NCBI GenBank assembly: GCA_016291435.1
Contig: JAEEXH010000008.1
Coordinates: 1-61,354 of the forward strand
Origin: Oscillospiraceae bacterium
GTDB lineage: Bacteria > Bacillota > Clostridia > Oscillospirales > Ruminococcaceae
Length of the DNA stretch: 61,354 bases
Direction of reading: 5' to 3'
Made by a program: the position numbers and the translations under genes. The notes under the pieces were generated by a model. It was not told the DNA's origin. It was given only the letters and a program-made list of their open reading frames with translations, and made no database searches. Shown piece after piece: positions 1 to 61,354 of the stretch. Position 1 is the first letter of the stretch; every line of letters starts with the position of its first letter.

Positions 1-156
1 GACCCCGTTGCAAAATCCCCCCCGCCCCCGCGGGGGCGGGGGGATTTTGAGACAGAGGAGTCTGAGGGGATCGCTATCCCCTCAGCAGGGGCGTGGGGAC
101 GGAGTCCACACATAGAACCATCGAAAGTGCTCCCCGGCAAATGCGGATTGGTCGCG
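1..156. repeat. Structured dispersed repeat, copy 1 (cut by window edge)
   Basis: About 145 bases here recur at 56440-56572. The element has three hairpins. The first (11-49) is a GC-rich near-perfect palindrome between CAAAAT and ATTTTG. The second (about 60-83) pairs GAGGGGAT with ATCCCCTC. The third (about 94-112) pairs GTGGGGAC with GTCCACAC with one mismatch. The left end lies outside the window. No gene is visible in 1-381 apart from this repeat and the regulatory sites listed separately. Confidence 0.85.
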
Positions 157-166
157 TCGGTAAATG

Positions 167-187
167 TGAAACTGATACTCAGTCTCA
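167..187. promoter_or_regulatory. Palindromic operator candidate
   Basis: Two 9-base arms, TGAAACTGA and TCAGTCTCA, are separated by TAC and match as an inverted repeat with one difference. The site lies just downstream of the -10 box of the leftward promoter at 200-228, where a repressor would block transcription. Its look is reminiscent of Fur-type boxes, but the regulator is not known. The controlled gene would lie left of the window. Confidence 0.45.
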
Positions 188-199
188 TTTTGCTATGCC

Positions 200-228
200 A
201 TTATAGCATATTCCGCGGGAAAAGTCAA
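200..228 (-). promoter_or_regulatory. Sigma-A promoter reading left out of the window
   Basis: On the minus strand, TTGACT (228-223) and TATAAT (205-200) are 17 bases apart. Transcription would run through repeat copy 1 and leave the window at base 1. The gene it serves is not visible. Confidence 0.65.
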
Positions 229-381
229 GCATCAGCACACTGCATAATACTACCGTGCGGAATTTGTGCATGTATCCAAATCGCAGAAACCGTGTGAGGA
301 AATGCGCCCGGTTTCCGAATACATATCTGAAAGGCATATCACAGCCTTCCGTATGATAATATCCTGAAAGGAGCGATGATT

Positions 382-1455
382 ATGAAACATATCATCAGAG
401 GAACGGCAGCGGCGCTCGCTGCGCTTCTGCTCTGCACAGGAATGCCGTGCGGTGCAGCGACGATTGAAACGCCGGAGGCAGAGGCACAATTCTATCAGCA
501 GTTTCCGATCGTGTATCAGAACGGCGACACGGTCTGGCGCTCGAATGCGCAGGAGATCGGCAAGAGCACGCTCTATTTCACCGAGGAAGCGCCCTGTGCG
601 GAGATCAGCTGCGCCGTCCGGCTGCCGGGGCTCAGCAGCTATGCGCTGAACGAACTGGTCACACAGACGGTCGGAGAGAGCGGCACCGTCTCGCTTGACT
701 GCGGCATCTATACTGAGAAGGACAGCGGGAAAACAGAAGCCGTCCGGCTTGTGCATGTGCGCGGCTCTTCGCTCAGTGCGGAGACCGCAGACCGGCTCTA
801 TGACACGCTGGACAGCGCGGCAACGCTGTATCAATACAGCTATCAGCCGGAGGTCACGGAGTATATGGAGCTTGCGATGAATTCGACGCTGTGCTGGTAT
901 GATTTCCGCTTTTCGCAGGATGAGACTGCCTTCGGAAAGCTGACTGCGCTGATCGAAGCGGAATACCCGGGCTGGGAGGTGCAGTCGGCAGACGGCATCT
1001 CTGCCTCTGTCCGCATGAAGGACGGCGCCTTTGAAACGGCCTTAACCGCAGACTATCTTGCGATGGAGGATGCGATCGCGGAGAAGCTCGGCATCGGTGC
1101 AGTGCGTGCCGTGTACCCGGAGCCAATCGTGATCTCGACGGAATGCAGGCATTATCTCGAGCCGGACGGGGAGATCTCGCCTCAGCTTCTGTTCGGCGAT
1201 GTGAATGAAAGCGGCGATGTGGACATCAAGGATGTCATGGCAGCGCTTCAGGCAGCGGGGGATCTGAGCATCGGGCTGGAGCCGGAGCTCACCGCAGGGC
1301 AGCTCCTGCATGCAGATGCAGACGGCAGCGGCGAAGTGACGGCAAAGGATGCACAGTATCTTCTCACCTATTACGGCAACACAAATTCCGAGATTGCCTG
1401 CACATGGCGCAGCATCACCGGCAACCCGCTCGCGCCGGATTACAGCAATCTGTAA
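382..1455 (+). CDS. Secreted dockerin-domain protein
   Basis: A 357-residue secreted protein. The start at 382 is chosen because AAGGAG (368-373) is 8 bases upstream; an ATG at 376 is too close. Residues 1-25 form a signal peptide (MKHIIRG, hydrophobic run, ending CGAA). The middle (about 30-260) is not a family I recognise. Residues about 272-333 form a complete type I-like dockerin: loop 1 GDVNESGDVDIKD and loop 2 DADGSGEVTAKD, both with calcium ligands at the usual spacing. Known role of the module: it docks the protein onto a cohesin-bearing scaffold, as in cellulosomes. No catalytic motif is seen, so this may be a structural, binding or inhibitor-type component. A terminator follows at 1496. 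Confidence 0.8.
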   Translation: MKHIIRGTAAALAALLLCTGMPCGAATIETPEAEAQFYQQFPIVYQNGDTVWRSNAQEIGKSTLYFTEEAPCAEISCAVRLPGLSSYALNELVTQTVGESGTVSLDCGIYTEKDSGKTEAVRLVHVRGSSLSAETADRLYDTLDSAATLYQYSYQPEVTEYMELAMNSTLCWYDFRFSQDETAFGKLTALIEAEYPGWEVQSADGISASVRMKDGAFETALTADYLAMEDAIAEKLGIGAVRAVYPEPIVISTECRHYLEPDGEISPQLLFGDVNESGDVDIKDVMAALQAAGDLSIGLEPELTAGQLLHADADGSGEVTAKDAQYLLTYYGNTNSEIACTWRSITGNPLAPDYSNL

Positions 1456-1495
1456 ATATCGTTTTGTAGGTTTTCATCCTTTCACATATGTTTTC

Positions 1496-1526
1496 GCGCA
1501 TCTCCTCTGTGAGATGCGCATTTTCT
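1496..1526 (+). terminator. Rho-independent terminator
   Basis: GCGCATCTC pairs with GAGATGCGC over a 6-base loop, followed by ATTTTCTT. It ends the dockerin-protein transcript. Confidence 0.75.
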
Positions 1527-1547
1527 TGCGCTGCGGGCGCCGTTCAG

Positions 1548-1576
1548 TTGACAACACGGGGAGAATGTGCTATAAT
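1548..1576 (+). promoter_or_regulatory. Consensus sigma-A promoter
   Basis: TTGACA (1548-1553), 17-base spacer, TATAAT (1571-1576): an exact consensus promoter, about 50 bases ahead of the zinc-ribbon membrane protein and probably serving the following genes to ispH. Confidence 0.8.
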
Positions 1577-1625
1577 ATTACATTAGGTTACTATACGAAA
1601 ATCATACATAAAGGAGCGTTTTTTC

Positions 1626-2981
1626 ATGGCAGAAAGAGAGGGCGCACTGCGCTCAAAGGGTTACAAAAGATGGCACGTATTCTGGTGCGCGGTCGCAGGA
1701 CTGATTTTGCTCTGCTGCATCAACACGAATCTGATGGGCAGAGAGCTGACACGCGGCACAATCGCAGACGGCATGCGTTCCTCGCAGCTCTCCGATGCGG
1801 GTATCCCGTTCAACGGCACCGTGACGGAGATGATCCGCAGGAATTTCGTGACTGATGAACAGGTCACGGAGGCGGACATCGCGGATGCCGTCGATACGAT
1901 GGGCATTCCCGCATTTCTCGCAGGCAAGCTCGGCAATTACGGCGCACTCCTGAGCGGCGGCTCCGATGCGCCGGTGCATATCACCTCCGATGAGGTCGTT
2001 GAGCTGCTCGAAGACAGTGAGGATGCACTCTATGACAAGTGCCTGCTCGTGATCGAGGATTCCGACAAGGCGGAGATCCGCAGCGCCGCTGACGGTCCGC
2101 TCGGCTTCCTGAACAAGCTCTCCGAATTCCTCTACGGCAGCAAATTCGGGCGGGCGCTGGCGCATTTCCGCATCAGCATCTGGCGCCTGATCCTTGATAT
2201 TGTTCTGATGATGCTGCTGGTCTTCCGCTGGGCAGTCGTCCGCGAGCGCGCGGGCGAAGACAGACCCGGCGCGATCCGCGGCATGGGAATCACAATCATC
2301 GTTCCGGCTGCAATCACGCTGCTGTGCCTGATCATCGGCGGCGTCGGCTCGCTCTTTGTAAAGGACGGCGTGATCGGTCTGCATCCGCTGACCAAGGCAC
2401 TGCGCGCACCGCTCTGGGGTCCGATCATTTTTGAGTTGGCATGCGGCATCCTGATGACGTCCGTCGCGAAATATCTCCGCAGCGATGCAAGACAGCGCTC
2501 GCTCGCAGAACGTGCAGCGCGCCGTCAGGCGGCGGCACAGAGAAGCGCAAGCCGCGAGTCCCGCCGGCAGCAGACATCTGCAAACAGAGCGGCACAGAAC
2601 AGACCCGCAGCACCGCAGGCATCTGCGGCAGCTTCCAAGCGCTTCTGCGTATCCTGCGGCAAGGAGCTCCGTCCCGGCGCAGCGTTCTGCATCTATTGCG
2701 GTACGAAGCAGGCTCCGGCAGCACCCGCAGCACTCGTGACACCTGCTCCGGCAGCACCCGCAGCACCTGCGGCTCCTGCTCCGGCAGCATCCGCAGCACC
2801 TGCGGCTCCCGCTCCGGCAGCACCCGCTGCACCTGCGGCTCCCGCTCCGGCAGCACCCGCTGCACCTGTGACACCTGCTCCGGCAGCACCTGCCGCACCT
2901 GTGACGCCCGCTCCGGCAGCACCCGCAGCACCTGCGGCTCCCGCTCCGGCAGCACCCGCAGAGAATCCCAATCAACAGTAA
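1626..2981 (+). CDS. Membrane protein with zinc ribbon and Pro-Ala repeat tail
   Basis: A 451-residue protein of unknown function. One membrane segment lies near the N-terminus (about 20-37), followed by an extracytoplasmic region of about 140 residues, then three hydrophobic segments (about 185-205, 220-245, 260-280). A basic Arg/Ala-rich stretch leads to a zinc ribbon with two Cys-x-x-Cys pairs (CVSCGKELRPGAAFCIYCG). The tail is built of 11-residue Ala-Pro units (see repeat at 2711). AAAGGAG at 1609 sets the start. The next gene begins 14 bases after the stop, so the two are probably co-transcribed. A sensor or scaffold role at the membrane is possible but is not shown by the sequence. Confidence 0.75.
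   Translation: MAEREGALRSKGYKRWHVFWCAVAGLILLCCINTNLMGRELTRGTIADGMRSSQLSDAGIPFNGTVTEMIRRNFVTDEQVTEADIADAVDTMGIPAFLAGKLGNYGALLSGGSDAPVHITSDEVVELLEDSEDALYDKCLLVIEDSDKAEIRSAADGPLGFLNKLSEFLYGSKFGRALAHFRISIWRLILDIVLMMLLVFRWAVVRERAGEDRPGAIRGMGITIIVPAAITLLCLIIGGVGSLFVKDGVIGLHPLTKALRAPLWGPIIFELACGILMTSVAKYLRSDARQRSLAERAARRQAAAQRSASRESRRQQTSANRAAQNRPAAPQASAAASKRFCVSCGKELRPGAAFCIYCGTKQAPAAPAALVTPAPAAPAAPAAPAPAASAAPAAPAPAAPAAPAAPAPAAPAAPVTPAPAAPAAPVTPAPAAPAAPAAPAPAAPAENPNQQ
2711..2968 (+). repeat. In-frame 33-bp tandem repeats (Ala-Pro units)
   Basis: About seven copies of a 33-base unit built on GCTCCGGCAGCACC encode 11-residue units such as APAAPAAPVTP and APAAPAAPAAP. Copies differ by few bases, so copy number may vary between strains. 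Confidence 0.85.
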
Positions 2982-2995
2982 GGCGGTGAATCCCG

Positions 2996-4234
2996 ATGCC
3001 ACAGCAGCACTCCCGGAAAAAACGGCGCAGAGTGAGACCGATGCGCGTATTGCTTGCGCTGGTGTTTGCCGCGGTACTTCTTGCAGGCATCGGTTACGGC
3101 GGCTATGCACTCTTTCATGCGGTCAAAGGAATCGTCCGCATCGGTGAGGAAAGCGCCCCCGAAACGACGGTGACGACCACCGCAACTACCACGACCACAA
3201 CCACCACCACGACCACCAGTCTCTATCCGCTCCCCGCGACCCGCACGACCGCAACTGTCGCACTGAATGACCCGGCGCTTATTTACGGCGACACCGCCGC
3301 ACTGATTGCGGTACACCCCGAGGGCAATGTCCTGCTGGCGGAGCGGAATGCCGATGCACGCATCTACCCCGCGTCGATGACAAAGGTCATGACGATGCTG
3401 ACATTTTTTCATCTCGGCGGCAGACAGCGCACGCTCGAGATGGTCGATATGGATCACGATGCGCTTTCTTATGCGTGGCAGCATGAGGCGGCATGTGCGG
3501 GCTTCATGGAATATGAGCGCGTGCGCGTGATCGACCTGCTCTACGGCATGATGCTCCCTTCCGGTGCCGATGCTGCGCTGATGCTTGCCAAGATTGCGAG
3601 CGGCAGCGAAGCGGCATTCGTGCAGGAAATGAACGCCTTTGCAGCGGAGATGGGGCTGACGAACACGCATTTCACAAACTGTGTCGGGCTCCACGATCCG
3701 CAGCTTTACAGCTCTGCGCAGGATATCGCGGTCATGATGGCATACGCGATGCGGGATCCGCTCTGCGTAAAGCTGATGAGCACAAAGGAATATGTCACGA
3801 TGCCGACCGCGCATCACCCCAACGGCCTGCGCCTTCTCAGTACCGTCTGGTCGCGCACGGCGCCCGATGCGCTCACAGTCCGCTACGGGCTGCCGTTTAC
3901 CGTGCGCTGCGGCAAAACAGGCTATACCGATGAAGCGGGACAGTGTCTGACCACATGGGGCGAGGGTGCAGACGGCAGCCGGTATATCACCGTGATCGCC
4001 GGATGCCCGCCGAAGGAGCCCTATCAGGCAGTCGATGACACGATGACGCTTTACATGATGGCGCTCGGCGCTTTTGACCCGCCGGAGCGCTATACCCCGA
4101 CGGAGACCACGACCGCCGAGACCACAACAACGACCGCGGAGACAACCGCGGCGGCGGATGCAGCCGATCCGGCCGCAGATCAGACCGCGCCCGTCAGCGG
4201 GACGGAGACCACCGCCGCAGCAGCAGCACAGTGA
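2996..4234 (+). CDS. D-alanyl-D-alanine carboxypeptidase, peptidase S11 family
   Basis: A 412-residue penicillin-binding-protein-type enzyme that trims the terminal D-Ala from peptidoglycan stem peptides outside the membrane. An N-terminal membrane anchor (about 17-45) is followed by a Thr-rich linker, then the catalytic domain with SMTK (Ser about 127) and KTG (Lys about 307). The second motif, normally Ser-x-Asn, reads SGA at about 189-191, so the usual Asn is replaced. The C-terminus is a second Thr/Ala/Glu-rich tail. The start at 2996 follows AGGCGG; the next gene starts 13 bases after the stop. Confidence 0.9.
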   Translation: MPQQHSRKKRRRVRPMRVLLALVFAAVLLAGIGYGGYALFHAVKGIVRIGEESAPETTVTTTATTTTTTTTTTTSLYPLPATRTTATVALNDPALIYGDTAALIAVHPEGNVLLAERNADARIYPASMTKVMTMLTFFHLGGRQRTLEMVDMDHDALSYAWQHEAACAGFMEYERVRVIDLLYGMMLPSGADAALMLAKIASGSEAAFVQEMNAFAAEMGLTNTHFTNCVGLHDPQLYSSAQDIAVMMAYAMRDPLCVKLMSTKEYVTMPTAHHPNGLRLLSTVWSRTAPDALTVRYGLPFTVRCGKTGYTDEAGQCLTTWGEGADGSRYITVIAGCPPKEPYQAVDDTMTLYMMALGAFDPPERYTPTETTTAETTTTTAETTAAADAADPAADQTAPVSGTETTAAAAAQ

Positions 4235-4247
4235 GGAGATGACAGGC

Positions 4248-6323
4248 ATGGCACGCTATGAGATCACAACCGCAAAATCCGCAGGCTTCTGCTTCGGCGT
4301 GGACCGTGCGGTGAAGCTGGTCTATCAGGCGCTCAGCGAGGGCAGGCGCGTGGCGACCCTCGGCCCGATCGTGCACAATGATGCCGTTGTCGGTGACTTG
4401 CAGGCACGCGGTGCACGCATCATCTCGGATGTTTCCGAGCTCACCCCCGGCGAAACACTGATCATCCGTGCGCACGGCGTCCCGAAGGCTGTCTATGACC
4501 GCCTGAAGGAAATGCAGAATCCCGTGATCGACGCGACATGCCCCTTCGTTGCGCGCATTCACCGCATTGCCGCGGAGCAGACAGCCGCAGGGCGCGATGT
4601 TCTGATCGCCGGAGACCCCAAACACCCCGAGGTACAGGGGATTGTCGGGCATTGTAATGAAAATTGTACAGTTTTTCGCGATGCAAAAGAGCTGAAATGT
4701 CTGATTGATAGAAAGTGCGGAAAAGGGCTTGCAATCGTCGCCCAAACAACGTATAATAAATTATTATGGGGGGATTGTATAGACCCCTTGCCGAAAAATG
4801 ATCCCGATTTGCTGATCTTCGACACGATCTGCAATGCCACCGCTGCAAGACAATCTGATGCAGATGCGCTCTCACGGCAGTCTGATCTGATGATCGTCGC
4901 GGGCGGAAAGCACAGCTCCAATACCGTCAAGCTCTATGATGTGTGCAGCAGAAACTGCCGTACATGGCATATCGAAGACGCGGCGGAGCTCAGGCAGCAT
5001 GCAGACGAGATCCTGGGGGCTGTGAAAGCTGTCCTGGAGGAGAAGGGCAGCGGGCATGTGCTCAGAATCGGAATCACGGCAGGAGCGAGTACGCCCGCCT
5101 ACATCATTAAGGAGGTTCAAACCAATATGTCTGAAATCATTGACACCACTGCAGCCCCGGAGAACGAGGAGATCAATTTCGCTGACGCACTGGATCAGAG
5201 CTTCAGAAAAATTCGCAAAGGAGAGCGCCTCAAGGGTGTTGTTGTAAGCATCAGCGGCAACAACGAAGTGATGGTTGATGTGGGTGCCAAGCAGACCGGT
5301 TATATCACCCTCTCCGAACTGACCAGCGATACCTCGAAGAAGCCTTCTGATCTCGTCAAGGTCGGCGACGAGCTTGAGCTCGTTGTCATCCAGGTCAACG
5401 ACGCGGAGGGCATGGTTCAGCTCTCGAAGCGCAGAGTTGACGAGATGATCGGCTTTGAGAACATTCTCAAGGCACAGGAAGCAGGCGAGGTGCTCGAGGG
5501 CACTGTGCTGAGCGTGGTCAAGGGCGGTCTGGTCGCAGACTGCGACGGCGTCCATGTCTTCATCCCGGCTTCCCAGTCCGGTCTCGGCAGAGGGGCAGAT
5601 CTGAATGTTCTGCTCAAGCAGAAGGTCCGCTTCGTCATCATCGACGTCAACGAGCAGCGCCGCAGAGCGGTCGGCTCCATCCGTCAGGTGCAGAAGGCGG
5701 AGAGAGATGCTGCACAGGCAAAGTTCTGGGAGACCGCAAAGGTCGGCGATGTCTTCACCGGCGAGGTCAAGTCCCTCACCAGCTACGGCGCATTTGTCGA
5801 TCTCGGCGGCATCGACGGTATGGTCCATGTTTCTGAGCTGAGCTGGAGCCGCATCCATCAGCCGAGCGACGTTGTCGCTGTCGGCGATACGCTCGAGGTC
5901 TACATCAAGGCGCTCAATCCTGAGACCGGCAGAATCTCGCTCGGTCACAGAAGACCCGAGGACAATCCGTGGGTCAAGTTCACCAATGAGTATCAGGTCG
6001 GCGATGTTGTCGAGGCAACCGTCGTCTCTGTCACCGCATTCGGTGCATTCGCACGCATCATCACCGGCGTGGACGGTCTGATCCACATTTCCGAGCTCTC
6101 TACCGAGCGCGTCGCAAATGTGAAGGACGTTGTGAATGTCGGCGATGTCGTCACTGTCAAGATCACCGGCATCGACACCGAGAAGAAGCGCATCAGCCTC
6201 TCTATGCGTGCAGTTGCAGGCGATGACGAGGCTCCGGCTGAGGAAGCAGACGAGGTTGTCTACTCCGATGAGGCTCCGGCTGCCGAGGCTGAGGCTCCCG
6301 CTGCGGATGACGCAGAGGCGTAA
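4248..6323 (+). CDS. ispH: Fused IspH (HMBPP reductase) and ribosomal protein S1
   Basis: A 691-residue fusion. Residues 1-285 are IspH, the iron-sulfur enzyme of the last step of the MEP isoprenoid pathway: the three cluster cysteines are in GFCFGV, DATCPFV and ICNATAARQ, with histidines in VHND and RAHGVP. Residues about 325-670 hold four S1 RNA-binding repeats, the last two with the classic YGAFVDL / FGAFARI and VHVSELS / IHISELS signatures. The tail is acidic and Ala/Glu-rich. The start at 4248 (MARYEI) has GAGGAG 9 bases upstream. IspH-S1 fusions are known in Clostridia; here the stop-free linker confirms one open frame. Confidence 0.95.
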   Translation: MARYEITTAKSAGFCFGVDRAVKLVYQALSEGRRVATLGPIVHNDAVVGDLQARGARIISDVSELTPGETLIIRAHGVPKAVYDRLKEMQNPVIDATCPFVARIHRIAAEQTAAGRDVLIAGDPKHPEVQGIVGHCNENCTVFRDAKELKCLIDRKCGKGLAIVAQTTYNKLLWGDCIDPLPKNDPDLLIFDTICNATAARQSDADALSRQSDLMIVAGGKHSSNTVKLYDVCSRNCRTWHIEDAAELRQHADEILGAVKAVLEEKGSGHVLRIGITAGASTPAYIIKEVQTNMSEIIDTTAAPENEEINFADALDQSFRKIRKGERLKGVVVSISGNNEVMVDVGAKQTGYITLSELTSDTSKKPSDLVKVGDELELVVIQVNDAEGMVQLSKRRVDEMIGFENILKAQEAGEVLEGTVLSVVKGGLVADCDGVHVFIPASQSGLGRGADLNVLLKQKVRFVIIDVNEQRRRAVGSIRQVQKAERDAAQAKFWETAKVGDVFTGEVKSLTSYGAFVDLGGIDGMVHVSELSWSRIHQPSDVVAVGDTLEVYIKALNPETGRISLGHRRPEDNPWVKFTNEYQVGDVVEATVVSVTAFGAFARIITGVDGLIHISELSTERVANVKDVVNVGDVVTVKITGIDTEKKRISLSMRAVAGDDEAPAEEADEVVYSDEAPAAEAEAPAADDAEA

Positions 6324-6372
6324 GCCTTCCATCTTCACAGAGTTTGACCGGTTTTACCCGGTAAAGGCAGAG

Positions 6373-6410
6373 AAAAGAGGGCGGAGGAGGTTCGCTCTCT
6401 TTTTTCTTTT
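6373..6410 (+). terminator. Rho-independent terminator after ispH-S1
   Basis: AGAGGGCG pairs with CGCTCTCT (one G-T pair), followed by a run of T broken by one C. Confidence 0.65.
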
Positions 6411-6446
6411 TGCCCGAAATTCGGTCTTTTCGGCGAAATTTCAAGG

Positions 6447-6475
6447 TTGACACTTTTCCCCTGATATGGTATCAT
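6447..6475 (+). promoter_or_regulatory. Sigma-A promoter of the substrate-binding/VWA locus
   Basis: TTGACA (6447-6452), 17-base spacer, TATCAT (6470-6475), about 40 bases ahead of the first gene of the three-gene unit. Confidence 0.7.
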
Positions 6476-6516
6476 AAATACATAATCGCGATGAAGCAGA
6501 AAGGAGCGTGGATGAC

Positions 6517-7662
6517 TTGAAGACAGGTACAAAGATCTTGCTGGCCGTGCTGGCATGCGGCGAAGGCTTGCTGGCGGTCGTTCTTTATAACCTGCTGTCA
6601 CAGCTCCCCTTTTCCTTTGCAAAATACGCTGCGCTGATCGGCGTGGTCGTGCTCTCGCTCGGCATCGACTGGCTGATTCTCCATTCGAGCAGCGCAGAGT
6701 CCATCAGCGACGCAAAGAAGCTGAAGGACGCCGACGATTATATCCGTGCTTTCCGCGCATGGCTCAGCGAGGAGACCCCCTTTGCAGAGCATATCAAAAT
6801 CGCGATCCGGCAGCTCGAATCGCTCAAGCGCAAGCAGGCAGCGCTCCGCTCCGTGCTCGATGACTCGAAGGACAGTCCCTTCCTCTCGACCGCACAGGAT
6901 GTCGAGGCCTATGTGCTTGCAAACTGCAAGCGCGTCATCAACCGCGTGATGATCTACGACTCCGCAGAGCCGCAGAAGTATAACATGCACAATGCTTACT
7001 TGCAGCAGGTGCTCGGCGACAACGCCCGCGTGCTTTCGGAGTTTGAGAACCTCATCCTTGAGGTCTCGCAGATCGGCGACGACCAGACTGCCGCAACGCC
7101 CTGCCTCACAGAGCTGACTTCGGCGCTGCGCAGCGTCCGGCAGAACGGCGAGGAGGACTGGGAGGAGATCATGCAGGAGGCGGAGATTCCGCAGGTGCAG
7201 CAGGCACCCGCTGAGACCCGCGCCGAGGCTGCACAGGCCGCCGTGCAGACAGCCGTCCAGACGATGGCAGTCTCGCAGGAGGATCTTGCGGCGATGACCC
7301 CGCCGATCACGGAACGGCCGTTTATCGCATGGTCTGCGCTGAACGGCATGCGCATGCGGTTCTACCGCGAGGTGCGGCAGTTAGACGGCAGCTATATGCT
7401 GGAGCCGGTGCCGCCGGGTGCGGGACGGGGCAGCTTTGTCCTTTATAAGACCGAGGGCACGGCGCTCTGGATTCTGCCGAGCCCGATCCAATACAGCGGC
7501 AGCCAGCCCTTCCGGGCAGGCACCGTGATTCTGTCGAAGTTCTTTGAGGGCGCGAAGGCACAGGGCGGCGCCGTCAAAGAGGTGAAGCCTGCGCTCTTTG
7601 TGCCGGAGCCGCAGAGAAGAGACCTCTATGTTTGTGCCGATATGGGCGAGATCGTCCAGTAA
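6517..7662 (+). CDS. Membrane protein with XpaC-like helical domain (paralogue A)
   Basis: A 381-residue protein. The TTG start at 6517 lies 10 bases after AGGAG; the GTG at 6508 is only one base from it. Two hydrophobic N-terminal helices (about 5-48) precede a helical cytoplasmic domain (about 60-215) with DADDYIRAF, LKRKQ and FENLILEVSQ. The same pattern occurs in the protein at 7706, so the two are paralogues. A variable Gln/Ala-rich linker leads to a 120-residue C-terminal domain (FIAWSALNGMRMRFYREV onwards) absent from the paralogue. The helical domain faintly recalls the XpaC family found with TelA, but that assignment is tentative. It is first in a unit with the genes at 7706 and 8548. 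Confidence 0.75.
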   Translation: MKTGTKILLAVLACGEGLLAVVLYNLLSQLPFSFAKYAALIGVVVLSLGIDWLILHSSSAESISDAKKLKDADDYIRAFRAWLSEETPFAEHIKIAIRQLESLKRKQAALRSVLDDSKDSPFLSTAQDVEAYVLANCKRVINRVMIYDSAEPQKYNMHNAYLQQVLGDNARVLSEFENLILEVSQIGDDQTAATPCLTELTSALRSVRQNGEEDWEEIMQEAEIPQVQQAPAETRAEAAQAAVQTAVQTMAVSQEDLAAMTPPITERPFIAWSALNGMRMRFYREVRQLDGSYMLEPVPPGAGRGSFVLYKTEGTALWILPSPIQYSGSQPFRAGTVILSKFFEGAKAQGGAVKEVKPALFVPEPQRRDLYVCADMGEIVQ

Positions 7663-7705
7663 CGGCACGATCTGAAAGGCAGCGCCTTGGAAGGAGGGTG
7701 TTGTC

Positions 7706-8551
7706 ATGCTCAACTACACATGCACATTCTGCGGAAGCCCGATCCGCATGACAAACGGAAGAATGGGCGGACAGTGCGTCCGCTGCGGGAAGTATTTTTC
7801 CTCGGATGAGATCTATCGGATCGCGCTCTTCCGCGAGCCGAAGCAGCGGGCGGTCACAGCGCCGAAGAATCTGACGGCCGAGAAGGCAGGCGCACTGGTC
7901 ACAGTGTTCATCATCTGCATGAGCATCATTCCGTTTTCTCCGCTCCCGATGATCGCACTGGTGCTTCCGGTGATTGTGATCCTTTCGGCAAAGCGGCTGA
8001 TCGAAGCGGATCAGGATGAGGATGCGGAGAGCAGCAAGCCTGTGGCAGCGGGTGAAAAGCTTAAGAATGTCGATGACTTCATCCGTGCCTTCCGCACGAT
8101 GCCGCTCGACTATATGCCGCTTCGCGAAGAAGCAGGCAGAGCGCTTGCACAGCTCGATGCACTCAAGCGCAAGCAGATCGCGCTCGCAGCGATGCTTTCG
8201 CCGGATCACGCATTTATCAAGAGCGGCAATGAGGCAGCCGCCTATATCATGAACAACTTAAAGCAGGTGCTTTACCGTCTGCGCTTCTGCGACCAGAGTG
8301 ACATGGAGCTCAGAAGGATGCACACGAAGTTCCTGCGCGAGCGTCTCGATGAAAATGACCGTATCCTGCGCGATTTTGAGAACCTCATCATTGAGGTCAC
8401 GCAGTTTGCGGACGACACCCCTGTGACAGCACCGAGCCTGGATGTGCTCGCGAAAACGCTGCACAGCGTCAACACGGGCGAGGAGATCCCGCCCCACTGT
8501 GAATTATCCGCTCCGGCGGAGAATCTCTGTGTGAGAGGAGATATGAAATGA
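7706..8551 (+). CDS. Zinc-ribbon membrane protein with XpaC-like domain (paralogue B)
   Basis: A 281-residue protein. Residues about 5-30 form a zinc ribbon (YTCTFCGSP and QCVRCGKYF). Two membrane helices follow (about 60-95), then the same helical domain as in the 6517 protein: VDDFIRAF, LKRKQ, FENLIIEVTQ. The protein stops after this domain and lacks the C-terminal domain of paralogue A. AAGGAGGG is 7 bases before the ATG. The last four bases (ATGA) overlap the start of the VWA protein, so the two are likely translationally coupled. Confidence 0.75.
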   Translation: MLNYTCTFCGSPIRMTNGRMGGQCVRCGKYFSSDEIYRIALFREPKQRAVTAPKNLTAEKAGALVTVFIICMSIIPFSPLPMIALVLPVIVILSAKRLIEADQDEDAESSKPVAAGEKLKNVDDFIRAFRTMPLDYMPLREEAGRALAQLDALKRKQIALAAMLSPDHAFIKSGNEAAAYIMNNLKQVLYRLRFCDQSDMELRRMHTKFLRERLDENDRILRDFENLIIEVTQFADDTPVTAPSLDVLAKTLHSVNTGEEIPPHCELSAPAENLCVRGDMK

Positions 8552-10257
8552 GCAAGAAAACACAGTCCAAGAACGCGGCGTTCCTGATCGTCGTTGCGCT
8601 TCTGATGATCGCCGCGATCGCAGTCGGCATCGTCATCAGCGGCAGACTCGGCAAGTCGCATTCCGAGCTGACGCATGAGTCAGCGATGACACAGCTTGAA
8701 AAGAAGCTGAAAAAGATTTCTGTCAAGGAGGAGAGCCCGCGCAAGGCGACCGTCGAGATCGCAGGCTCCGACCTCGCAGCAGAGCTCCCGGACATCGGCA
8801 AGTATCCGCTGAGCGTCGAGGGACGCGGCACGCTCGACCTCGAGATCTTCTCCTCGACTGAGAAGTCCTCGAAGGGCACCGACGGCTGGCTCAATGAGGT
8901 CGCGGAGAAGTTCAATGCCGAGCATCACGAGATCGGCGGGCAGTGGGCAACCATTTCCGTGCGCCCGATCGCGTCCGGCGCTGCGATCGACTATATCGTT
9001 TCCGGCAAATATGTGCCTGAGCTCTATTCTCCGTCGAATGAGCTCTGGGGCGAGATGCTTGCAGCGGAGAATGTCGATATCAAGCTGCTTGAGAAGCGTC
9101 TTGCGGGCAACACTGCCGGCATCCTGCTCACCAGAGATACCTATAACAAGATCCAGACCGCTTACGGCAAGGTCGATATCAGCTCGATCATCGAAGCAAC
9201 GATCAAGAACGAGATCGCGATGGGCTACACGAACCCCTATGCATCGTCCACAGGTCTCAATTTCCTTGTTGCAGCGCTTCAGGAATTCGACAGCAGCGAT
9301 ATTCTCAGCTCGACTGCCGTGAGCAAGTTCCAGCAGTTCCAGCAGAATGTCCCGTTTGTCGCTTACACCACGCTCCAGATGCGTGAGGCTGCCGCAAACG
9401 GCGTCCTCGATGCGTTCATCCTTGAGTATCAGTGCTTCACGAATGTCTCCGAGCTGCGCGGCTATGAGTTCGTGCCGTTCGGTGTGCGCCATGACAGCCC
9501 GATGTATTCGCTCGGTACGCTGAACGATCAGCAGAATGAGCTTGCGCGCACCTTCATTGACTACTGCCTGACCGACGAGTGCCAGCGCATGGCATCGAAG
9601 TACGGCTTCAATGAACATGAGGAGTATCAGGATAATCTCGCGGCATCGGTCAACGGCGCGGCAATGCTCAGCGCACAGAAGCTCTGGAAGACCGAGAAGG
9701 ACGCCGGCAATCCGGTCATGGCTGTGTTCGTCGCGGATGTCTCCGGCTCGATGGGCGGCGCACCGCTTCAGAATCTCCAGTCTTCGCTGATCAACGCTTC
9801 GCAGTATATCAACAGCACGAACTATGTCGGTCTTGTGAGTTACAGCACCAATGTCACGGTCAATCTCCCGATCGACCTCTTCACGCTCAATCAGCGCAGC
9901 TACTTCACCGGCGCCGTCGAGGATCTCTCTCCGGGCGGCAACACCGCGACCTATGACGCCGTGCTGGTCGCGCTCAACATGCTGATGGAGGCACAGACGA
10001 AGTTCGAGACAGAGACCGGGCAGACGGTCAAGCCGCTGCTCTTTGTGCTGAGCGACGGTGAGACGAATATCGGCAGCTCACTCTCGGATATCCGCGACAT
10101 CGTGGAGGGCCTGGAGGTGCCGTGCTACACCATCGGCTACAACGCAAACCTCAGCGCACTGAGCGAGCTCTCCGCCATCAACGAGGCAGCGAGCATCAAT
10201 GCGGACAACGACGATGTCATTTACAGCCTGAAGAGCCTCTTCAACGCGCAGATGTAA
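8548..10257 (+). CDS. Membrane-anchored substrate-binding and VWA domain protein
   Basis: A 569-residue protein. A single N-terminal membrane helix (about 9-31) anchors it outside the cell. Residues about 90-375 resemble a periplasmic-type extracellular solute-binding domain (GTDGWLNEVAEKFNAEH, then YTNPYASSTGLNFL). Residues about 392-569 are a von Willebrand A domain with a complete metal site: DVSGSM (Asp about 397), GGNTATYD and LSDGETN. Related chimeras are known near toxic-anion-resistance genes, but no telA is present here. It shares ATGA with the gene before it and is followed by a strong terminator, so it closes a three-gene operon. Ligand and purpose are unknown. Confidence 0.8.
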   Translation: MSKKTQSKNAAFLIVVALLMIAAIAVGIVISGRLGKSHSELTHESAMTQLEKKLKKISVKEESPRKATVEIAGSDLAAELPDIGKYPLSVEGRGTLDLEIFSSTEKSSKGTDGWLNEVAEKFNAEHHEIGGQWATISVRPIASGAAIDYIVSGKYVPELYSPSNELWGEMLAAENVDIKLLEKRLAGNTAGILLTRDTYNKIQTAYGKVDISSIIEATIKNEIAMGYTNPYASSTGLNFLVAALQEFDSSDILSSTAVSKFQQFQQNVPFVAYTTLQMREAAANGVLDAFILEYQCFTNVSELRGYEFVPFGVRHDSPMYSLGTLNDQQNELARTFIDYCLTDECQRMASKYGFNEHEEYQDNLAASVNGAAMLSAQKLWKTEKDAGNPVMAVFVADVSGSMGGAPLQNLQSSLINASQYINSTNYVGLVSYSTNVTVNLPIDLFTLNQRSYFTGAVEDLSPGGNTATYDAVLVALNMLMEAQTKFETETGQTVKPLLFVLSDGETNIGSSLSDIRDIVEGLEVPCYTIGYNANLSALSELSAINEAASINADNDDVIYSLKSLFNAQM

Positions 10258-10278
10258 AAAATGAACAGGAACCGTGTT

Positions 10279-10315
10279 CCCCCGGTGCTGCTGGCAGTAT
10301 CGGGGGGGTTTTTTT
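10279..10315 (+). terminator. Rho-independent terminator
   Basis: CCCCCG pairs with CGGGGG around a 16-base loop and is followed by seven T. It closes the VWA operon. The rest of 10258-10576 holds only AT-rich sequence and the pilus promoter. Confidence 0.8.
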
Positions 10316-10473
10316 GCTGCGGTGCTTTTCTGGGAGTATATTGCGCAGCGCCCAAACGGTCAGAGCGTTTCATAAATTGGAACGCATTTTCTGCGTAACA
10401 GACAAATACGGCGGCTAAATGTTGTTCAAGATGATGATTTTTAATTAAATTGGCACAAATCGAAGAATTATTA

Positions 10474-10502
10474 TTGACAGATTCTCAATAGTGTGGTATA
10501 AT
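10474..10502 (+). promoter_or_regulatory. Consensus sigma-A promoter of the pilus operon
   Basis: TTGACA (10474-10479), 17 bases, TATAAT (10497-10502), in AT-rich sequence 75 bases ahead of the coiled-coil gene. No other good promoter was seen before the major pilin, so it may drive the whole cluster. Confidence 0.8.
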
Positions 10503-10576
10503 AAACTATCGAATATTCATAGAATTTATCCACTCTTCGCATCAATAAGCGAATACAAACCGATACGAGGCTCAAT

Positions 10577-10786
10577 ATGACCGATCAGGAACTGAGACGC
10601 CTGAAACGTGCTGATCTCATTGAAATATTATATTATCTGCAAAAAGAAAACGATGAACTGCGGGAAGAAAACGAGAAGCTGAAAGGCAGAATCGACGCAT
10701 GGCTTGCGGGAAAGCCCGCAGGCGAAACAGCAGACAAAGGCGCGGCACCGGTGAAGACGGGGAAAGCCGGGAAAAAGCGCAGATGA
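10577..10786 (+). CDS. Small coiled-coil protein ahead of the signal peptidase
   Basis: A 69-residue soluble protein: MTDQELRRLKRADLIEIL, a heptad-rich helix (about 20-45, ENDELREENEKLKGRI) and a basic Lys/Ala/Gly tail. It overlaps the signal peptidase by ATGA (10783-10786), which implies coupled translation and perhaps a shared role. I do not know its function; its size and basic tail would suit an adaptor. Confidence 0.7.
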   Translation: MTDQELRRLKRADLIEILYYLQKENDELREENEKLKGRIDAWLAGKPAGETADKGAAPVKTGKAGKKRR

Positions 10787-11361
10787 GTGAGAAGAGAATG
10801 GATGTTCCGACGACGGAACAGCTCGAACGCGAGCTGAAACGCCTTCGCGCAGATGCGCGCTTCCGGAAAGCGCTTCGCAGCACCGTCGGTTCGCTGATTG
10901 TCGCGGCTGCCATCGCAGTCATTATTTCGACGATGCTGCTGCCGGTGCTCCGCGTGACAGGCTCCAGCATGACGCCGACGCTGCAAAATGACGAGGTGCT
11001 GCTTTGCAGCAAGCTCTCGGAGGTGCGGCGCGGAGACATTATCGCGTTCTACTATAATAATAAGGTGCTCCTGAAGCGCGTGATCGCGCTCAGCGGCGAT
11101 GTTGTGAATGTGACTGAGGACGGCACGGTCTATCTCAACGGCGAGCCGCTCGATGAACCGTATATCAGCGAGGCGGCACGCGGGGAATGCGACATCACGC
11201 TTCCCTATCAGGTGCCGGAGAACAGAGTCTTTGTGATGGGCGATCACAGGGCGGTTTCCATCGACAGCAGATCAACGGCGGTCGGCTGTGTCGCAGAGGA
11301 AAATGTGATCGGAAAAGTGTTTGTGAGGATCCTGCCGCTCAGGTCATTCAGCTTGCTTTGA
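10783..11361 (+). CDS. lepB: Signal peptidase I (pilus-associated)
   Basis: A 192-residue membrane serine protease of the S26 family. A cytoplasmic, charged N-terminus (1-30) leads to one membrane helix (about 31-52). The catalytic Ser is in TGSSMTPTL and the general-base Lys in LLKRVIALSGD; the later GDHRAVSIDSR motif is also present. Placed in front of the adhesin and pilin genes, it probably matures the long-signal-peptide pilus proteins, as seen in other Gram-positive pilus islands (inference). Start by ATGA overlap with the preceding gene. Confidence 0.9.
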   Translation: MSEKRMDVPTTEQLERELKRLRADARFRKALRSTVGSLIVAAAIAVIISTMLLPVLRVTGSSMTPTLQNDEVLLCSKLSEVRRGDIIAFYYNNKVLLKRVIALSGDVVNVTEDGTVYLNGEPLDEPYISEAARGECDITLPYQVPENRVFVMGDHRAVSIDSRSTAVGCVAEENVIGKVFVRILPLRSFSLL

Positions 11362-11400
11362 GTGCGGATCTTTGATTTTAACAGAAAGGAGAGTGCGGCT

Positions 11401-14400
11401 TTGAAAAACGGAAATAACAGGATTTTGCAGATGTTGCGCGAAAACAGACTGCGGTGCAGAGTGATCGCTCTGATGACTGCACTGTCCTTGCTCACAATGA
11501 TCGCTGTGCCGTATCTGCGGGTGCTGCCCGGTGCGGCGCTGACGAACGGGAATCTCAATGACGGCGTTCCCTATATGGTGGATGAGGCGCTGACCTCCGC
11601 ACCGCCGGGAGCGGCTGATCTGACGGGCCGGATCAAGTCGCTGTCTGTCAAGGTCGGAGACAATCCGGCACAGACCGGCACAGCGGGCGGATCTATCACT
11701 GTGGACGGCGGAAACGGAAATTCTGCCGGCCTGACAATCGCGATGACATATGAGTTCCCGAACCAGGAAGCCCTGGCTGAGGTTCTGGCATCCGGGTATT
11801 CCTACTATCAGATGGATCAGAGCATTCAGCCGAACAACGGCTATTACGGCGACCAGATGCGCGTCATAGATGCCGCGTGGAACACCACCAAGGCTGCCGG
11901 ATACTACTCCATTTCCGGCGACGGCCTGATCGTGATTCACTACACGGAAGATTATCTGGCCTATCTTGCGAACAGCAAGGGCATGGTCGGAACACTGACG
12001 TTCAAGGGCAACGTTGCGCGCAATCAGGATGAGGGCGGCGACCGCACGTTCAGATTCGGCACCACGGATGTGACGGTGGAATTTGAGGATGCGAAGCCGA
12101 GTGTGACAAAGAGCGGCGCTCCGGACGGGAGCGGCGCGGACCGCGCAATCAACTGGAGCATCACAATCCGCAACCCGGGCAAATACGCAGATCTGTCTGA
12201 CTATGTTCTGACGGATATTCTCGACGGTGATACAATCAACTGGAACACCGCGAATCCGACATTCAATCCGCCGGATGCCGTCACGGTCGGCAGCGACGGA
12301 ATGTCACTGAACTTCAAGCAATATGACTCCTTAGAGGCACGGCCTGAAACGATTGTCATTAACTACCGGCAGACATCCGGCGTGGAGGTCGGCGGTGAAT
12401 ACCAAAATACGGCATCGCTTCAGAAGGGCGCAGAGGAGCCGATCACGGATTTCGATATCGTTTCGATTGAAAATGCACTGGAGATCGAAAAGTCAGGCGT
12501 GCCGGACTATGAGCTGAAAGACAGCAAGGAGGGCAAGGTTCGCTGGACGGTGACGGTGACGCACAAATCCGGTGACAGCCTCAGAAATGTTGCTGTGGCA
12601 GAGCGGGATGCTGTGTTCAATACGGCGTTTGCAGATCTCCAGGTGATCGACAGGACGACCGGGAATGTCATCAGCCCTGATAAATACACGGTCTCTGCCG
12701 ACGGAAAGACGCTGACATTTGCAGATGACAGCACGCTTCCTTCTTCTGCGGACATTGTTTACACAGCGCAGGAGACTGAATATGACCCGAACGGCGCAGC
12801 GGGATCGTCACAGGGGCTCGGAAACCATGTCGAGGCTTCCAGAGACGATATCACAGACACTGCCGAAACGGACGGATATGTTTCGTATCAGCATGCGCTC
12901 GGATTTGAGAAGACGCTCAACGGTCCGAACCAGGAGCTTGGCACGCTGGAATGGCAGTTCACGCTCAGGTCGAATGACAATTACGGCAGCGGCAATCCGA
13001 ACAGCAAGCTTTCCGTCAACGGCTATACGATCACGGACCCGATCTTCGAGAATATGACCGAAGCGGAGATCAATGAGAAGATCGGCTTCAACATCTACAA
13101 CTACAGCAATCAGACCCAGAGCAAGAAGGGTGACCAGTACACGACAGGCGCCGGAAAGGTGACGCTGACGAAGACTTCTGCTGATACAATCAAGATCAGC
13201 TTTGACCCGAGTGCGTATCCCGATACCGTCATCAACATGATCAAGCTGTATTATGCAATGGACATCCGGGATAACCTGAGCGAAGCAGACTGGAACCGGT
13301 ATCAGAACGGCGAAACGGTCCGCATCAGCAACACGGCAACAGCGAAGGACCGCGACGGACATCAGGGGAAGGAAGGCACAGACGGCAAGGATATTCACCT
13401 GAGAGTTGAGGCGAGCAAAAACTATATCGGCGCCAATGATCCGAACAACTATTCCTTCGGCAGCGAAGATACGGATGACAGAGAGCTTTACTGGAGCGTG
13501 AATCTGACAAAAGACGCCGGATTTACGAGCACAGACCGGTATGAGGATCAGCTCAAGAGCAGCAATCCTGCGGCAGGGCATTACATCACACCGGCACAGC
13601 GTGCAGGCTTCAGTCTGATCGGTGCCTCGGCTTCGGCAGAGGAGAAGACACCGCTCCCCGCGGACTCCTATACGATCACATTCGTGGATGCAAGCGGAGC
13701 GCCGGTCGGCGCAGATGAAAACGCGGCAGGCTTCGTGATTACATTTACAGAGGGCATTGATGCGCTGACGCCTCCGTACCATTACATTCAGCTTTCGTAT
13801 CATTCCACGGCTGAGACTTCCAAGGTTCCGGTCGGCGAGAATGCATCTTTCTCCAATGAATACGATTTCGGAAATCAGCCGAATTCAACGCCCGGTATGA
13901 CTTACACCAGAGACAATCCGGCAGATGTCAAACCGCTGACGCTGACGCTGACCAAGAACTGGAACGACGGCAACAACGCTTTCGGCAACCGTCCCTCGAC
14001 CATCACGGTCAAGGTGATGCGCGCAAAGGCGGGCGCGGACGGCAGTCTTCCGGCAGAGCCCGAATGGGAGCTCGTGGAGACGCAGGTGCTCGGCGCAGAC
14101 AGCACCTATGCCAGCAGCCACTACACCCTCGGCACCAATTATCCGCAGTGGGAATATGACGAGGATGCCGACACATTGTCGCAGTATTACTATAAGGTAG
14201 AAGAAGTGCTCGCGGACAGCGGCTATGAGCTGACGGATGTGAGCGATCCGCAGAAGGCAGCGCTCAGCAAGGAGCCGAGTGCGGCGCTGAATATGTCGAT
14301 GACCAACAAATCGACGATGTCGTTTGTCAAGCAGGCGATTGACGCAGACGGCGCAGTGACGGATCAGCTTTCTGCATCCGCTGTCCCGATCGAGACTGTT

Positions 14401-17400
14401 TCGATCGACGGCACACCGACAAAGTGCTTCATGTTCCAGTGGAAGGTCATCCTCAATAAGGATCACAAGAATCTGGAAACCTACACAGATACCCTCCCGG
14501 ACGGTGCGGTGTATGTCGGCCATGACAACTCCCTGCCGGCTGCATATCATATGCGTGCGTACTGGAGTCCGAACTATTATGTGGATATTGCACAGCAGGC
14601 AGCCGTGAATCCGGGCTGGAAGCTCGTGGATGCCGCATCGAGCGGCAGCACGGTGACATTTGATGTGTACGATGACATCAAGTGGATCACATACTGTACG
14701 GCAGTTCCGATCAGTGCGCTGGAGGATGCGCTCGATGAAGACGGCAAGCTCGTGAATACCCTGACGCGCGGCGACAAATCCTCTTCGGCTTCCGTCGAAG
14801 TAAGCGGCAGCGCGCCGGAAGACACGACCGATCATCTCACCAAGGCATTCAACAAGGGCGTCGCAGGCGGCTATCTGAACTATACCGTCGATGTCAATCC
14901 GACCGGAAAGAAGCTCTCCAATGACGGCACGATCGACATTACGGATATTCTGGCCTATGCGGGCGGGCAGCGGTCAATGTATGATCAGAACCCGATCCCG
15001 CTGGAAGATCTGGATATCATGCTGAATTCGATCAAGGTCTACCCGCTTGTGGACGGCGAGGCGGATACGAGCAATCCGCTGGAGCCGAGCGAGTTCAGCT
15101 ATACAATCGGGTACAATGTTTCGCATGAGCCGAAGAATTTGTCGGTTACGGATCTGTCAGACAGCACATACCCATCGCAATGGATCATAACAGACTGGAC
15201 TCCGGGTGAAGTCCTGACTGTGACGCTTGACCAAAGAGACCCGAACGAAAACGGCAATATTTATCTTAAGACAATCACCGCTGAATCGAACGGCAACTTC
15301 ACAGACTGGAATCATGGAACATCGGTACAGTTTCCGAGCTTTACCAATGGACAGGCAACAGCTTCCCTAACGATCCCGGATGACTGCACCGGAATTGCGG
15401 TTCTTGATTATCACAAATGGTATAATCAGAATGAGCCTACGCTGGCACAGGGTGTTGCAGCAGCGTACACGCAAGCAGAAGATTCTCCCGCAGTGCTCGA
15501 GATCTCAGTTCCCGACCAGCAGCCGCTCCGCATCGAATACAACTACATCGTGACGGGCTGGGAAGAAGGCAATATACTGAAATTCTCGAACACCGCCTCC
15601 TTCTATGAGGACAACGGCGAAGGAAACTGGAATACCTCCGACAACGAGATGAGCACCGATTCGAGTGCAACGGCGGAAACGCTCCGGTATCCGACTATCT
15701 ACAAAACGGATGTCGGCAACTACGCGATCAATGATTTGCAGGCAGAGTTCCTTGTCGCGAAGTATACGGACGGACAATGGGTCTATGCAAACAACATCAC
15801 GACCATAGCCGGCGAACAGATTCCCTACCGCAAGCTGGAGTTCCCGGAGGCACCCTACACAGGCTTCACCGAGGCACCGGGTTCGGAAACCTATCCCGAG
15901 AACGGTGAATCCAGATTTGCGGTGCTGCGTCTCGACAAGACGGATCACGGCAATCACGAAGACATCCATTACTTTGATCTGGAGGAAGGCGTGCTGTATA
16001 AATTCGTGGAGATCAGCTCTCCGAGTGAATACAGACAGCCGGACTGGACAAAGGGCTATGCCGATAATCAGGAATTTGTGTTCTACTACAACTACGCAGG
16101 CTTCAGCGGCACGCTTCCGGCTGAGGCGGCAGACAAGGTACGGACGATCCTGAAATACGGCACGATCAATGTTCCGAACAGCCAGACGATCACACTCAAG
16201 GCAGAAAAGAGCTTCAGCGGCTCAGGCGAGCTCCCCGAGAGCTCGACCGTGCAGTTCGAGCTGTACTGGTCAACGAGCAGAAACGGATCGAACCAGAAGC
16301 GCGTGACAAGCGAAACGCTGAGTGTGGCTGAGACCTTCGTCCCGACGCGGACAATCAATTACAGCAACGGAAACCCGGTCAACACAGTCTCCTGGGAAGG
16401 CCTCCCGAGCGGCTATAAGGGCAGTCCGATCTACTACTTTGTCAGAGAGCTGAGCTACACCGAAAACGGCGTGACGTACTTCTATGACGCAGCATCCGGG
16501 AAATATCTCGATGCAGGCGGTACAGAAGGCAGATTCAGGCCGGTTTATACCGGAAACGGCACCGGCACCGACAGAGCGGTGATCGAAGTCAACAACTCAG
16601 AGGGCATTCAGATCAGGAAGCTCTGGGTGGATCAGGAAGGAAATCCGGTCACACCTGCGAAAGAAGCGGATTCGGCAGGCGATATGGAGGTCGGGTTCAT
16701 CGTCTACGGCATCAAGGCAGACGGCACAAAGGTCCGCCTGCTGCTGGATACGGAAAAGCTGACAAGCGCAATGAACTATGAATACACACTCCCGCAGGAG
16801 AATATTCAGGGTTCGGACGGCGCGGTCTATGCGCTCTCTGATTTCAGTAATTTCGAGGTCGAGGAAAACCTGACCGACGAACAGGAAGCATCTATGCTCG
16901 GCCGGTTCCTGCCGCCGAAGACCACCCGAAAGATCAGCAACGGAACCGGTGTGCTGGAGATCATCAATACCGATATCAGTGCTCCGGTCACGGACGCAGC
17001 TGCGCAGAAGATCTGGAAGGACGGCAACCGCGATCACAGCGAGGACGTTCTTCTGGTGGAGCTCGTGCAGTCCACGAATCCGAGACTGACAAGTGCAGAG
17101 CTCCAGAGCTATGCAGAGGGCGGCGCGGTCGGCGGCATCTACGCCGGGAACAAGATGAAATCCACAGCAGACACAAAGCTGATTCTGAAGGGCGGCAGCG
17201 GAACGGTGACATTCGGCTCCGGGATCACGGCAGTGACCGGCGCGAACGATGCCGTCTCCGTGAGCTTTGAGGGCAGCACACTGACATACAGCGGCACAGA
17301 TGCAGGCAGCGCAGAGCTTTCCGTGACACTGGAAAGCGGCGAGACAGAGACCCTCACGGTGACTGCGATTGAGAACCAGCAGGAGCTCAGCGCAGACAAT

Positions 17401-19854
17401 CACTGGAAGTGCTCCTGGACGGATCTCCCGTATTCAGACGGCGAGAACATCTATTACTACTATGTGATCGAGCGAAGTGTCCCGGATGACTACACAGTCT
17501 CTTATCAGAGAACGGCAACGGCTGACACACAGACCACACATATCATCAACAGCCTCCCGACAAGGCAGACCGTGCAGAAGCTGTGGTATGCAGACGGCGA
17601 GGAAATGCGAATGGATGATGCGACGCTTTCCGCACTGCCGGATGCGATTACAGTGAATGTTTATCAGAAGCTGAAAACGGAAACGGTCGGCGGAGAAGAC
17701 GGTGAGGAACCCGTGACGGTCACAACACCGACGGATATTTCCATGCCGGGCGAATACGCGGATCCCGCATCGCAGTTCTCAGGTGTTCTGATCAAAACAG
17801 TTCAGCTTCTGAAGTCTGAGGGCTATCAGATCACATTTGACGATCTTCCCGAGAAGAACGCAGACGGCATAGAGTATGTATATTTCTTCAAGGAAGAGGG
17901 CACGCATGTACTTGACAGCAGCGGCGAATTCTACACATTGTCGGAAAGCGCATATCAGTATATCGACAGCCTGACCTATGAGCATAACGGCCTGACGGCT
18001 TCGGAGATCGGAACAGTTACGATCAGAAACTCGATCAAGACTACGGATCTCGGCATCGTCAAGGTCTGGGATGACGAAAAGGATCATTCAGGCGATTCGA
18101 TCACTGTCCGGATCCATCGCGAGACAGTCGCCGATTCGGAGGCAGCGATGGCAAATCCGCTGACGCTGGAGCTGAGTGAAGCAGCCGGCAGCACAGTCTA
18201 TGTGCCAATCGGAAAGCAGGAATACACAATCACGGCGAACAAGCCTGTCAAGGTAAATGTGAGCGGTGACTGCCTGGACGATCCGATTGCGCAGAACGGG
18301 CAGAAGGTGTGGAAATTCCCCCTGAAAGGCAGCGCACAGGAAGGCGACGAGGCAACGCTGACATTCACGGACAACAATGAGACGGTCACAGTGCATCTGA
18401 AAATCGTGAATGATCCGATGCTGACGCTTTCTGCAGCGGGCACGGCAATGACGGCAGATCCCGCTGATCCGACACTGACGCCGGAGTGGTCAATGCAGTA
18501 TACACCGCCGGGCGGTTCGGTGCAGACGGTATCTGCAAACGATCCGAATGTCAGCTTTACAAGCAGCAATCCGAATGCGGCGACTGTGGACGAAAACGGC
18601 GTTCTGACAGTTGTGAACGGCGGCAAAACGACGATCACGGCTTCTTACAGCGACGGAGGGGAAACAGCCACATCGGAAGGCGTTGAGCTGACGATCAGTC
18701 TCCCGGATTTCACAGTGAGCAACGCTGAGGTCACAATCGGCGGAGACCCGGTGAAGATCACCGTGACACCGTCCTACGGCACATTTACATATGAATCGGC
18801 TGACACGGGCATCGCAGAGGTCGATGAAAACGGTAATGTGACGGGCGTCGGGGCAGGCAGTACGACTGTCACCGTGACGCGCACAGACGGCAGCGGCAAT
18901 CCCGCCGGATCGAGGACGGCGAATGTTCAGGTCGGAAATCCGAATGTTCTGGAACTGACGGATTTCGAGTCTGATAAGTGGTATGACATTTCTAGTTTCT
19001 TCTATGCAAATGAAACCGGCTCCAGAATTCCAAAACAAATCACGGTGGATTTTGACGGAGGCAGCGGAAATGCACAGGTTGTGCTGAACGGAACATTTAC
19101 TCGCACTAACTGGAACGTCAACAGCGATACTGATTTCCAGTATACCAGCATCAGCGGTAATCCTGTGACATTCGATGTTGAACAATGGAATACATACACT
19201 AAAATGGAGAACGCCAAGATCAAGTTCAATAATTATGGCGGCGCTTATCCGACTACACTGACTTTTATCTATGATGATACCTCATCTGTAACAAATGCAT
19301 TCAACGCCCCCGCCTCCCGCAGCCTGATGTCCCGCTTCACCTCCAGAACATTCCGCCTCAGCGCGGCAATGGACTACACGGCGCTTCCGCTCTCAGCGGG
19401 CACCGGGGAGGATACAGCGAAATCAGGCGGCACAGCAGTCAGTGCAGACTTCAACACGGAGGACTGCATGGAGGTCACAATCACATCTGCGGACGGCTGG
19501 CAGCAGCTTGTCAGCGGACTGCCGGTCTATAAAGCAGCCGCAGACGGTACACTCTATACCTACTACTACTGGGCAGAGGAGATTGAGATCAACGGGCAGC
19601 CGGTCGCCGGATATACGGTCAGCTACAGCTTCACCGACGGCGACACCGCAACAAGTTACAGCATCAACGCCGCGAATCCGGGCGAGGATCCGCATGTGAC
19701 GATCCGCAATACGCCAAAGGAATCGCCGACCGTTGAACTCCCGGAATCCGGCGGCACGGGCACACGCCCGGCTTATGAGATCGGCGGCATCCTGCTGCTG
19801 GTATCTGCAATCGGATATCTCACATACAAGCGCCGGAGGTGGTGCCGTGAATGA
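11401..19854 (+). CDS. Giant LPXTG-type adhesin, probable pilus tip protein
   Basis: A 2817-residue surface protein. A TTG start at 11401 is preferred because AAAGGAG (11385-11391) is 9 bases upstream; a GTG at 11362 overlaps the previous stop without a site. A long signal peptide (to about residue 50) is followed by repeated adhesin-type beta modules (WSITIRNPG, VRWTVTVTHKSGD, DRELYWSVNLTK). From about residue 840 come several Cna-B-type domains beginning KNWNDG, KLWVDQ, KIWKDG, KLWYAD and KVWDDE. Two of these look split by inserted Big-like and other beta domains (see findings). It ends with LPESGG, a hydrophobic helix and a basic tail, a sortase signal. The length and position before the major pilin suit a tip adhesin. 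Confidence 0.9.
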   Translation: MKNGNNRILQMLRENRLRCRVIALMTALSLLTMIAVPYLRVLPGAALTNGNLNDGVPYMVDEALTSAPPGAADLTGRIKSLSVKVGDNPAQTGTAGGSITVDGGNGNSAGLTIAMTYEFPNQEALAEVLASGYSYYQMDQSIQPNNGYYGDQMRVIDAAWNTTKAAGYYSISGDGLIVIHYTEDYLAYLANSKGMVGTLTFKGNVARNQDEGGDRTFRFGTTDVTVEFEDAKPSVTKSGAPDGSGADRAINWSITIRNPGKYADLSDYVLTDILDGDTINWNTANPTFNPPDAVTVGSDGMSLNFKQYDSLEARPETIVINYRQTSGVEVGGEYQNTASLQKGAEEPITDFDIVSIENALEIEKSGVPDYELKDSKEGKVRWTVTVTHKSGDSLRNVAVAERDAVFNTAFADLQVIDRTTGNVISPDKYTVSADGKTLTFADDSTLPSSADIVYTAQETEYDPNGAAGSSQGLGNHVEASRDDITDTAETDGYVSYQHALGFEKTLNGPNQELGTLEWQFTLRSNDNYGSGNPNSKLSVNGYTITDPIFENMTEAEINEKIGFNIYNYSNQTQSKKGDQYTTGAGKVTLTKTSADTIKISFDPSAYPDTVINMIKLYYAMDIRDNLSEADWNRYQNGETVRISNTATAKDRDGHQGKEGTDGKDIHLRVEASKNYIGANDPNNYSFGSEDTDDRELYWSVNLTKDAGFTSTDRYEDQLKSSNPAAGHYITPAQRAGFSLIGASASAEEKTPLPADSYTITFVDASGAPVGADENAAGFVITFTEGIDALTPPYHYIQLSYHSTAETSKVPVGENASFSNEYDFGNQPNSTPGMTYTRDNPADVKPLTLTLTKNWNDGNNAFGNRPSTITVKVMRAKAGADGSLPAEPEWELVETQVLGADSTYASSHYTLGTNYPQWEYDEDADTLSQYYYKVEEVLADSGYELTDVSDPQKAALSKEPSAALNMSMTNKSTMSFVKQAIDADGAVTDQLSASAVPIETVSIDGTPTKCFMFQWKVILNKDHKNLETYTDTLPDGAVYVGHDNSLPAAYHMRAYWSPNYYVDIAQQAAVNPGWKLVDAASSGSTVTFDVYDDIKWITYCTAVPISALEDALDEDGKLVNTLTRGDKSSSASVEVSGSAPEDTTDHLTKAFNKGVAGGYLNYTVDVNPTGKKLSNDGTIDITDILAYAGGQRSMYDQNPIPLEDLDIMLNSIKVYPLVDGEADTSNPLEPSEFSYTIGYNVSHEPKNLSVTDLSDSTYPSQWIITDWTPGEVLTVTLDQRDPNENGNIYLKTITAESNGNFTDWNHGTSVQFPSFTNGQATASLTIPDDCTGIAVLDYHKWYNQNEPTLAQGVAAAYTQAEDSPAVLEISVPDQQPLRIEYNYIVTGWEEGNILKFSNTASFYEDNGEGNWNTSDNEMSTDSSATAETLRYPTIYKTDVGNYAINDLQAEFLVAKYTDGQWVYANNITTIAGEQIPYRKLEFPEAPYTGFTEAPGSETYPENGESRFAVLRLDKTDHGNHEDIHYFDLEEGVLYKFVEISSPSEYRQPDWTKGYADNQEFVFYYNYAGFSGTLPAEAADKVRTILKYGTINVPNSQTITLKAEKSFSGSGELPESSTVQFELYWSTSRNGSNQKRVTSETLSVAETFVPTRTINYSNGNPVNTVSWEGLPSGYKGSPIYYFVRELSYTENGVTYFYDAASGKYLDAGGTEGRFRPVYTGNGTGTDRAVIEVNNSEGIQIRKLWVDQEGNPVTPAKEADSAGDMEVGFIVYGIKADGTKVRLLLDTEKLTSAMNYEYTLPQENIQGSDGAVYALSDFSNFEVEENLTDEQEASMLGRFLPPKTTRKISNGTGVLEIINTDISAPVTDAAAQKIWKDGNRDHSEDVLLVELVQSTNPRLTSAELQSYAEGGAVGGIYAGNKMKSTADTKLILKGGSGTVTFGSGITAVTGANDAVSVSFEGSTLTYSGTDAGSAELSVTLESGETETLTVTAIENQQELSADNHWKCSWTDLPYSDGENIYYYYVIERSVPDDYTVSYQRTATADTQTTHIINSLPTRQTVQKLWYADGEEMRMDDATLSALPDAITVNVYQKLKTETVGGEDGEEPVTVTTPTDISMPGEYADPASQFSGVLIKTVQLLKSEGYQITFDDLPEKNADGIEYVYFFKEEGTHVLDSSGEFYTLSESAYQYIDSLTYEHNGLTASEIGTVTIRNSIKTTDLGIVKVWDDEKDHSGDSITVRIHRETVADSEAAMANPLTLELSEAAGSTVYVPIGKQEYTITANKPVKVNVSGDCLDDPIAQNGQKVWKFPLKGSAQEGDEATLTFTDNNETVTVHLKIVNDPMLTLSAAGTAMTADPADPTLTPEWSMQYTPPGGSVQTVSANDPNVSFTSSNPNAATVDENGVLTVVNGGKTTITASYSDGGETATSEGVELTISLPDFTVSNAEVTIGGDPVKITVTPSYGTFTYESADTGIAEVDENGNVTGVGAGSTTVTVTRTDGSGNPAGSRTANVQVGNPNVLELTDFESDKWYDISSFFYANETGSRIPKQITVDFDGGSGNAQVVLNGTFTRTNWNVNSDTDFQYTSISGNPVTFDVEQWNTYTKMENAKIKFNNYGGAYPTTLTFIYDDTSSVTNAFNAPASRSLMSRFTSRTFRLSAAMDYTALPLSAGTGEDTAKSGGTAVSADFNTEDCMEVTITSADGWQQLVSGLPVYKAAADGTLYTYYYWAEEIEINGQPVAGYTVSYSFTDGDTATSYSINAANPGEDPHVTIRNTPKESPTVELPESGGTGTRPAYEIGGILLLVSAIGYLTYKRRRWCRE

Positions 19855-19899
19855 CAAACCTGACGGCATCCGAATCAACACAGCACATAAATCCGAACA

Positions 19900-19930
19900 A
19901 TCCGGGGGCGGGCAGCCCCTGCTCCCGGAT
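19900..19930 (+). promoter_or_regulatory. Hairpin upstream of the major pilin
   Basis: ATCCGGG (19900-19906) pairs with CCCGGAT (19924-19930), with further G/C pairing inside. There is no T-run, so it is more likely an mRNA processing or stability element than a terminator. Confidence 0.5.
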
Positions 19931-19954
19931 ACAACATCAAAAAGGAGTATGATT

Positions 19955-21643
19955 ATGAAGAAGACGAACAAGATCGCGGCAATGGCCGCAGCAGCACTGC
20001 TTGCAGGCGCAGTCGCAATTCCGTCCGTTATGATGGCAGTCAGCGCCACCAATGTGAGCATCAGCGAGGACTCTGCGGAGGGCAAGAGAGATCAGGCAAC
20101 GCATACCTATAATGCCTATCCGATCTTCACCGGCACCCAGACGGATGCAGGTCTGATGATTACCAACTGGGGCACGGGCTTCAATTCCACCGGTCTGCTC
20201 GCGGATTCGGAATTCCAGGCGCTCTTCCCGGCAGCGATCTCTGCGGGAAGCACTGCTGCGCAGGTCGCACAGGCGATCGAAGCACTGAACATCGAGAACA
20301 ACAGCAAAAATGCGGACAAACTCGCAGCAATCCTGAGCAAGTATGTCGGCGGAACACCTGAAGAGCTTCCAAAGGATCTGACCGCCGGCTACTGGATCGT
20401 GCTGGATTCCTATGAGAACGCCGATGCGCAGGATGCTGTTTCCAAGCACATTCTGAGAGTGACCGGCGGCACAGAGCCGATCACGATTACACCGAAGAAG
20501 TCGTATCCGTCTGTTGAGAAGAAGGTTCTGGAGAACGAGAAGATCGTCGATGGCAAGCCGATCAATGATCCCACGACCACGGAGAAGTGGAATGATGTGG
20601 CTGACTACTGCATCGGCGATGCGGTTCCGTTCAAGCTCTACGGTACGCTGCCTTCGACCTACGCGGACTATGATTGTTATTACTACAAGTTTACCGATAC
20701 ACTCGCTGCCTCGTTCGATGCACCGACTGCGGATGCTGTCACGGTCTGCGTGAACGGCACACCGATTCAGAATGCAGCGGGCGAGACGAACATGAGAGTC
20801 TCGGTTGACGGTCAGGTCATCACCGTTTCCTTCGAGGATATCAAGAAATTCGCCACGAACGCATCTGATATCATTACCGTGGAATACGATGCGGTGCTGA
20901 ACGGGAATGCTGTGATCGGTCTTCCGGGTCAGGAGAATAAGGTTGATCTGACCTACTCGAACAATCCGAATGTGGATTATAACCCGAATACAAGCGACAC
21001 CACGGATGATACGGACACGAGCGATACCACCCCGGAGGACAAGGTCATTGTTTTCACCTATCAGCAGAATATCAAGAAGGTTGACAGCGCAACCGGCAAT
21101 CCGCTGAGCGCAGTCTTCACGCTCTCCCGCGGAAGCGGCACGGATATTCAGTATGCTATTGTCGACAGCGGCAAGGTTACCGGCTGGACTGCCAATAAAG
21201 CGGACGCCTCTGAGCTGACGACCAATGGTACGACCGGTCTCTGCACCGTGGCAGGTCTCGATGACGGCGCATATACTATCACTGAAAAGACAGCACCGAC
21301 CGGCGGCTATAACGCGATTAGCAGTCCCATGACACTCACAATTAATGCAACAACGCAGAACGGTCAGACATGGGATGGGTCTGCTGCTTCCGCACTGACT
21401 GAAATTTCACTGACTGTTGGCGGTGATACTCATATTTCCGATGATAGTGCAAGTCTTTCTGCTGCTGATACCGCAACAAAGGGTATTGTTCAGGCCAAGA
21501 TTACGAATGATAAGGGCATCAGCCTTCCGACAACCGGCGGCATCGGCACCAAGCTGTTCATCATCGGCGGCGGCACGGCTGCGGCACTGGCAGGCATCTA
21601 CCTGATCTCCAAGAAGCGCAGCAAGGAAGAGGATGCAGAGTGA
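19955..21643 (+). CDS. Major pilin, isopeptide-forming backbone subunit
   Basis: A 562-residue pilin. The start at 19955 has AAAGGAG 7 bases upstream; the ATG at 19949 is only one base away. A signal peptide ends near VSATN. Residues about 170-200 carry the pilin-type region (ITPKKSYPSVEKKV), which should hold the Lys used for cross-linking. A D2-type isopeptide domain (about 200-360), an Asp/Thr-rich linker and a Cna-B/prealbumin domain with the E-box YTITEKTAPTGGY follow. It ends LPTTGG, hydrophobic helix, KKRSKEE. The neighbouring class C sortase would polymerise it. Hairpins lie on both sides of the gene. Confidence 0.92.
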   Translation: MKKTNKIAAMAAAALLAGAVAIPSVMMAVSATNVSISEDSAEGKRDQATHTYNAYPIFTGTQTDAGLMITNWGTGFNSTGLLADSEFQALFPAAISAGSTAAQVAQAIEALNIENNSKNADKLAAILSKYVGGTPEELPKDLTAGYWIVLDSYENADAQDAVSKHILRVTGGTEPITITPKKSYPSVEKKVLENEKIVDGKPINDPTTTEKWNDVADYCIGDAVPFKLYGTLPSTYADYDCYYYKFTDTLAASFDAPTADAVTVCVNGTPIQNAAGETNMRVSVDGQVITVSFEDIKKFATNASDIITVEYDAVLNGNAVIGLPGQENKVDLTYSNNPNVDYNPNTSDTTDDTDTSDTTPEDKVIVFTYQQNIKKVDSATGNPLSAVFTLSRGSGTDIQYAIVDSGKVTGWTANKADASELTTNGTTGLCTVAGLDDGAYTITEKTAPTGGYNAISSPMTLTINATTQNGQTWDGSAASALTEISLTVGGDTHISDDSASLSAADTATKGIVQAKITNDKGISLPTTGGIGTKLFIIGGGTAAALAGIYLISKKRSKEEDAE

Positions 21644-21690
21644 TCCCGCACACTGCACAGACGACAGCGCATAAAATCTGAATCACCCCG

Positions 21691-21719
21691 CGCCTCCGGG
21701 GAGGGCTTCCCCGGAGGCG
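21691..21719 (+). promoter_or_regulatory. Intercistronic hairpin after the major pilin
   Basis: CGCCTCCGGGGA pairs perfectly with TCCCCGGAGGCG over a 5-base loop; no T-run follows. It may partly attenuate transcription or protect the pilin message, giving more major pilin than sortase. Confidence 0.6.
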
Positions 21720-21747
21720 GTCAGGGAGAAATCCACAAGGAGCAGCC

Positions 21748-22629
21748 ATGCAGAAGAAACGTGATGCAGTCATACCCGCGATTTTCAGCGTGATTTTTCT
21801 TGTGGGTCTCTCCGTGATGCTGTATCCGACATTTTCCAACTGGTGGAACCGGCGCCATCAGGCGAGGGAAGTCACCGCCTACAAGGAAGATGTCGCAAAA
21901 ATGGATAACACCGAAACGCTGCGGGTTTTCGAGGAAGCCCGCGATTATAACGAACAGCTTGCAGCTCTCAGCGCGCCGCTCACAGAGTTTGCGCAGATCC
22001 CGGGCTATGAAAATATCCTGGATATATCCGGCACAGGCATCATGGGCTATGTGTCGATCCCGTGCATCAAGGTCGAACTGCCGATCTATCACGGCACCAG
22101 CGAGGGCGTTTTGCAGATCGCCTCGGGACATATCCAGGGCACAAGCCTGCCGGTCGGCGGCGCATCGACACATGCCGTGATCTCCGGGCACCGCGGACTG
22201 CCCTCCGCAAAGCTGTTCACAGACCTCGATCAGATCGTGGAGGGCGACACCTTCACGATAAATGTGCTGAATGAGGTGCTGACCTATGAGGTCGGGAAAA
22301 TCCTGATCATCCGGCCGACGGAGACCGACAAGCTGGCAATCGTCCCCGGTGCGGATGAGGTCACACTCATGACCTGCACGCCTTACGGCGTCAATTCGCA
22401 CCGCCTGCTGATCCGCGGGCACCGCGTCAAAAGCGTTTACGACAAAAAGGTGAAGGTCGGCGCGGATGCATTGCAGGTCGATTCCATGACTGTCATTCCG
22501 ATCGTGTTTGTGCCGCTGCTCGTGCTCCTGCTCCTCTGGTGGAGCATAACGGAGCGCCGCACGCAGCATATCCGCATTGATCGGTACATCGTTCGCAAAT
22601 TACCGCGAAGAAAGGAGGATGGGAAATGA
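21748..22629 (+). CDS. Class C sortase (pilus polymerase)
   Basis: A 293-residue membrane transpeptidase. An N-terminal helix (about 9-30) and a C-terminal helix (about 248-268) flank the sortase fold, the arrangement of class C enzymes. Catalytic residues: His in ISGHRGLPSA, Cys in TLMTCTPYG, Arg in NSHRLLIRG. It should link LPTTGG of one major pilin to a Lys of the next. AAGGAG is 5 bases before the start. The stop overlaps the minor pilin start (ATGA). Confidence 0.92.
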   Translation: MQKKRDAVIPAIFSVIFLVGLSVMLYPTFSNWWNRRHQAREVTAYKEDVAKMDNTETLRVFEEARDYNEQLAALSAPLTEFAQIPGYENILDISGTGIMGYVSIPCIKVELPIYHGTSEGVLQIASGHIQGTSLPVGGASTHAVISGHRGLPSAKLFTDLDQIVEGDTFTINVLNEVLTYEVGKILIIRPTETDKLAIVPGADEVTLMTCTPYGVNSHRLLIRGHRVKSVYDKKVKVGADALQVDSMTVIPIVFVPLLVLLLLWWSITERRTQHIRIDRYIVRKLPRRKEDGK

Positions 22630-23675
22630 TAAAGCATATGAAGCGGCTTTGTTCGGCGCTCTGCGGGCTTGTGCTCGTGTTCGGGTGCATGGCGGGGCTG
22701 CTGATGACGGTGTCTGCTGCCGATGACGGCACACTGACGCTCTGGTGCGTCAAGGGCGACGATAAGGTCGCCGGGATGCAGTGGCACATTTACAGAGTCG
22801 GTCACCGCTCCGACAGCGACTATGTGTTTGACGGAGATTTTGCCGATTACCGCCTGACGCTCGGCGATGAGACAAAGTCCATGCTTGAATGGGATGCCGA
22901 TACAGTTGCAGATGCCGGTGAGACGCTGAAGGCGGTTACCGTCGCAGATGAGATTCCGGCGCTTGCAGACGGCACAACAGACAGCGCGGGCAGAGTGACC
23001 TTCAGCGGGCTTCAGCCGGGGCTGTATCTCGTCTGGGGCGAAATCCTGCAAACCGGCGATACGATCTATATCCCGAGCGCGGTCTTCTTTGAGATGCGCG
23101 GAGAGGATGACGCAGTGCTGAACGCATATCCGAAGATCATCCTTCGTTCGATGGACAACAGCTCCGCAGATTATTCCGTCCGCAAGGTCTGGCTGAATGA
23201 TGAAAGCCAGCCGCAGAACCGCGCCGCGTCAGTCACCGTTGCGCGTTACCGCGACAATCAGTTTTACGATGAGATCACGCTCAGTGAGGAGAATGCGTGG
23301 ACCTATGAATGGGAGGATACCGTCGATCATGTGTGGTTTGTCCTCGAGAAGGTCATCCCCGCGGGATACACGGTCGCCTGCCGTCAGCGGCAGACGCAGT
23401 ATCTGATCATCAATACCTACACGGGGACGGATGATCAGACGGAGACAACCACCACGGCGACAACGCTCAGCACGGCGGAGACGCAGGATACCGCAGCCTC
23501 ATCCAGTGAAAGCAGCACCGTGACAACAACGGCTGCCGTGACAACAACGACTGCGGTCACAGACAAAATCCCGCAGACAGGTCAGCTCTGGTGGCCGGTG
23601 CCGTGTCTTGCCGGCTCCGGTATGCTCCTTCTGGGACTTGGCTTCATCCTGCGCCGGAAGGAAGAGGAAGAATGA
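22626..23675 (+). CDS. Minor pilin with Cna-B domain and IPQTG anchor
   Basis: A 349-residue surface protein. A signal peptide (to about 35, ending SAAD) is followed by an N-terminal beta domain and a Cna-B domain starting SVRKVWLND. A Thr/Ser-rich stalk (about 265-315) leads to IPQTGQ, a hydrophobic helix and RRKEEEE, a variant sorting signal. It is probably the basal or anchor pilin. AAAGGAGG is 7 bases ahead of the start. It overlaps the upstream sortase by ATGA and the next sortase by four bases, so four genes are tightly coupled. Confidence 0.85.
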   Translation: MIKHMKRLCSALCGLVLVFGCMAGLLMTVSAADDGTLTLWCVKGDDKVAGMQWHIYRVGHRSDSDYVFDGDFADYRLTLGDETKSMLEWDADTVADAGETLKAVTVADEIPALADGTTDSAGRVTFSGLQPGLYLVWGEILQTGDTIYIPSAVFFEMRGEDDAVLNAYPKIILRSMDNSSADYSVRKVWLNDESQPQNRAASVTVARYRDNQFYDEITLSEENAWTYEWEDTVDHVWFVLEKVIPAGYTVACRQRQTQYLIINTYTGTDDQTETTTTATTLSTAETQDTAASSSESSTVTTTAAVTTTTAVTDKIPQTGQLWWPVPCLAGSGMLLLGLGFILRRKEEEE

Positions 23676-24313
23676 GAAAAGCAGCGAGTATTTGCTGTAT
23701 TGCACTGGGAACAGCGCTGCTCCTTGCGGCGTTGTTCCTTGTTTTGCATAATACGGCAGAGGACAGAAAGAGCGGCGAGACGGCGGAGCGCCTGCTCGAT
23801 GCGCTCAGGCAGGAGATCCCGGAATACACCGGGCCCTCTGAGACCGCGCTGACGGGCGAAAGCGGCGATCTCTTCCCGGAATTTGAAACGGAGACGGAAG
23901 CTGCTGCGCCGGAGACAATCACATTGGACGGCAATGTTTATCTCGGCTATCTGTCCATCCCGGAGCTCGGGCTGGAGCTCCCTGTGCTGCGCGACTGGAG
24001 CTATCCGAATCTGAAGCTCGCACCCTGCCGCTATCAGGGCAGTGCCGCGGAAGATGATCTCATCCTCTGCGCACACAATTACGACAGCCATTTCGGGCGG
24101 CTCAGGGAGCTGCATACCGATTCGGAGATTATCTTCACCGATGTGACAGGTGCGCCGCACCGATACAGCGTGCTGAACACGGAGGAACTCCCCGGGACCG
24201 CGGTCGAACAGATGCAGTTCGGCGATGCAGCGGAATGGGACCTGACACTGTTTACCTGTACGCGCAGCGGGCAGAGCCGCGTGACGGTGAGAGCGGCAAG
24301 AACGGAGGAATAA
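23672..24313 (+). CDS. Second sortase, single-pass
   Basis: A 213-residue sortase with one N-terminal helix and no C-terminal helix. Catalytic His in LCAHNYDSHFG, Cys in LTLFTCTRSGQ, Arg in SRVTVRA. The single helix and small size suit a class B/D-type housekeeping or base-attachment enzyme rather than a polymerase. Between signal and fold is an acidic linker (FPEFETETEA). It could attach the finished pilus, via IPQTG or LPESG, to the wall (inference). The start overlaps the preceding stop by ATGA. Confidence 0.85.
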   Translation: MRKAASICCIALGTALLLAALFLVLHNTAEDRKSGETAERLLDALRQEIPEYTGPSETALTGESGDLFPEFETETEAAAPETITLDGNVYLGYLSIPELGLELPVLRDWSYPNLKLAPCRYQGSAAEDDLILCAHNYDSHFGRLRELHTDSEIIFTDVTGAPHRYSVLNTEELPGTAVEQMQFGDAAEWDLTLFTCTRSGQSRVTVRAARTEE

Positions 24314-25606
24314 ATGCGCAGCAGAATATTTGCCTTTGTGTTTCTTTGCCTTGCGCTGACAGGCTGCGGCGGGGAAGCCGTGAAGGAGACCTCGCCGATG
24401 ATGGGGCTCACATGGTTTGAAGCATATGACGATGTGAAGGCGGCGCTCTCAGATTATGAGCTGCTGACAGAGCGTGAGAATACGGAGCAGCAGGCGGCGC
24501 AGCGCATGCAGGATTACACGGGTGCGTCACTCTTTGACCTTGCCTGCGACCTGACGCTCTGCTTCACGGATGCCGGGCTGATCGGCTTCAACTATCATGA
24601 TGTGGAGAAACAGCAGAACTACCGCGGCTGGTTCAGCAAGCTGGAGGATGCCTACGGGCTTCCGACTGAACAGGGCAGCGGCATGGCTTCGTGGTATGAT
24701 GACCCGCTCGGCAAGAATACGGCGGTCTATCTCTTCAATCTGCGGGAGGGCGTGCAGGTGTCCTTCTATGCCACGGCGGATTCTCCCGATCATTCCTATG
24801 AGAAGCAGAAGAAATCGGTGATACCGACGCCGGAGCTTCGGACACCGGTGGTGCCTGACTCGGATCCGCCCGTTTCAGCGCCGGAGACTGCATCGGCAGA
24901 ACCGGAGCGCACAACGACGGCTGCTTCCGCGCATCATGTGCGGCGGGAGCCTGTGATCGGCACAAATGCGGACGGAGATACGGTTGTGATTGTGACAGAT
25001 GCAGCGGGCGAACATGTGACGGACCCTGCCGGCGTGACTGTGACAACGGTGCTGACTGAAACAGCGGAAAACGGTACGCTGACCGCCACAACAGACAGCA
25101 CTGCTGTTTCGGCAGCGGAACCGGCGGAGACCGGGCTGACAGACACAGCGTCTGCGGCAGAAACCGTGACACAGCCCGCGGATCACAGGCGGGATTTCCT
25201 GCTGAACGGTCTCGAATTCTACGGCAGCCCGGACGCCGAGCGGCAGAAGATGGGGCAGTATACGCAGCTGTATGAATACCGCACGGAGGAGGCAGGGCAG
25301 CCCTGGGAGCTGATCATGGAATACAGCCGCGTGCGGTATCTGGGCAAGCGCTGCGATGCCGTGCTCTGCTTTACCAGTCTCGGGCTGGTCGGCATCACCT
25401 ATTTTGACACAAATGTGCGCAATTTCAGTTATTGGACAGAGCAGCTCACATACATCTACGGCTTGCCGGATGCGGTGCAGAGCGACTATGCTGTCTGGAA
25501 CACCGGTCCGGTCGGCGAAGGCACGGTGATCTATGTGTTTCTGCTGGAGGACGGCGTGCAGATTTCGTTCTTCGCGGATGACACCGGCTCGGAGCTTTCT
25601 TCCTGA
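24314..25606 (+). CDS. Lipoprotein with duplicated domain
   Basis: A 430-residue lipoprotein starting directly after the sortase stop. Signal peptide with lipobox LTGC (Cys about 17). Two related domains (about 25-165 and 295-428) share the pattern of a YELL/LYEYR strand, LTLCFTDAGLIGFNY versus AVLCFTSLGLVGITY, and YGLPTE versus YGLPDA. A Thr/Ala/Pro-rich linker of about 130 residues separates them. Function is not recognised. Last gene of the pilus cluster, so it may aid assembly, or it may simply be co-transcribed. Confidence 0.75.
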   Translation: MRSRIFAFVFLCLALTGCGGEAVKETSPMMGLTWFEAYDDVKAALSDYELLTERENTEQQAAQRMQDYTGASLFDLACDLTLCFTDAGLIGFNYHDVEKQQNYRGWFSKLEDAYGLPTEQGSGMASWYDDPLGKNTAVYLFNLREGVQVSFYATADSPDHSYEKQKKSVIPTPELRTPVVPDSDPPVSAPETASAEPERTTTAASAHHVRREPVIGTNADGDTVVIVTDAAGEHVTDPAGVTVTTVLTETAENGTLTATTDSTAVSAAEPAETGLTDTASAAETVTQPADHRRDFLLNGLEFYGSPDAERQKMGQYTQLYEYRTEEAGQPWELIMEYSRVRYLGKRCDAVLCFTSLGLVGITYFDTNVRNFSYWTEQLTYIYGLPDAVQSDYAVWNTGPVGEGTVIYVFLLEDGVQISFFADDTGSELSS

Positions 25607-25622
25607 ACCGAATACAAAAGCA

Positions 25623-25648
25623 GCCCCCGGTACAAAGGTACCGGGGGC
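25623..25648. terminator. Bidirectional terminator between pilus and suf genes
   Basis: GCCCCCGGTAC pairs perfectly with GTACCGGGGGC. AAAA lies on the left and ATTTCTG on the right, between convergent genes. A near-copy is at 39929. Confidence 0.8.
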
Positions 25649-25664
25649 ATTTCTGCGCGTCAGC

Positions 25665-26591
25665 TTATTTCAGGAATCCGTTGATGATCTGTTCCTCGGC
25701 TTCCTGCTCGGTGAGACCGAGCGTCATGAGCTTCACAAGCTGCTCACCGGCGATCTTGCCGATCGCAGCCTCATGCACCAGCGCCGCATCGACGCTGTTT
25801 GCTTCCAGCGAGGGCACCGCAAGGATGCGCCCGCTGTCCATGATGATCGAATCGCATTCGGTGTGACCGCTGCATGCCGCATTGCCGACAATGCACATAT
25901 CGAGCTTCTGGTAGCTTCTGTCTCTTGCGACAGAGCGCGAGACCACATCCGCAGAGGAGCCGTCGCCGTTCAGCGAGACCTGATAAATGCTCGAAGCCGA
26001 CTGCTCGCCGTGGGTCATCAGGCGCTCGCGGACAATCAGCTTTGCATCTGCCTTCAGCTCGGCGATTGTCTTGCGCTCGGTGGAATCGACGCCCTTGATC
26101 TGCACCATTTCCATCTCCATTGTGCTGCCCTCATCCATGTAGACCTCTGTCACAGGATTGAGCAGACGCTTGCCCGCGCCGTCGCCGGAGCCGTAATGCT
26201 TTTCGACATAGCGCAGCTTCGAGCGCTTGCCGACATGGAAGCGGTGTATGCCGTCATGCTGGGAATCCTGCGTGCCGCAGTTGTCGATGCCGCAGCCTGC
26301 AACGATCAGTACATCGCAGTCATCGCCGACATAGAAATCGTTGTAGACGACCTCCTTGAGCCCGCTTTCGCTGAGCACGACCGGGATATGCACGCTCTCG
26401 CGCACGGTGCCGTCCTTGATGCGGATATCAATGCCGCTGACGTCAGTCTTCGGCGTGATCTCGATATTGGCGGTGGACTGTCTGCCGACAGATTCGCCGT
26501 TTGCGCGCAGATTATAGGCTCCCTCGGGAATATCATGCAGGTCTGCGACCTCCTGCAAAAGCCGCTTCTGTACGGCGTCCATCTGCTTCAT
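25665..26591 (-). CDS. SufB/SufD-family Fe-S scaffold protein
   Basis: A 308-residue SufBD-fold protein, short for this family (SufB is usually about 470). It keeps the beta-helix core and the C-terminal signature: GHTECDSIIMD, ALVHEAAIGKI, LVKLMTLGLTEQEAEEQII. Cysteines and histidines in GCGIDNCGTQDSQHDG and GNAACSGHTECD could bind a nascent cluster. It overlaps sufC by ATGA and no sufD, sufS or sufU is next to it. This matches the two-gene minimal SUF-like arrangement known from archaea and anaerobes. Confidence 0.88.
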   Translation of the reverse strand: MKQMDAVQKRLLQEVADLHDIPEGAYNLRANGESVGRQSTANIEITPKTDVSGIDIRIKDGTVRESVHIPVVLSESGLKEVVYNDFYVGDDCDVLIVAGCGIDNCGTQDSQHDGIHRFHVGKRSKLRYVEKHYGSGDGAGKRLLNPVTEVYMDEGSTMEMEMVQIKGVDSTERKTIAELKADAKLIVRERLMTHGEQSASSIYQVSLNGDGSSADVVSRSVARDRSYQKLDMCIVGNAACSGHTECDSIIMDSGRILAVPSLEANSVDAALVHEAAIGKIAGEQLVKLMTLGLTEQEAEEQIINGFLK

Positions 26592-27334
26592 GCCTGTCCC
26601 TCCTCACCGGTGATCTTATAGCAGGTGCCGGCAGCGTATTCGGTGCCGATCAGCGACGGAAGGATCTCGCTGCGCGTGCCCTGCTGCTTCACTCTGCCGT
26701 CTGCGAGCACGATGATCTCGTCTGCGATATTCAGGATGCGCTCCTGATGCGAGATGACAATGACCGTGCGGCTTTTGTCGGATTCGCGCAGCCGCTCAAA
26801 GATGCGGATGAGATTCTGGAAGCTCCAGAGGTCGATGCCGGCTTCGGGCTCGTCAAAGAGGGCGAGCTGCACATTGCGTGCCAGCACGGTCGCGATCTCG
26901 ATGCGTTTGAGCTCACCGCCCGAGAGCGAGGCGTTCACCTCGCGGCGGATATAGTCCTTTGCGCAGAGACCGACGGTCGAAAGATACTCGCAGGCGTCAC
27001 TGACAGAGAGCGTTTTGCCTGCCGCGATGCGCAGCAGGTCGAGCACAGTGAGCCCCTTGAAGCGCACAGGCTGCTGGAAGGCAAAGCCGATGCCGAGGCG
27101 TGCGCGGTCGGTGATGCTCATATCGGTGATGTCTGTGCCGTTCCAGAGGATCTGACCGCCGGTTGTTTTCTCGATGCCGGCGATGAGCTTTGCGAGGGTG
27201 GATTTGCCGCCGCCGTTGGGTCCTGTGATGACGGTGAAGCTGCCGTCACGGACGGTCAGGCTGAGATCGCGGATGATCTCGGCGGTGCTGTCGCCGGAAT
27301 CCGCAGAAAAACACACATTTCTGAGTTCAAGCAT
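26588..27334 (-). CDS. sufC: SufC Fe-S assembly ATPase
   Basis: A 248-residue ABC-type ATPase that powers the SufBD scaffold. Walker A GPNGGGKS, Q-loop AFQQP, signature LSGGELKR, Walker B LALFDEPEAGID and H-loop VISHQ are all present. The start at 27334 is chosen (MLELRN), about 11 bases after AAAGGA; a longer frame upstream lacks a site. The DEPEAGID wording is typical of SufC rather than transporter ATPases. Confidence 0.93.
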   Translation of the reverse strand: MLELRNVCFSADSGDSTAEIIRDLSLTVRDGSFTVITGPNGGGKSTLAKLIAGIEKTTGGQILWNGTDITDMSITDRARLGIGFAFQQPVRFKGLTVLDLLRIAAGKTLSVSDACEYLSTVGLCAKDYIRREVNASLSGGELKRIEIATVLARNVQLALFDEPEAGIDLWSFQNLIRIFERLRESDKSRTVIVISHQERILNIADEIIVLADGRVKQQGTRSEILPSLIGTEYAAGTCYKITGEEGQA

Positions 27335-27412
27335 GGGAATGAGGTTCCTTTCTTTGGGGGTCTGGGTGCAGTCACGGGCGAAAACTGATATTTCCGCTCT
27401 CACACTAGGTTT

Positions 27413-27441
27413 ATTATACCATATCTCCGCAAAAAATGCAA
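27413..27441 (-). promoter_or_regulatory. Sigma-A promoter of the suf operon
   Basis: On the minus strand TTGCAT (27441-27436), 17 bases, TATAAT (27418-27413). Lies at the edge of the repeat block. Confidence 0.7.
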
Positions 27442-27442
27442 C

Positions 27443-28072
27443 CCGGGCCCGGAGCCCGGGTTGGCGTTTTGCCTCCGGGCGCATCAGCCGAAGACGCCCA
27501 ATGACAGAACGTTGACGCTGCTGTTCGCAGCTATTGCAAATTCCGTTCGCCCTGCATGTATTCCCGCAGGGATTTCATTGCGCAGCAATTTCATTCTCTT
27601 CATATTTTATCATTTCACTGTATTATTCCAAGATGCTCACTTTCTATAAGGGGTGAGTATCTTGATCATCTTGGCACGGAGCCCGTGCAGGCGTTTCCCT
27701 CCGGGTGCCCGACCGAAGGCGCCCAATAACAGCCCGGTGACGCTGCTGTTCGCAGCTATTGGACATTCTGTTCTCCCTGCGTGTGTTCTTCTATCGTGGG
27801 TGAAGTCAAGCACGCAAAAGGCACGAACAGTGCCGTGTCTTTTTGTAATAGGGAGAAGGCTGCTGCCGTGCCCGCAGGCAAAACGCCAGCACGGGCTCCG
27901 TGCCGCTGCTGATCGCAGCGATTGCAAATTCTGTTCGCCCTGCGTGTGTTCTTCTATCGTGGGTGAAGATAATCAAGAGAAAGGCACGAGCAGTGCCGTG
28001 TCTTTCTGTAATAGGGAGAAGGCTGCTGCCGTGCCCGCAGGCACAACGCCTGCACGGGCTCCGTGTGTCTTT
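27443..28072. repeat. Intergenic block of dispersed repeat modules
   Basis: This 630-base gap has no convincing gene. It holds a module beginning CCCGGAGCCCGGG (about 27443-27560), a second module with GCAGGGATTTCATTGCGCAG (about 27570-27630), a hairpin with GCTCAC/GGTGAG (27635-27660), and a second copy of the first module (about 27675-27780). The modules recur at 29907-30245, 30690-30956 and, shortened, at 41731-41820. Short open frames within it (for example 27653-28207) follow the repeats and lack ribosome sites. Confidence 0.8.
27739..28072 (+). repeat. Direct duplication of about 165 bp
   Basis: 27739-27903 and 27904-28072 are about 90 percent alike by eye. Shared landmarks are GTGTGTTCTTCTATCGTGGG, CAGTGCCGTGTCTTT and GGGAGAAGGCTGCTGCCGTG at matching places. 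Confidence 0.85.
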
Positions 28073-28655
28073 ATTTTCGGATCTTTCGCTTTCTGCGTAC
28101 TGCGAAGCCGAAGGTGCCGAGCTGTTTGCCGAGCGAGAAATATTCCCCGTGTGCATAGGCAAGGAGACCTGCACGCGAAAGATCGAGCCTGCCGTTTTCG
28201 TCGATGAGCGATGCGTCGGCGGCGGTATCGGTGATCTCCGCGAGGAACATGTCATGCGAGCCGAGCGGGATGATCTCTTTCACCTTGCAGATGAGACTGA
28301 GCGGCGATTCTGTAAGGATCGGCACACCGCTCCCCTCCGCCGCGCAGGGGTGCAGCCCGCAGATCTTGATTTTATCGGTATCGCGTCCCGAACGCACGCC
28401 GCAGAAATCTACGGCTTTCACCATTCCGGCAGTCGCGAGATTGACCGCAAATGCGCCGCTTTCCCTGATAATACCGTAGGAATGGCGGGTCGGGCGCACG
28501 GAGATATAGGTCATCGGCGGATGCGTTGCGCAGATGCCTGTCCAGCCGATTGTCAGCACATTGCAGTGCTCTGCTGTGCCGCAGGTGACAAGCACGGGCG
28601 GCACTGGGGCAAGGAGCGCCCCGCCCTTCCACCAGACCTTCTTCTGCGCGTTCAC
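28071..28655 (-). CDS. Flavin reductase family protein (flavoredoxin-like)
   Basis: A 194-residue FMN-binding split-barrel protein. The family pattern is clear: IGWTGICATHPPMTYISVRP, HSYGIIRESGAFAVNLAT, then HDMFLAEITD. Such proteins reduce or carry flavin; the substrate is not evident. The GTG start at 28655 overlaps the phosphopentomutase stop (GTGA), with GGAG upstream, so the two genes are co-translated. The C-terminal tail RRKRKIRK is basic. Confidence 0.88.
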   Translation of the reverse strand: MNAQKKVWWKGGALLAPVPPVLVTCGTAEHCNVLTIGWTGICATHPPMTYISVRPTRHSYGIIRESGAFAVNLATAGMVKAVDFCGVRSGRDTDKIKICGLHPCAAEGSGVPILTESPLSLICKVKEIIPLGSHDMFLAEITDTAADASLIDENGRLDLSRAGLLAYAHGEYFSLGKQLGTFGFAVRRKRKIRK

Positions 28656-29824
28656 AGCCCGATCTCCGCACGGAAGCTCTTGCCCGCGAGTGAGCTGCCG
28701 TCGATGCCGAGCACATCCAGCACAGTCTGCCCGATGTCGGAATAGCCGCTGCGGATGCCGAGATTCACAGGCTTCACGCCCGCGCCGCAGACAAGGATCG
28801 GGATATATTCGCGTGTGTGATCGGTGCCTGTAAAGGAGGGATCGCAGCCGTGATCTGCGGTGAGCATCAGCAGATCGTCCTCACGGAGCTGCGGGAGCAG
28901 GCTGCCGAGCTGGGCGTCAAAATCGGTGACAGCCTGTGTGTAGCCCGGAATGTCGCGGCGGTGACCGTAGGCGCTGTCGAATTCAACGAGATTGACAAAG
29001 CAGAGCCCCTCGAAATCGCGTGCGCATGCAAGCCCGATTGTCTTGCCCATGCCGTCGTTGTTGGAGACGGTGCGCGTGCCCTCGCTGATGCCCTGTCCCG
29101 CGAAAATGTCGGAAATCTTGCCGATGGAGATGACCTGCTTCCCCGCTGCCTGAATGAGATCAAGCGCGGTTTTTGCAAAGGGGGCGACCGAGTAGTCGTG
29201 ACGGTTCGGGGTGCGGGTGAAATTCGGATATGTGCCGGTAAAGGGGCGCGCAATGATGCGCCCGACGGCATAATCGCCCTGCATGATTTCCCGCGCCTGC
29301 TCACAGATATGATAGAGCTCGGGCACAGGGATCACATCCTCATGCGCGGCGATCTGGAGCACGCTGTCTGCGGAGGTGTAGACAATCAGTGCGCCGGTTT
29401 TCATGTGCTCCTGCCCGTAATCGCGGATGACCTCGGTGCCGGAATAGGGCAGATTGCAGAGGATCTCCCTGCCGGTGGCTTTGCGGAGGGCATCGAGCAC
29501 CTCCGGCGGAAAGCCGTTCGGGAAGGTCTGCATCGCGGTGTCGGAGATGAGCCCCGCGATCTCCCAGTGACCGGTCATGGTATCCTTGCCGCGGGAACGC
29601 TCCGCGCATTTGCCGTAGGCGCCGACGGGTGCTTCACAGGGTGTGCCGCAGCCGACACCGTCGATATTGAAGATGCCGAGCTTTTGCAGATTCGGTGCAT
29701 GCAGCTTCCCCGACTGCACGAGCGCACGCAGCGTGTGGCTGCCGGTGTCTCCGAACTTTGCCGCATCGGGCAGCTCGCCGCAGCCGAAGCTGTCGAGCAC
29801 GATCAGGAATACGCGCTTTTTCAT
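28652..29824 (-). CDS. deoB: Phosphopentomutase
   Basis: A 390-residue alkaline-phosphatase-fold enzyme that interconverts (deoxy)ribose 1- and 5-phosphates in nucleoside salvage. Metal-site motifs: VLDSFGCGELPDA at the N-terminus, GKDTMTGHWE with the phosphorylated Thr, and ADHGCDPSFTGTDHTREYIP at the C-terminus. Length is typical. GGAGG precedes the ATG. A promoter lies at 29875. It is coupled to the flavin reductase by a GTGA overlap. Confidence 0.95.
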   Translation of the reverse strand: MKKRVFLIVLDSFGCGELPDAAKFGDTGSHTLRALVQSGKLHAPNLQKLGIFNIDGVGCGTPCEAPVGAYGKCAERSRGKDTMTGHWEIAGLISDTAMQTFPNGFPPEVLDALRKATGREILCNLPYSGTEVIRDYGQEHMKTGALIVYTSADSVLQIAAHEDVIPVPELYHICEQAREIMQGDYAVGRIIARPFTGTYPNFTRTPNRHDYSVAPFAKTALDLIQAAGKQVISIGKISDIFAGQGISEGTRTVSNNDGMGKTIGLACARDFEGLCFVNLVEFDSAYGHRRDIPGYTQAVTDFDAQLGSLLPQLREDDLLMLTADHGCDPSFTGTDHTREYIPILVCGAGVKPVNLGIRSGYSDIGQTVLDVLGIDGSSLAGKSFRAEIGL

Positions 29825-29874
29825 ATCAGTACCTCCGTTTCATTCTTGCAGTGTGTGCATATCATGCTGATGTT

Positions 29875-29903
29875 ATTATACCATATAAACTAGAAAAACG
29901 CAA
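29875..29903 (-). promoter_or_regulatory. Sigma-A promoter of deoB
   Basis: Minus strand TTGCGT (29903-29898), 17 bases, TATAAT (29880-29875), about 50 bases ahead of deoB. Confidence 0.7.
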
Positions 29904-29906
29904 TGC

Positions 29907-30245
29907 CCATGCGCCCTTGCATTCCCGCAGGGATTTCATCCGTCAGGATTTCATTGCGCAGCAATTTCATTCTTCATTCTCTCATCATCTGCACAATTTA
30001 TCATTTCACCGTATTATTTCAAGGTGCGCACTTCTATAAGGAGGTGCGCTTCTTGCACTCCTTGCACTCCTTGGCACGGAGCCCGTGCAGGCGTTTTGCC
30101 TCCGGGCGCATCAGCCGAAGACGCCCAGTGACAAACCGTTGACGCTGCTGTTCGCAGCTATTGGACATTCCGTTCTCCCTGCTTTATATTTTAAGAAGCG
30201 CACGTTATAAGGAGGTGCGCTTCTTGCTCTCCTTGCTCTTCTTGA
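29907..30245. repeat. Dispersed repeat modules, second block
   Basis: Contains GCAGGGATTTCAT and CATTGCGCAGCAATTTCATTC (29930-29975), the module beginning GGCACGGAGCCCGTGCAGGC (about 30073-30180) and two hairpins. One of these (about 30193-30226) pairs GAAGCGCAC with GTGCGCTTC around TTATAAGGAG. No gene is visible in 29825-31018. Confidence 0.8.
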
Positions 30246-30592
30246 TCATCTTGATATTCTTAGAATCTTTAACATGCACCGTACAGACATCACAGGATCC
30301 GACGACGAAAGCAAAGAAAAGGGGATTGCAGTTACATGAAAAGCTGAGAACGCGGGGGTGAAGTTACGGTACGCATGAACGGATACCGTGTCCTCGACAG
30401 CAAAAGACATCTGTGACGGACAGATTCTGTGTGATGCTTCGGAGCGGGCATCGAAAGCGGCAGATAAACGGGGCACTTTCATCAGCGAAAGTGATTTGCC
30501 GTTTGCCATTTGCCGTTTGCACACGCCTTGAGAGAGGCAAATGACAGTTTTCAAGCCAGGAAGTATGCGATTCTTGTATAAAACAGAGAGAC

Positions 30593-30644
30593 TTGACAAC
30601 TTGACAATTTGACAACCCTTATGAAAATGTCAAACGCTGTCAAA
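30593..30644. repeat. Iteron-like TTGACAA cluster
   Basis: TTGACAA occurs three times in direct orientation at exactly 8-base steps (30593, 30601, 30609) and twice as TGTCAAA in inverse orientation, 10 bases apart (30628, 30638). Confidence 0.7.
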
Positions 30645-30659
30645 TGCAGAATTTTTGTG

Positions 30660-30956
30660 CATTCTGCTGCGTCAAGAAGAGCAAGAAGCGCAAGAAACTC
30701 ACCCCTTATAGAGAGTGAGTATCTTAAAATTGTATATGTTGACTGTAAAATATACAGGCGATAAGAGAATGAAGAATGAAATTGCTGCGCAATGAAATCC
30801 TGACGGATGAAATGCTGCGCATGAAATCCCTGCGGGAATACAGGCAGGGCGAACGGCATGTCCAATAGCCGCGAACAGCGGCGTCAACGGTCTGTCATTG
30901 GGCGTCTTCGGCTGATGCGCCCGGAGGCACAACGCCAGCCCGGGCTCCGGGCCGCA
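30660..30956. repeat. Dispersed repeat modules, inverted block
   Basis: The same modules as at 27443 and 29907, but in reverse orientation: hairpin ACTCAC/GTGAGT (30691-30720), AATGAAATTGCTGCGCAATG (about 30774-30795), CCCTGCGGGAATACAGGCAG (about 30830) and GGGCGTCTTCGGCTGATGCG (about 30899). The block ends one base before the mtnA promoter. Confidence 0.8.
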
Positions 30957-30985
30957 TTGACATTTTGTGTGCGGACGGGTATAAT
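30957..30985 (+). promoter_or_regulatory. Consensus sigma-A promoter of mtnA
   Basis: TTGACA (30957-30962), 17 bases, TATAAT (30980-30985): exact consensus, touching the end of the inverted repeat block. Confidence 0.8.
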
Positions 30986-31018
30986 AAATACAGAAGAATC
31001 CGAAAGGAGACACAGCCT

Positions 31019-32062
31019 ATGCAATATCTGCCCGATGACCCCGTGCGGCTCAGCGAAGACGGCAAAGCTGTCATTGCAATCGACCAGCGCATGCTCCCCG
31101 GCAGCACCGATTATCTCACGCTCCGCACCGCAGAGGAGGTCGCCGCTGCGATCCGTACCCTCGCTGTGCGCGGTGCACCCTGTATCGGTATCTGTGCGGG
31201 ATACGGCGTGTATCTCTCTGCGCTCCGCCGTGCAGAGGCGGGAGATGCCCCGTGCAGCAGCGGCTTTTTTGCAGATGCGGAGATCATCCGCGCAGCACGC
31301 CCGACTGCCGTGAATCTTATGTGGGCGGTCGATCGGATGCTTACCTGCGCAGGAGCACACCGGACTTCGGACAGCCGCGGCTTCTGTGACGCGCTCCGTG
31401 CAGAGGCAGAGCGCATCCATGCAGAGGACATCGCAAACTGCCGCAGCATTTCAGAGCACGGTCTCACGCTGCTCAGAGACGGCGCCGCTGTCATCACGCA
31501 CTGCAACGCCGGTGCGCTTGCAACCTCGCGATACGGCACAGGGCTCGGTCCGCTGCTGCTCGGCGCAGAGCGGGGCATGACATTTCATGCCTATGTGGAC
31601 GAGACACGCCCGCTCCTGCAAGGCGCACGGCTCACGGCATATGAGCTCATGCGTGCGGGCATCGACACCACGCTCATGTGCGACAATATGGCATCCTATC
31701 TCATGGCGACCCGTCAGATCGACGCCTGCATGGTCGGCTGCGACCGTGTGGCTGCAAACGGCGACGCCGCAAATAAGATCGGCACCTCGGGGCTTGCAAT
31801 CCTCGCAAAGCATTACGGCGTGCCCTTCTATGTATTCTGCCCCTGCTCGACGGTCGATCCTGACTGCGCGGACGGCAGCGCGATTCACATTGAACAGCGT
31901 GACCCGGAGGAGATCACAACGCTGCATTTTGCGAAGCGGACAGCGCCGGAGGGCGTGAAGTGCTTCAATCCCGCATTCGATGTGACGCCTGCTTCGCTCA
32001 TCACGGCAATCATCACAGAGCACGGCATCCTGCGCCCGCCCTATGACATGCGCAGAGCCTGA
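31019..32062 (+). CDS. mtnA: S-methyl-5-thioribose-1-phosphate isomerase
   Basis: A 347-residue enzyme of the methionine salvage pathway that converts methylthioribose 1-phosphate to the ribulose form. Family landmarks: TLAVRGAPCIGI, ITHCNAGALATSRYGTG with the catalytic Cys, and VGCDRVAANGDAANKIGT with the catalytic Asp. The start at 31019 follows AAAGGAGA by 9 bases. No other salvage gene is adjacent. The related eIF2B-like ribose-1,5-bisphosphate isomerases are an alternative, but the GDAANKIGTSGLA wording favours MtnA. Confidence 0.92.
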   Translation: MQYLPDDPVRLSEDGKAVIAIDQRMLPGSTDYLTLRTAEEVAAAIRTLAVRGAPCIGICAGYGVYLSALRRAEAGDAPCSSGFFADAEIIRAARPTAVNLMWAVDRMLTCAGAHRTSDSRGFCDALRAEAERIHAEDIANCRSISEHGLTLLRDGAAVITHCNAGALATSRYGTGLGPLLLGAERGMTFHAYVDETRPLLQGARLTAYELMRAGIDTTLMCDNMASYLMATRQIDACMVGCDRVAANGDAANKIGTSGLAILAKHYGVPFYVFCPCSTVDPDCADGSAIHIEQRDPEEITTLHFAKRTAPEGVKCFNPAFDVTPASLITAIITEHGILRPPYDMRRA

Positions 32063-32083
32063 TCTTCGGACGGAGGTGCGCAT

Positions 32084-32755
32084 ATGGCACTGAACGGCAT
32101 CGTATACATGCTGCTGCCGGTTCTCGCGTTCCTGTGGCTGCGGCGATACCGTGCCGCACGGGTGTATCCCGCTGTGACCGGCGCGGTGATCTATTTTGTC
32201 ACGACAAGGCTCAGTGACCTGCTTGCGCATCTGGTCGGCTTTTCGGCGGATTACGGCACGAAGGCTGCGATTGCGTCTGAGATCGTCTGCGTCTTTGAGG
32301 AGGCGGGGCGGTATCTTGCGATGCGTTATCCCGTCACGGATATCCGAAAGCCGAATGCCGCGGTCTGTTACGGCATCGGGCACGGCGGTCTGGAATGCTG
32401 GATCCGCGGCGTGCAGACCCTTTCCCTGATCGGGAGCGCGGAGAAGGCAGCCCCGCTTGCACTGCTGGATGCGGCAGAGAGCACCGTGCTTTTCTGCGTG
32501 CAGATCGCATTCTCACTGCTTATTTTCCGGCGGATACAGGCGGGCTTCCCGGCATGGCGCGCAATGCTCCCTGCGGTTTTGCTGCACTACGCAGTCAACG
32601 GTTCCGGGTGGCTCATCTCCTTCACGGGGAATGCGTATCTCTCTGCGGTGACAGGAATTGCCGCCGGGCTTGCCGTGATCTTTGCGGCAGACAGAATTGC
32701 AGATCTGCGGGAGAGCCTCCGGGAGATTCTCTACCCGCTTGATGATGAGACATGA
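32084..32755 (+). CDS. YhfC-like intramembrane protease family protein
   Basis: A 223-residue integral membrane protein with about seven hydrophobic segments. The motifs EEAGRYLAM and YGIGHGGLECW match the glutamate/histidine signature of the YhfC family, related to CPBP-type membrane metalloproteases. The substrate is unknown. It starts 21 bases after mtnA and its last four bases overlap a possible upstream ATG of the next gene, so it sits in the mtnA operon. Confidence 0.8.
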   Translation: MALNGIVYMLLPVLAFLWLRRYRAARVYPAVTGAVIYFVTTRLSDLLAHLVGFSADYGTKAAIASEIVCVFEEAGRYLAMRYPVTDIRKPNAAVCYGIGHGGLECWIRGVQTLSLIGSAEKAAPLALLDAAESTVLFCVQIAFSLLIFRRIQAGFPAWRAMLPAVLLHYAVNGSGWLISFTGNAYLSAVTGIAAGLAVIFAADRIADLRESLREILYPLDDET

Positions 32756-32772
32756 CAGCAAAGGAGCACATC

Positions 32773-33807
32773 ATGAAAGAGAACAGAAAACCGCGCAGGC
32801 GCAGGCTGCTGCTGCTTCTGCCGGGCATACTGCTGCTCGGCTGGCTGATGCTGTTTGTCAGCAGCCGCATCCGTGCAAAGCGCGATCTCACATTTCTGCG
32901 GGACGAGGGCTATGAACAGCTTGTTTCTGCGGGAGACTATTCTGTCAATGTGATCCGCTGCGGCAATGAAAACGGGCAGCACCGCATCATTGCGATGGCG
33001 GGCTTCGGCATCCCGGACTGCTGCATTACCATGCGCCGGATGACCGCGCATCTGGAACAGGAAAACCAGGTGATCTTTGTTGACCGCGCAGGATACGGCA
33101 TGAGCGATGACACCGACACGGAGATGACGGTCGAGCAGATTGTCGGGGCTTACCGCACGGCGCTGCAAAACGCCGGCATCCCGGCGCCGTATGTGCTGAT
33201 GCCGCATTCAATCGGCGGCGTCTATGCGACATACTGGGAGAGCAGATATCCCGATGAGGTGGAAGCAGTCGCGATCATTGACGGCACGGAGCTGGAAGCG
33301 ATTCCGCCGGAGCATCAGCCGACAAAGCCCGAGGGAGAAGTGCGGCTGTTCTATGCGCTCGACAGGGCAGGTCTCGGCGGCGCGGGCAATCTGCCGCTGA
33401 AAGCGTTTCTGCCGCCGAAGGCGTACCTGAGTGAGAACGAACAGCGCGCGGAATATGCAATGACGCTGATGACCTATGATTCCAAAGCGCTCCTTTCGGA
33501 GAGTGCGCTCGAGTGCCGCAATGTCAACACCGCATGGGAAGCGGCCGTCACCAATGAGATCCCGAAAATCTATATCACCACGGCGTATCTGACGGAGGAC
33601 GCGCTCCGGGCAGACGGCGCCTCTGAGGAAACGGTCACGGAAATCATGCGCGAGACAAGCGCCTATCTGCACAATGTGCTGAACCCTTATCTTGAACGGC
33701 TCGGAAACTGCGAGCTGATCTCCCTGCCCGGCGACCATCTGATCTATGAAACGGAGCCCGATGCCTGCGGTGAGATCATCCGGGCATTCATCGCCCGGCT
33801 GAACTGA
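32773..33807 (+). CDS. Membrane-anchored alpha/beta hydrolase
   Basis: A 344-residue hydrolase. AAAGGAG (32760-32766) sets the start at 32773, not at the ATG 21 bases earlier. A basic N-terminus and one membrane helix (about 12-32) anchor it. The nucleophile elbow is PHSIGG (a variant of G-x-S-x-G), and the likely catalytic His is in LPGDHLIYE. The substrate cannot be told. polA starts 26 bases downstream. Confidence 0.85.
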   Translation: MKENRKPRRRRLLLLLPGILLLGWLMLFVSSRIRAKRDLTFLRDEGYEQLVSAGDYSVNVIRCGNENGQHRIIAMAGFGIPDCCITMRRMTAHLEQENQVIFVDRAGYGMSDDTDTEMTVEQIVGAYRTALQNAGIPAPYVLMPHSIGGVYATYWESRYPDEVEAVAIIDGTELEAIPPEHQPTKPEGEVRLFYALDRAGLGGAGNLPLKAFLPPKAYLSENEQRAEYAMTLMTYDSKALLSESALECRNVNTAWEAAVTNEIPKIYITTAYLTEDALRADGASEETVTEIMRETSAYLHNVLNPYLERLGNCELISLPGDHLIYETEPDACGEIIRAFIARLN

Positions 33808-33833
33808 TTATCTACGGAGAAAGGAATACAAAT

Positions 33834-36377
33834 ATGAAACTCCTGCTTGTTGACGGCAACAGCATCCTGAACCGCGCCTATTACGGCGTCAAGCCCCTCT
33901 CGAACCGGAAGGGCGTCTATACCAATGCGATCTACGGCTTTTTCAATATCCTGCTGAAAGCCGCAGACGATGTGAAGCCCGATGCGATTGCCGCGGCCTT
34001 TGACTGCAAGGCAAAGACCTTCCGCCACAAGGCAGTCGCAAGCTATAAGGCAAACCGCAAGGGGATGCCCGAGGAGCTCGCCATGCAGCTCCCGCTCACA
34101 AAGGAGATCCTCACGGCGATGGGCTACCCGGTCGTGACCTGTGAGGGCTGGGAGGCAGATGACATTCTCGGCACGGTTTCCGCGGCAATGGCGGCCTCGG
34201 GGAACGACTGCGTGCTGCTCACGGGCGACCGCGACAATTTGCAGCTCATCGGCGGGCATGTGACCGTGCGGCTTGCGACCAACCGGGAGCCGATCCTCTA
34301 CACTGAGGAGAAATTCCGCGCAGATTACGGCTTTGCTCCGAAGTCACTCATCGACCTGAAAGCGCTGATGGGCGATTCCTCCGACAACATCTCCGGCGTG
34401 GCGGGCATCGGCGAGAAGACCGCCTCCGCGCTCATTCAGGAATACGGCAGCATCGAAGCGCTCTATGCGGCGCTCCCCGAGGCAAAGCTCACACCCTCCG
34501 TGCGGAAAAAGCTCGAGGGCGGCAAAGCGGATGCAGAGCAGAGCAAGTGGCTCGCGACCATCGTGACCGATGCACCTGTGCCGACCGCGCCTGCGGACTA
34601 TGCGCAGAAGCCGCGTGATGAGGCGGCGCTCTCTGCGCTGCTCACCGATCTGGAGCTCTACAAGCTGATGGAACGCCTGCATATCACGCCCTCTGCCGTT
34701 TCGGAAGCGGACACGCAGACGGATGCTGCGCCTGAAAAGGCATTCACAGCCGTCACGCTCGATGCAGCAGCCTTTGACCGCCTGCTCACCGGTGAGGAGA
34801 CCGTCGATTTCCTGCTGAAAGGCAATGTGATGTATCTTGCCTGGGGCAGCAGCGTCTCGCGCATCACAGACCCCGCGCAGATCATGAAGCTGCTGACCTC
34901 GGATGTGAAGAAGCGCACCTTTGCCGCAAAGCCTCTATACCGCATGTGCATGGAAGCGGGCGATACGGTTCACAATCTCACGCTGGACACCGAGCTCTGC
35001 GCCTATCTGCTGAATCCCTCGACGCCGGAGTATACGGTTGAGAAGCTCTGCATGGGCGAGGGCATTGCATACCGGGAAACGCTTGGGGACCTCGCGGAAA
35101 TCGCCGCGTTCTCGCAGCTCTCCGACCGCCTTGCGGCACAGGTCACGGAGCAGGGCATGGACACGCTCCTCAGAGAGATTGAGCTCCCGCTGACAGAGGT
35201 GCTGGCAGAGATGGAGCATGTCGGTGTGCGCATTGATGCGGCGGGCGTGGAACGGTTCGGCGAAATGCTCTCCCGCGAGATCACTTCGCTTGAGCAGGAG
35301 ATCTATGCACAGGCAGGGCATGCGTTCAACATCCTCTCACCGAAGCAGCTCGGCGTATTGCTCTTTGAGGAGCTGGCGCTCCCCGCCGGCAAGAAGACAA
35401 AGACCGGCTGGTCTACAAACGCAGAGGTGCTTGAGGGGCTCCGCGACAAGCATCCGATCGTCGATCTTGTGCTGCAATACCGCCGCTATACAAAGCTGCA
35501 ATCGACCTATGTGGAAGGCTTGCTGAAAGCGGTCGCACCCGACGGCAGAATCCACACCTGCTATCGCCAGACGGAGACCCGCACCGGCAGAATCTCCTCC
35601 ACTGAGCCGAATCTCCAGAATATCCCCGTGCGGACAGAGCTCGGGCGCGAGATGCGCAAATTCTTCATTGCGGCGGAGGGCGAGACTTTGCTCGATGCCG
35701 ATTACAGCCAGATTGAGCTCAGGCTGGTCGCACATCTCTGCGGCGACGAAAACATGCGCCGCGTCTTTGCCGAAAATCAGGATATCCACCGCATGACCGC
35801 CGCGCAGGTGTTCAATATGCCCGAGGAGATGGTCACAAAGGACATGCGCAGTGCGGCGAAGGCGGTCAATTTCGGCATCCTGTACGGCATCGGCGCCTTC
35901 TCGCTCTCGAAGGATATCGGCGTGTCGGTCGCGAAGGCTGACAAATATATCAAGGACTATCTGCATGCCTTCCCGCGTGTCGGGCAGTTCATGAATGAGA
36001 CCGTGGAGCAGGCGAAGGAAAAGGGCTATGTCACGACGCTTTTCCACAGAAAGCGCTTTGTCCCCGAGCTGCGTGCGTCCAATAAGATGGTGCAGGCAGC
36101 GGGCAGACGCATTGCGATGAATACCCCCGTGCAGGGCACTGCCGCCGACATCATCAAGGCGGCGATGGTGCGCGTCTGGCGGCGGCTGAAAGCAGAAGCA
36201 CCCGAGGCACATCTGATTTTGCAGATTCATGACGAACTGATCGTGGAGGCGCCCGCATCGGCGGCGGACAAGGCTGCCGAGATCCTGCACACCGAGATGG
36301 AGCAGGCATGCAGGCTCTCCGTGCCGCTGACGGCAGATGTGCAGAGAGGAAAGAGCTGGTATGATGCAAAGGGCTGA
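33834..36377 (+). CDS. polA: DNA polymerase I
   Basis: An 847-residue family A polymerase for Okazaki-fragment processing and repair. N-terminal 5' nuclease (1-290; LLVDGNSILNRAYYG, EADDILGT). The middle region (about 300-460) aligns with the 3'-5' exonuclease fold but lacks the acidic D-x-E motif, so proofreading is probably absent, as in many Firmicutes. Polymerase motifs A (DADYSQIELR), B (RSAAKAVNFGILYG) and C (QIHDELIVEA) are intact. AAAGGA precedes the ATG. The 3' end overlaps rimI by 17 bases. Confidence 0.97.
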   Translation: MKLLLVDGNSILNRAYYGVKPLSNRKGVYTNAIYGFFNILLKAADDVKPDAIAAAFDCKAKTFRHKAVASYKANRKGMPEELAMQLPLTKEILTAMGYPVVTCEGWEADDILGTVSAAMAASGNDCVLLTGDRDNLQLIGGHVTVRLATNREPILYTEEKFRADYGFAPKSLIDLKALMGDSSDNISGVAGIGEKTASALIQEYGSIEALYAALPEAKLTPSVRKKLEGGKADAEQSKWLATIVTDAPVPTAPADYAQKPRDEAALSALLTDLELYKLMERLHITPSAVSEADTQTDAAPEKAFTAVTLDAAAFDRLLTGEETVDFLLKGNVMYLAWGSSVSRITDPAQIMKLLTSDVKKRTFAAKPLYRMCMEAGDTVHNLTLDTELCAYLLNPSTPEYTVEKLCMGEGIAYRETLGDLAEIAAFSQLSDRLAAQVTEQGMDTLLREIELPLTEVLAEMEHVGVRIDAAGVERFGEMLSREITSLEQEIYAQAGHAFNILSPKQLGVLLFEELALPAGKKTKTGWSTNAEVLEGLRDKHPIVDLVLQYRRYTKLQSTYVEGLLKAVAPDGRIHTCYRQTETRTGRISSTEPNLQNIPVRTELGREMRKFFIAAEGETLLDADYSQIELRLVAHLCGDENMRRVFAENQDIHRMTAAQVFNMPEEMVTKDMRSAAKAVNFGILYGIGAFSLSKDIGVSVAKADKYIKDYLHAFPRVGQFMNETVEQAKEKGYVTTLFHRKRFVPELRASNKMVQAAGRRIAMNTPVQGTAADIIKAAMVRVWRRLKAEAPEAHLILQIHDELIVEAPASAADKAAEILHTEMEQACRLSVPLTADVQRGKSWYDAKG

Positions 36378-36810
36378 CAGGACAATTCTCCCGATGACGG
36401 AGGAGACCGTGCATGCGGCGGCAGAGATGCTGAAGCAGTGCTTCAAGGCGCCGTGGAGCGAGTCGGTCTATCGGCGCGACCTTGCCGACCCGCAGAGCAC
36501 GGCGCTGCTCTGCATGGAAAACGGCGCTGTGATCGGGTTTCTCCATTGCAGCTATGTGCTCGATGAGCTGACGCTCAACACGCTTGCCGTGCTGCCGGAA
36601 TACCGCAGGCAGGGGATCGCCCGTGCGCTCTGGGCGGCGATGTGCGGGCAGATGCGCGGCATCTGTACGGTCTGTTATCTGGAGGTGCGCGAGAGCAATT
36701 TCCCCGCCCGCACGCTCTATGAATCGCTGGGCTTTTATCAGAACGGCTGCCGCCCCCGCTATTACAGCGACCCCGAGGAAGCCGCTGTGCTGATGCAGAC
36801 AACGCTTTAG
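36361..36810 (+). CDS. rimI: Ribosomal-protein-alanine N-acetyltransferase (GNAT)
   Basis: A 149-residue GNAT acetyltransferase, by pattern RimI, which acetylates the N-terminus of S18. The acetyl-CoA loop is LPEYRRQGIARALW; the C-terminal LEVRESNFPARTLYESLGF is the RimI wording. The start at 36361 lies inside the last codons of polA, after AGAGGAAAGAG; an ATG at 36337 is possible but poorly placed. Usual partners tsaB/tsaD are not adjacent. Confidence 0.88.
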   Translation: MMQRADRTILPMTEETVHAAAEMLKQCFKAPWSESVYRRDLADPQSTALLCMENGAVIGFLHCSYVLDELTLNTLAVLPEYRRQGIARALWAAMCGQMRGICTVCYLEVRESNFPARTLYESLGFYQNGCRPRYYSDPEEAAVLMQTTL

Positions 36811-36858
36811 GCAATTCACGCAGCTGAATCTCTCCCTGAAAAAATTTTTTCCCCCGCG

Positions 36859-36897
36859 TGTCACAAATTGCCCCGCTCAGTTGTGTTCCTTATGAAA
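36859..36897 (+). promoter_or_regulatory. ECF-type promoter candidate ahead of sigma factor 1
   Basis: TGTCACAAATTG (36859-36870) is followed by GTTCCTTATGAAAG (36884-36897). It has no sigma-A consensus. ECF sigma genes often read their own promoters, and such promoters are often GTCACA-like; here it sits 90 bases ahead of the sigma gene. The assignment is an inference. Confidence 0.4.
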
Positions 36898-36986
36898 GCC
36901 GGTGATCAAACCACAGCCGGAGGAGGGATATGACAATGGATATCACCCTTGCCCGTTCGCGGGCAATCGGAAAGGAGGCTGCCGGG

Positions 36987-37469
36987 ATGGAGCGCGCTGA
37001 AATGGCAGCAGTCTATCAGAAATGGAAGAATACGGTCTACCGCACAGCGCTTGCCTATTGCCGCAATGTGCAGGACGCAGAGGACATCACGCATGATGTC
37101 TTTCTCGCACGCTTTCAGGAGACAAAGCCCTTCGCAGACAGCGAAGCGGAAAAGGCCTGGATGCTCCGTGTGACAATCAATCACTGCAAGAATCTGCTGA
37201 AATCCTTTCGCAGAAAGACGAGCGTCCCGCTCACGGAGGCAGAGCAGATTGCGGCGGCATCCATGTCGCCGGAGGAACGCGCCGTGCTCGACGCGGTGAC
37301 AGCACTCCCGGCAAAATACCGCATTGCCGTACATCTCTTCTATTATGAAGGCTATTCGACACGCGAGATCAGTGAAATCACAAAGACAGGCGAGGCAGCC
37401 GTCCGCAAGCAGTTACAGCGGGCGCGGGAGCTGCTGAGGAAAGAACTCGGGGAGGTGTTCTCAATATGA
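36987..37469 (+). CDS. ECF-type RNA polymerase sigma factor 1
   Basis: A 160-residue sigma-70 family protein with region 2 (VYRTALAYCRNVQDAEDITHDVF) and region 4 (LPAKYRIAVHLFYYEGYSTREISEITKTGEAAVRKQL). The start at 36987 has AAAGGAGG 7 bases upstream; a 19-residue longer form from 36930 also has GGAGGAGG and cannot be ruled out. It overlaps its partner by ATGA, the arrangement of a sigma/anti-sigma pair. Confidence 0.9.
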   Translation: MERAEMAAVYQKWKNTVYRTALAYCRNVQDAEDITHDVFLARFQETKPFADSEAEKAWMLRVTINHCKNLLKSFRRKTSVPLTEAEQIAAASMSPEERAVLDAVTALPAKYRIAVHLFYYEGYSTREISEITKTGEAAVRKQLQRARELLRKELGEVFSI

Positions 37470-39907
37470 GCAGCATGAAGGATTATAAGCGCGCAGTCGA
37501 TCATTTCAATGTGCCCGACCGCGTTGAGGAAGTGCTCTTTGCAGAGCAGAAAACAGGTACGGCAGAGCGCCGCATCGAAAAGCATTCCGCATGGCAGAAG
37601 CCGGCAATGGCAGCAGCCGTCGCGGCAGTCGTCGGACTCAATGTGTTCGCCGTGATGAAGATTCGTCAGGAAACACCGAAGCTCAATCCCGGCGCAGAAG
37701 GCTCCGGTCAGAGCGAGACACAGAAAGCGGATCTGCCTGATCTCTCGGCATTCGGCATCGACACTTCCGCCTTTGCCTTCCGCGGCAGCGTGACGGTCGG
37801 GCAGGAGGGCGAGTGGCTCTATCAGGATGAGATGCCGAAGTATAAATGGCAATCCTACCGCACCGAAGGTGACACAGCAGAGATCATGCTCGATGAAACC
37901 GGCAGATTCCTGAGCTACCAGCGGCTGGATGTGACGGAAGACACCAAAATTGATGACAGCGAAATGATGGACAGCGAAGCCGCAAAGGAACGCAGCATCG
38001 AACTCGTGAAGGCAGTTTCCGGCAAGGAGCCGGAGGAGATGCTCCGCTCCGAGCCGAACGAAGGCAGCGCGGCGGGATTTGATTCCTATTACTACGATTA
38101 TGCGTATCATCTGGCGGATGCAGACTGCCCGACCGATACCGTACAGGCTGTGCTGGCAAAGGACGGCACTGTGCAGCTGGTCGCGATCGACTACACCTGC
38201 ACGCCTGCCGACACAGCCCCCTTTGATGCGGAGGCATTGCGGCTTTACACAGCGCTTTACCCGGAGGCGGCAGCCGCTTCGTTCTCGGAGTCTCCGGTCA
38301 TCGACAAGACCTTCCATGAGGTAAACGGCACGGTGCTCGGCTCCTATCTCATGCAGGCAATGGACAAACCGAACGAAGGCGCGATGCTCCTTGTGCGGGC
38401 AGAGGGCGGCGATCTTCTCACAGAGCCCGTGCAGAGCGATGAACCCGCACAGACCGACACGCCGGACTTCTCCGCGCTCAGCAGCAATGTGTTCTTTAAG
38501 CTCGGCGAGCAGGAAGCTGTGCCGATCCGCGGCATCTGGCCGTATGACACGGAGCGCCCTGCCGCATATTGCGATGCCTATGTGTCCGATGCAGGCGAGA
38601 AGATCCTGACGAATGAATGGGGCGATCTGATCAGCTATCAGGCGCCTGAGAATATGGCGGTCTCGGCAGATCATCCTTACGATGACAATGAACTGTATCA
38701 GAAAGCATATGACCGTGTGCAGCCGTTCGCTGTCGGTGCAAGCAAGCTGATCCTTCAGGAAAAGGCGCACATGGAAGGCTATGATGTGTTCCGTTTCTTC
38801 GGCGAGGGCTACGACGGTGTCACTGTCTGCGAGGTGCTGTATGAGCAGTACACGGAGGGCACGCCGAAGTCGCTCACAGTCGATTATGCAGACTTTGCTT
38901 ATACAGGCGTTGAGGATCATCAGGCGGATCTGTTCCAGCAGGAGGCGGAGCGCCTTGTCGCAGCGGGCAAATTTGCAAACGCAAACTACTGCTGGTATGT
39001 CAGCTGGGGCGGCAAGCTCTATGCAAAGTATCTGACAGAGATGGACGGAACGGGCAAGCGTGACAGAGATGACTGCCTGATCGTTTACTCCGAAGAGGGA
39101 CAGTACGCCAATCAGATTGAGAACACCGAAAGCACGAACCTCCCGCCGTTTGACAGCTTTGTGAATACCCTGACAGATCTGGGGATCTGCACCGCCGATG
39201 ATACCTTCACCGCGAGCGCAGAACCGTATACCGGCGGCGACTTCGGCTGCATCTTTGATCAGCAGATCTGGGGCTATTGGTTCTATGACAGGGAGTATCC
39301 GCACGAGGACTGGACCGCATACACCACCGACAGCGGCATGACGATCGTGACCGATACATACGGCAATGTCCGCAGATACTGCGGCCCGCGCAAGCCCGGC
39401 GATCCTGATAAGGTCTACAACGAGGAAGAGGCTGAGCGTCTTTCGGAATTCTTCCGTCAGACAGCAGATGCCAATGCGTATACCGCAAAGCAGCTCCTTG
39501 CAGCGGCATATCCCGGCACCGAATGGTCCGTGAAGCCCGGCGACTCGCACTTCTACAACATGGTGAATGATCTCTGGGAGATGGTCTTCACCCGCACGGA
39601 GAACGGCGTCGAAACACTTGACAAAGCATATTTCTACTTTGACAAGGAAGGCGACCTTGACACCTTTGCATGCAATATGATCGTCGGTGCGCCGGTTCCG
39701 GAAAACGCAGCTGAGCAGTTTGATGCGGAAGCTGCGCGTATCCTGAGCGAAACGCCCAACTTCAGCGCAGCGGATCCCTTCAGAGGATACTTCGATGTGT
39801 TCGGCGGCAAGACCTACGGCTTCTATCACTTCACCGATTCGGCAGGCTCTCCCTGCATGCTGATCGTGGATCTTGACGGAGCAGCACAGGAAGCACAGTC
39901 TGAATAA
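37466..39907 (+). CDS. Probable anti-sigma factor 1 with triplicated outer domain
   Basis: An 813-residue single-pass protein. The cytoplasmic N-terminus (1-46) is short and lacks the H-x3-C-x2-C zinc motif. One helix (about 47-67) leads to a very long outer region. Three similar modules are seen, each with an aromatic strand-turn: PKYKWQSYRTEGDTAEIML, ERPAAYCDAYVSDAGEKIL and EDWTAYTTDSGMTIVT, each followed by a GxxxxY strand. The role is inferred from the ATGA overlap with the sigma factor; the outer part would sense an unknown signal. A terminator follows. Confidence 0.75.
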   Translation: MSSMKDYKRAVDHFNVPDRVEEVLFAEQKTGTAERRIEKHSAWQKPAMAAAVAAVVGLNVFAVMKIRQETPKLNPGAEGSGQSETQKADLPDLSAFGIDTSAFAFRGSVTVGQEGEWLYQDEMPKYKWQSYRTEGDTAEIMLDETGRFLSYQRLDVTEDTKIDDSEMMDSEAAKERSIELVKAVSGKEPEEMLRSEPNEGSAAGFDSYYYDYAYHLADADCPTDTVQAVLAKDGTVQLVAIDYTCTPADTAPFDAEALRLYTALYPEAAAASFSESPVIDKTFHEVNGTVLGSYLMQAMDKPNEGAMLLVRAEGGDLLTEPVQSDEPAQTDTPDFSALSSNVFFKLGEQEAVPIRGIWPYDTERPAAYCDAYVSDAGEKILTNEWGDLISYQAPENMAVSADHPYDDNELYQKAYDRVQPFAVGASKLILQEKAHMEGYDVFRFFGEGYDGVTVCEVLYEQYTEGTPKSLTVDYADFAYTGVEDHQADLFQQEAERLVAAGKFANANYCWYVSWGGKLYAKYLTEMDGTGKRDRDDCLIVYSEEGQYANQIENTESTNLPPFDSFVNTLTDLGICTADDTFTASAEPYTGGDFGCIFDQQIWGYWFYDREYPHEDWTAYTTDSGMTIVTDTYGNVRRYCGPRKPGDPDKVYNEEEAERLSEFFRQTADANAYTAKQLLAAAYPGTEWSVKPGDSHFYNMVNDLWEMVFTRTENGVETLDKAYFYFDKEGDLDTFACNMIVGAPVPENAAEQFDAEAARILSETPNFSAADPFRGYFDVFGGKTYGFYHFTDSAGSPCMLIVDLDGAAQEAQSE

Positions 39908-39928
39908 TTGTGCAGCAGAATCAAAAGC

Positions 39929-39953
39929 AGCCCCCGGTACAGGAAATGTACCG
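39929..39953. terminator. Bidirectional terminator
   Basis: GCCCCCGGTACA pairs with TGTACCGGGGGC around GGAAA, between convergent genes. The flanking AAAAGCA and stem are nearly the same as at 25623. Confidence 0.75.
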
Positions 39954-39979
39954 GGGGCTTGCTTGCGCTGTCAAGAAAG

Positions 39980-40378
39980 TTATGGTATAATAGATGCGGA
40001 GCGCTTCCTGAGAAGAAGCTCTGCGGCAAGGCAGGGCAGGATGCCGGCCGTGTAGCAGATGAGGTCGCTGACGGAAAAGCCTGTGCCGATGATGATGCGC
40101 AGCAGGCGGTTTGTGATGTGCAGCCGGTCACAGAAGCCCCAGAGCTGTAAGAATTCCACGCCGAACGCAAAGAGGAGGATCGCCGCCGGAAGCAGCATGC
40201 CGTATCGCGGCTTTGCGGGCGACACCGTGCGGCAGAGCGTCCAGAGCAAAATCACAACCAGAATGTCGCCGAGGGAATTGCGCACCCATCCGTGTGCAAG
40301 CATGCCGATCAGGATCTCGCTCCCGAGCAGGAGCACTGCGCAGAGGAGCATTGTGCGGCGGAGCTTTCGCGTATCCAT
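39980..40378 (-). CDS. DUF2809-like membrane protein
   Basis: A 132-residue protein with four hydrophobic segments. Motifs GDILVVILLW, FAFGVEFLQLWG and IIGTGFSVSDLICYTAG match the DUF2809 family (VanZ-like size). Function unknown. Last gene of the leftward operon; 4 bases separate it from the gene before. Confidence 0.8.
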   Translation of the reverse strand: MDTRKLRRTMLLCAVLLLGSEILIGMLAHGWVRNSLGDILVVILLWTLCRTVSPAKPRYGMLLPAAILLFAFGVEFLQLWGFCDRLHITNRLLRIIIGTGFSVSDLICYTAGILPCLAAELLLRKRSASIIP

Positions 40379-40382
40379 CGCG

Positions 40383-40775
40383 TTACTCCGTCACAGTGAT
40401 GATGCACTCGGCTTCGCGCGCTTCCGCGCCGGTCGCCTGCACCCAGACAAAGAGCTTGCCGGTTTTGTCGCCGATCCGCAGTGTCTCGCCGTTCTCGCTG
40501 ATGCTGAGATCATCATATGTGCCGTCGCTCCATTTTGCCTCCAGAATGCGCTTGGAGACAAACGCGCCTTTCTTCTGCACGGTGATCTCCGCGAGGTCAT
40601 ATGCCGTGACTTCGCTGCCCTTTGCAAAGGAGAGCCCCTCATAGGGCGTGATCTGCGGGACGCGGTGTGTGTAATCAAGCATGCCGTGCAGGCAGAGCGC
40701 ACCGAATGCAATGACGAGCGCGGCTGCAATCAGCAGGATGTTTCTGAGCGTGTGTGTTTTCTTCTGTGTTTCCAT
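40383..40775 (-). CDS. Single-pass extracytoplasmic protein, unknown
   Basis: A 130-residue protein. One N-terminal helix (about 10-30) is followed by a small beta domain containing SFAKGSEVTAYDLAEITV and ends AEAREAECIITVTE, resembling an immunoglobulin-like or Big-type strand pattern. The start at 40775 has AAAAGGAG 8 bases upstream; a longer frame to 41063 runs over the neighbouring gene. Confidence 0.65.
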   Translation of the reverse strand: METQKKTHTLRNILLIAAALVIAFGALCLHGMLDYTHRVPQITPYEGLSFAKGSEVTAYDLAEITVQKKGAFVSKRILEAKWSDGTYDDLSISENGETLRIGDKTGKLFVWVQATGAEAREAECIITVTE

Positions 40776-40792
40776 GATGATACTCCTTTTGT

Positions 40793-41122
40793 TCAGTTGT
40801 TGTACTGTGTGAATGAGATGAAGAGATAATGCGCGGCGAGCGCGATCTCTGCGATCGCCGGCAGGAACACGGCAAGGCGGGGGAGCAGCTTCTCCTTTTT
40901 GAAGATGAAGAAAAAGCCGAGGGTGTTTGCAGTCAGCATCGGGAGGATGCCGAGCACGAGCAGAAAGCCGCTGCCGTCCCAGCGCTCCGCCGGGATCATG
41001 GCGTCGGGGTTTGCGACATAGGTGTCGTGCATGAGATAGGGCACTGCGAGATAAATGAGGCATGCGATCGCTGCAAGATTCAGCAGGATCATGCAGACCG
41101 CGAGCGGTTTCCTGTGATACAT
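40793..41122 (-). CDS. Small membrane protein, unknown
   Basis: A 109-residue protein with three hydrophobic segments (about 8-30, 50-72, 82-104). AAAGGAA precedes the ATG. Lies between two operon genes with short gaps. No family recognised. Confidence 0.65.
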   Translation of the reverse strand: MYHRKPLAVCMILLNLAAIACLIYLAVPYLMHDTYVANPDAMIPAERWDGSGFLLVLGILPMLTANTLGFFFIFKKEKLLPRLAVFLPAIAEIALAAHYLFISFTQYNN

Positions 41123-41141
41123 ATTGCTGTTTCCTTTCTGA

Positions 41142-41717
41142 TTACCATCGGAATGTCACGCGCTTCAGATCACCCTCATCTTTGACTGTCACGAAGTACC
41201 GTCTGCCGTGCTCATATTCGTAGTACTCCGAATACGGCTCGGAAGGGGCAATCGTCATATAGGGGACTGCTTCGGGGTCATCGGGGTCATCCTCTGCGCA
41301 CCATACCTGCCCGTTCAGCGTGTATTTTGTAATCGTACCGCTGCCGTGCGTTTCCAGCATTTCGCGGACATCGCCCGTGCAGGTGAGCGTCAGGAAGTAA
41401 TTGGAGCCGTCTGGTCCGCCGAAGCTGACCTGATAGTGCGTAAAGCGCACGCCGCCGCCGTCGGTGATGCCGTATTGCTCCTCGATCACTGCCTTCCGGC
41501 TGTCTGTGAAGATGTACCAGTTGTGCGTCATGAAGAGCGAGAAGAGAAATGCGAGTGCGCCGAGATAAAACATCGCGATGCCGCCGAGCACGCTGATAAC
41601 GGGATAGAGCCCGCCGTATCCCTTGCCCGCGCTGAGCCGCTTCCGCTTCCAGCGGCGCATGAGACGGATATAGCACCAGAGCACGACAAGATACATGATA
41701 AAATACTGCGGAGACAT
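41142..41717 (-). CDS. Membrane protein with outer beta domain, unknown
   Basis: A 191-residue protein. The ATG at 41717 is 8 bases after GGAGG; the GTG at 41726 overlaps that site. Two N-terminal helices (about 4-18, 33-60) are followed by about 125 residues starting THNWYIFTDSRKAVIEEQYG. This phrase is echoed in the protein at 43566 (PTDWRIFTKKRIEQLEAEYH), so the two may share ancestry. Confidence 0.65.
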   Translation of the reverse strand: MSPQYFIMYLVVLWCYIRLMRRWKRKRLSAGKGYGGLYPVISVLGGIAMFYLGALAFLFSLFMTHNWYIFTDSRKAVIEEQYGITDGGGVRFTHYQVSFGGPDGSNYFLTLTCTGDVREMLETHGSGTITKYTLNGQVWCAEDDPDDPEAVPYMTIAPSEPYSEYYEYEHGRRYFVTVKDEGDLKRVTFRW

Positions 41718-41730
41718 GAGATGCACCTCC

Positions 41731-41820
41731 TGCCCGGAGCCCGGGCCTGCATTTTCCTCCGGGCGTCCGACCGAAGGCGCCGCTGTTCGCGGCTTTTCAA
41801 AGATTCCCTCTCCCCGCAGT
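41731..41820. repeat. Shortened copy of the dispersed repeat module
   Basis: GCCCGGAGCCCGGGCCTGCA, CCTCCGGGCG, CCGACCGAAGGCGCC and CTGTTCGCGGCT follow the order seen in the 27443 and 27675 modules, but the middle is shortened. Confidence 0.65.
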
Positions 41821-41825
41821 TCCGT

Positions 41826-43421
41826 TCACTGCGGCATTTCAAGGGCATGATGCAGCAGCCATTGTGCCGATGCGTTCCAGGTTTCATCGCGGCTTTCTGT
41901 GTAGCTGTCAAGGCGTGCGCGGAGCTGCTTTGTGAAGAACGCCTGCTGCGATTCGTTCAGTGCATCGAAATGCTGCACGATGACGACATAGGCATCATCG
42001 GAGAGATCGGTCAGCGCATCGAGATCGAGCTCCGGGAGCGTGTGCTGTTCATAGCGCGTGAGATTGTATTCCGCGATCCGCGCATCGGGGCGCGAGAAGC
42101 AGAGCCCGCCGAACATCACGAGGAAGACTGCGGTCAGCACGGCAGCGGTCGGGAACTTCCGCACAAACTGCCGCACGATCAGCACAAGGAACACCACCGC
42201 CAGCAGCACCATGAACCATGCGGTGTAAAGGCGCAGGCGCGTGAGACCGTAGGCGTCGATATAGAGCAGCATTTTTGCAAGCGCCGTCGCGATGATGAAC
42301 AGCGTGAAGCAGCAGAGCAGCGTGACATAGAAGCTGAGCGCCTTCGGGCGTTCCCTGCCGCCCTTTTTCGCGCAGGCGTTCATGACGAGCAGCACCGCGA
42401 GATTGATGACCGCGATTGCGCAGAGCTCAAAGAAGCCGCGGCGCGCATATTCGGAATAGATCATATCCCCGGGGAGCTTCCCCGCAAAGGCAGAGAAGAA
42501 ATAACTTGTCTGCGTGCAGACATAGAGCAGATACAGGAGACAGATCGGCGTGACACCCGCATAGAGACCGAGATTCGGGATGAAGCGCAGCGCGGAGAGC
42601 CGTTCTGCATGTGTGCCGTCATCCGGCATTGGATTGTCACGGCGGTCAGCACCCGAGCGGCATGCACCGAAAAGCAGGAACGCCGCCGGAATGCCGAATG
42701 CGATTTCCGCGATGATCGTCACAATGTCATCGGTGATCAGCTCGCCGAGCTGTGTGAAGATCTCCTCCACGGCGGAGTCTGCGCTTGCCAGCAGCACCCC
42801 GACGATCACGGTCAGCGGCACGGTCACCAGCAGCCCGAGCAGCACCGTGCGCACGGTCTTTGCCGATTCCGATTTCTTCACGGAAGCCGAGATTGCGGCG
42901 GGGGCTGCACCCATCTCACGGAAGGGCTGCACCAGCAGTGCGTCCCCGAGATCGAGCGCGAAATAGCGTGTGACGAACGGCACTTTGCCGCCGACTGCCT
43001 GCATCCACCAGACGAACGCCGCGAGCAGAAAGAGAAAGCAGAGCCCGTGCAGCAGAGCGCTTGCCGTCAGCGAGAAGACTGCCGTGAATGCGCAGATGAC
43101 TGCGCCGCTGAGCCACTGCCCCGCAGTGGGCTTGCAGCCGTTCTTCAGAAGATACGCGGCACCGAGCGCAAAGAGCAGCAGGAAGACGCCGGTTGTGACA
43201 AAGCCGTCCGCATAGACGACGATATAGCGCAGAAAGAGGAATCCGAGCGGGATCATGAGCCATGCAAAGAGCCCGTCATAAGGCTTTACGGTGTGCGGCG
43301 GTTTTGTGATGCGCTGTGCGTAATAAGGCATGGCGCTCGGCGGAACCGGCTGCCCGTATGGGGGCTGCACCGGCGGGGTATATGCCGGCTGCTCTGTGTT
43401 CTGTGTCTCAGGATTGATCAT
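41826..43421 (-). CDS. DUF4173-like polytopic membrane protein
   Basis: A 531-residue protein. A Pro/Gln-rich cytoplasmic N-terminus (1-45) precedes about ten membrane helices and a soluble C-terminal region (about 450-531). The segment QTSYFFSAFAGKLPGDMIYSEYARRGFFEL is the recognisable family signature. Function is unknown in the family; it often accompanies regulators of the cell envelope. AAAGGAG is 8 bases before the ATG. Confidence 0.8.
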   Translation of the reverse strand: MINPETQNTEQPAYTPPVQPPYGQPVPPSAMPYYAQRITKPPHTVKPYDGLFAWLMIPLGFLFLRYIVVYADGFVTTGVFLLLFALGAAYLLKNGCKPTAGQWLSGAVICAFTAVFSLTASALLHGLCFLFLLAAFVWWMQAVGGKVPFVTRYFALDLGDALLVQPFREMGAAPAAISASVKKSESAKTVRTVLLGLLVTVPLTVIVGVLLASADSAVEEIFTQLGELITDDIVTIIAEIAFGIPAAFLLFGACRSGADRRDNPMPDDGTHAERLSALRFIPNLGLYAGVTPICLLYLLYVCTQTSYFFSAFAGKLPGDMIYSEYARRGFFELCAIAVINLAVLLVMNACAKKGGRERPKALSFYVTLLCCFTLFIIATALAKMLLYIDAYGLTRLRLYTAWFMVLLAVVFLVLIVRQFVRKFPTAAVLTAVFLVMFGGLCFSRPDARIAEYNLTRYEQHTLPELDLDALTDLSDDAYVVIVQHFDALNESQQAFFTKQLRARLDSYTESRDETWNASAQWLLHHALEMPQ

Positions 43422-43445
43422 CGCTTTGTCTCCTTTACAAGCATG

Positions 43446-43565
43446 TTATTTCCATCTGAACTTCTTTGCAAGCACACAGGAAAAACGGATTGTCAGATAT
43501 ATCAGCAGCAGCGCACTGACGATTCCGGCGCCCGCTGCAAATGTTTCATTTGCCCAGAGCTTTGG
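43446..43565 (-). pseudogene. In-frame continuation after the stop of the 43566 gene
   Basis: Directly after the TAA at 43568-43566 the same frame stays open for 39 codons. It encodes PKLWANETFAAGAGIVSALL, a membrane-type helix and VLAKKFRWK, then stops at 43446, 24 bases before the next start. The spacing is normal for an operon if the gene once ended here. Either the upstream gene was shortened by a nonsense change, or this is the remnant of another gene. Confidence 0.5.
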
Positions 43566-44030
43566 TTATTCTGTATAGCTTACAAGATCGGCTTTGTATC
43601 TGCCGTCCTCTGCCGTGAATCTAATGCGCAGGATCAGGCGGTCATCCTGATACGCGAGACACGTGTAGACCGCGGAAGAACCGTCCGGCGTTTCGTCCGA
43701 GTATATGATTTCGCCGAAGAAGCACTGCTCCATGAATGCGTGATAATCGCTGACATAGAACACGAAGCGGTCGCGGGTATCCTGTGCGAGCGACGGGATC
43801 CAGTATCGCTCCGGGTCTGCATCGCGGAGATTCATGTGATACTCTGCTTCCAGCTGTTCTATGCGCTTCTTTGTGAAGATGCGCCAGTCGGTCGGCACCA
43901 GTGCGTGCATCACGAGCCACACAAACAGCGCTGCTGCACCGAACACTGTGAGGATGCAGCCTGTCGGCGATTTCTGCCGCGGCGGGCGCGCGTCCTGTTC
44001 GTCGTATACAGTGAAATTGTAGTCTTCCAT
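43566..44030 (-). CDS. Single-pass membrane protein, unknown (possibly truncated)
   Basis: A 154-residue protein. A cytoplasmic N-terminus (1-24) precedes one helix (about 25-45) and an outer domain. The opening of that domain, PTDWRIFTKKRIEQLEAEYH, resembles the protein at 41142. Its start codon shares a base with the stop of the XRE regulator gene (TAATG). The frame continues after the stop (see 43446). Confidence 0.7.
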   Translation of the reverse strand: MEDYNFTVYDEQDARPPRQKSPTGCILTVFGAAALFVWLVMHALVPTDWRIFTKKRIEQLEAEYHMNLRDADPERYWIPSLAQDTRDRFVFYVSDYHAFMEQCFFGEIIYSDETPDGSSAVYTCLAYQDDRLILRIRFTAEDGRYKADLVSYTE

Positions 44031-44239
44031 TATTCCTCCTTTACATATTCGAGGACATCGCCCGGCTGACAGTCGAGTTCGCGGCAGATCGCTTCCAGTG
44101 TCGAGAAGCGCACCGCCTTTGCCTTGTTGTTTTTGAGGATGGAAAGATTCGCGGGCGTGATATCCACACGCTCGGCAAGCTCTCCCGCGGAGATCTTCCG
44201 CTTTGCCATCATCACATCGAGATTGACCATGATCGGCAT
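44030..44239 (-). CDS. XRE-family HTH regulator (YozG-like)
   Basis: A 69-residue DNA-binding protein, a single Cro/C1 helix-turn-helix: KISAGELAERVDITPANLSILKNNKAKAVRFSTLEAICRELDCQPGDVLEY. AAAGGAG 8 bases upstream sets the start at 44239. This small regulator type typically follows a DUF2975 protein, as here; the pair is thought to regulate itself. Confidence 0.92.
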   Translation of the reverse strand: MPIMVNLDVMMAKRKISAGELAERVDITPANLSILKNNKAKAVRFSTLEAICRELDCQPGDVLEYVKEE

Positions 44240-44253
44240 ATTCTCCGCTCCTT

Positions 44254-44706
44254 TCAGATGGTGTAGTCGTTTTCTTCGCGCAGCGTGATGCCCATTTCCA
44301 GCAGATTCTTCACCACGCGCACGACCAGCCCGCCAAACGCCGCAATGAACGCCACAAAGAACGCGAGCGGCCGGCGGAAGGCAAGCACGATCCAGATTGC
44401 CGCGACCGCGAAGCAGCACCACGAGATCAGGCGCAGACAAAATGCGTTCTGATTTACAAAGACCTGCTGCTTTGCGATGTTGTCGAGCATTTTCAGCAGG
44501 CCGAGCAGCGCCGCAATGCCGAGAAATGCGCTGAGATACAGGCAGACTGTCAGCATCATGCGGATGGGCTCATGCCCGGAGACCGCGTCATACCATTCGG
44601 TCATCACGGGGATGCAGAAGAGCGCCGCGCCTGCGAGCACAAGTGTCACGAGCGTGAGGATGCGGGTGAGTGTCAGAGATTTTTTTGCAGTCCATTTGAT
44701 ATTCAT
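44254..44706 (-). CDS. DUF2975 membrane protein
   Basis: A 150-residue protein with four helices and the DUF2975 landmarks VFVNQNAFCLRLISWCCF and LEMGITLREENDYTI. The start at 44706 has AAAAGGAG about 9 bases upstream; a longer frame lacks support. It is the first gene of the leftward operon, 14 bases ahead of the XRE regulator. The family has no established biochemical function. Confidence 0.88.
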   Translation of the reverse strand: MNIKWTAKKSLTLTRILTLVTLVLAGAALFCIPVMTEWYDAVSGHEPIRMMLTVCLYLSAFLGIAALLGLLKMLDNIAKQQVFVNQNAFCLRLISWCCFAVAAIWIVLAFRRPLAFFVAFIAAFGGLVVRVVKNLLEMGITLREENDYTI

Positions 44707-44743
44707 ACGGGATCGCTCCTTTTCTGATTTGCTTTCTGAGACC

Positions 44744-44772
44744 AGTATAGCACACTTCTTTCCGTTTGTCAA
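44744..44772 (-). promoter_or_regulatory. Sigma-A promoter of the DUF2975/XRE operon
   Basis: Minus strand TTGACA (44772-44767), 17 bases, TATACT (44749-44744). Confidence 0.75.
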
Positions 44773-44780
44773 TAGTTTTT

Positions 44781-44795
44781 TATCGAAAAACGATA
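44781..44795. promoter_or_regulatory. Palindrome, candidate XRE operator
   Basis: TATCG and CGATA flank AAAAA, 8 bases upstream of the -35 box of the DUF2975/XRE promoter and 47 bases ahead of the divergent DUF2752 gene. A good site for self-regulation (inference). Confidence 0.5.
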
Positions 44796-44841
44796 TATTT
44801 TTCTTGAAATTCGAGAATTTGTATCCGGGAGGTGTATTGCC

Positions 44842-45243
44842 GTGCAGCAAAAATCCGCGCAGATGCGCAGAAAGCAGCAGATCATGCTGCTCTGCGTGCT
44901 GCCCTTTGCCGCGGCAGGGATTCTGCTTGCCGTGCGGTATGTCTATGAGATTTACCTGATGCCGCATATGTACCCGTGCATTCTGCGGACGCTGACGGGG
45001 AAGCTCTGCCCTGCCTGCGGGATGACGCACAGCGTCTTTGCACTTTGCCGCGGCGACCTTGCGGGGGCGGTGCGGGAGAATGCGGTGATCCCGGCATGTG
45101 TGCTGCTGGCGCTGCTTTGGTATGCGGAGCGCTGGTGCAAAGCACTCGGGAAGCGCGTGACGCTGCTGCCGCGGAAGGTGTGGTTCTGGATCGCGCTGCT
45201 TGCCTTGTGGCTCCTCTATGCGCTGCTGCGGAATGTTCTGTAA
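44842..45243 (+). CDS. DUF2752 membrane protein
   Basis: A 133-residue protein with three helices. The family signature is LCPACGMTHSVFALCRGDLAGAVRENAVIP, with its C-P-x-C-G motif. Function is unknown. The GTG start at 44842 is 9 bases after GGAGG. Divergent to the DUF2975 operon. Its stop codon TAA overlaps the end of the repeat element at 45241. Confidence 0.85.
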   Translation: MQQKSAQMRRKQQIMLLCVLPFAAAGILLAVRYVYEIYLMPHMYPCILRTLTGKLCPACGMTHSVFALCRGDLAGAVRENAVIPACVLLALLWYAERWCKALGKRVTLLPRKVWFWIALLALWLLYALLRNVL

Positions 45244-45414
45244 ATCAGAATATAACCCCTCAGTCAGCTTCGCTGACAGCTCCCCTTTCAGGGGAGCCAA
45301 GAACGCAGAATTCCAGCCTTTGAAGAGCACTTTACCTTGCCTCCCCTGAAAGGGGAGGGGGACCGCCGCCAACGGCGGCGGTGGTGGGGTTGCTCCCCGC
45401 CAAACTCTGATTTA
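45241..45414. mobile_element. MITE-like element with TA flanks
   Basis: Ends AAATCAGA (left) and TCTGATTT (right) are inverted. Inside, CTCCCCTTTCAGGGGAG appears twice in opposite orientation, with the sub-hairpins CAGC-TTCG-GCTG and CCGCCG-CCAA-CGGCGG. TA is found at both borders (45241-45242 and 45413-45414), as expected for a target-site duplication of Tc1/mariner-like elements. No coding capacity. Both convergent neighbours stop at TAA codons formed at the element borders. Confidence 0.7.
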
Positions 45415-46473
45415 TGAGGGCAGATGCTTTAAGAAAAATGTCTCGATCTCCGAGAGCAGCGCTTCGTTCGGCTGATTGACAATCCCGGTATCCGCCTTCG
45501 CAAGCTCCGCAGCACGCACATCATCCGGCACGCCGTCAGGATACTGCTCCGCGATCTTTGCATAGCCTTCGTTGAATTCTGCGGCGTAATCATTCGATGC
45601 GTCGCTGTAAATGAGCTTCGTGTGCCCGGCGTATTTCCCGCTGACCGTGTGAAATTCCGCATTCGGATTCGTGATCTCGCCGCGGTGCCCGTAAATGCCG
45701 ACGCTGTCATAGGGGATGAGCTCGTCCAGCTCGCCGTGGGTCACATAGAGCGGCGTTGTGCTGCTGTTTGCCGCATCGACCGCATTGCGTCCGGCATCCT
45801 TCCCGAAGACGATCTGATTATAGCCCCACGCAAACGGGTGGAACAGTGTGCCGAGCACGCTGCCGAGCATGTCCTCGGCGCCCTTGTCCAGCATCTCGAC
45901 CGGGTATGCGTATCCGGAAATGCTCGCAGATGCGGCGATCTTATGATCATATTCCAGAATGGCAGCCGCCGCATAGCCGCCCCAGCTGTGTCCCATCACG
46001 CAGACGGGGACGCCCGAAAAACGGCTGTCCTGCTCGATGAATGTGAGTGCTTTATCAAGGTCGAGCACAGACTGCACAAGACCCTTTGTGCCCTTGCCTT
46101 CGCTGGTGCATGTGCCGGTTGCGTCATAGGCAAAGACGCGCCAGCCGCGGTCAACGAACCAGAGCAGCTGATTGAGATAGGATTCATGCCCTGTGCCGAT
46201 GCCGTGTGCGAAGACCAGCAGCGGACCGTCGTTCTCCATGCCGTAGAAATAGCCCTGGAGGTTGTTGCCGCCGGATGTGAACTGCACATTTTCGCGCGGG
46301 TAACGGCCGGCGAAGTCTTCATACAGATAATATGCGCTCAGTTTGCGGTCGGGATACGCTGCGCGGTTAAACCGTTTCTGCATGATCACGGCCGTGGCGA
46401 TGCTGCCGCCGGCGACAGTCAGCACAGCGAGTGCGGAAACACCCGCCAGAATGCGCTTGTATGCCTTTTTCAT
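45412..46473 (-). CDS. Alpha/beta hydrolase with N-terminal anchor
   Basis: A 353-residue hydrolase. A membrane helix (about 8-30) is followed by the fold with the oxyanion strand LVFAHGIGTGHES, nucleophile GHSWGG, acid in HGELDELIP and probable His in GKYAGHTKLIY. It resembles the BAAT/dienelactone group but the substrate is unknown. Start at 46473 (MKKAYKR); the ribosome site CGGAG is rather far (13 bases). Stop codon at the border of the MITE-like element. Confidence 0.85.
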   Translation of the reverse strand: MKKAYKRILAGVSALAVLTVAGGSIATAVIMQKRFNRAAYPDRKLSAYYLYEDFAGRYPRENVQFTSGGNNLQGYFYGMENDGPLLVFAHGIGTGHESYLNQLLWFVDRGWRVFAYDATGTCTSEGKGTKGLVQSVLDLDKALTFIEQDSRFSGVPVCVMGHSWGGYAAAAILEYDHKIAASASISGYAYPVEMLDKGAEDMLGSVLGTLFHPFAWGYNQIVFGKDAGRNAVDAANSSTTPLYVTHGELDELIPYDSVGIYGHRGEITNPNAEFHTVSGKYAGHTKLIYSDASNDYAAEFNEGYAKIAEQYPDGVPDDVRAAELAKADTGIVNQPNEALLSEIETFFLKHLPS

Positions 46474-46584
46474 AGCTTTTGATACTCCGTTGTGATTCTG
46501 TTTTTCAATGCAGCGGATCATCGGAATCCGGCAGGGAGCCGCTGCGGAGATGATACCGCAGCCGCACGGATTCCCGGGCTGCCT

Positions 46585-46917
46585 TCAGAGGATTTTCACC
46601 AGCACCGGATAATCCTCCCGCCCCGGAAGATATTTGATGCTGATTCTGTCTCCTGCTTTGAATCTGTGACTTCCCGGATTGCTGAGCAGTGCCTCCACAG
46701 CCTGTCCGTCCAGATTGGTATATGTGATATAGTAATCCTCCGTGACGCTGCTCTGCGCCGTATCGCCGGTTCCGCTCTCCCATTCACGCAGTTCTACGCG
46801 TGAAACCACGGCATCTGTGTCGATGCCTGCCTTTTTCACCTTGCTGGTCACAGCATATGCCCAGATTCCGCCTGCGGCAAATGCTGCCAGTATGACGATC
46901 AGTATGATTTCAAACAT
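46585..46917 (-). CDS. Small membrane protein, DUF3592-like
   Basis: A 110-residue protein with an N-terminal helix (about 2-22) and a small beta domain (TDAVVSRVEL, DYYITYTNLDG, FKAGDRISIKYLPG) of the DUF3592 type. AGGAGG precedes the ATG. Function unknown. 46474-46584 has only a partial inverted repeat. Confidence 0.7.
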   Translation of the reverse strand: MFEIILIVILAAFAAGGIWAYAVTSKVKKAGIDTDAVVSRVELREWESGTGDTAQSSVTEDYYITYTNLDGQAVEALLSNPGSHRFKAGDRISIKYLPGREDYPVLVKIL

Positions 46918-47013
46918 GATCTGCCTCCTGTCCGGTCATATCATTCCGCGCATACACGCGATTTTATTTTTCGGGATTGCTGCTGTTTTACATCTTCCGG
47001 CATATTGAAAAGA

Positions 47014-47043
47014 ACCCGCGTGGACACAGCCGCCCACGCGGGT
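47014..47043 (-). terminator. Terminator of the Cys-rich protein gene
   Basis: ACCCGCGTGG pairs with CCACGCGGGT over 10 bases; on the minus strand TTCTTTT follows. Confidence 0.75.
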
Positions 47044-47058
47044 CTCTTGCCGGTGCGG

Positions 47059-47802
47059 TCAGCTCCGGCAGCACTCCTGTGAACCGTTCTGATTCTGCAT
47101 GAGCGACTGCGGCGCAAATTCCTCCGCCGGGAACTGCAAGCGGCTGAAGATCTCGCAGGGCGAGTCGGTCTCCGCGGCGCATGCCTTCTCCGGCACGGTG
47201 TAGGGGCTTGCGGCAACATTCAACGTCACGGGGCGCGTGAGCTCCACGACCGAGAAGATGCCGAGCGTCAGCATGACGGCTCTCCGCACATTCGGGATGG
47301 GGCTGCCGTCAGGCAGGGCGCTCCCGCCGTTCCCGCAGATCGTTGCGATCCTTGTCTCCAGCGCAATCGGATCGACGCACTGGCAGCTTGCGGTCGGCAG
47401 ATTGACCGTGTCGCAGCAGCAGTTTGTCTCGCCGATCGAGGCGCCGCTGCTGAAGAAGGTCTTGGTGTTCGATTCCGAGCCGTAAAGGATCACGCTCTTC
47501 GAGGCAGTCGCGGTGCCGTGCAGCGGCGTCGGTGTGTCGCAGGCACGCTCATAGGCGAGCAGCTCCACGCCGAAGGTGTAGGTGAGATCGACCGAATAAT
47601 AGCCGCGGTTGAACGCAATGGGTTCGACCGTCATGCAGATATTGTCGATTGTGCAGCAGCGTGTCTTGACGGCAGTGAACTGCTGCGGCAGCTCCGCGCC
47701 GCCGTCGAGCTGCACCTCCAGATTCGTGATGCAGTCCTTATCGGAGCAGCTGTCAAACACACGGTCGGCTTTCACCGGCACGATGATGCTGTCTTCGTTC
47801 AT
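47059..47802 (-). CDS. Conserved Cys-rich protein, possibly spore-associated
   Basis: A 247-residue soluble protein with about 17 cysteines, including DRVFDSCSDKDCITNLEV near the start, CCCD in the middle and CC near the end. No signal peptide or membrane segment. The opening words are familiar from uncharacterised proteins of many gut Clostridia; a spore-coat role is a guess based on the cysteine content. AGGAGG-like site upstream; single-gene unit with its own terminator. Confidence 0.7.
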   Translation of the reverse strand: MNEDSIIVPVKADRVFDSCSDKDCITNLEVQLDGGAELPQQFTAVKTRCCTIDNICMTVEPIAFNRGYYSVDLTYTFGVELLAYERACDTPTPLHGTATASKSVILYGSESNTKTFFSSGASIGETNCCCDTVNLPTASCQCVDPIALETRIATICGNGGSALPDGSPIPNVRRAVMLTLGIFSVVELTRPVTLNVAASPYTVPEKACAAETDSPCEIFSRLQFPAEEFAPQSLMQNQNGSQECCRS

Positions 47803-47878
47803 TATGGATTCCTCCCGTTACAGATTGGGAACGCTGCGTTCCCTCACTGCATTCTATTCACGGGAGGCAGAATATGTG

Positions 47879-48217
47879 TCAGGTGTTCTTGTCAACCGTG
47901 TGGAACTGCTTTAAGTTGCCGATTTTTTCATTGCGCTCTGCAAGCACCTGTTCGACCTCGCTCCAGTCAAGCCCCTGATTGGCGGCAAGCACCATCACAT
48001 GATAGAGCAGATCGTTGATCTCGTTCTTCAGTTCGTCATTGTCGCCGTTCTTTGCCGCGATGACGGTCTCGGTCGCTTCCTCGCCGACCTTCTTGCAGAT
48101 CTTGTCCACGCCCTTGTCAAAGAGATAGGCGGTGTAGGAGCCCTCCTGCGCGGTACCGTTTTTGTAAGCCTCCTGGCGCGCCTTGATGACGGCAAAGATT
48201 TCCTCGTAAATGCTCAT
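47879..48217 (-). CDS. hisE: Phosphoribosyl-ATP pyrophosphohydrolase
   Basis: A 112-residue all-helical MazG-fold enzyme, second step of histidine synthesis. Metal-binding motif [14 protein letters not shown] and [16 protein letters not shown]. The start overlaps the hisI stop by ATGA. In many bacteria hisI and hisE are fused; here they are separate, adjacent genes away from any other his gene in view. Confidence 0.95.
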
Positions 48218-48570
48218 GATTCGGTTTCCTCCTCTGTGCTGTAAAGTTCCTTGAAGAAGCAGCTGTAAGAGCCTGTGTGACATGCAGCGCCGGTCTGCTC
48301 GACATTCAGGAGCAGCGTGTCATCGTCGCAGTCGGCATAGATCGAGATGACCTTCTGCACATGCCCCGATGTGGCGCCCTTGTTCCAGTATTCCTGCCGC
48401 GAGCGGCTCCAGAACCATGTATAGCCGGTCTCCAGCGTGCGCCGGAGCGATTCCTCGTTCATATATGCCAGCATCAGCACGGTTTTCGTGTTGACCTCAT
48501 AGCAGATTGCGGGGATCAGCTCGGACTTCTGAAAGAAGCGGCTCAGATTTTCCGTATCGACCTTGATCAT
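48214..48570 (-). CDS. hisI: Phosphoribosyl-AMP cyclohydrolase
   Basis: A 118-residue zinc/magnesium enzyme, third step of histidine synthesis. Signature [19 protein letters not shown], metal ligands in DCDDDTLLL and the zinc cysteines in [13 protein letters not shown]. Start at 48570 with GGAG upstream. Coupled to hisE. Confidence 0.95.
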
Positions 48571-48603
48571 GCTGCATTGCTCCTTCGTTTTTGATGATAC
48601 CTT

Positions 48604-48632
48604 ATTATAGCACATATCGCAGAAAAGTGCAA
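48604..48632 (-). promoter_or_regulatory. Sigma-A promoter of hisIE
   Basis: Minus strand TTGCAC (48632-48627), 17 bases, TATAAT (48609-48604). Confidence 0.7.
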
Positions 48633-48687
48633 GAGTGAGAATTTGCGCAGAATATATGTTTGATTTATGCTGAATGACGCCGCGGGA

Positions 48688-48716
48688 TTGACTTTTGAAA
48701 GTAAATATGGTATAAT
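48688..48716 (+). promoter_or_regulatory. Sigma-A promoter of the TraX-like gene
   Basis: TTGACT (48688-48693), 17 bases, TATAAT (48711-48716). The ATG at 48724 is too near to be the start. Confidence 0.75.
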
Positions 48717-48780
48717 TAAATAGATGAACCTACGGACTCATCGTTCAGAACAGCCGATATGCAGCACAGGGAGAAAAATC

Positions 48781-49578
48781 ATGCAGACAAACGAAAAATA
48801 TAAAGTCATTAACCGGGACTTGCTGAAATTTATTGCGATCATTCCGATGGCGGTCGGACATTTTATCGACTTTTATTGCGGCGCTTCGGCGAGCTTACAG
48901 AATTCATGGCTTCTGTTTCTGCTCGCGCAGGCTTCCCTGATCGCCTCTCCGGTTTTTTTCTTCTTCATCGCAGAAGGATTCCGGCATACGCATTCCCTGA
49001 AAAAATATGCGCTCCGGCTGCTTCTGTTTGCCGTCATCACGCAGATTCCGTATTGCCTTATGATGAACGGGACGCTGCTGACACCGGGCATTTTCACATA
49101 TCTGAATGTGTTTTTCACGCTGTTTCTCGGCCTGATCGCATTGATTGTATCCGAAAGCGGCATGCAGCTGTGGCTGAAAATTGCGCTGGTTCTTCTTCTG
49201 GACGCTGCCACAGTGCTGCTTCAGATGCAGTGGCTCGTTTTCGGCATCCCGATCATTCTGATTTTCTATTACTTCCGGGAGCAGCCTGCAAAGCGGCTGG
49301 CGCTTTTCGCATTGTGCGCTGCCGGCAGTTTATTGATCGGAACCGTACCCGCAGCGGTCATCTATATGCAGCACGGGCGGAATGATCTGCTCGTGAACAG
49401 CCTGATCGGCTTTGCCGTTGATCTCTGCTTCCTGTTCGCAGGCTATCTGATCGTCACCTTCTTCTACAACGGCGAAAAAGGAAAGCATCCGCAGTTTGCA
49501 AAGTGGTTCTTCTATCTGTTCTATCCCGCGCATCTGTTTGTGATCTTTCTTGCAAAGCTGCTGGCGCATCAATACTAA
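48781..49578 (+). CDS. TraX-family membrane protein
   Basis: A 265-residue protein with about eight helices. Opening NRDLLKFIAIIPMAVGHFID, then FFFIAEGFRHT and ending FYLFYPAHLFVIFLAKLL, the TraX/acyltransferase-type pattern. TraX acetylates F-pilin in plasmids, but chromosomal Clostridial members have unknown substrates. GGGAG is 8 bases before the ATG. A terminator follows. Confidence 0.85.
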   Translation: MQTNEKYKVINRDLLKFIAIIPMAVGHFIDFYCGASASLQNSWLLFLLAQASLIASPVFFFFIAEGFRHTHSLKKYALRLLLFAVITQIPYCLMMNGTLLTPGIFTYLNVFFTLFLGLIALIVSESGMQLWLKIALVLLLDAATVLLQMQWLVFGIPIILIFYYFREQPAKRLALFALCAAGSLLIGTVPAAVIYMQHGRNDLLVNSLIGFAVDLCFLFAGYLIVTFFYNGEKGKHPQFAKWFFYLFYPAHLFVIFLAKLLAHQY

Positions 49579-49586
49579 GTGCATGC

Positions 49587-49619
49587 AAAAGCTGCGGAGT
49601 ATATCGCTCCGCAGCTTTT
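49587..49619. terminator. Bidirectional terminator after the TraX-like gene
   Basis: AAAAGCTGCGGAG pairs perfectly with CTCCGCAGCTTTT over a 7-base loop. Confidence 0.85.
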
Positions 49620-49661
49620 GCTGTTGTCTGTCCGGGGCAGCTCATGCAGGCAGTGAAAAAA

Positions 49662-49692
49662 TCCGCACACCGGGCGGGCGCCGGTGTGCGGA
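49662..49692 (-). terminator. Terminator of the sigma 2/anti-sigma 2 operon
   Basis: TCCGCACACCGG pairs with CCGGTGTGCGGA; on the minus strand TTTTTTC follows. Confidence 0.8.
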
Positions 49693-49714
49693 GTAAATGA
49701 AGGATGTTCTGTTG

Positions 49715-50848
49715 TCATGTGCTGAGCTGCTTCTCACGCGCAATGCATGCTTCGCGGAGAAAATCAAGATATGCGTCCACCTGCTCTGCGGTGATGCTCG
49801 TGCTGCGCTGACCGTATTTCTCGGGCAAAAGCTGACAGAGATAATACTGTCCGAGCAAATACGCATGATCGGCAAGCCCGTGCAGGCAGCCGGACTGAAT
49901 GCACGCGAAGTCTGTATCCGTAATGCTTCCGATCTGCTCCGGGGACGCGGCAAAGAGAGATGCCTTTGCGCTCATGTCAGTCGGCTGCATCAGGCTTGTG
50001 ACAGCGGCATCGAGCTTGAGGGAAGGCGTTGCCGCGGCGCGCGCCTCTGACGGATTCAGCGTCTTGTCGAAATACTGTGACATGTCGATTTCGATTGTGT
50101 CAATGTCATTGTAAATCGCAATCTGTGCGGCGTTCAGCATCTGCGGATAGCTGCCTGTTGTTTCCGGCAGTGTCAGATAATACTGATACATCCACGCCAG
50201 CATATAATCGGCATAGGTCAGATGTCCGTCCATGTCAATATCGCCGGGCTGATATGTCTGCGGCTCTGTTTCAGCGGCAGTTTGCTGCTCCGTCTGCACG
50301 GTTGTCTGCACCGCTGCGGCAGTCTCTGCGGTTGTCTGCGCTGCCGTGACGGCGGGCATTGCAGTCGTTTCTGCGGCGCGCACTGTCTGCACGGCGGCAG
50401 CTTCTGTGCCTGTCACTTCTGAGGTTGGGGTATTGTCCTCCAGCGTGCCGTCTTCGCAAAACGGCAGGATATAGGGCGTTGTACCGTGCATGATGCCCTC
50501 AAAAAGTGCCGCATCATCCGTTGCCTCCGTACTGTCTGCCGTTGTCTCCCGCTCGGTGCTGTCCGCCGTCAAGGTCGTTGTAAGCTGTGTGCCTGCGGCG
50601 GTTTCATGCACTTCCTCGATCGGATAGCCGGTTGTCTGCACATTGATGCCGTCATGTGCCTGCAAATAGACGCCGAGCGCGAGCAGTCCGCCGCATGCCG
50701 CCGCTGCCGCTGTCAGCCCTACCGCAATGCGCGTGACCGTTCTGCGGATGCGCCTCCGCCTGTTTGTGCGTGCCGCGATCTGCTGTGCCTCGCTGCGGAA
50801 ACGCGGATTGACCGCGGAAAATGCCTGCATCAGGTCCTGCGTTTTCAT
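49715..50848 (-). CDS. Probable anti-sigma factor 2 with dockerin-like module
   Basis: A 377-residue single-pass protein. The start at 50848 overlaps the sigma stop by ATGA and is 7 bases after GGAGG. The cytoplasmic part (1-40) is short and basic (RTNRRRRIRR). One helix (about 41-62) leads to a Thr/Ala/Glu-rich linker (about 70-195). Then comes a dockerin-like loop, GDIDMDGHLTYADYMLAW, with ligands at 1, 3, 5, 7 and 12. The second loop (about 245-260, YNDIDTIEIDMSQYF) is degenerate. A helical C-terminus of about 110 residues follows. If it is an anti-sigma factor, its outer part could contact a cohesin or the polysaccharide-bound complex (inference). Confidence 0.7.
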   Translation of the reverse strand: MKTQDLMQAFSAVNPRFRSEAQQIAARTNRRRRIRRTVTRIAVGLTAAAAACGGLLALGVYLQAHDGINVQTTGYPIEEVHETAAGTQLTTTLTADSTERETTADSTEATDDAALFEGIMHGTTPYILPFCEDGTLEDNTPTSEVTGTEAAAVQTVRAAETTAMPAVTAAQTTAETAAAVQTTVQTEQQTAAETEPQTYQPGDIDMDGHLTYADYMLAWMYQYYLTLPETTGSYPQMLNAAQIAIYNDIDTIEIDMSQYFDKTLNPSEARAAATPSLKLDAAVTSLMQPTDMSAKASLFAASPEQIGSITDTDFACIQSGCLHGLADHAYLLGQYYLCQLLPEKYGQRSTSITAEQVDAYLDFLREACIAREKQLST

Positions 50849-51402
50849 AGCCATTCCTCCTTCTCTAAAAATTGCCGCAGCCGTTTTCGTACACGGTGCA
50901 GCATGCTTTTGACCTTGTTCTCCGAAAAGCCGAACTGCGCCGCAATGGTGCGCACCTGCCAGAGATCGGCATACCGCCGCACGGTGACAGCGCGCATCTC
51001 GGGCGGGAGCTCCGCGAGAAAGCGGTTCAGCGCTTCGGAAAGCTGCCGCGTCTCGATGAGCTTCTCCACATCCTGCGTCCCGGGCACGCATTCTGCAAGC
51101 TCCTCCAGCACGGCGGGCTTCTCATTGCCGCCGCGCTTTGCCGCATGCTCCCTGCGGGCGAGCGAGACAGCCCTGCGCTTTGTCAGCGCGGAGAGAAAGC
51201 CAAAGAGATTCTCCGGCTTTTCCGGCGGGACCGCATTCCAGACAGCCAGCAGCACATCGTTCATGACTTCCTCTGCATCCTCTGCGCTGTCCACATACTG
51301 CATTGCGATCTTCCGGCAGCCTTTTTCATACTGCTTCCGCAGTGCCTGAAGCCCGCGCTCGTCACGCGCTTCGAGCAGCCGCAGGATCTCGGCGTCCTCC
51401 AT
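50845..51402 (-). CDS. ECF-type RNA polymerase sigma factor 2
   Basis: A 185-residue sigma-70 family protein. Region 2: YEKGCRKIAMQYVDSAEDAEEVMNDVLLAVWNAVPP. Region 4: LPPEMRAVTVRRYADLWQVRTIAAQFGFSENKVKSMLHRVRKRLR. GGGAGGG is 8 bases ahead of the start. It is divergent from the pectate lyase gene and coupled to the dockerin-bearing membrane protein. A -10 box TATAAT (51438-51433) is seen but the -35 box is poor. Confidence 0.92.
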   Translation of the reverse strand: MEDAEILRLLEARDERGLQALRKQYEKGCRKIAMQYVDSAEDAEEVMNDVLLAVWNAVPPEKPENLFGFLSALTKRRAVSLARREHAAKRGGNEKPAVLEELAECVPGTQDVEKLIETRQLSEALNRFLAELPPEMRAVTVRRYADLWQVRTIAAQFGFSENKVKSMLHRVRKRLRQFLEKEEWL

Positions 51403-51525
51403 CTGCGATCCCTCCCTTCATCCTCTCTGTCTATTATATCGCAAAATGATGCGCTTTGGTTGCATAAAGTCCGAAAAATCCATATCGCATGAGACAATTA
51501 TGCAGGAAAAGCGGAATATCTGTCA

Positions 51526-51554
51526 TTGCATCCGGGACAAAATGTCAGTATAAT
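51526..51554 (+). promoter_or_regulatory. Sigma-A-like promoter of the pectate lyase
   Basis: TTGCAT (51526-51531), 17 bases, TATAAT (51549-51554), about 80 bases ahead of the start. The long leader could also host other control. Confidence 0.65.
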
Positions 51555-51637
51555 GATAAGTACAGTGGCAGTCGGGTACCGCCGGCGCCGTCATCTGAGA
51601 AAAAACGATCACACACATACACTTAGGGGGAAAACTT

Positions 51638-54094
51638 ATGCGTACAAAGAAACATCTGATCGCTGCGGTCTGTGCAGCAGCCGTGCTCGTGAGCGCCGTG
51701 CCCGCCGGGATGTTCCCGGTCCTTGCGGCGGATACCGTTGAAATTACCGCCGCAGACGGCTGGTTTGAATCCGCATATGTCCAGTGGACACCGGTCTCCG
51801 GCGCGAGCGGCTACAATGTCTACGCCGACGGCAAGCAGATCGACAGCATGCTGATCCGTCAGTACAACGGCTTCTACCGTGCAGATGCCGTGGGGCTGAA
51901 GGCAGGCTCGCATACGTTGCAGATCGTTCCGCTGATGAGCGGCAAGGAGGACACGGCAAAGGCGGCATCCAAATCTGTCACGGTCTCCGCACATGACCGC
52001 ACGGGCTTTGCGTGGACAAAGGATTCTGCTTATTCTAATTCGACCGCATCCGGCGCCTATAACGAAGACGGTACGCTTCGCAGCGGCGCAGTCGTGCTCT
52101 ATGTCACCGACAAGACCAAGAACAGCGTTTCGATGAATGTTGTCACCGATTCCAAGGGCGGCACGACCTCCGCGACCGGCGTGCAGGGCATTCTTTCGGC
52201 ATATCAGAAGGGCTATGAGACCCGTCCGCTCGATCTCCGCTGCATCGGCAATATCACCGATCCTTCCACGCTGGAGGGCGGCGATCTGCTCGTGAAGGGC
52301 AACGGCTCCTCCAAGCGCCTCTCCTGCGGCATTACGATCGAGGGCATCGGCACCGATACCGTCTTCAACGGCTTCGGTCTCCGCATTGCAAATGCGTCCA
52401 ATGTGGAGGTCCGCAACATCGGCTTCATGAACTGCAACAGCAGCGAGGGCGATGATGTCGGTCTCCAGCAGAACAATGACCATGTCTGGGTGCATCACTG
52501 CGATCTCTTCTACGGCGACGCAGGCTCCGATGCCGACCAGGCAAAGGGCGACGGCGCGCTTGATACCAAGACCTCGACCTATATCACCCATTCCTACAAC
52601 CACTTCTGGGACAACGGCAAGTGCAATTTGCAGGGCATGAAGTCGGAATCGACCGACAACTACATCACCTATCATCACAACTGGTACGATCACTCCGATT
52701 CCCGTCACCCGCGTATCCGCACCTGCTCTGTCCACATCTACAACAACTACTTCGACGGCAATGCGAAGTACGGCGTCGGCGTGACGATGGGCGCTTCCGC
52801 ATTCGTCGATGACAACTACTTCCGCGCCTGCCCGAAGCCGATGATGAGCTCCAACCAGGGCACCGATGCCAAGGGCGAGGGTACCTTCTCCGGCGAAAAC
52901 GGCGGCATCATCAAGGCATACAACAATGTCTTTGCTGAGAATCCCTCCGGCTTCAGCTACCTCACCTATCAGTCCGCAGGCGCAGATTCCGATGCCTACG
53001 AGGTTACCAGTGCGTCGGCGACTGTCCCGAACAGCGTGAAGACCGTTGCGGGCGGCACAACCTACAACAATTTCGACACTGGCTCCAAGATGTATTCCTA
53101 CAAGGCGGATGCTCCCGCGGATGTCCCCGCGAAGGTCACTGCAAGTGCAGGCAGAATGCAGGGCGGCGATTTCAAGTGGCAGTTCAACAATTCCGTTGAC
53201 GATGCAAGCTATGCCGTCAACACTGCGCTGAAATCCGCACTGACGAGCTACAAGTCCGCGATCGTGGCAATCGGCAGCGGCTCCTATGTCACCCCGACCG
53301 ATCCGCCGGTCGTAACACAGGCTTCTTCGACCTCCAGCTCCACCTCCGGCACCACCACCGCAACGACCGCATCCTCCGGCGTGAGCACCGGCGATGTGAC
53401 TGCTTCCGACTACGTTCACAACTTTACCGAAAACGGCACCGCAAGCAATTTCTTCTCGATCTCCGGCAATCTCTCGACGGGCAAGGGCACGATGACCTAT
53501 CAGGGCATGAACCTGACCCAGTGCCTCAAGATGGAGAGCACGACCAGCATCGGCTTCACGATGCCCGCAGCAGGCTCCCTCACGCTCGTCATCAAGGACG
53601 GCACCACCGTCAAGGTGGACGGCACCGCATATGATATCCCCGCAGACGGCGTGCTGACCGTGCAGCTTTCCGCAGGTGCACACACTGTCGCAAAGGGCAG
53701 CGGCTCCTCGAATCTCTACTACATGGCAGTCGCGATGAGCGGTCAGCCGGCGCAGTCTTCTTCGAGCGAGACCACTACGACTACCACGACCACTACGACG
53801 ACCGTCACAGAGACAGAGCAGAGCAGCGAGAGCACAACCACGAGCACCACAGTCTCGACGGAATCCTCCTCTGAGCAGACAAAGATTGTCCGCCACGGCG
53901 ATCTGGACTGCAACGGCGCAGTTGAGCTTGCCGACGCAGTGCTGCTTGCAAAGGCATCGAGCGGCATCGACATCGGTCTGACCGCAGAGGGCAGAGTGAA
54001 TGCAGAGTGCGACGGCAAAGAGGGCATTGATATGAATGACCTGACCGTCCTGCTGAAGTATCTCGCGGGTCTGATTGACGAGATCAAATTCTGA
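51638..54094 (+). CDS. Secreted pectate lyase (PL1) with dockerin
   Basis: An 818-residue enzyme that cleaves polygalacturonate by beta-elimination outside the cell. Signal peptide (1-31, ending VLAAD). A fibronectin-III-like domain follows (about 35-115). The PL1 beta-helix spans about 120-455, with DGALDTKTSTYITHSYNHFW, YHHNWYDHSDS and the catalytic Arg in SRHPRIR (about 356-359). After a Ser/Thr linker comes a beta-sandwich (about 585-705) that looks like a carbohydrate-binding module. A second Thr/Ser linker leads to a dockerin (about 753-818) with loops DLDCNGAVELAD and ECDGKEGIDMND. GGGGG is 8 bases ahead of the start. It lies between two sigma/anti-sigma operons. Confidence 0.92.
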   Translation: MRTKKHLIAAVCAAAVLVSAVPAGMFPVLAADTVEITAADGWFESAYVQWTPVSGASGYNVYADGKQIDSMLIRQYNGFYRADAVGLKAGSHTLQIVPLMSGKEDTAKAASKSVTVSAHDRTGFAWTKDSAYSNSTASGAYNEDGTLRSGAVVLYVTDKTKNSVSMNVVTDSKGGTTSATGVQGILSAYQKGYETRPLDLRCIGNITDPSTLEGGDLLVKGNGSSKRLSCGITIEGIGTDTVFNGFGLRIANASNVEVRNIGFMNCNSSEGDDVGLQQNNDHVWVHHCDLFYGDAGSDADQAKGDGALDTKTSTYITHSYNHFWDNGKCNLQGMKSESTDNYITYHHNWYDHSDSRHPRIRTCSVHIYNNYFDGNAKYGVGVTMGASAFVDDNYFRACPKPMMSSNQGTDAKGEGTFSGENGGIIKAYNNVFAENPSGFSYLTYQSAGADSDAYEVTSASATVPNSVKTVAGGTTYNNFDTGSKMYSYKADAPADVPAKVTASAGRMQGGDFKWQFNNSVDDASYAVNTALKSALTSYKSAIVAIGSGSYVTPTDPPVVTQASSTSSSTSGTTTATTASSGVSTGDVTASDYVHNFTENGTASNFFSISGNLSTGKGTMTYQGMNLTQCLKMESTTSIGFTMPAAGSLTLVIKDGTTVKVDGTAYDIPADGVLTVQLSAGAHTVAKGSGSSNLYYMAVAMSGQPAQSSSSETTTTTTTTTTTVTETEQSSESTTTSTTVSTESSSEQTKIVRHGDLDCNGAVELADAVLLAKASSGIDIGLTAEGRVNAECDGKEGIDMNDLTVLLKYLAGLIDEIKF

Positions 54095-54108
54095 TCATGT
54101 GAGCCAAA

Positions 54109-54147
54109 CATCCGGCAGCTTGCAAAAGCTCGCCGGATGTTTTTTTG
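54109..54147 (+). terminator. Terminator of the pectate lyase
   Basis: CATCCGGC pairs with GCCGGATG, extended by AGCT/AGCT inside, followed by seven T. Confidence 0.85.
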
Positions 54148-54153
54148 TATGCG

Positions 54154-54182
54154 TTACCTTTTCGCGGAAAATCTGTTATAAT
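54154..54182 (+). promoter_or_regulatory. Promoter of sigma factor 3
   Basis: TTACCT (54154-54159), 17 bases, TATAAT (54177-54182). The -35 box is weak. Confidence 0.55.
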
Positions 54183-54235
54183 AGATAGGACAGTATGCAG
54201 ACTGTGCGATTTTATTTGCAAAGGAGGGCGACATA

Positions 54236-54793
54236 ATGGATGATGCCGCGATCATCGCGCTGTATCAGCGCCGCGATGAGCAGGCGATCCGCGAGACGGA
54301 AGCCGCTTACGGCGCACTCTGCAATCAGATCGCCTATCATATAACAGAGAGCCGCGAGGATGCGGAGGAATGCGTCAGCGAGGGGCTTCTGCGCCTCTGG
54401 AACGCAATCCCGCCCGCATGCCCCGAGAATTTGGGCGGCTATTTTGTCACAGCCGTGCGGAATATCGCGCTGAACCGCCGTGCGGAGGCACATGCCGGGC
54501 GGCGCGGCGGCGGACAGACGCCGCTCTCCTATGAGGAGCTGTCGCCCTATATTGCGGCGAAGGACGGCACCGAGCAAGCCGTTGACCGCAATGCGCTCAC
54601 GGACGCGCTGCGGCGCTTCCTCGCAGGGCTTTCGGCAGATGCACGGGCGTTCTTCATCTCGCGCTACTGGCTCGCGCTGCCGGTATCGGAGATTGCAAAA
54701 CAGTGCGGATGCAGCGAGGGCAGAGTGAAGATGTCGCTGCTGCGCACCCGGAAGAAGCTGCGCACATCTCTGGAAAAGGAGGGATTTCTGTGA
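54236..54793 (+). CDS. ECF-type RNA polymerase sigma factor 3
   Basis: A 185-residue sigma-70 family protein. Region 2: GALCNQIAYHITESREDAEECVSEGLLRLWNAIPP. Region 4: LSADARAFFISRYWLALPVSEIAKQCGCSEGRVKMSLLRTRKKLR. It is the same length as sigma factor 2 and shares the LWNAIPP / VWNAVPP wording, so the two are probably close paralogues. AAGGAGGG precedes the ATG. Overlaps its partner by GTGA. Confidence 0.92.
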   Translation: MDDAAIIALYQRRDEQAIRETEAAYGALCNQIAYHITESREDAEECVSEGLLRLWNAIPPACPENLGGYFVTAVRNIALNRRAEAHAGRRGGGQTPLSYEELSPYIAAKDGTEQAVDRNALTDALRRFLAGLSADARAFFISRYWLALPVSEIAKQCGCSEGRVKMSLLRTRKKLRTSLEKEGFL

Positions 54794-56337
54794 ATCAGCT
54801 TGAATTTTACGGTGCGATGGATGCTGTATGTGCAGAGTACGCCGGAGAGACGGTTGCACGTCTGCAAAGACCCGCCGACCCGCATAAAAGTCTCATTTTC
54901 CGCGTGACAACGCTTGCGGCAGCGGCGGCTGTGCTGGTGATCCTCATCGGTGCGGGCGTGATCATGTACCGCGGCAGACAAAGCAGTCTGCGGACGCCGG
55001 GCAGCAGGGGAGAATATGCCGCTGCGGAGGCGGTGAAGATGCAGGCACAGCTCACGGGTGAGCCCCACGATAACGCCTTCCGTTTCCCGCAGACGGCAGA
55101 ATTCCAATCCCTGACGCTGGACGGCAGCGTATCTGTATCGCAGGCGCTCGGTACCGCTGCCTGCACGGAGCAGGGGATTTACAGCCTATGTGCCCCCGGC
55201 ACAGACAGCGAGCATTACACGCAGCAGGGAATCTGCTACACCGATTTTGCGACGGGCGAAACGCTCTATCTCTGCGCGAATCCCGCCTGTCTGCATGACG
55301 GCTCGGCGTTTTGTGCGGCAACCACGCCCGCGTACCGCATTGCGGCGCTCACCTATACAGACGGCATGCTCTACGCTGCCGCGACCAAAGCGACCGGCGA
55401 TGCGGAAAAGCCGTATCTCGCGGTGCTGCTTGCGGTGCAGCCGGACGGCTCCGGGACGCAGGAGCTCTGTGTGCTGAGCGACAGGGGCGAGATCGGCTCC
55501 TGCGAGATGATCGCACACCGCGGCGCGCTCTGGGTCTCCGTGACGGTCGAATGGACGACCGAGGTCGAGGATCTGCGCGGCACGCAGTATAATAACGGTG
55601 CATGCTATGCGCTCTGGCATTACGAGATTGTGCCGCGCCGTCTCACATGGATCACGGGCAGCGCACCGGAAGGGGATGCCTACAACCGGAATGCGGTGGC
55701 AGATTTGCAGGGCACGGGCGATTATGTGTATTTCACGCAGCAATGGGGCGGAGACGGCTATCTGCTGGAGCAGGGGCTTTACCGTGTGAATGCACAGACG
55801 GGCGTGATCGAGCAGCTTCCGCAGAATCCCGACCAGATGTTCGGCTACGGCGTTTCGGGCGATCTGCTCTGCTATGTGCAGAAGGCGGCGGAGGCAAGCG
55901 AGGAGACGGCGGGTATCTGGCGCATGCACATCTGTGACCTTGCGGCGGGGACGGAGACAGAATGCGATGTGCCCCGCGCCGTGCAGCGGGTCTTCACGGA
56001 CGGCAGCAGGATTTATGTGGATACAGGACTCCCGTCGAAGGGACTTCTCTGCTATGACCGCAGCGGCGTTTTGCAGCAGAGCATCCCGTATACGGTGCCG
56101 GAGACGGACGGGGAGTCGGATGATGTGTACTTTGCACTGCATGACGGGAAGCTGCAAATGATCCGCGTGCAGCATCAGTACGGGATCAATGACGATGCAG
56201 TCTGGGAATATGATACCGTGACGCTCAGCGCACCGCCGCGGGACAGCGCCGCCGCAGATGAGACCGCGTTCGAGCCATACTGCACGGAGACTGCGCTGAT
56301 GCATGTGCATGTGTTCACACCGCAGGAGAAACAATAA
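54790..56337 (+). CDS. Probable anti-sigma factor 3 with beta-propeller-like domain
   Basis: A 515-residue single-pass protein. The GTG start overlaps the sigma stop. The cytoplasmic part (1-38) is short; one helix (about 39-60) follows. The outer region (about 110-500) is made of repeated strand groups such as GICYTDFATGETLYLCANPACLHDG, GMLYAAATK, DYVYFTQQW and SRIYVDTG, which suggest a beta-propeller. The C-x3-C-x-H-D cluster (ANPACLHDGSAFC) recurs in Clostridial propeller lipoproteins and may bind metal. Ligand unknown; the role is inferred from gene order. Confidence 0.72.
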   Translation: MNQLEFYGAMDAVCAEYAGETVARLQRPADPHKSLIFRVTTLAAAAAVLVILIGAGVIMYRGRQSSLRTPGSRGEYAAAEAVKMQAQLTGEPHDNAFRFPQTAEFQSLTLDGSVSVSQALGTAACTEQGIYSLCAPGTDSEHYTQQGICYTDFATGETLYLCANPACLHDGSAFCAATTPAYRIAALTYTDGMLYAAATKATGDAEKPYLAVLLAVQPDGSGTQELCVLSDRGEIGSCEMIAHRGALWVSVTVEWTTEVEDLRGTQYNNGACYALWHYEIVPRRLTWITGSAPEGDAYNRNAVADLQGTGDYVYFTQQWGGDGYLLEQGLYRVNAQTGVIEQLPQNPDQMFGYGVSGDLLCYVQKAAEASEETAGIWRMHICDLAAGTETECDVPRAVQRVFTDGSRIYVDTGLPSKGLLCYDRSGVLQQSIPYTVPETDGESDDVYFALHDGKLQMIRVQHQYGINDDAVWEYDTVTLSAPPRDSAAADETAFEPYCTETALMHVHVFTPQEKQ

Positions 56338-56350
56338 GCATCCCGGCGAC

Positions 56351-56586
56351 AAATCAGAGTTTACCGGGGAGAAGTGCCTCCGGCGGATTTATAATGAGGG
56401 CTCTGCCCTCAAACTCCCGCCGGGGGCAGCGGCCCCCGGACCCCGTTGCAAAATACCCAGCCCCCACGGGGGCTGGGTATTTTGAGACAGGGGAGTCTGA
56501 GGGGATCGCTATCCCCTCAGCAGGGGTGTGGGGACAGAGTCCCCACATAGAACCATCGAAAGTGCTCCCCCGGTAATTACTGATTT
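56351..56586. mobile_element. MITE-like element containing structured repeat copy 2
   Basis: Left end AAATCAGAGTTTACCGGGG and right end CCCCCGGTAATTACTGATTT are inverted with few differences. Inside are hairpins GAGGGC/GCCCTC (56397-56411), CCGGGGGC/GCCCCCGG (about 56420-56439), CAAAATACCCAGCCCCC/GGGGGCTGGGTATTTTG (56449-56484), GAGGGGAT/ATCCCCTC and GTGGGGAC/GTCCCCAC. Copy 1 at 1-156 shares the right part. The end sequence AAATCAGAGTTT is shared with the right border of the 45241 element. No coding capacity; no clear target-site duplication. Confidence 0.75.
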
Positions 56587-56643
56587 CCCGCTGCGAATGC
56601 GGGAAGAAAGAGACGTTGTGAGAGCTTGCCTATCGCATTGCAT

Positions 56644-56771
56644 AAAAATGCCGCGTTCTGCATCTGCGGAACGCGGCATTTCTTCCAAAGATTTTCGGAA
56701 AGCCTTGACAAACTCGCTATAAGGTAGTAAAATAGTAGAATGCCTGAGTAGGCAAAAGCGGCTTTTCTCTG
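56644..56771 (-). ncRNA. Candidate small RNA opposite the rpoB leader
   Basis: A minus-strand promoter (56778-56806) would start transcription near 56771. A strong terminator lies about 100 bases on: ATGCCGCGTTC pairs with GAACGCGGCAT (56648-56679), and the minus strand continues with TTTTT. No start codon with a ribosome site is seen between, so a transcript of about 125 bases would be non-coding. It runs opposite the rpoB promoter region. Confidence 0.4.
56705..56733 (+). promoter_or_regulatory. Sigma-A promoter of rpoBC
   Basis: TTGACA (56705-56710), 17 bases, TAAAAT (56728-56733), giving a leader of about 165 bases before rpoB. Confidence 0.65.
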
Positions 56772-56777
56772 CACTAT

Positions 56778-56806
56778 AGTATACCACATATTCTCCGGCT
56801 TGTCAA
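56778..56806 (-). promoter_or_regulatory. Minus-strand sigma-A promoter
   Basis: TTGACA (56806-56801), 17 bases, TATACT (56783-56778). It points away from rpoB into the candidate small RNA. Confidence 0.65.
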
Positions 56807-56903
56807 GTCCTTTTTTCAGTGACTTTTCCGAAAGCCCGGAGATGCCCACCCGCCGTGCAGCCGCTTACGCTTTACCGATACAAAAGACAGGAGGAAATTG
56901 CCC

Positions 56904-59900
56904 ATGAGCCAGCAAACCGCTCTCCCCGAGGAACAGAAGGCATGGATCCCGCCGAAGGAGGTACCCGTCGGCAGGAACACCCGCATGAGCTTCGGCAAGA
57001 TCAATGAGGTGCTGCAAATGCCGAACCTCATTGAGGTGCAGAAGAATTCCTACAACTGGTTCCTCACCGAAGGTCTCCGGGAGGTCTTCCGCGATGTTGC
57101 CGCAATCACCGATTTCACCGGCAATTTGCAGCTCAGCTTCGTCGATTTCCGCATCGACGATACACCGAAGTATACGATTGCGGAGTGCAAGGAGCGCGAT
57201 GCGACATACGCTGCACCGCTGCGCGTGAAGGCGCGCCTCTGGAATCAGGAGACCGATGAGGTCACCAGCAGCGAGATTTACATGGGCGATATGCCCCTGA
57301 TGACCGAGAGCGGCACCTTCGTGATCAACGGCGCAGAGCGCGTCGTGGTCTCGCAGCTCGTCCGTTCCCCGGGCGTCTATTACGGCTTCACCCGTGACAA
57401 GTCCGGTAAGAACCTCTATACGACCACTGTCATCCCGAACCGCGGCGCATGGCTGGAATATGAAATGGATTCCAACGATGTCGTCTCGGTCAAGATCGAC
57501 AAGAACCGCAAGATCCCGATTACCAAGTTCATCCGTGCGCTCGGCGTCGGCACCAATGCGGAGATCCTTGCCCTGTTCGGCGACGATCCCCGTCTGAAGG
57601 CGACCATCGAGCAGAAGGAAGACGGCATCACCGACGATGATCCCGACAAGAACATCGACGAGGCGCTGCTTGAGGTCTACAAGAAGCTGCGCCCGGGCGA
57701 TCCCGCAACGGTCGAGGGCGCAAGAACGCTCATCAACAACCTGTTCTTCGATCCGAAGCGCTATGATCTCTGCCGCTTCGGAAGATACAAGTACAACAAG
57801 AAGCTCGGCGTCGGCTCCCGCCTGGTCGGGCAGACCCTTTCGAGACCGGTCGCAAGCTTCATGACCGGCGAGCTGCTTGCTGATACCGGCACAAAGGTCA
57901 CTGCGGAGCTCGCAGCTCAGATCGAGCAGGCAGGTGTCTCTGAGGTCTATGTCGAGGCTGAGGTCAGAGAGACCCATGTTGACGAGAAGAAGCATGAGCT
58001 CACGACAGAGTTCGTTGAGCGCGAGGTCAAGGTCGTCGGCAGCGGCATGGTCGATATCGCACCCTATGTCACCGACCTGATTCCCGATTTCGACGGCAAG
58101 GACTACGGCGTGATCGAGAAGGTTTCCGCCAAGGTGCTCCGCGAGCTGCTCGACGAGGCAGACGGCGACGCAGACAAGCTCAAGACCGCGATCCGCGCAA
58201 ACGCAGAGCTGCTCGTCCCGAAGCACATCGTCCGCGAGGATATTTTCGCTTCCATCAGCTATTTCTGCAATCTCTGCGACGGTCTCGGCACAACCGATGA
58301 CATCGACCACCTCGGCAACCGCCGTATCCGTTCGGTCGGCGAGCTGCTTCAGAATCAGTTTCGCATCGGCTTCGCAAGAATGGAGCGCGTCATCCGTGAG
58401 CGCATGAGCCTCCAGACGCAGGATGCCGAAACGCTGACCCCGCAGTCGTTTGTCAATATCCGCCCGATCTCCGCTGCGATCAAGGAGTTCTTCGGCTCCT
58501 CCCCGCTCTCGCAGTTCATGGATCAGAACAACCCGCTCGCAGAGCTGACGCATAAGCGCCGTCTCTCCGCACTGGGTCCGGGCGGTCTGACCAGAGACCG
58601 CGCAGGCTTCGAGGTGCGTGACGTTCACTATTCGCACTACGGCAGAATGTGCCCGATCGAGACGCCGGAAGGTCCGAACATCGGTCTGATCTCCTATCTC
58701 GCCTCCTTCGCACGCATCAATGTCTACGGCTTCATCGAAGCGCCCTACCGCAAGGTGGACAAGGCGACCGGCGTGATCACCGACGAGGTCGTCTACATGA
58801 CCGCGGATGTTGAGGATAACTACTACGTCGCACAGGCAAACGAGCCGCTCACTGAGGACGGAAAGTTCGCGAGAAAGCGTGTCACCGCACGCCACCGCGA
58901 CCAGATCCTTGAGTGCGATCCGAGCCTCATCGACTTCATGGATGTGTCGCCGAAGATGGTTGTTTCCGTCGCGACGGCAATGATCCCGTTCCTTGAAAAT
59001 GATGACGCGAACCGTGCCCTCATGGGCTCGAACATGCAGCGTCAGGCTGTGCCGCTCCTGAAGACCGAGCGCCCGTTCGTCGGCACCGGCATGGAGTATA
59101 AGGCAGCGGTCGATTCCGGCGTCTGCGTGCTCGCGAAGGCGCCCGGCATCGTCGTTTCCGTCAGCGCAGATGAGGTCATCGTCCGCGAGGGCGAGCGCGA
59201 GGATGAGATCCGCAAGTATCCGCTGATCAAGTTCAAGCGCAGCAACCAGGGCACCTGCATCAACCAGAGACCGATCGTCGCGGTCGGCGATAAGGTTGAA
59301 GAGGGTCAGGTCATCGCAGACGGTCCTGCGACCTGCGACGGCGAAATCTCCCTCGGCAAGAATGCGCTCATCGGCTTCATGACCTGGGAAGGCTACAACT
59401 ACGAGGACGCTGTTCTGCTGAATGAGCGCCTTGTCCGCGAGGATGTGTTCACATCCGTGCACATCGAGGAGTATGAGCTCGAGTGCCGCGATACCAAGCT
59501 CGGACCGGAGGAGATTACCCGCGACATCCCGAATGTCGGCGAGGATTCCCTCAAGGATCTCGACGAGGACGGCATCATCCGCATCGGCGCAGAGGTGCAT
59601 GCCGGTGATATTCTGGTCGGTAAGGTCACCCCGAAGGGCGAGACCGAGCTGACGGCTGAGGAGAGACTGCTCCGCGCAATCTTCGGCGAGAAGGCGCGTG
59701 AGGTGCGCGATAACTCCCTGAAGGTGCCGCACGGTGAATCCGGCATCGTTGTCGATGTCAAGCGCTTCACCCGCGACAACTGCGATGAGCTCGGCCCGGG
59801 CGTCAATGAGATTGTCCGCTGCTATATCGCGCAGAAGCGCAAGATCTCCGTCGGCGACAAGATGGCGGGCCGTCACGGCAACAAGGGCGTTGTGTCCCGC

Positions 59901-60947
59901 ATCCTGCCGGAGGAGGATATGCCCTTCCTCGAGGACGGCACCCCGCTCGATATCTGCCTGAACCCGCTGGGCGTTCCGTCCCGTATGAACATCGGTCAGG
60001 TGCTCGAGGTTCACCTCGGCATGGCCGCAAAGGCACTCGGCTGGCATATCATGACGCCGGTCTTTGACGGTGCGCACGAGGATGATATCCGCGCATGCTT
60101 CCGCCTTGCACAGGAGCGCAATGACGAGATCAATGCGAAGAAGGAAGCAAAGAGAGAAGCCGGCGAGGATTCGCAGACCTTTACCCTCAGCCCGATGCAG
60201 AAGGTCATCGACACCACGTCGATTCCGCTTTCTGAGGACGGCAAGTTTACCGTTTATGACGGCCGCACCGGTGAGAAGTTCGATAACCGCGTCACCGTCG
60301 GCTATATGTACTACCTCAAGCTCCACCACCTCGTTGACGACAAGATCCATGCGCGTTCCGTCGGTCCGTACTCGCTGGTTACCCAGCAGCCGCTCGGCGG
60401 TAAGGCACAGTTCGGCGGTCAGCGTTTCGGTGAGATGGAAGTCTGGGCGCTGGAAGCATACGGCGCTGCCTATACGCTCCAGGAGATCCTGACGGTCAAG
60501 TCTGACGATACCACCGGACGCGTCAACACCTATGAGGCGATTGTCAAGGGTCAGAATGTGCCGAAGCCGGGCATTCCGGAATCCTTCAAGGTTCTCATTA
60601 AGGAAATGCAGTCGCTCGGACTGGATGTCCGCGTGCTGGACGAGGATCAGCAGGAGATTGACCTGAAGATGAGCTTCGACGACGATCTCCCGCCGCGCAG
60701 CTCCTCTGACTTCGATGACGAAAATACCGCAGATACGACACATTATGAGGATGCGGATATGGGCGATGCGGGTTATAATACCGCAATGTACGGTGAGGAT
60801 ACCGAAACCCATGAGGTCGATCACGATCAGCCGGACGATGCCGATGAGGATGACGAGTTCGGTTATGACGATCAGGACGATTCCGCCGCATACAGCGAAA
60901 CGGACATGTCTGACGATATGTTCGGTGCAGGCGACGAGGATCTGTAA
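56904..60947 (+). CDS. rpoB: RNA polymerase beta subunit
   Basis: A 1347-residue core subunit of RNA polymerase. The start at 56904 (MSQQTALP) is 9 bases after AGGAGG; a TTG at 56898 is too close. The rifampicin region (about 530-556) reads [32 protein letters not shown], with Pro where E. coli has Gln510. Later landmarks [11 protein letters not shown] and [20 protein letters not shown] are intact. The last 90 residues form a long acidic Asp/Glu tail ([16 protein letters not shown]), longer than in E. coli. It is not preceded by rplL here. Confidence 0.98.
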
Positions 60948-60973
60948 GAAACCCAGTTCACGAACGGTATCAG

Positions 60974-61006
60974 GCAGCGGAGCAGCTGTGTGCTGCATTC
61001 CGCTGC
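60974..61006 (+). promoter_or_regulatory. Hairpin between rpoB and rpoC
   Basis: GCAGCGGA pairs with TCCGCTGC, with an inner GCAGC/GCTGC stem and a 5-base loop. No T-run follows; probably an RNA processing or stability element. Confidence 0.5.
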
Positions 61007-61018
61007 GCTCCGACATAG

Positions 61019-61354
<336 letters not shown>

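Follow-up and report, generated by a model that had tools for sequence, protein, structure and literature searches.

The sigma 2 operon described here probably (we put it at about 0.6) belongs to a family of cellulosome-wired regulators that extends through the genus. Each member pairs an ECF sigma factor with a single-pass membrane anti-sigma factor, and the family would play the part that SigI/RsgI systems have in clostridia. The operon lies in a window of 61,354 nucleotides (the whole stretch of DNA that was analysed) from an Oscillospiraceae bacterium, a fibre degrader of the gut. Dockerin-like tips are one sensor type within this ECF sensor family. In part of it, as sequence comparison shows, the Thr-rich stalk carries an outer module borrowed from the cellulosomal parts of the cell itself: a dockerin or dockerin-like module, an LRR-like domain, or a domain that the sensor shares with the next secreted dockerin protein.

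Gene layout around the pectate lyase

Gene order and strands are those given by a first-pass annotation: anti-sigma 2 and sigma 2 on the minus strand, followed by the lyase, sigma 3 and anti-sigma 3 on the plus strand. Sigma 2 (185 aa; 50845..51402, minus strand) and sigma 3 (54236..54793, plus strand) are both ECF-type sigma factors. They score 67.6 and 82.7 bits, respectively, with TIGR02937 (cut-off 42.9), their best NCBIfam matches are ECF models, and sigma 2 carries Sigma70_r2 and r4_2 above cut-off. The SigI model was absent among the best 25 of 78 NCBIfam matches of sigma 2 and the best 25 of 64 of sigma 3. The partner of sigma 3 (515 aa; 54790..56337, plus strand) has one transmembrane segment and is without a Pfam family; no dockerin was found in it.

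The gene between the two pairs (818 aa; 51638..54094, plus strand) encodes a PL1-type pectate lyase with a hydrophobic N terminus, as for secreted proteins, and the Pfam domains Pectate_lyase_4 (PF00544, 6e-27) and CBM77 (PF18283, 1.3e-33). The dockerin that the annotation had placed on this enzyme is indeed there (residues 754-810; 53897..54067, plus strand). It was not reported by the Pfam scan and was found with our own model of 22 other dockerins (17 from the same genome and 5 further), at E 1.1e-11, and it aligns with dockerins of the same genome.

Sigma 2 and the lyase diverge from an intergenic region of 235 bp (51403..51637, no strand assigned). Conservation of the locus had been proposed as a check. 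An orthologous locus does exist in a close relative (G026), where 281 aligned bases covering this region differ at 8 positions and by an insertion of 1 nt, and this relative is therefore too close for the synteny to count as independent support. Part of the Ruminococcus sigma family has upstream promoters of the form TGTAA...GTC, which resemble known ECF promoters. In the own genome this ECF-like pattern, which was picked after inspecting the same upstream sequences, occurs in 11 of 36 sigma upstream regions against 0.24 expected. None of the regions upstream of sigma 2, sigma 3 or the lyase contains it; a search of the sigma 2/lyase intergenic region for TGTRA-N-GTC was likewise negative, and no shared promoter linking the two genes was found. 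When motifs were sought in the sigma upstream regions by EM, the procedure collapsed onto T tracts.

Anti-sigma 2 and its dockerin-like tip

The candidate anti-sigma 2 or outer sensor (377 aa; 49715..50848, minus strand) was recognised by its family architecture and by an ATG that overlaps the stop codon of sigma 2 by 4 nt (ATGA). We have placed its start at 50848 and not at 51091, since the longest open frame, beginning at 51091, starts too far upstream. All its parts lie on the minus strand. An N terminus of about 40 aa (50729..50848), Arg-rich before the membrane, is predicted to be cytoplasmic from its charge and from an N-terminal pattern that, in a leave-one-out analysis, was recognised in 40 of 49 non-redundant partners; it is a candidate sigma-binding segment. 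A single transmembrane segment (approximately 50672..50728, from a hydropathy window) separates a net charge of +8 from one of -1 after it. Then come a Thr/Ala-rich stalk read directly from the sequence (50255..50671), a dockerin-like first repeat, GDIDMDGHLTYADYMLAWMYQYY, with a complete calcium-loop pattern (50177..50245), and a C-terminal region (49718..50176) for which profile alignment suggests a possible degenerate second repeat with a long insertion plus about 100 aa, and which has no Pfam match.

Anti-sigma 2 thus shows both marks of an anti-sigma factor that we looked for, a single membrane span with the N terminus inside (by charge) and an overlap with the sigma gene. The 4-nt overlap, the single span and the positive-inside charge are shared with general ECF sigma/membrane anti-sigma systems. 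HxxxCxxC is the zinc-binding anti-sigma motif; it is visible by eye in other partners of the own genome and absent from anti-sigma 2, which differs from ECF systems in general also in its outer cellulosomal module. We considered anti-sigma 2 as an RsgI and rejected it because the RsgI N-terminal domain was not found. The Pfam scan at E 1 gave only DUF3040, below cut-off, and the NCBIfam scan at E 0.1 one weak, unrelated match.

The calcium-loop module claimed for the outer side of the protein is confirmed, with the loop GDIDMDGHLTYAD. Among the 313 window ORFs one contains the strict loop pattern, and none of 200 shuffles of the whole set does. With a model built on 17 modules, all from other genomes, the module is found at E 1.7e-7, in substance over 23 residues only, which correspond to the first repeat. 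A dockerin has two calcium repeats, and only the first is recognisable here; PF00404 (Type I dockerin) gave no match for anti-sigma 2 at E 1 nor for its module at E 0.1. For these reasons the tip is dockerin-like, and calling it a dockerin would overstate the case. Structure prediction of the window module alone reached a mean pLDDT of 38.6, too low for a fold search. It is not similar to the adjacent lyase (E 0.23), and the matches of the sensor in its own genome are limited to itself and a paralogue (C61), so that no secreted copy of it was found.

How much dockerin function such a tip retains can be weighed against the type-III dockerins of Ruminococcus flavefaciens. The window module resembles those of groups 2 and 4 in its canonical first calcium repeat. 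As described in the cited sections, the first repeat alone was identified in group 2 (PMC2930009), which recognises the ScaE and ScaH cohesins (PMC5301203), and some dockerins of group 4 are interrupted by internal insertions (PMC2930009, PMC5301203). Gly-Arg are given there as the group-4 cohesin-recognition residues (PMC5301203), and where ScaH has Gly-Arg the window module has Tyr-Ala. Against solved structures, secreted module-only relatives came closest to the ScaH dockerin (E 1.9e-9), while the sensor modules matched weakly (best 0.003) and their profile did not reproduce the ScaH match (16% probability); we have therefore not assigned ScaE as partner. Most dockerins of LRR proteins in R. 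flavefaciens bound none of the cohesins tested (PMC5301203, in the part consulted). The dockerin proteins of that species are described, in the part of the source covered, with signal peptides (PMC4081043), unlike the window sensor, a sigma-linked membrane protein.

It is quite possible, if short of even odds, that the sigma/anti-sigma mechanism is the same and the tip no longer binds cohesins, being a calcium-stabilised helical relic that now binds a polysaccharide, peptide or cell-wall partner, a reading that overlaps with the one we prefer. The single recognisable repeat would fit it, as would the roughly 100 residues beyond the module, the second loop interrupted across the family by insertions of variable length, and the LRR-like and other outer domains of the wider sensor family. 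Against this, all 19 aligned modules share G3, D4, G9 and D15 of loop 1, with D6, D8 and T12 almost as constant, and the group-2 dockerins of R. flavefaciens, with one repeat identified, still recognise cohesins. The tip could also be a tether only, holding the anti-sigma at the scaffoldin while another outer part reads the substrate. Thr-rich stalks and an extra C-terminal region beyond the module in many family members, about 110 additional stalk residues in the G026 orthologue, and about 150 residues without assignment between stalk and dockerin in two members are what one would expect of such a device. We consider it quite unlikely, since outside the module no outer part of anti-sigma 2 matches a known family and no reader domain can be named.

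Recurrence in the genus and the neighbouring genes

The proposed pairing of a sigma factor with an anti-sigma-type protein that bears a dockerin-like outer module holds beyond the window, with the qualification that one repeat is recognisable here. Sensors that are linked to a sigma gene and carry a dockerin or dockerin-like module number 29 (25 through directed searches and 4 among 62 sampled pairs) and come from 15 of 30 genus genomes, and the idea of the module as a one-off was rejected on this recurrence. Two of the 29 pass PF00404 (L134:8787-10094 and L203:2179-3570, at 36.2 and 36.0 bits, cut-off 22.9); the window sensor does not. The 29 belong to an expanded sigma subfamily, A7, which has 497 summed matches in 30/30 genus genomes (with a model of 12 sigmas), and cohesins are likewise present in all 30. 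In a module search through 197 genomes of the taxonomic family, no fewer than three of them from the genus itself (G000, G022 and G024), matches outside the genus appeared in four genomes, and the six such loci that were fetched held dockerin proteins or no match, with no sigma gene in the fetched flanks. Only 20 first-look candidates were scored in dockerin-rich genomes, so this search may have missed members.

The regulatory link that had been drawn from position to the lyase fared unevenly. For the sigma subfamily there is statistical support for a link with cellulosomal genes: of 53 readable next genes 18 encode a dockerin, compared with 10 of 96 genes at positions 2-3 (Fisher p 8e-4), and the share is 16 of 29 when the next gene is on the same strand and within 300 nt. 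These figures come from the 62 sampled pairs, hand-picked among the best-scoring rows, and the sample leans to dockerin-sensor loci for that reason and because 8 of the 12 A7 model sigmas come from such loci. At some loci the outer domain is moreover mirrored in the next secreted protein. Identity is 92% at one locus (268 aa) and 90% at another (276 aa), and in four of the sampled loci it is about 40% across 101-107 aa. A search with one LRR-dockerin protein at E 1e-20 hit 11 places, all at sigma/sensor pairs. Control of the lyase by sigma 2 remains a matter of position.

In the own genome the neighbourhood link to dockerin genes is weak. A dockerin gene lies directly beside the pair in 3 of 30 sigma rows (several read to an edge), and two of the three are the window's lyase. 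No dockerin gene stands beside the dockerin-tipped pair G000:C61, nor beside the pair at 7 other directed loci, in 3 of which a contig edge cuts off the upstream side. This genome also has 107 PF00404 matches, 42 sigma region-4 matches, 13 cohesin matches at E 0.01 and a scaffoldin frame with five cohesin matches. The richness in dockerins and sigma factors, the few adjacent dockerin genes and the lack of a promoter pattern connecting sigma 2 with the lyase would suit an ordinary envelope-stress ECF pair that met a dockerin-like tip and a lyase by chance. This we regard as very unlikely given the enrichment of dockerin genes directly after pairs in the genus sample, the sensor domains that are copies from the secreted gene that follows, and the 29 dockerin-type sensors.

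Relation to SigI/RsgI and proposed working

In Acetivibrio (Clostridium) thermocellum and relatives the SigI/RsgI systems are described, in the sections consulted, as multiple paralogous pairs of a sigma and a membrane anti-sigma factor, with outer sensors made of cellulase-type parts (CBMs, GH-like domains) and often with dockerin and cohesin genes adjoining (PMC3413522, PMC11557425). The Ruminococcus family is alike in its paralogous pairs, cellulosomal-type outer modules and dockerin-gene neighbours, and it differs in an ECF-type sigma, a cytoplasmic part of about 40 aa, and outer modules among which are dockerins and domains duplicated in the next secreted dockerin protein. An outer module built from cellulosomal parts, encoded beside cellulosomal genes, indicates a similar working, not membership. 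The portions of the literature searched yielded no published RsgI with a dockerin and no description of such a sensor suite in Ruminococcus.

In the cellulosome-wired ECF system that we favour, the short cytoplasmic N terminus of the anti-sigma would hold the sigma factor, and the outer module would engage or lose a partner, a cohesin for dockerin tips and a substrate or surface target for the other modules. The change of partner would inactivate the anti-sigma, probably by regulated proteolysis, and the freed sigma would transcribe its own operon and the adjacent dockerin-bearing genes; for sigma 2 the target is probably the pectate lyase, to go by its position. A more speculative extension, which we think fairly unlikely, is a titration feedback in which dockerin-tipped anti-sigmas gauge the fullness of the cellulosome because they and the secreted dockerin proteins compete for a common set of cohesins. 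Free cohesins would bind the tip and release sigma. The operon would then make dockerin proteins, one of which, at some loci, is the outer domain of the sensor in soluble form, and these would occupy the cohesins and displace the tip.

The ECF sensor family could be the missing suite of regulators, and it supplies concrete operons. A dockerin on a sensor would couple transcription to the assembly of the complex and not to the substrate alone, and it may be through their many paired sigma/sensor switches that these bacteria sense their plant-degrading machinery and adjust it.

Two sigma pairs around a dockerin-bearing lyase

The gene order and strands proposed by the first-pass annotation were borne out in the window: anti-sigma 2 (49715-50848) and sigma 2 on the minus strand, followed on the plus strand by a PL1-type lyase that carries CBM77 plus a dockerin and by sigma 3 with its partner. 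The stop of sigma 2 falls within the ATGA that opens anti-sigma 2, which has about 40 cytoplasmic residues, one transmembrane segment (TM) and a stalk rich in Thr, and contains the loop GDIDMDGHLTYAD. The outer calcium-loop module that had been assigned to this protein holds as far as the loop is concerned, its first repeat reaching E 1.7e-7 among 313 window ORFs with a model of 17 sigma-linked modules from other genomes (in substance a match to the first repeat only); Pfam makes no dockerin call. The orthologue in G026, a closely related genome (L091:1379-2845, minus strand), has ~110 additional stalk residues and no Pfam family above the cut-off. No mirrored domain was detected between anti-sigma 2 and the lyase (E 0.23).

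Elsewhere in the window, 11362-24313 encodes a 2830-aa protein with a sorting-like C-terminal end, followed by pilin-like and sortase-like ORFs, and this region, judged by its sequence alone, looks like a surface pilus operon. The protein at 376-1455 belongs to a second own-genome dockerin group (with L114, L116, L118 and L122) that has a conserved post-dockerin tail like FGNTNSxIxCTWRSxTGNPxAP.

The assembly (3.16 Mb, 155 contigs, 92.7% complete) contains 107 PF00404 matches (E 1e-3), 13 cohesin matches (E 0.01), five of them within one scaffoldin frame, and 42 sigma region-4 matches (E 0.01), 30 of which were obtained with flanks. Many of the sigmas have a C-terminal motif like LEKEGxL and a 4-nt overlap with a single-TM partner. 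Among the partners read, two combined a dockerin-like loop with a model match: anti-sigma 2 and the one on contig C61. Six ECF sigma/single-TM partner pairs stand in tandem on contig C57 (L055, ~65-80 kb), with partners of 503-546 aa that have no dockerin match.

Dockerin-type sensors across the genus

Searching 30 genus genomes with a seven-module profile (E 1e-6) gave 41 rows in 17 genomes. The 30 loci read from them contained two main kinds of protein: TM sensors linked to a sigma gene, and small secreted proteins of the same module. An upstream sigma gene accompanied 21 sensors, a count that leaves out the sensor of L094, whose locus begins at a contig edge; larger fetches added four (L134, L141, L203 and L204), for a directed total of 25. 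For a less selected view we made the sigma profile A7, in which 8 of 12 rows come from dockerin-sensor loci. It matched 497 times, in 30/30 genomes (2-35 per genome), and 59 regions hand-picked from ~150 listed rows, passing over contigs read before, provided 62 pairs and two sigmas without a partner. Four of these 62 pairs had dockerin-type sensors, which in the directed and sampled sets together are spread over 15/30 genomes. Two sensors exceed the Pfam dockerin cut-off (36.2 and 36.0 bits).

By hhalign, the modules of the sensors and those of the secreted proteins are homologous (98.8%, E 5e-17), and each group matches ten own-genome dockerins as a set (93.8% and 95.1%, respectively). Matches to PF00404 at E 0.1 were weak in both, with 9/19 sensor modules (best 9.7e-4) and 8/10 secreted ones (best 1.5e-4). 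The closest solved relative of the secreted modules is the ScaH dockerin (E 1.9e-9), and the sensor modules matched solved structures weakly (best 0.003).

The module-only secreted proteins (L097:59-490, L097:555-983, L098, L099, L108, L109, L110, L111, L112 and L034; 126-254 aa) consist of little more than a signal peptide and an insertion-bearing dockerin-like module. Some are in tandem, and at G010:C113 two directly follow a sigma/sensor pair; none appeared among the own-genome matches read. L100:1510-2148 (minus strand) encodes a 212-aa protein whose N terminus resembles a zinc ribbon and which has a single TM as well as a dockerin-like module; no sigma gene was found in the fetched flanks.

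Neighbouring genes and mirrored outer domains

A dockerin or module-bearing protein adjoins the pair at 14 of the 25 directed loci, which are non-independent, several being orthologues. It is absent at eight, three of which reach a contig edge on the upstream side, and at three the neighbour or contig is cut (G026:C155, G029:C34 and G028:C395). One positive locus, the first copy at G015:C10, has its neighbour split over two frames. In 7/14 the next gene is a same-strand LRR-type dockerin gene (by Pfam or similarity search). One such protein used as query (E 1e-20) found 11 distinct places in seven genomes, ten of them genes downstream of a pair and the eleventh the sensor of a pair. At G014:C13 a 2074-aa subtilase-LRR-dockerin protein (L135:11540-17761, minus strand) lies directly upstream of a dockerin-tipped pair.

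In the sample, the next gene encoded a dockerin in 18/53 readable cases versus 10/96 at genes two and three (p 8e-4) and ~17/182 in the remaining background (p 4e-5). Of ten such dockerin-bearing next proteins scanned with Pfam, nine were above the dockerin cut-off and one was at 22.1 versus 22.9; GH26, LRR_5 and Big_2 were each found once. The tie is weak in the own genome, where a dockerin gene directly adjoins a pair in 3/30 sigma rows, two of which are the window lyase.

Some sensors mirror their neighbours. At G019:C169 the outer domain and the LRR-dockerin protein of the following gene share 92% identity across 268 aa, with LRR_5 slightly under the Pfam cut-off in each, and a second pair there shows 35.5% over 166 aa to its own next dockerin protein. 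The mirror at G003:C152 reaches 90% over 276 aa, and the G010:C113 sensor shares 35-39% over 85-95 aa with the two secreted module-only proteins. Four sampled sensors show ~40% identity (101-107 aa) with the dockerin protein that follows, and a fifth shows 27% (229 aa) with a following protein that has no dockerin. L262 was dropped as a sixth sample mirror, its sensor matching a neighbouring sensor. No mirror was seen between two Pfam-positive dockerin sensors and their LRR-dockerin neighbours, nor at five further directed loci.

Partner N termini, promoters and possible signalling

Net charge is higher before than after the TM in 46/56 partners (one protein entered twice, zinc-type partners included), and a leave-one-out model placed the real N terminus within the best 5 of 100 for 40/49 non-redundant partners. 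The pattern TGTRA-N16-19-GTC, selected after inspection, occurs in 11/36 own-genome sigma upstream regions (0.24 expected; at most 2 across 200 rounds of shuffling). It is present upstream of the dockerin-tipped pair on C61; sigma 2, sigma 3 and the lyase lack it.

Our literature search, among the available portions of open-licence papers, found no dockerin-bearing anti-sigma factor. Within such portions, the RsgI suite is said to be used by Acetivibrio-type producers only (PMC11557425), the A. cellulolyticus RsgI modules listed are CBMs, PA14, a peptidase or unknown (PMC3413522), and the way in which the ruminococcal arsenal is regulated is described as "yet to be understood" (PMC4081043). 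The accessible text on R. flavefaciens describes group-2 dockerins in which the first repeat is the only one identified (PMC2930009), recognition of ScaE by group-2 and group-4 dockerins, and LRR-protein dockerins of which most had no interaction with tested cohesins (PMC5301203). Because of the group-2 precedent, cohesin binding by a one-repeat module is possible. Two features of the anti-sigma 2 module, the absence of the Gly-Arg pair and a second repeat that cannot be recognised, argue against naming a specific cohesin for it.

The family, its architecture, the neighbourhood enrichment and the mirrored domains are established at the level of sequence. The partner N terminus would bind the sigma factor, and signalling would amount to loss of the anti-sigma; at dockerin tips the outer partner may be a cohesin, and in the window the lyase may be under the control of the pair.
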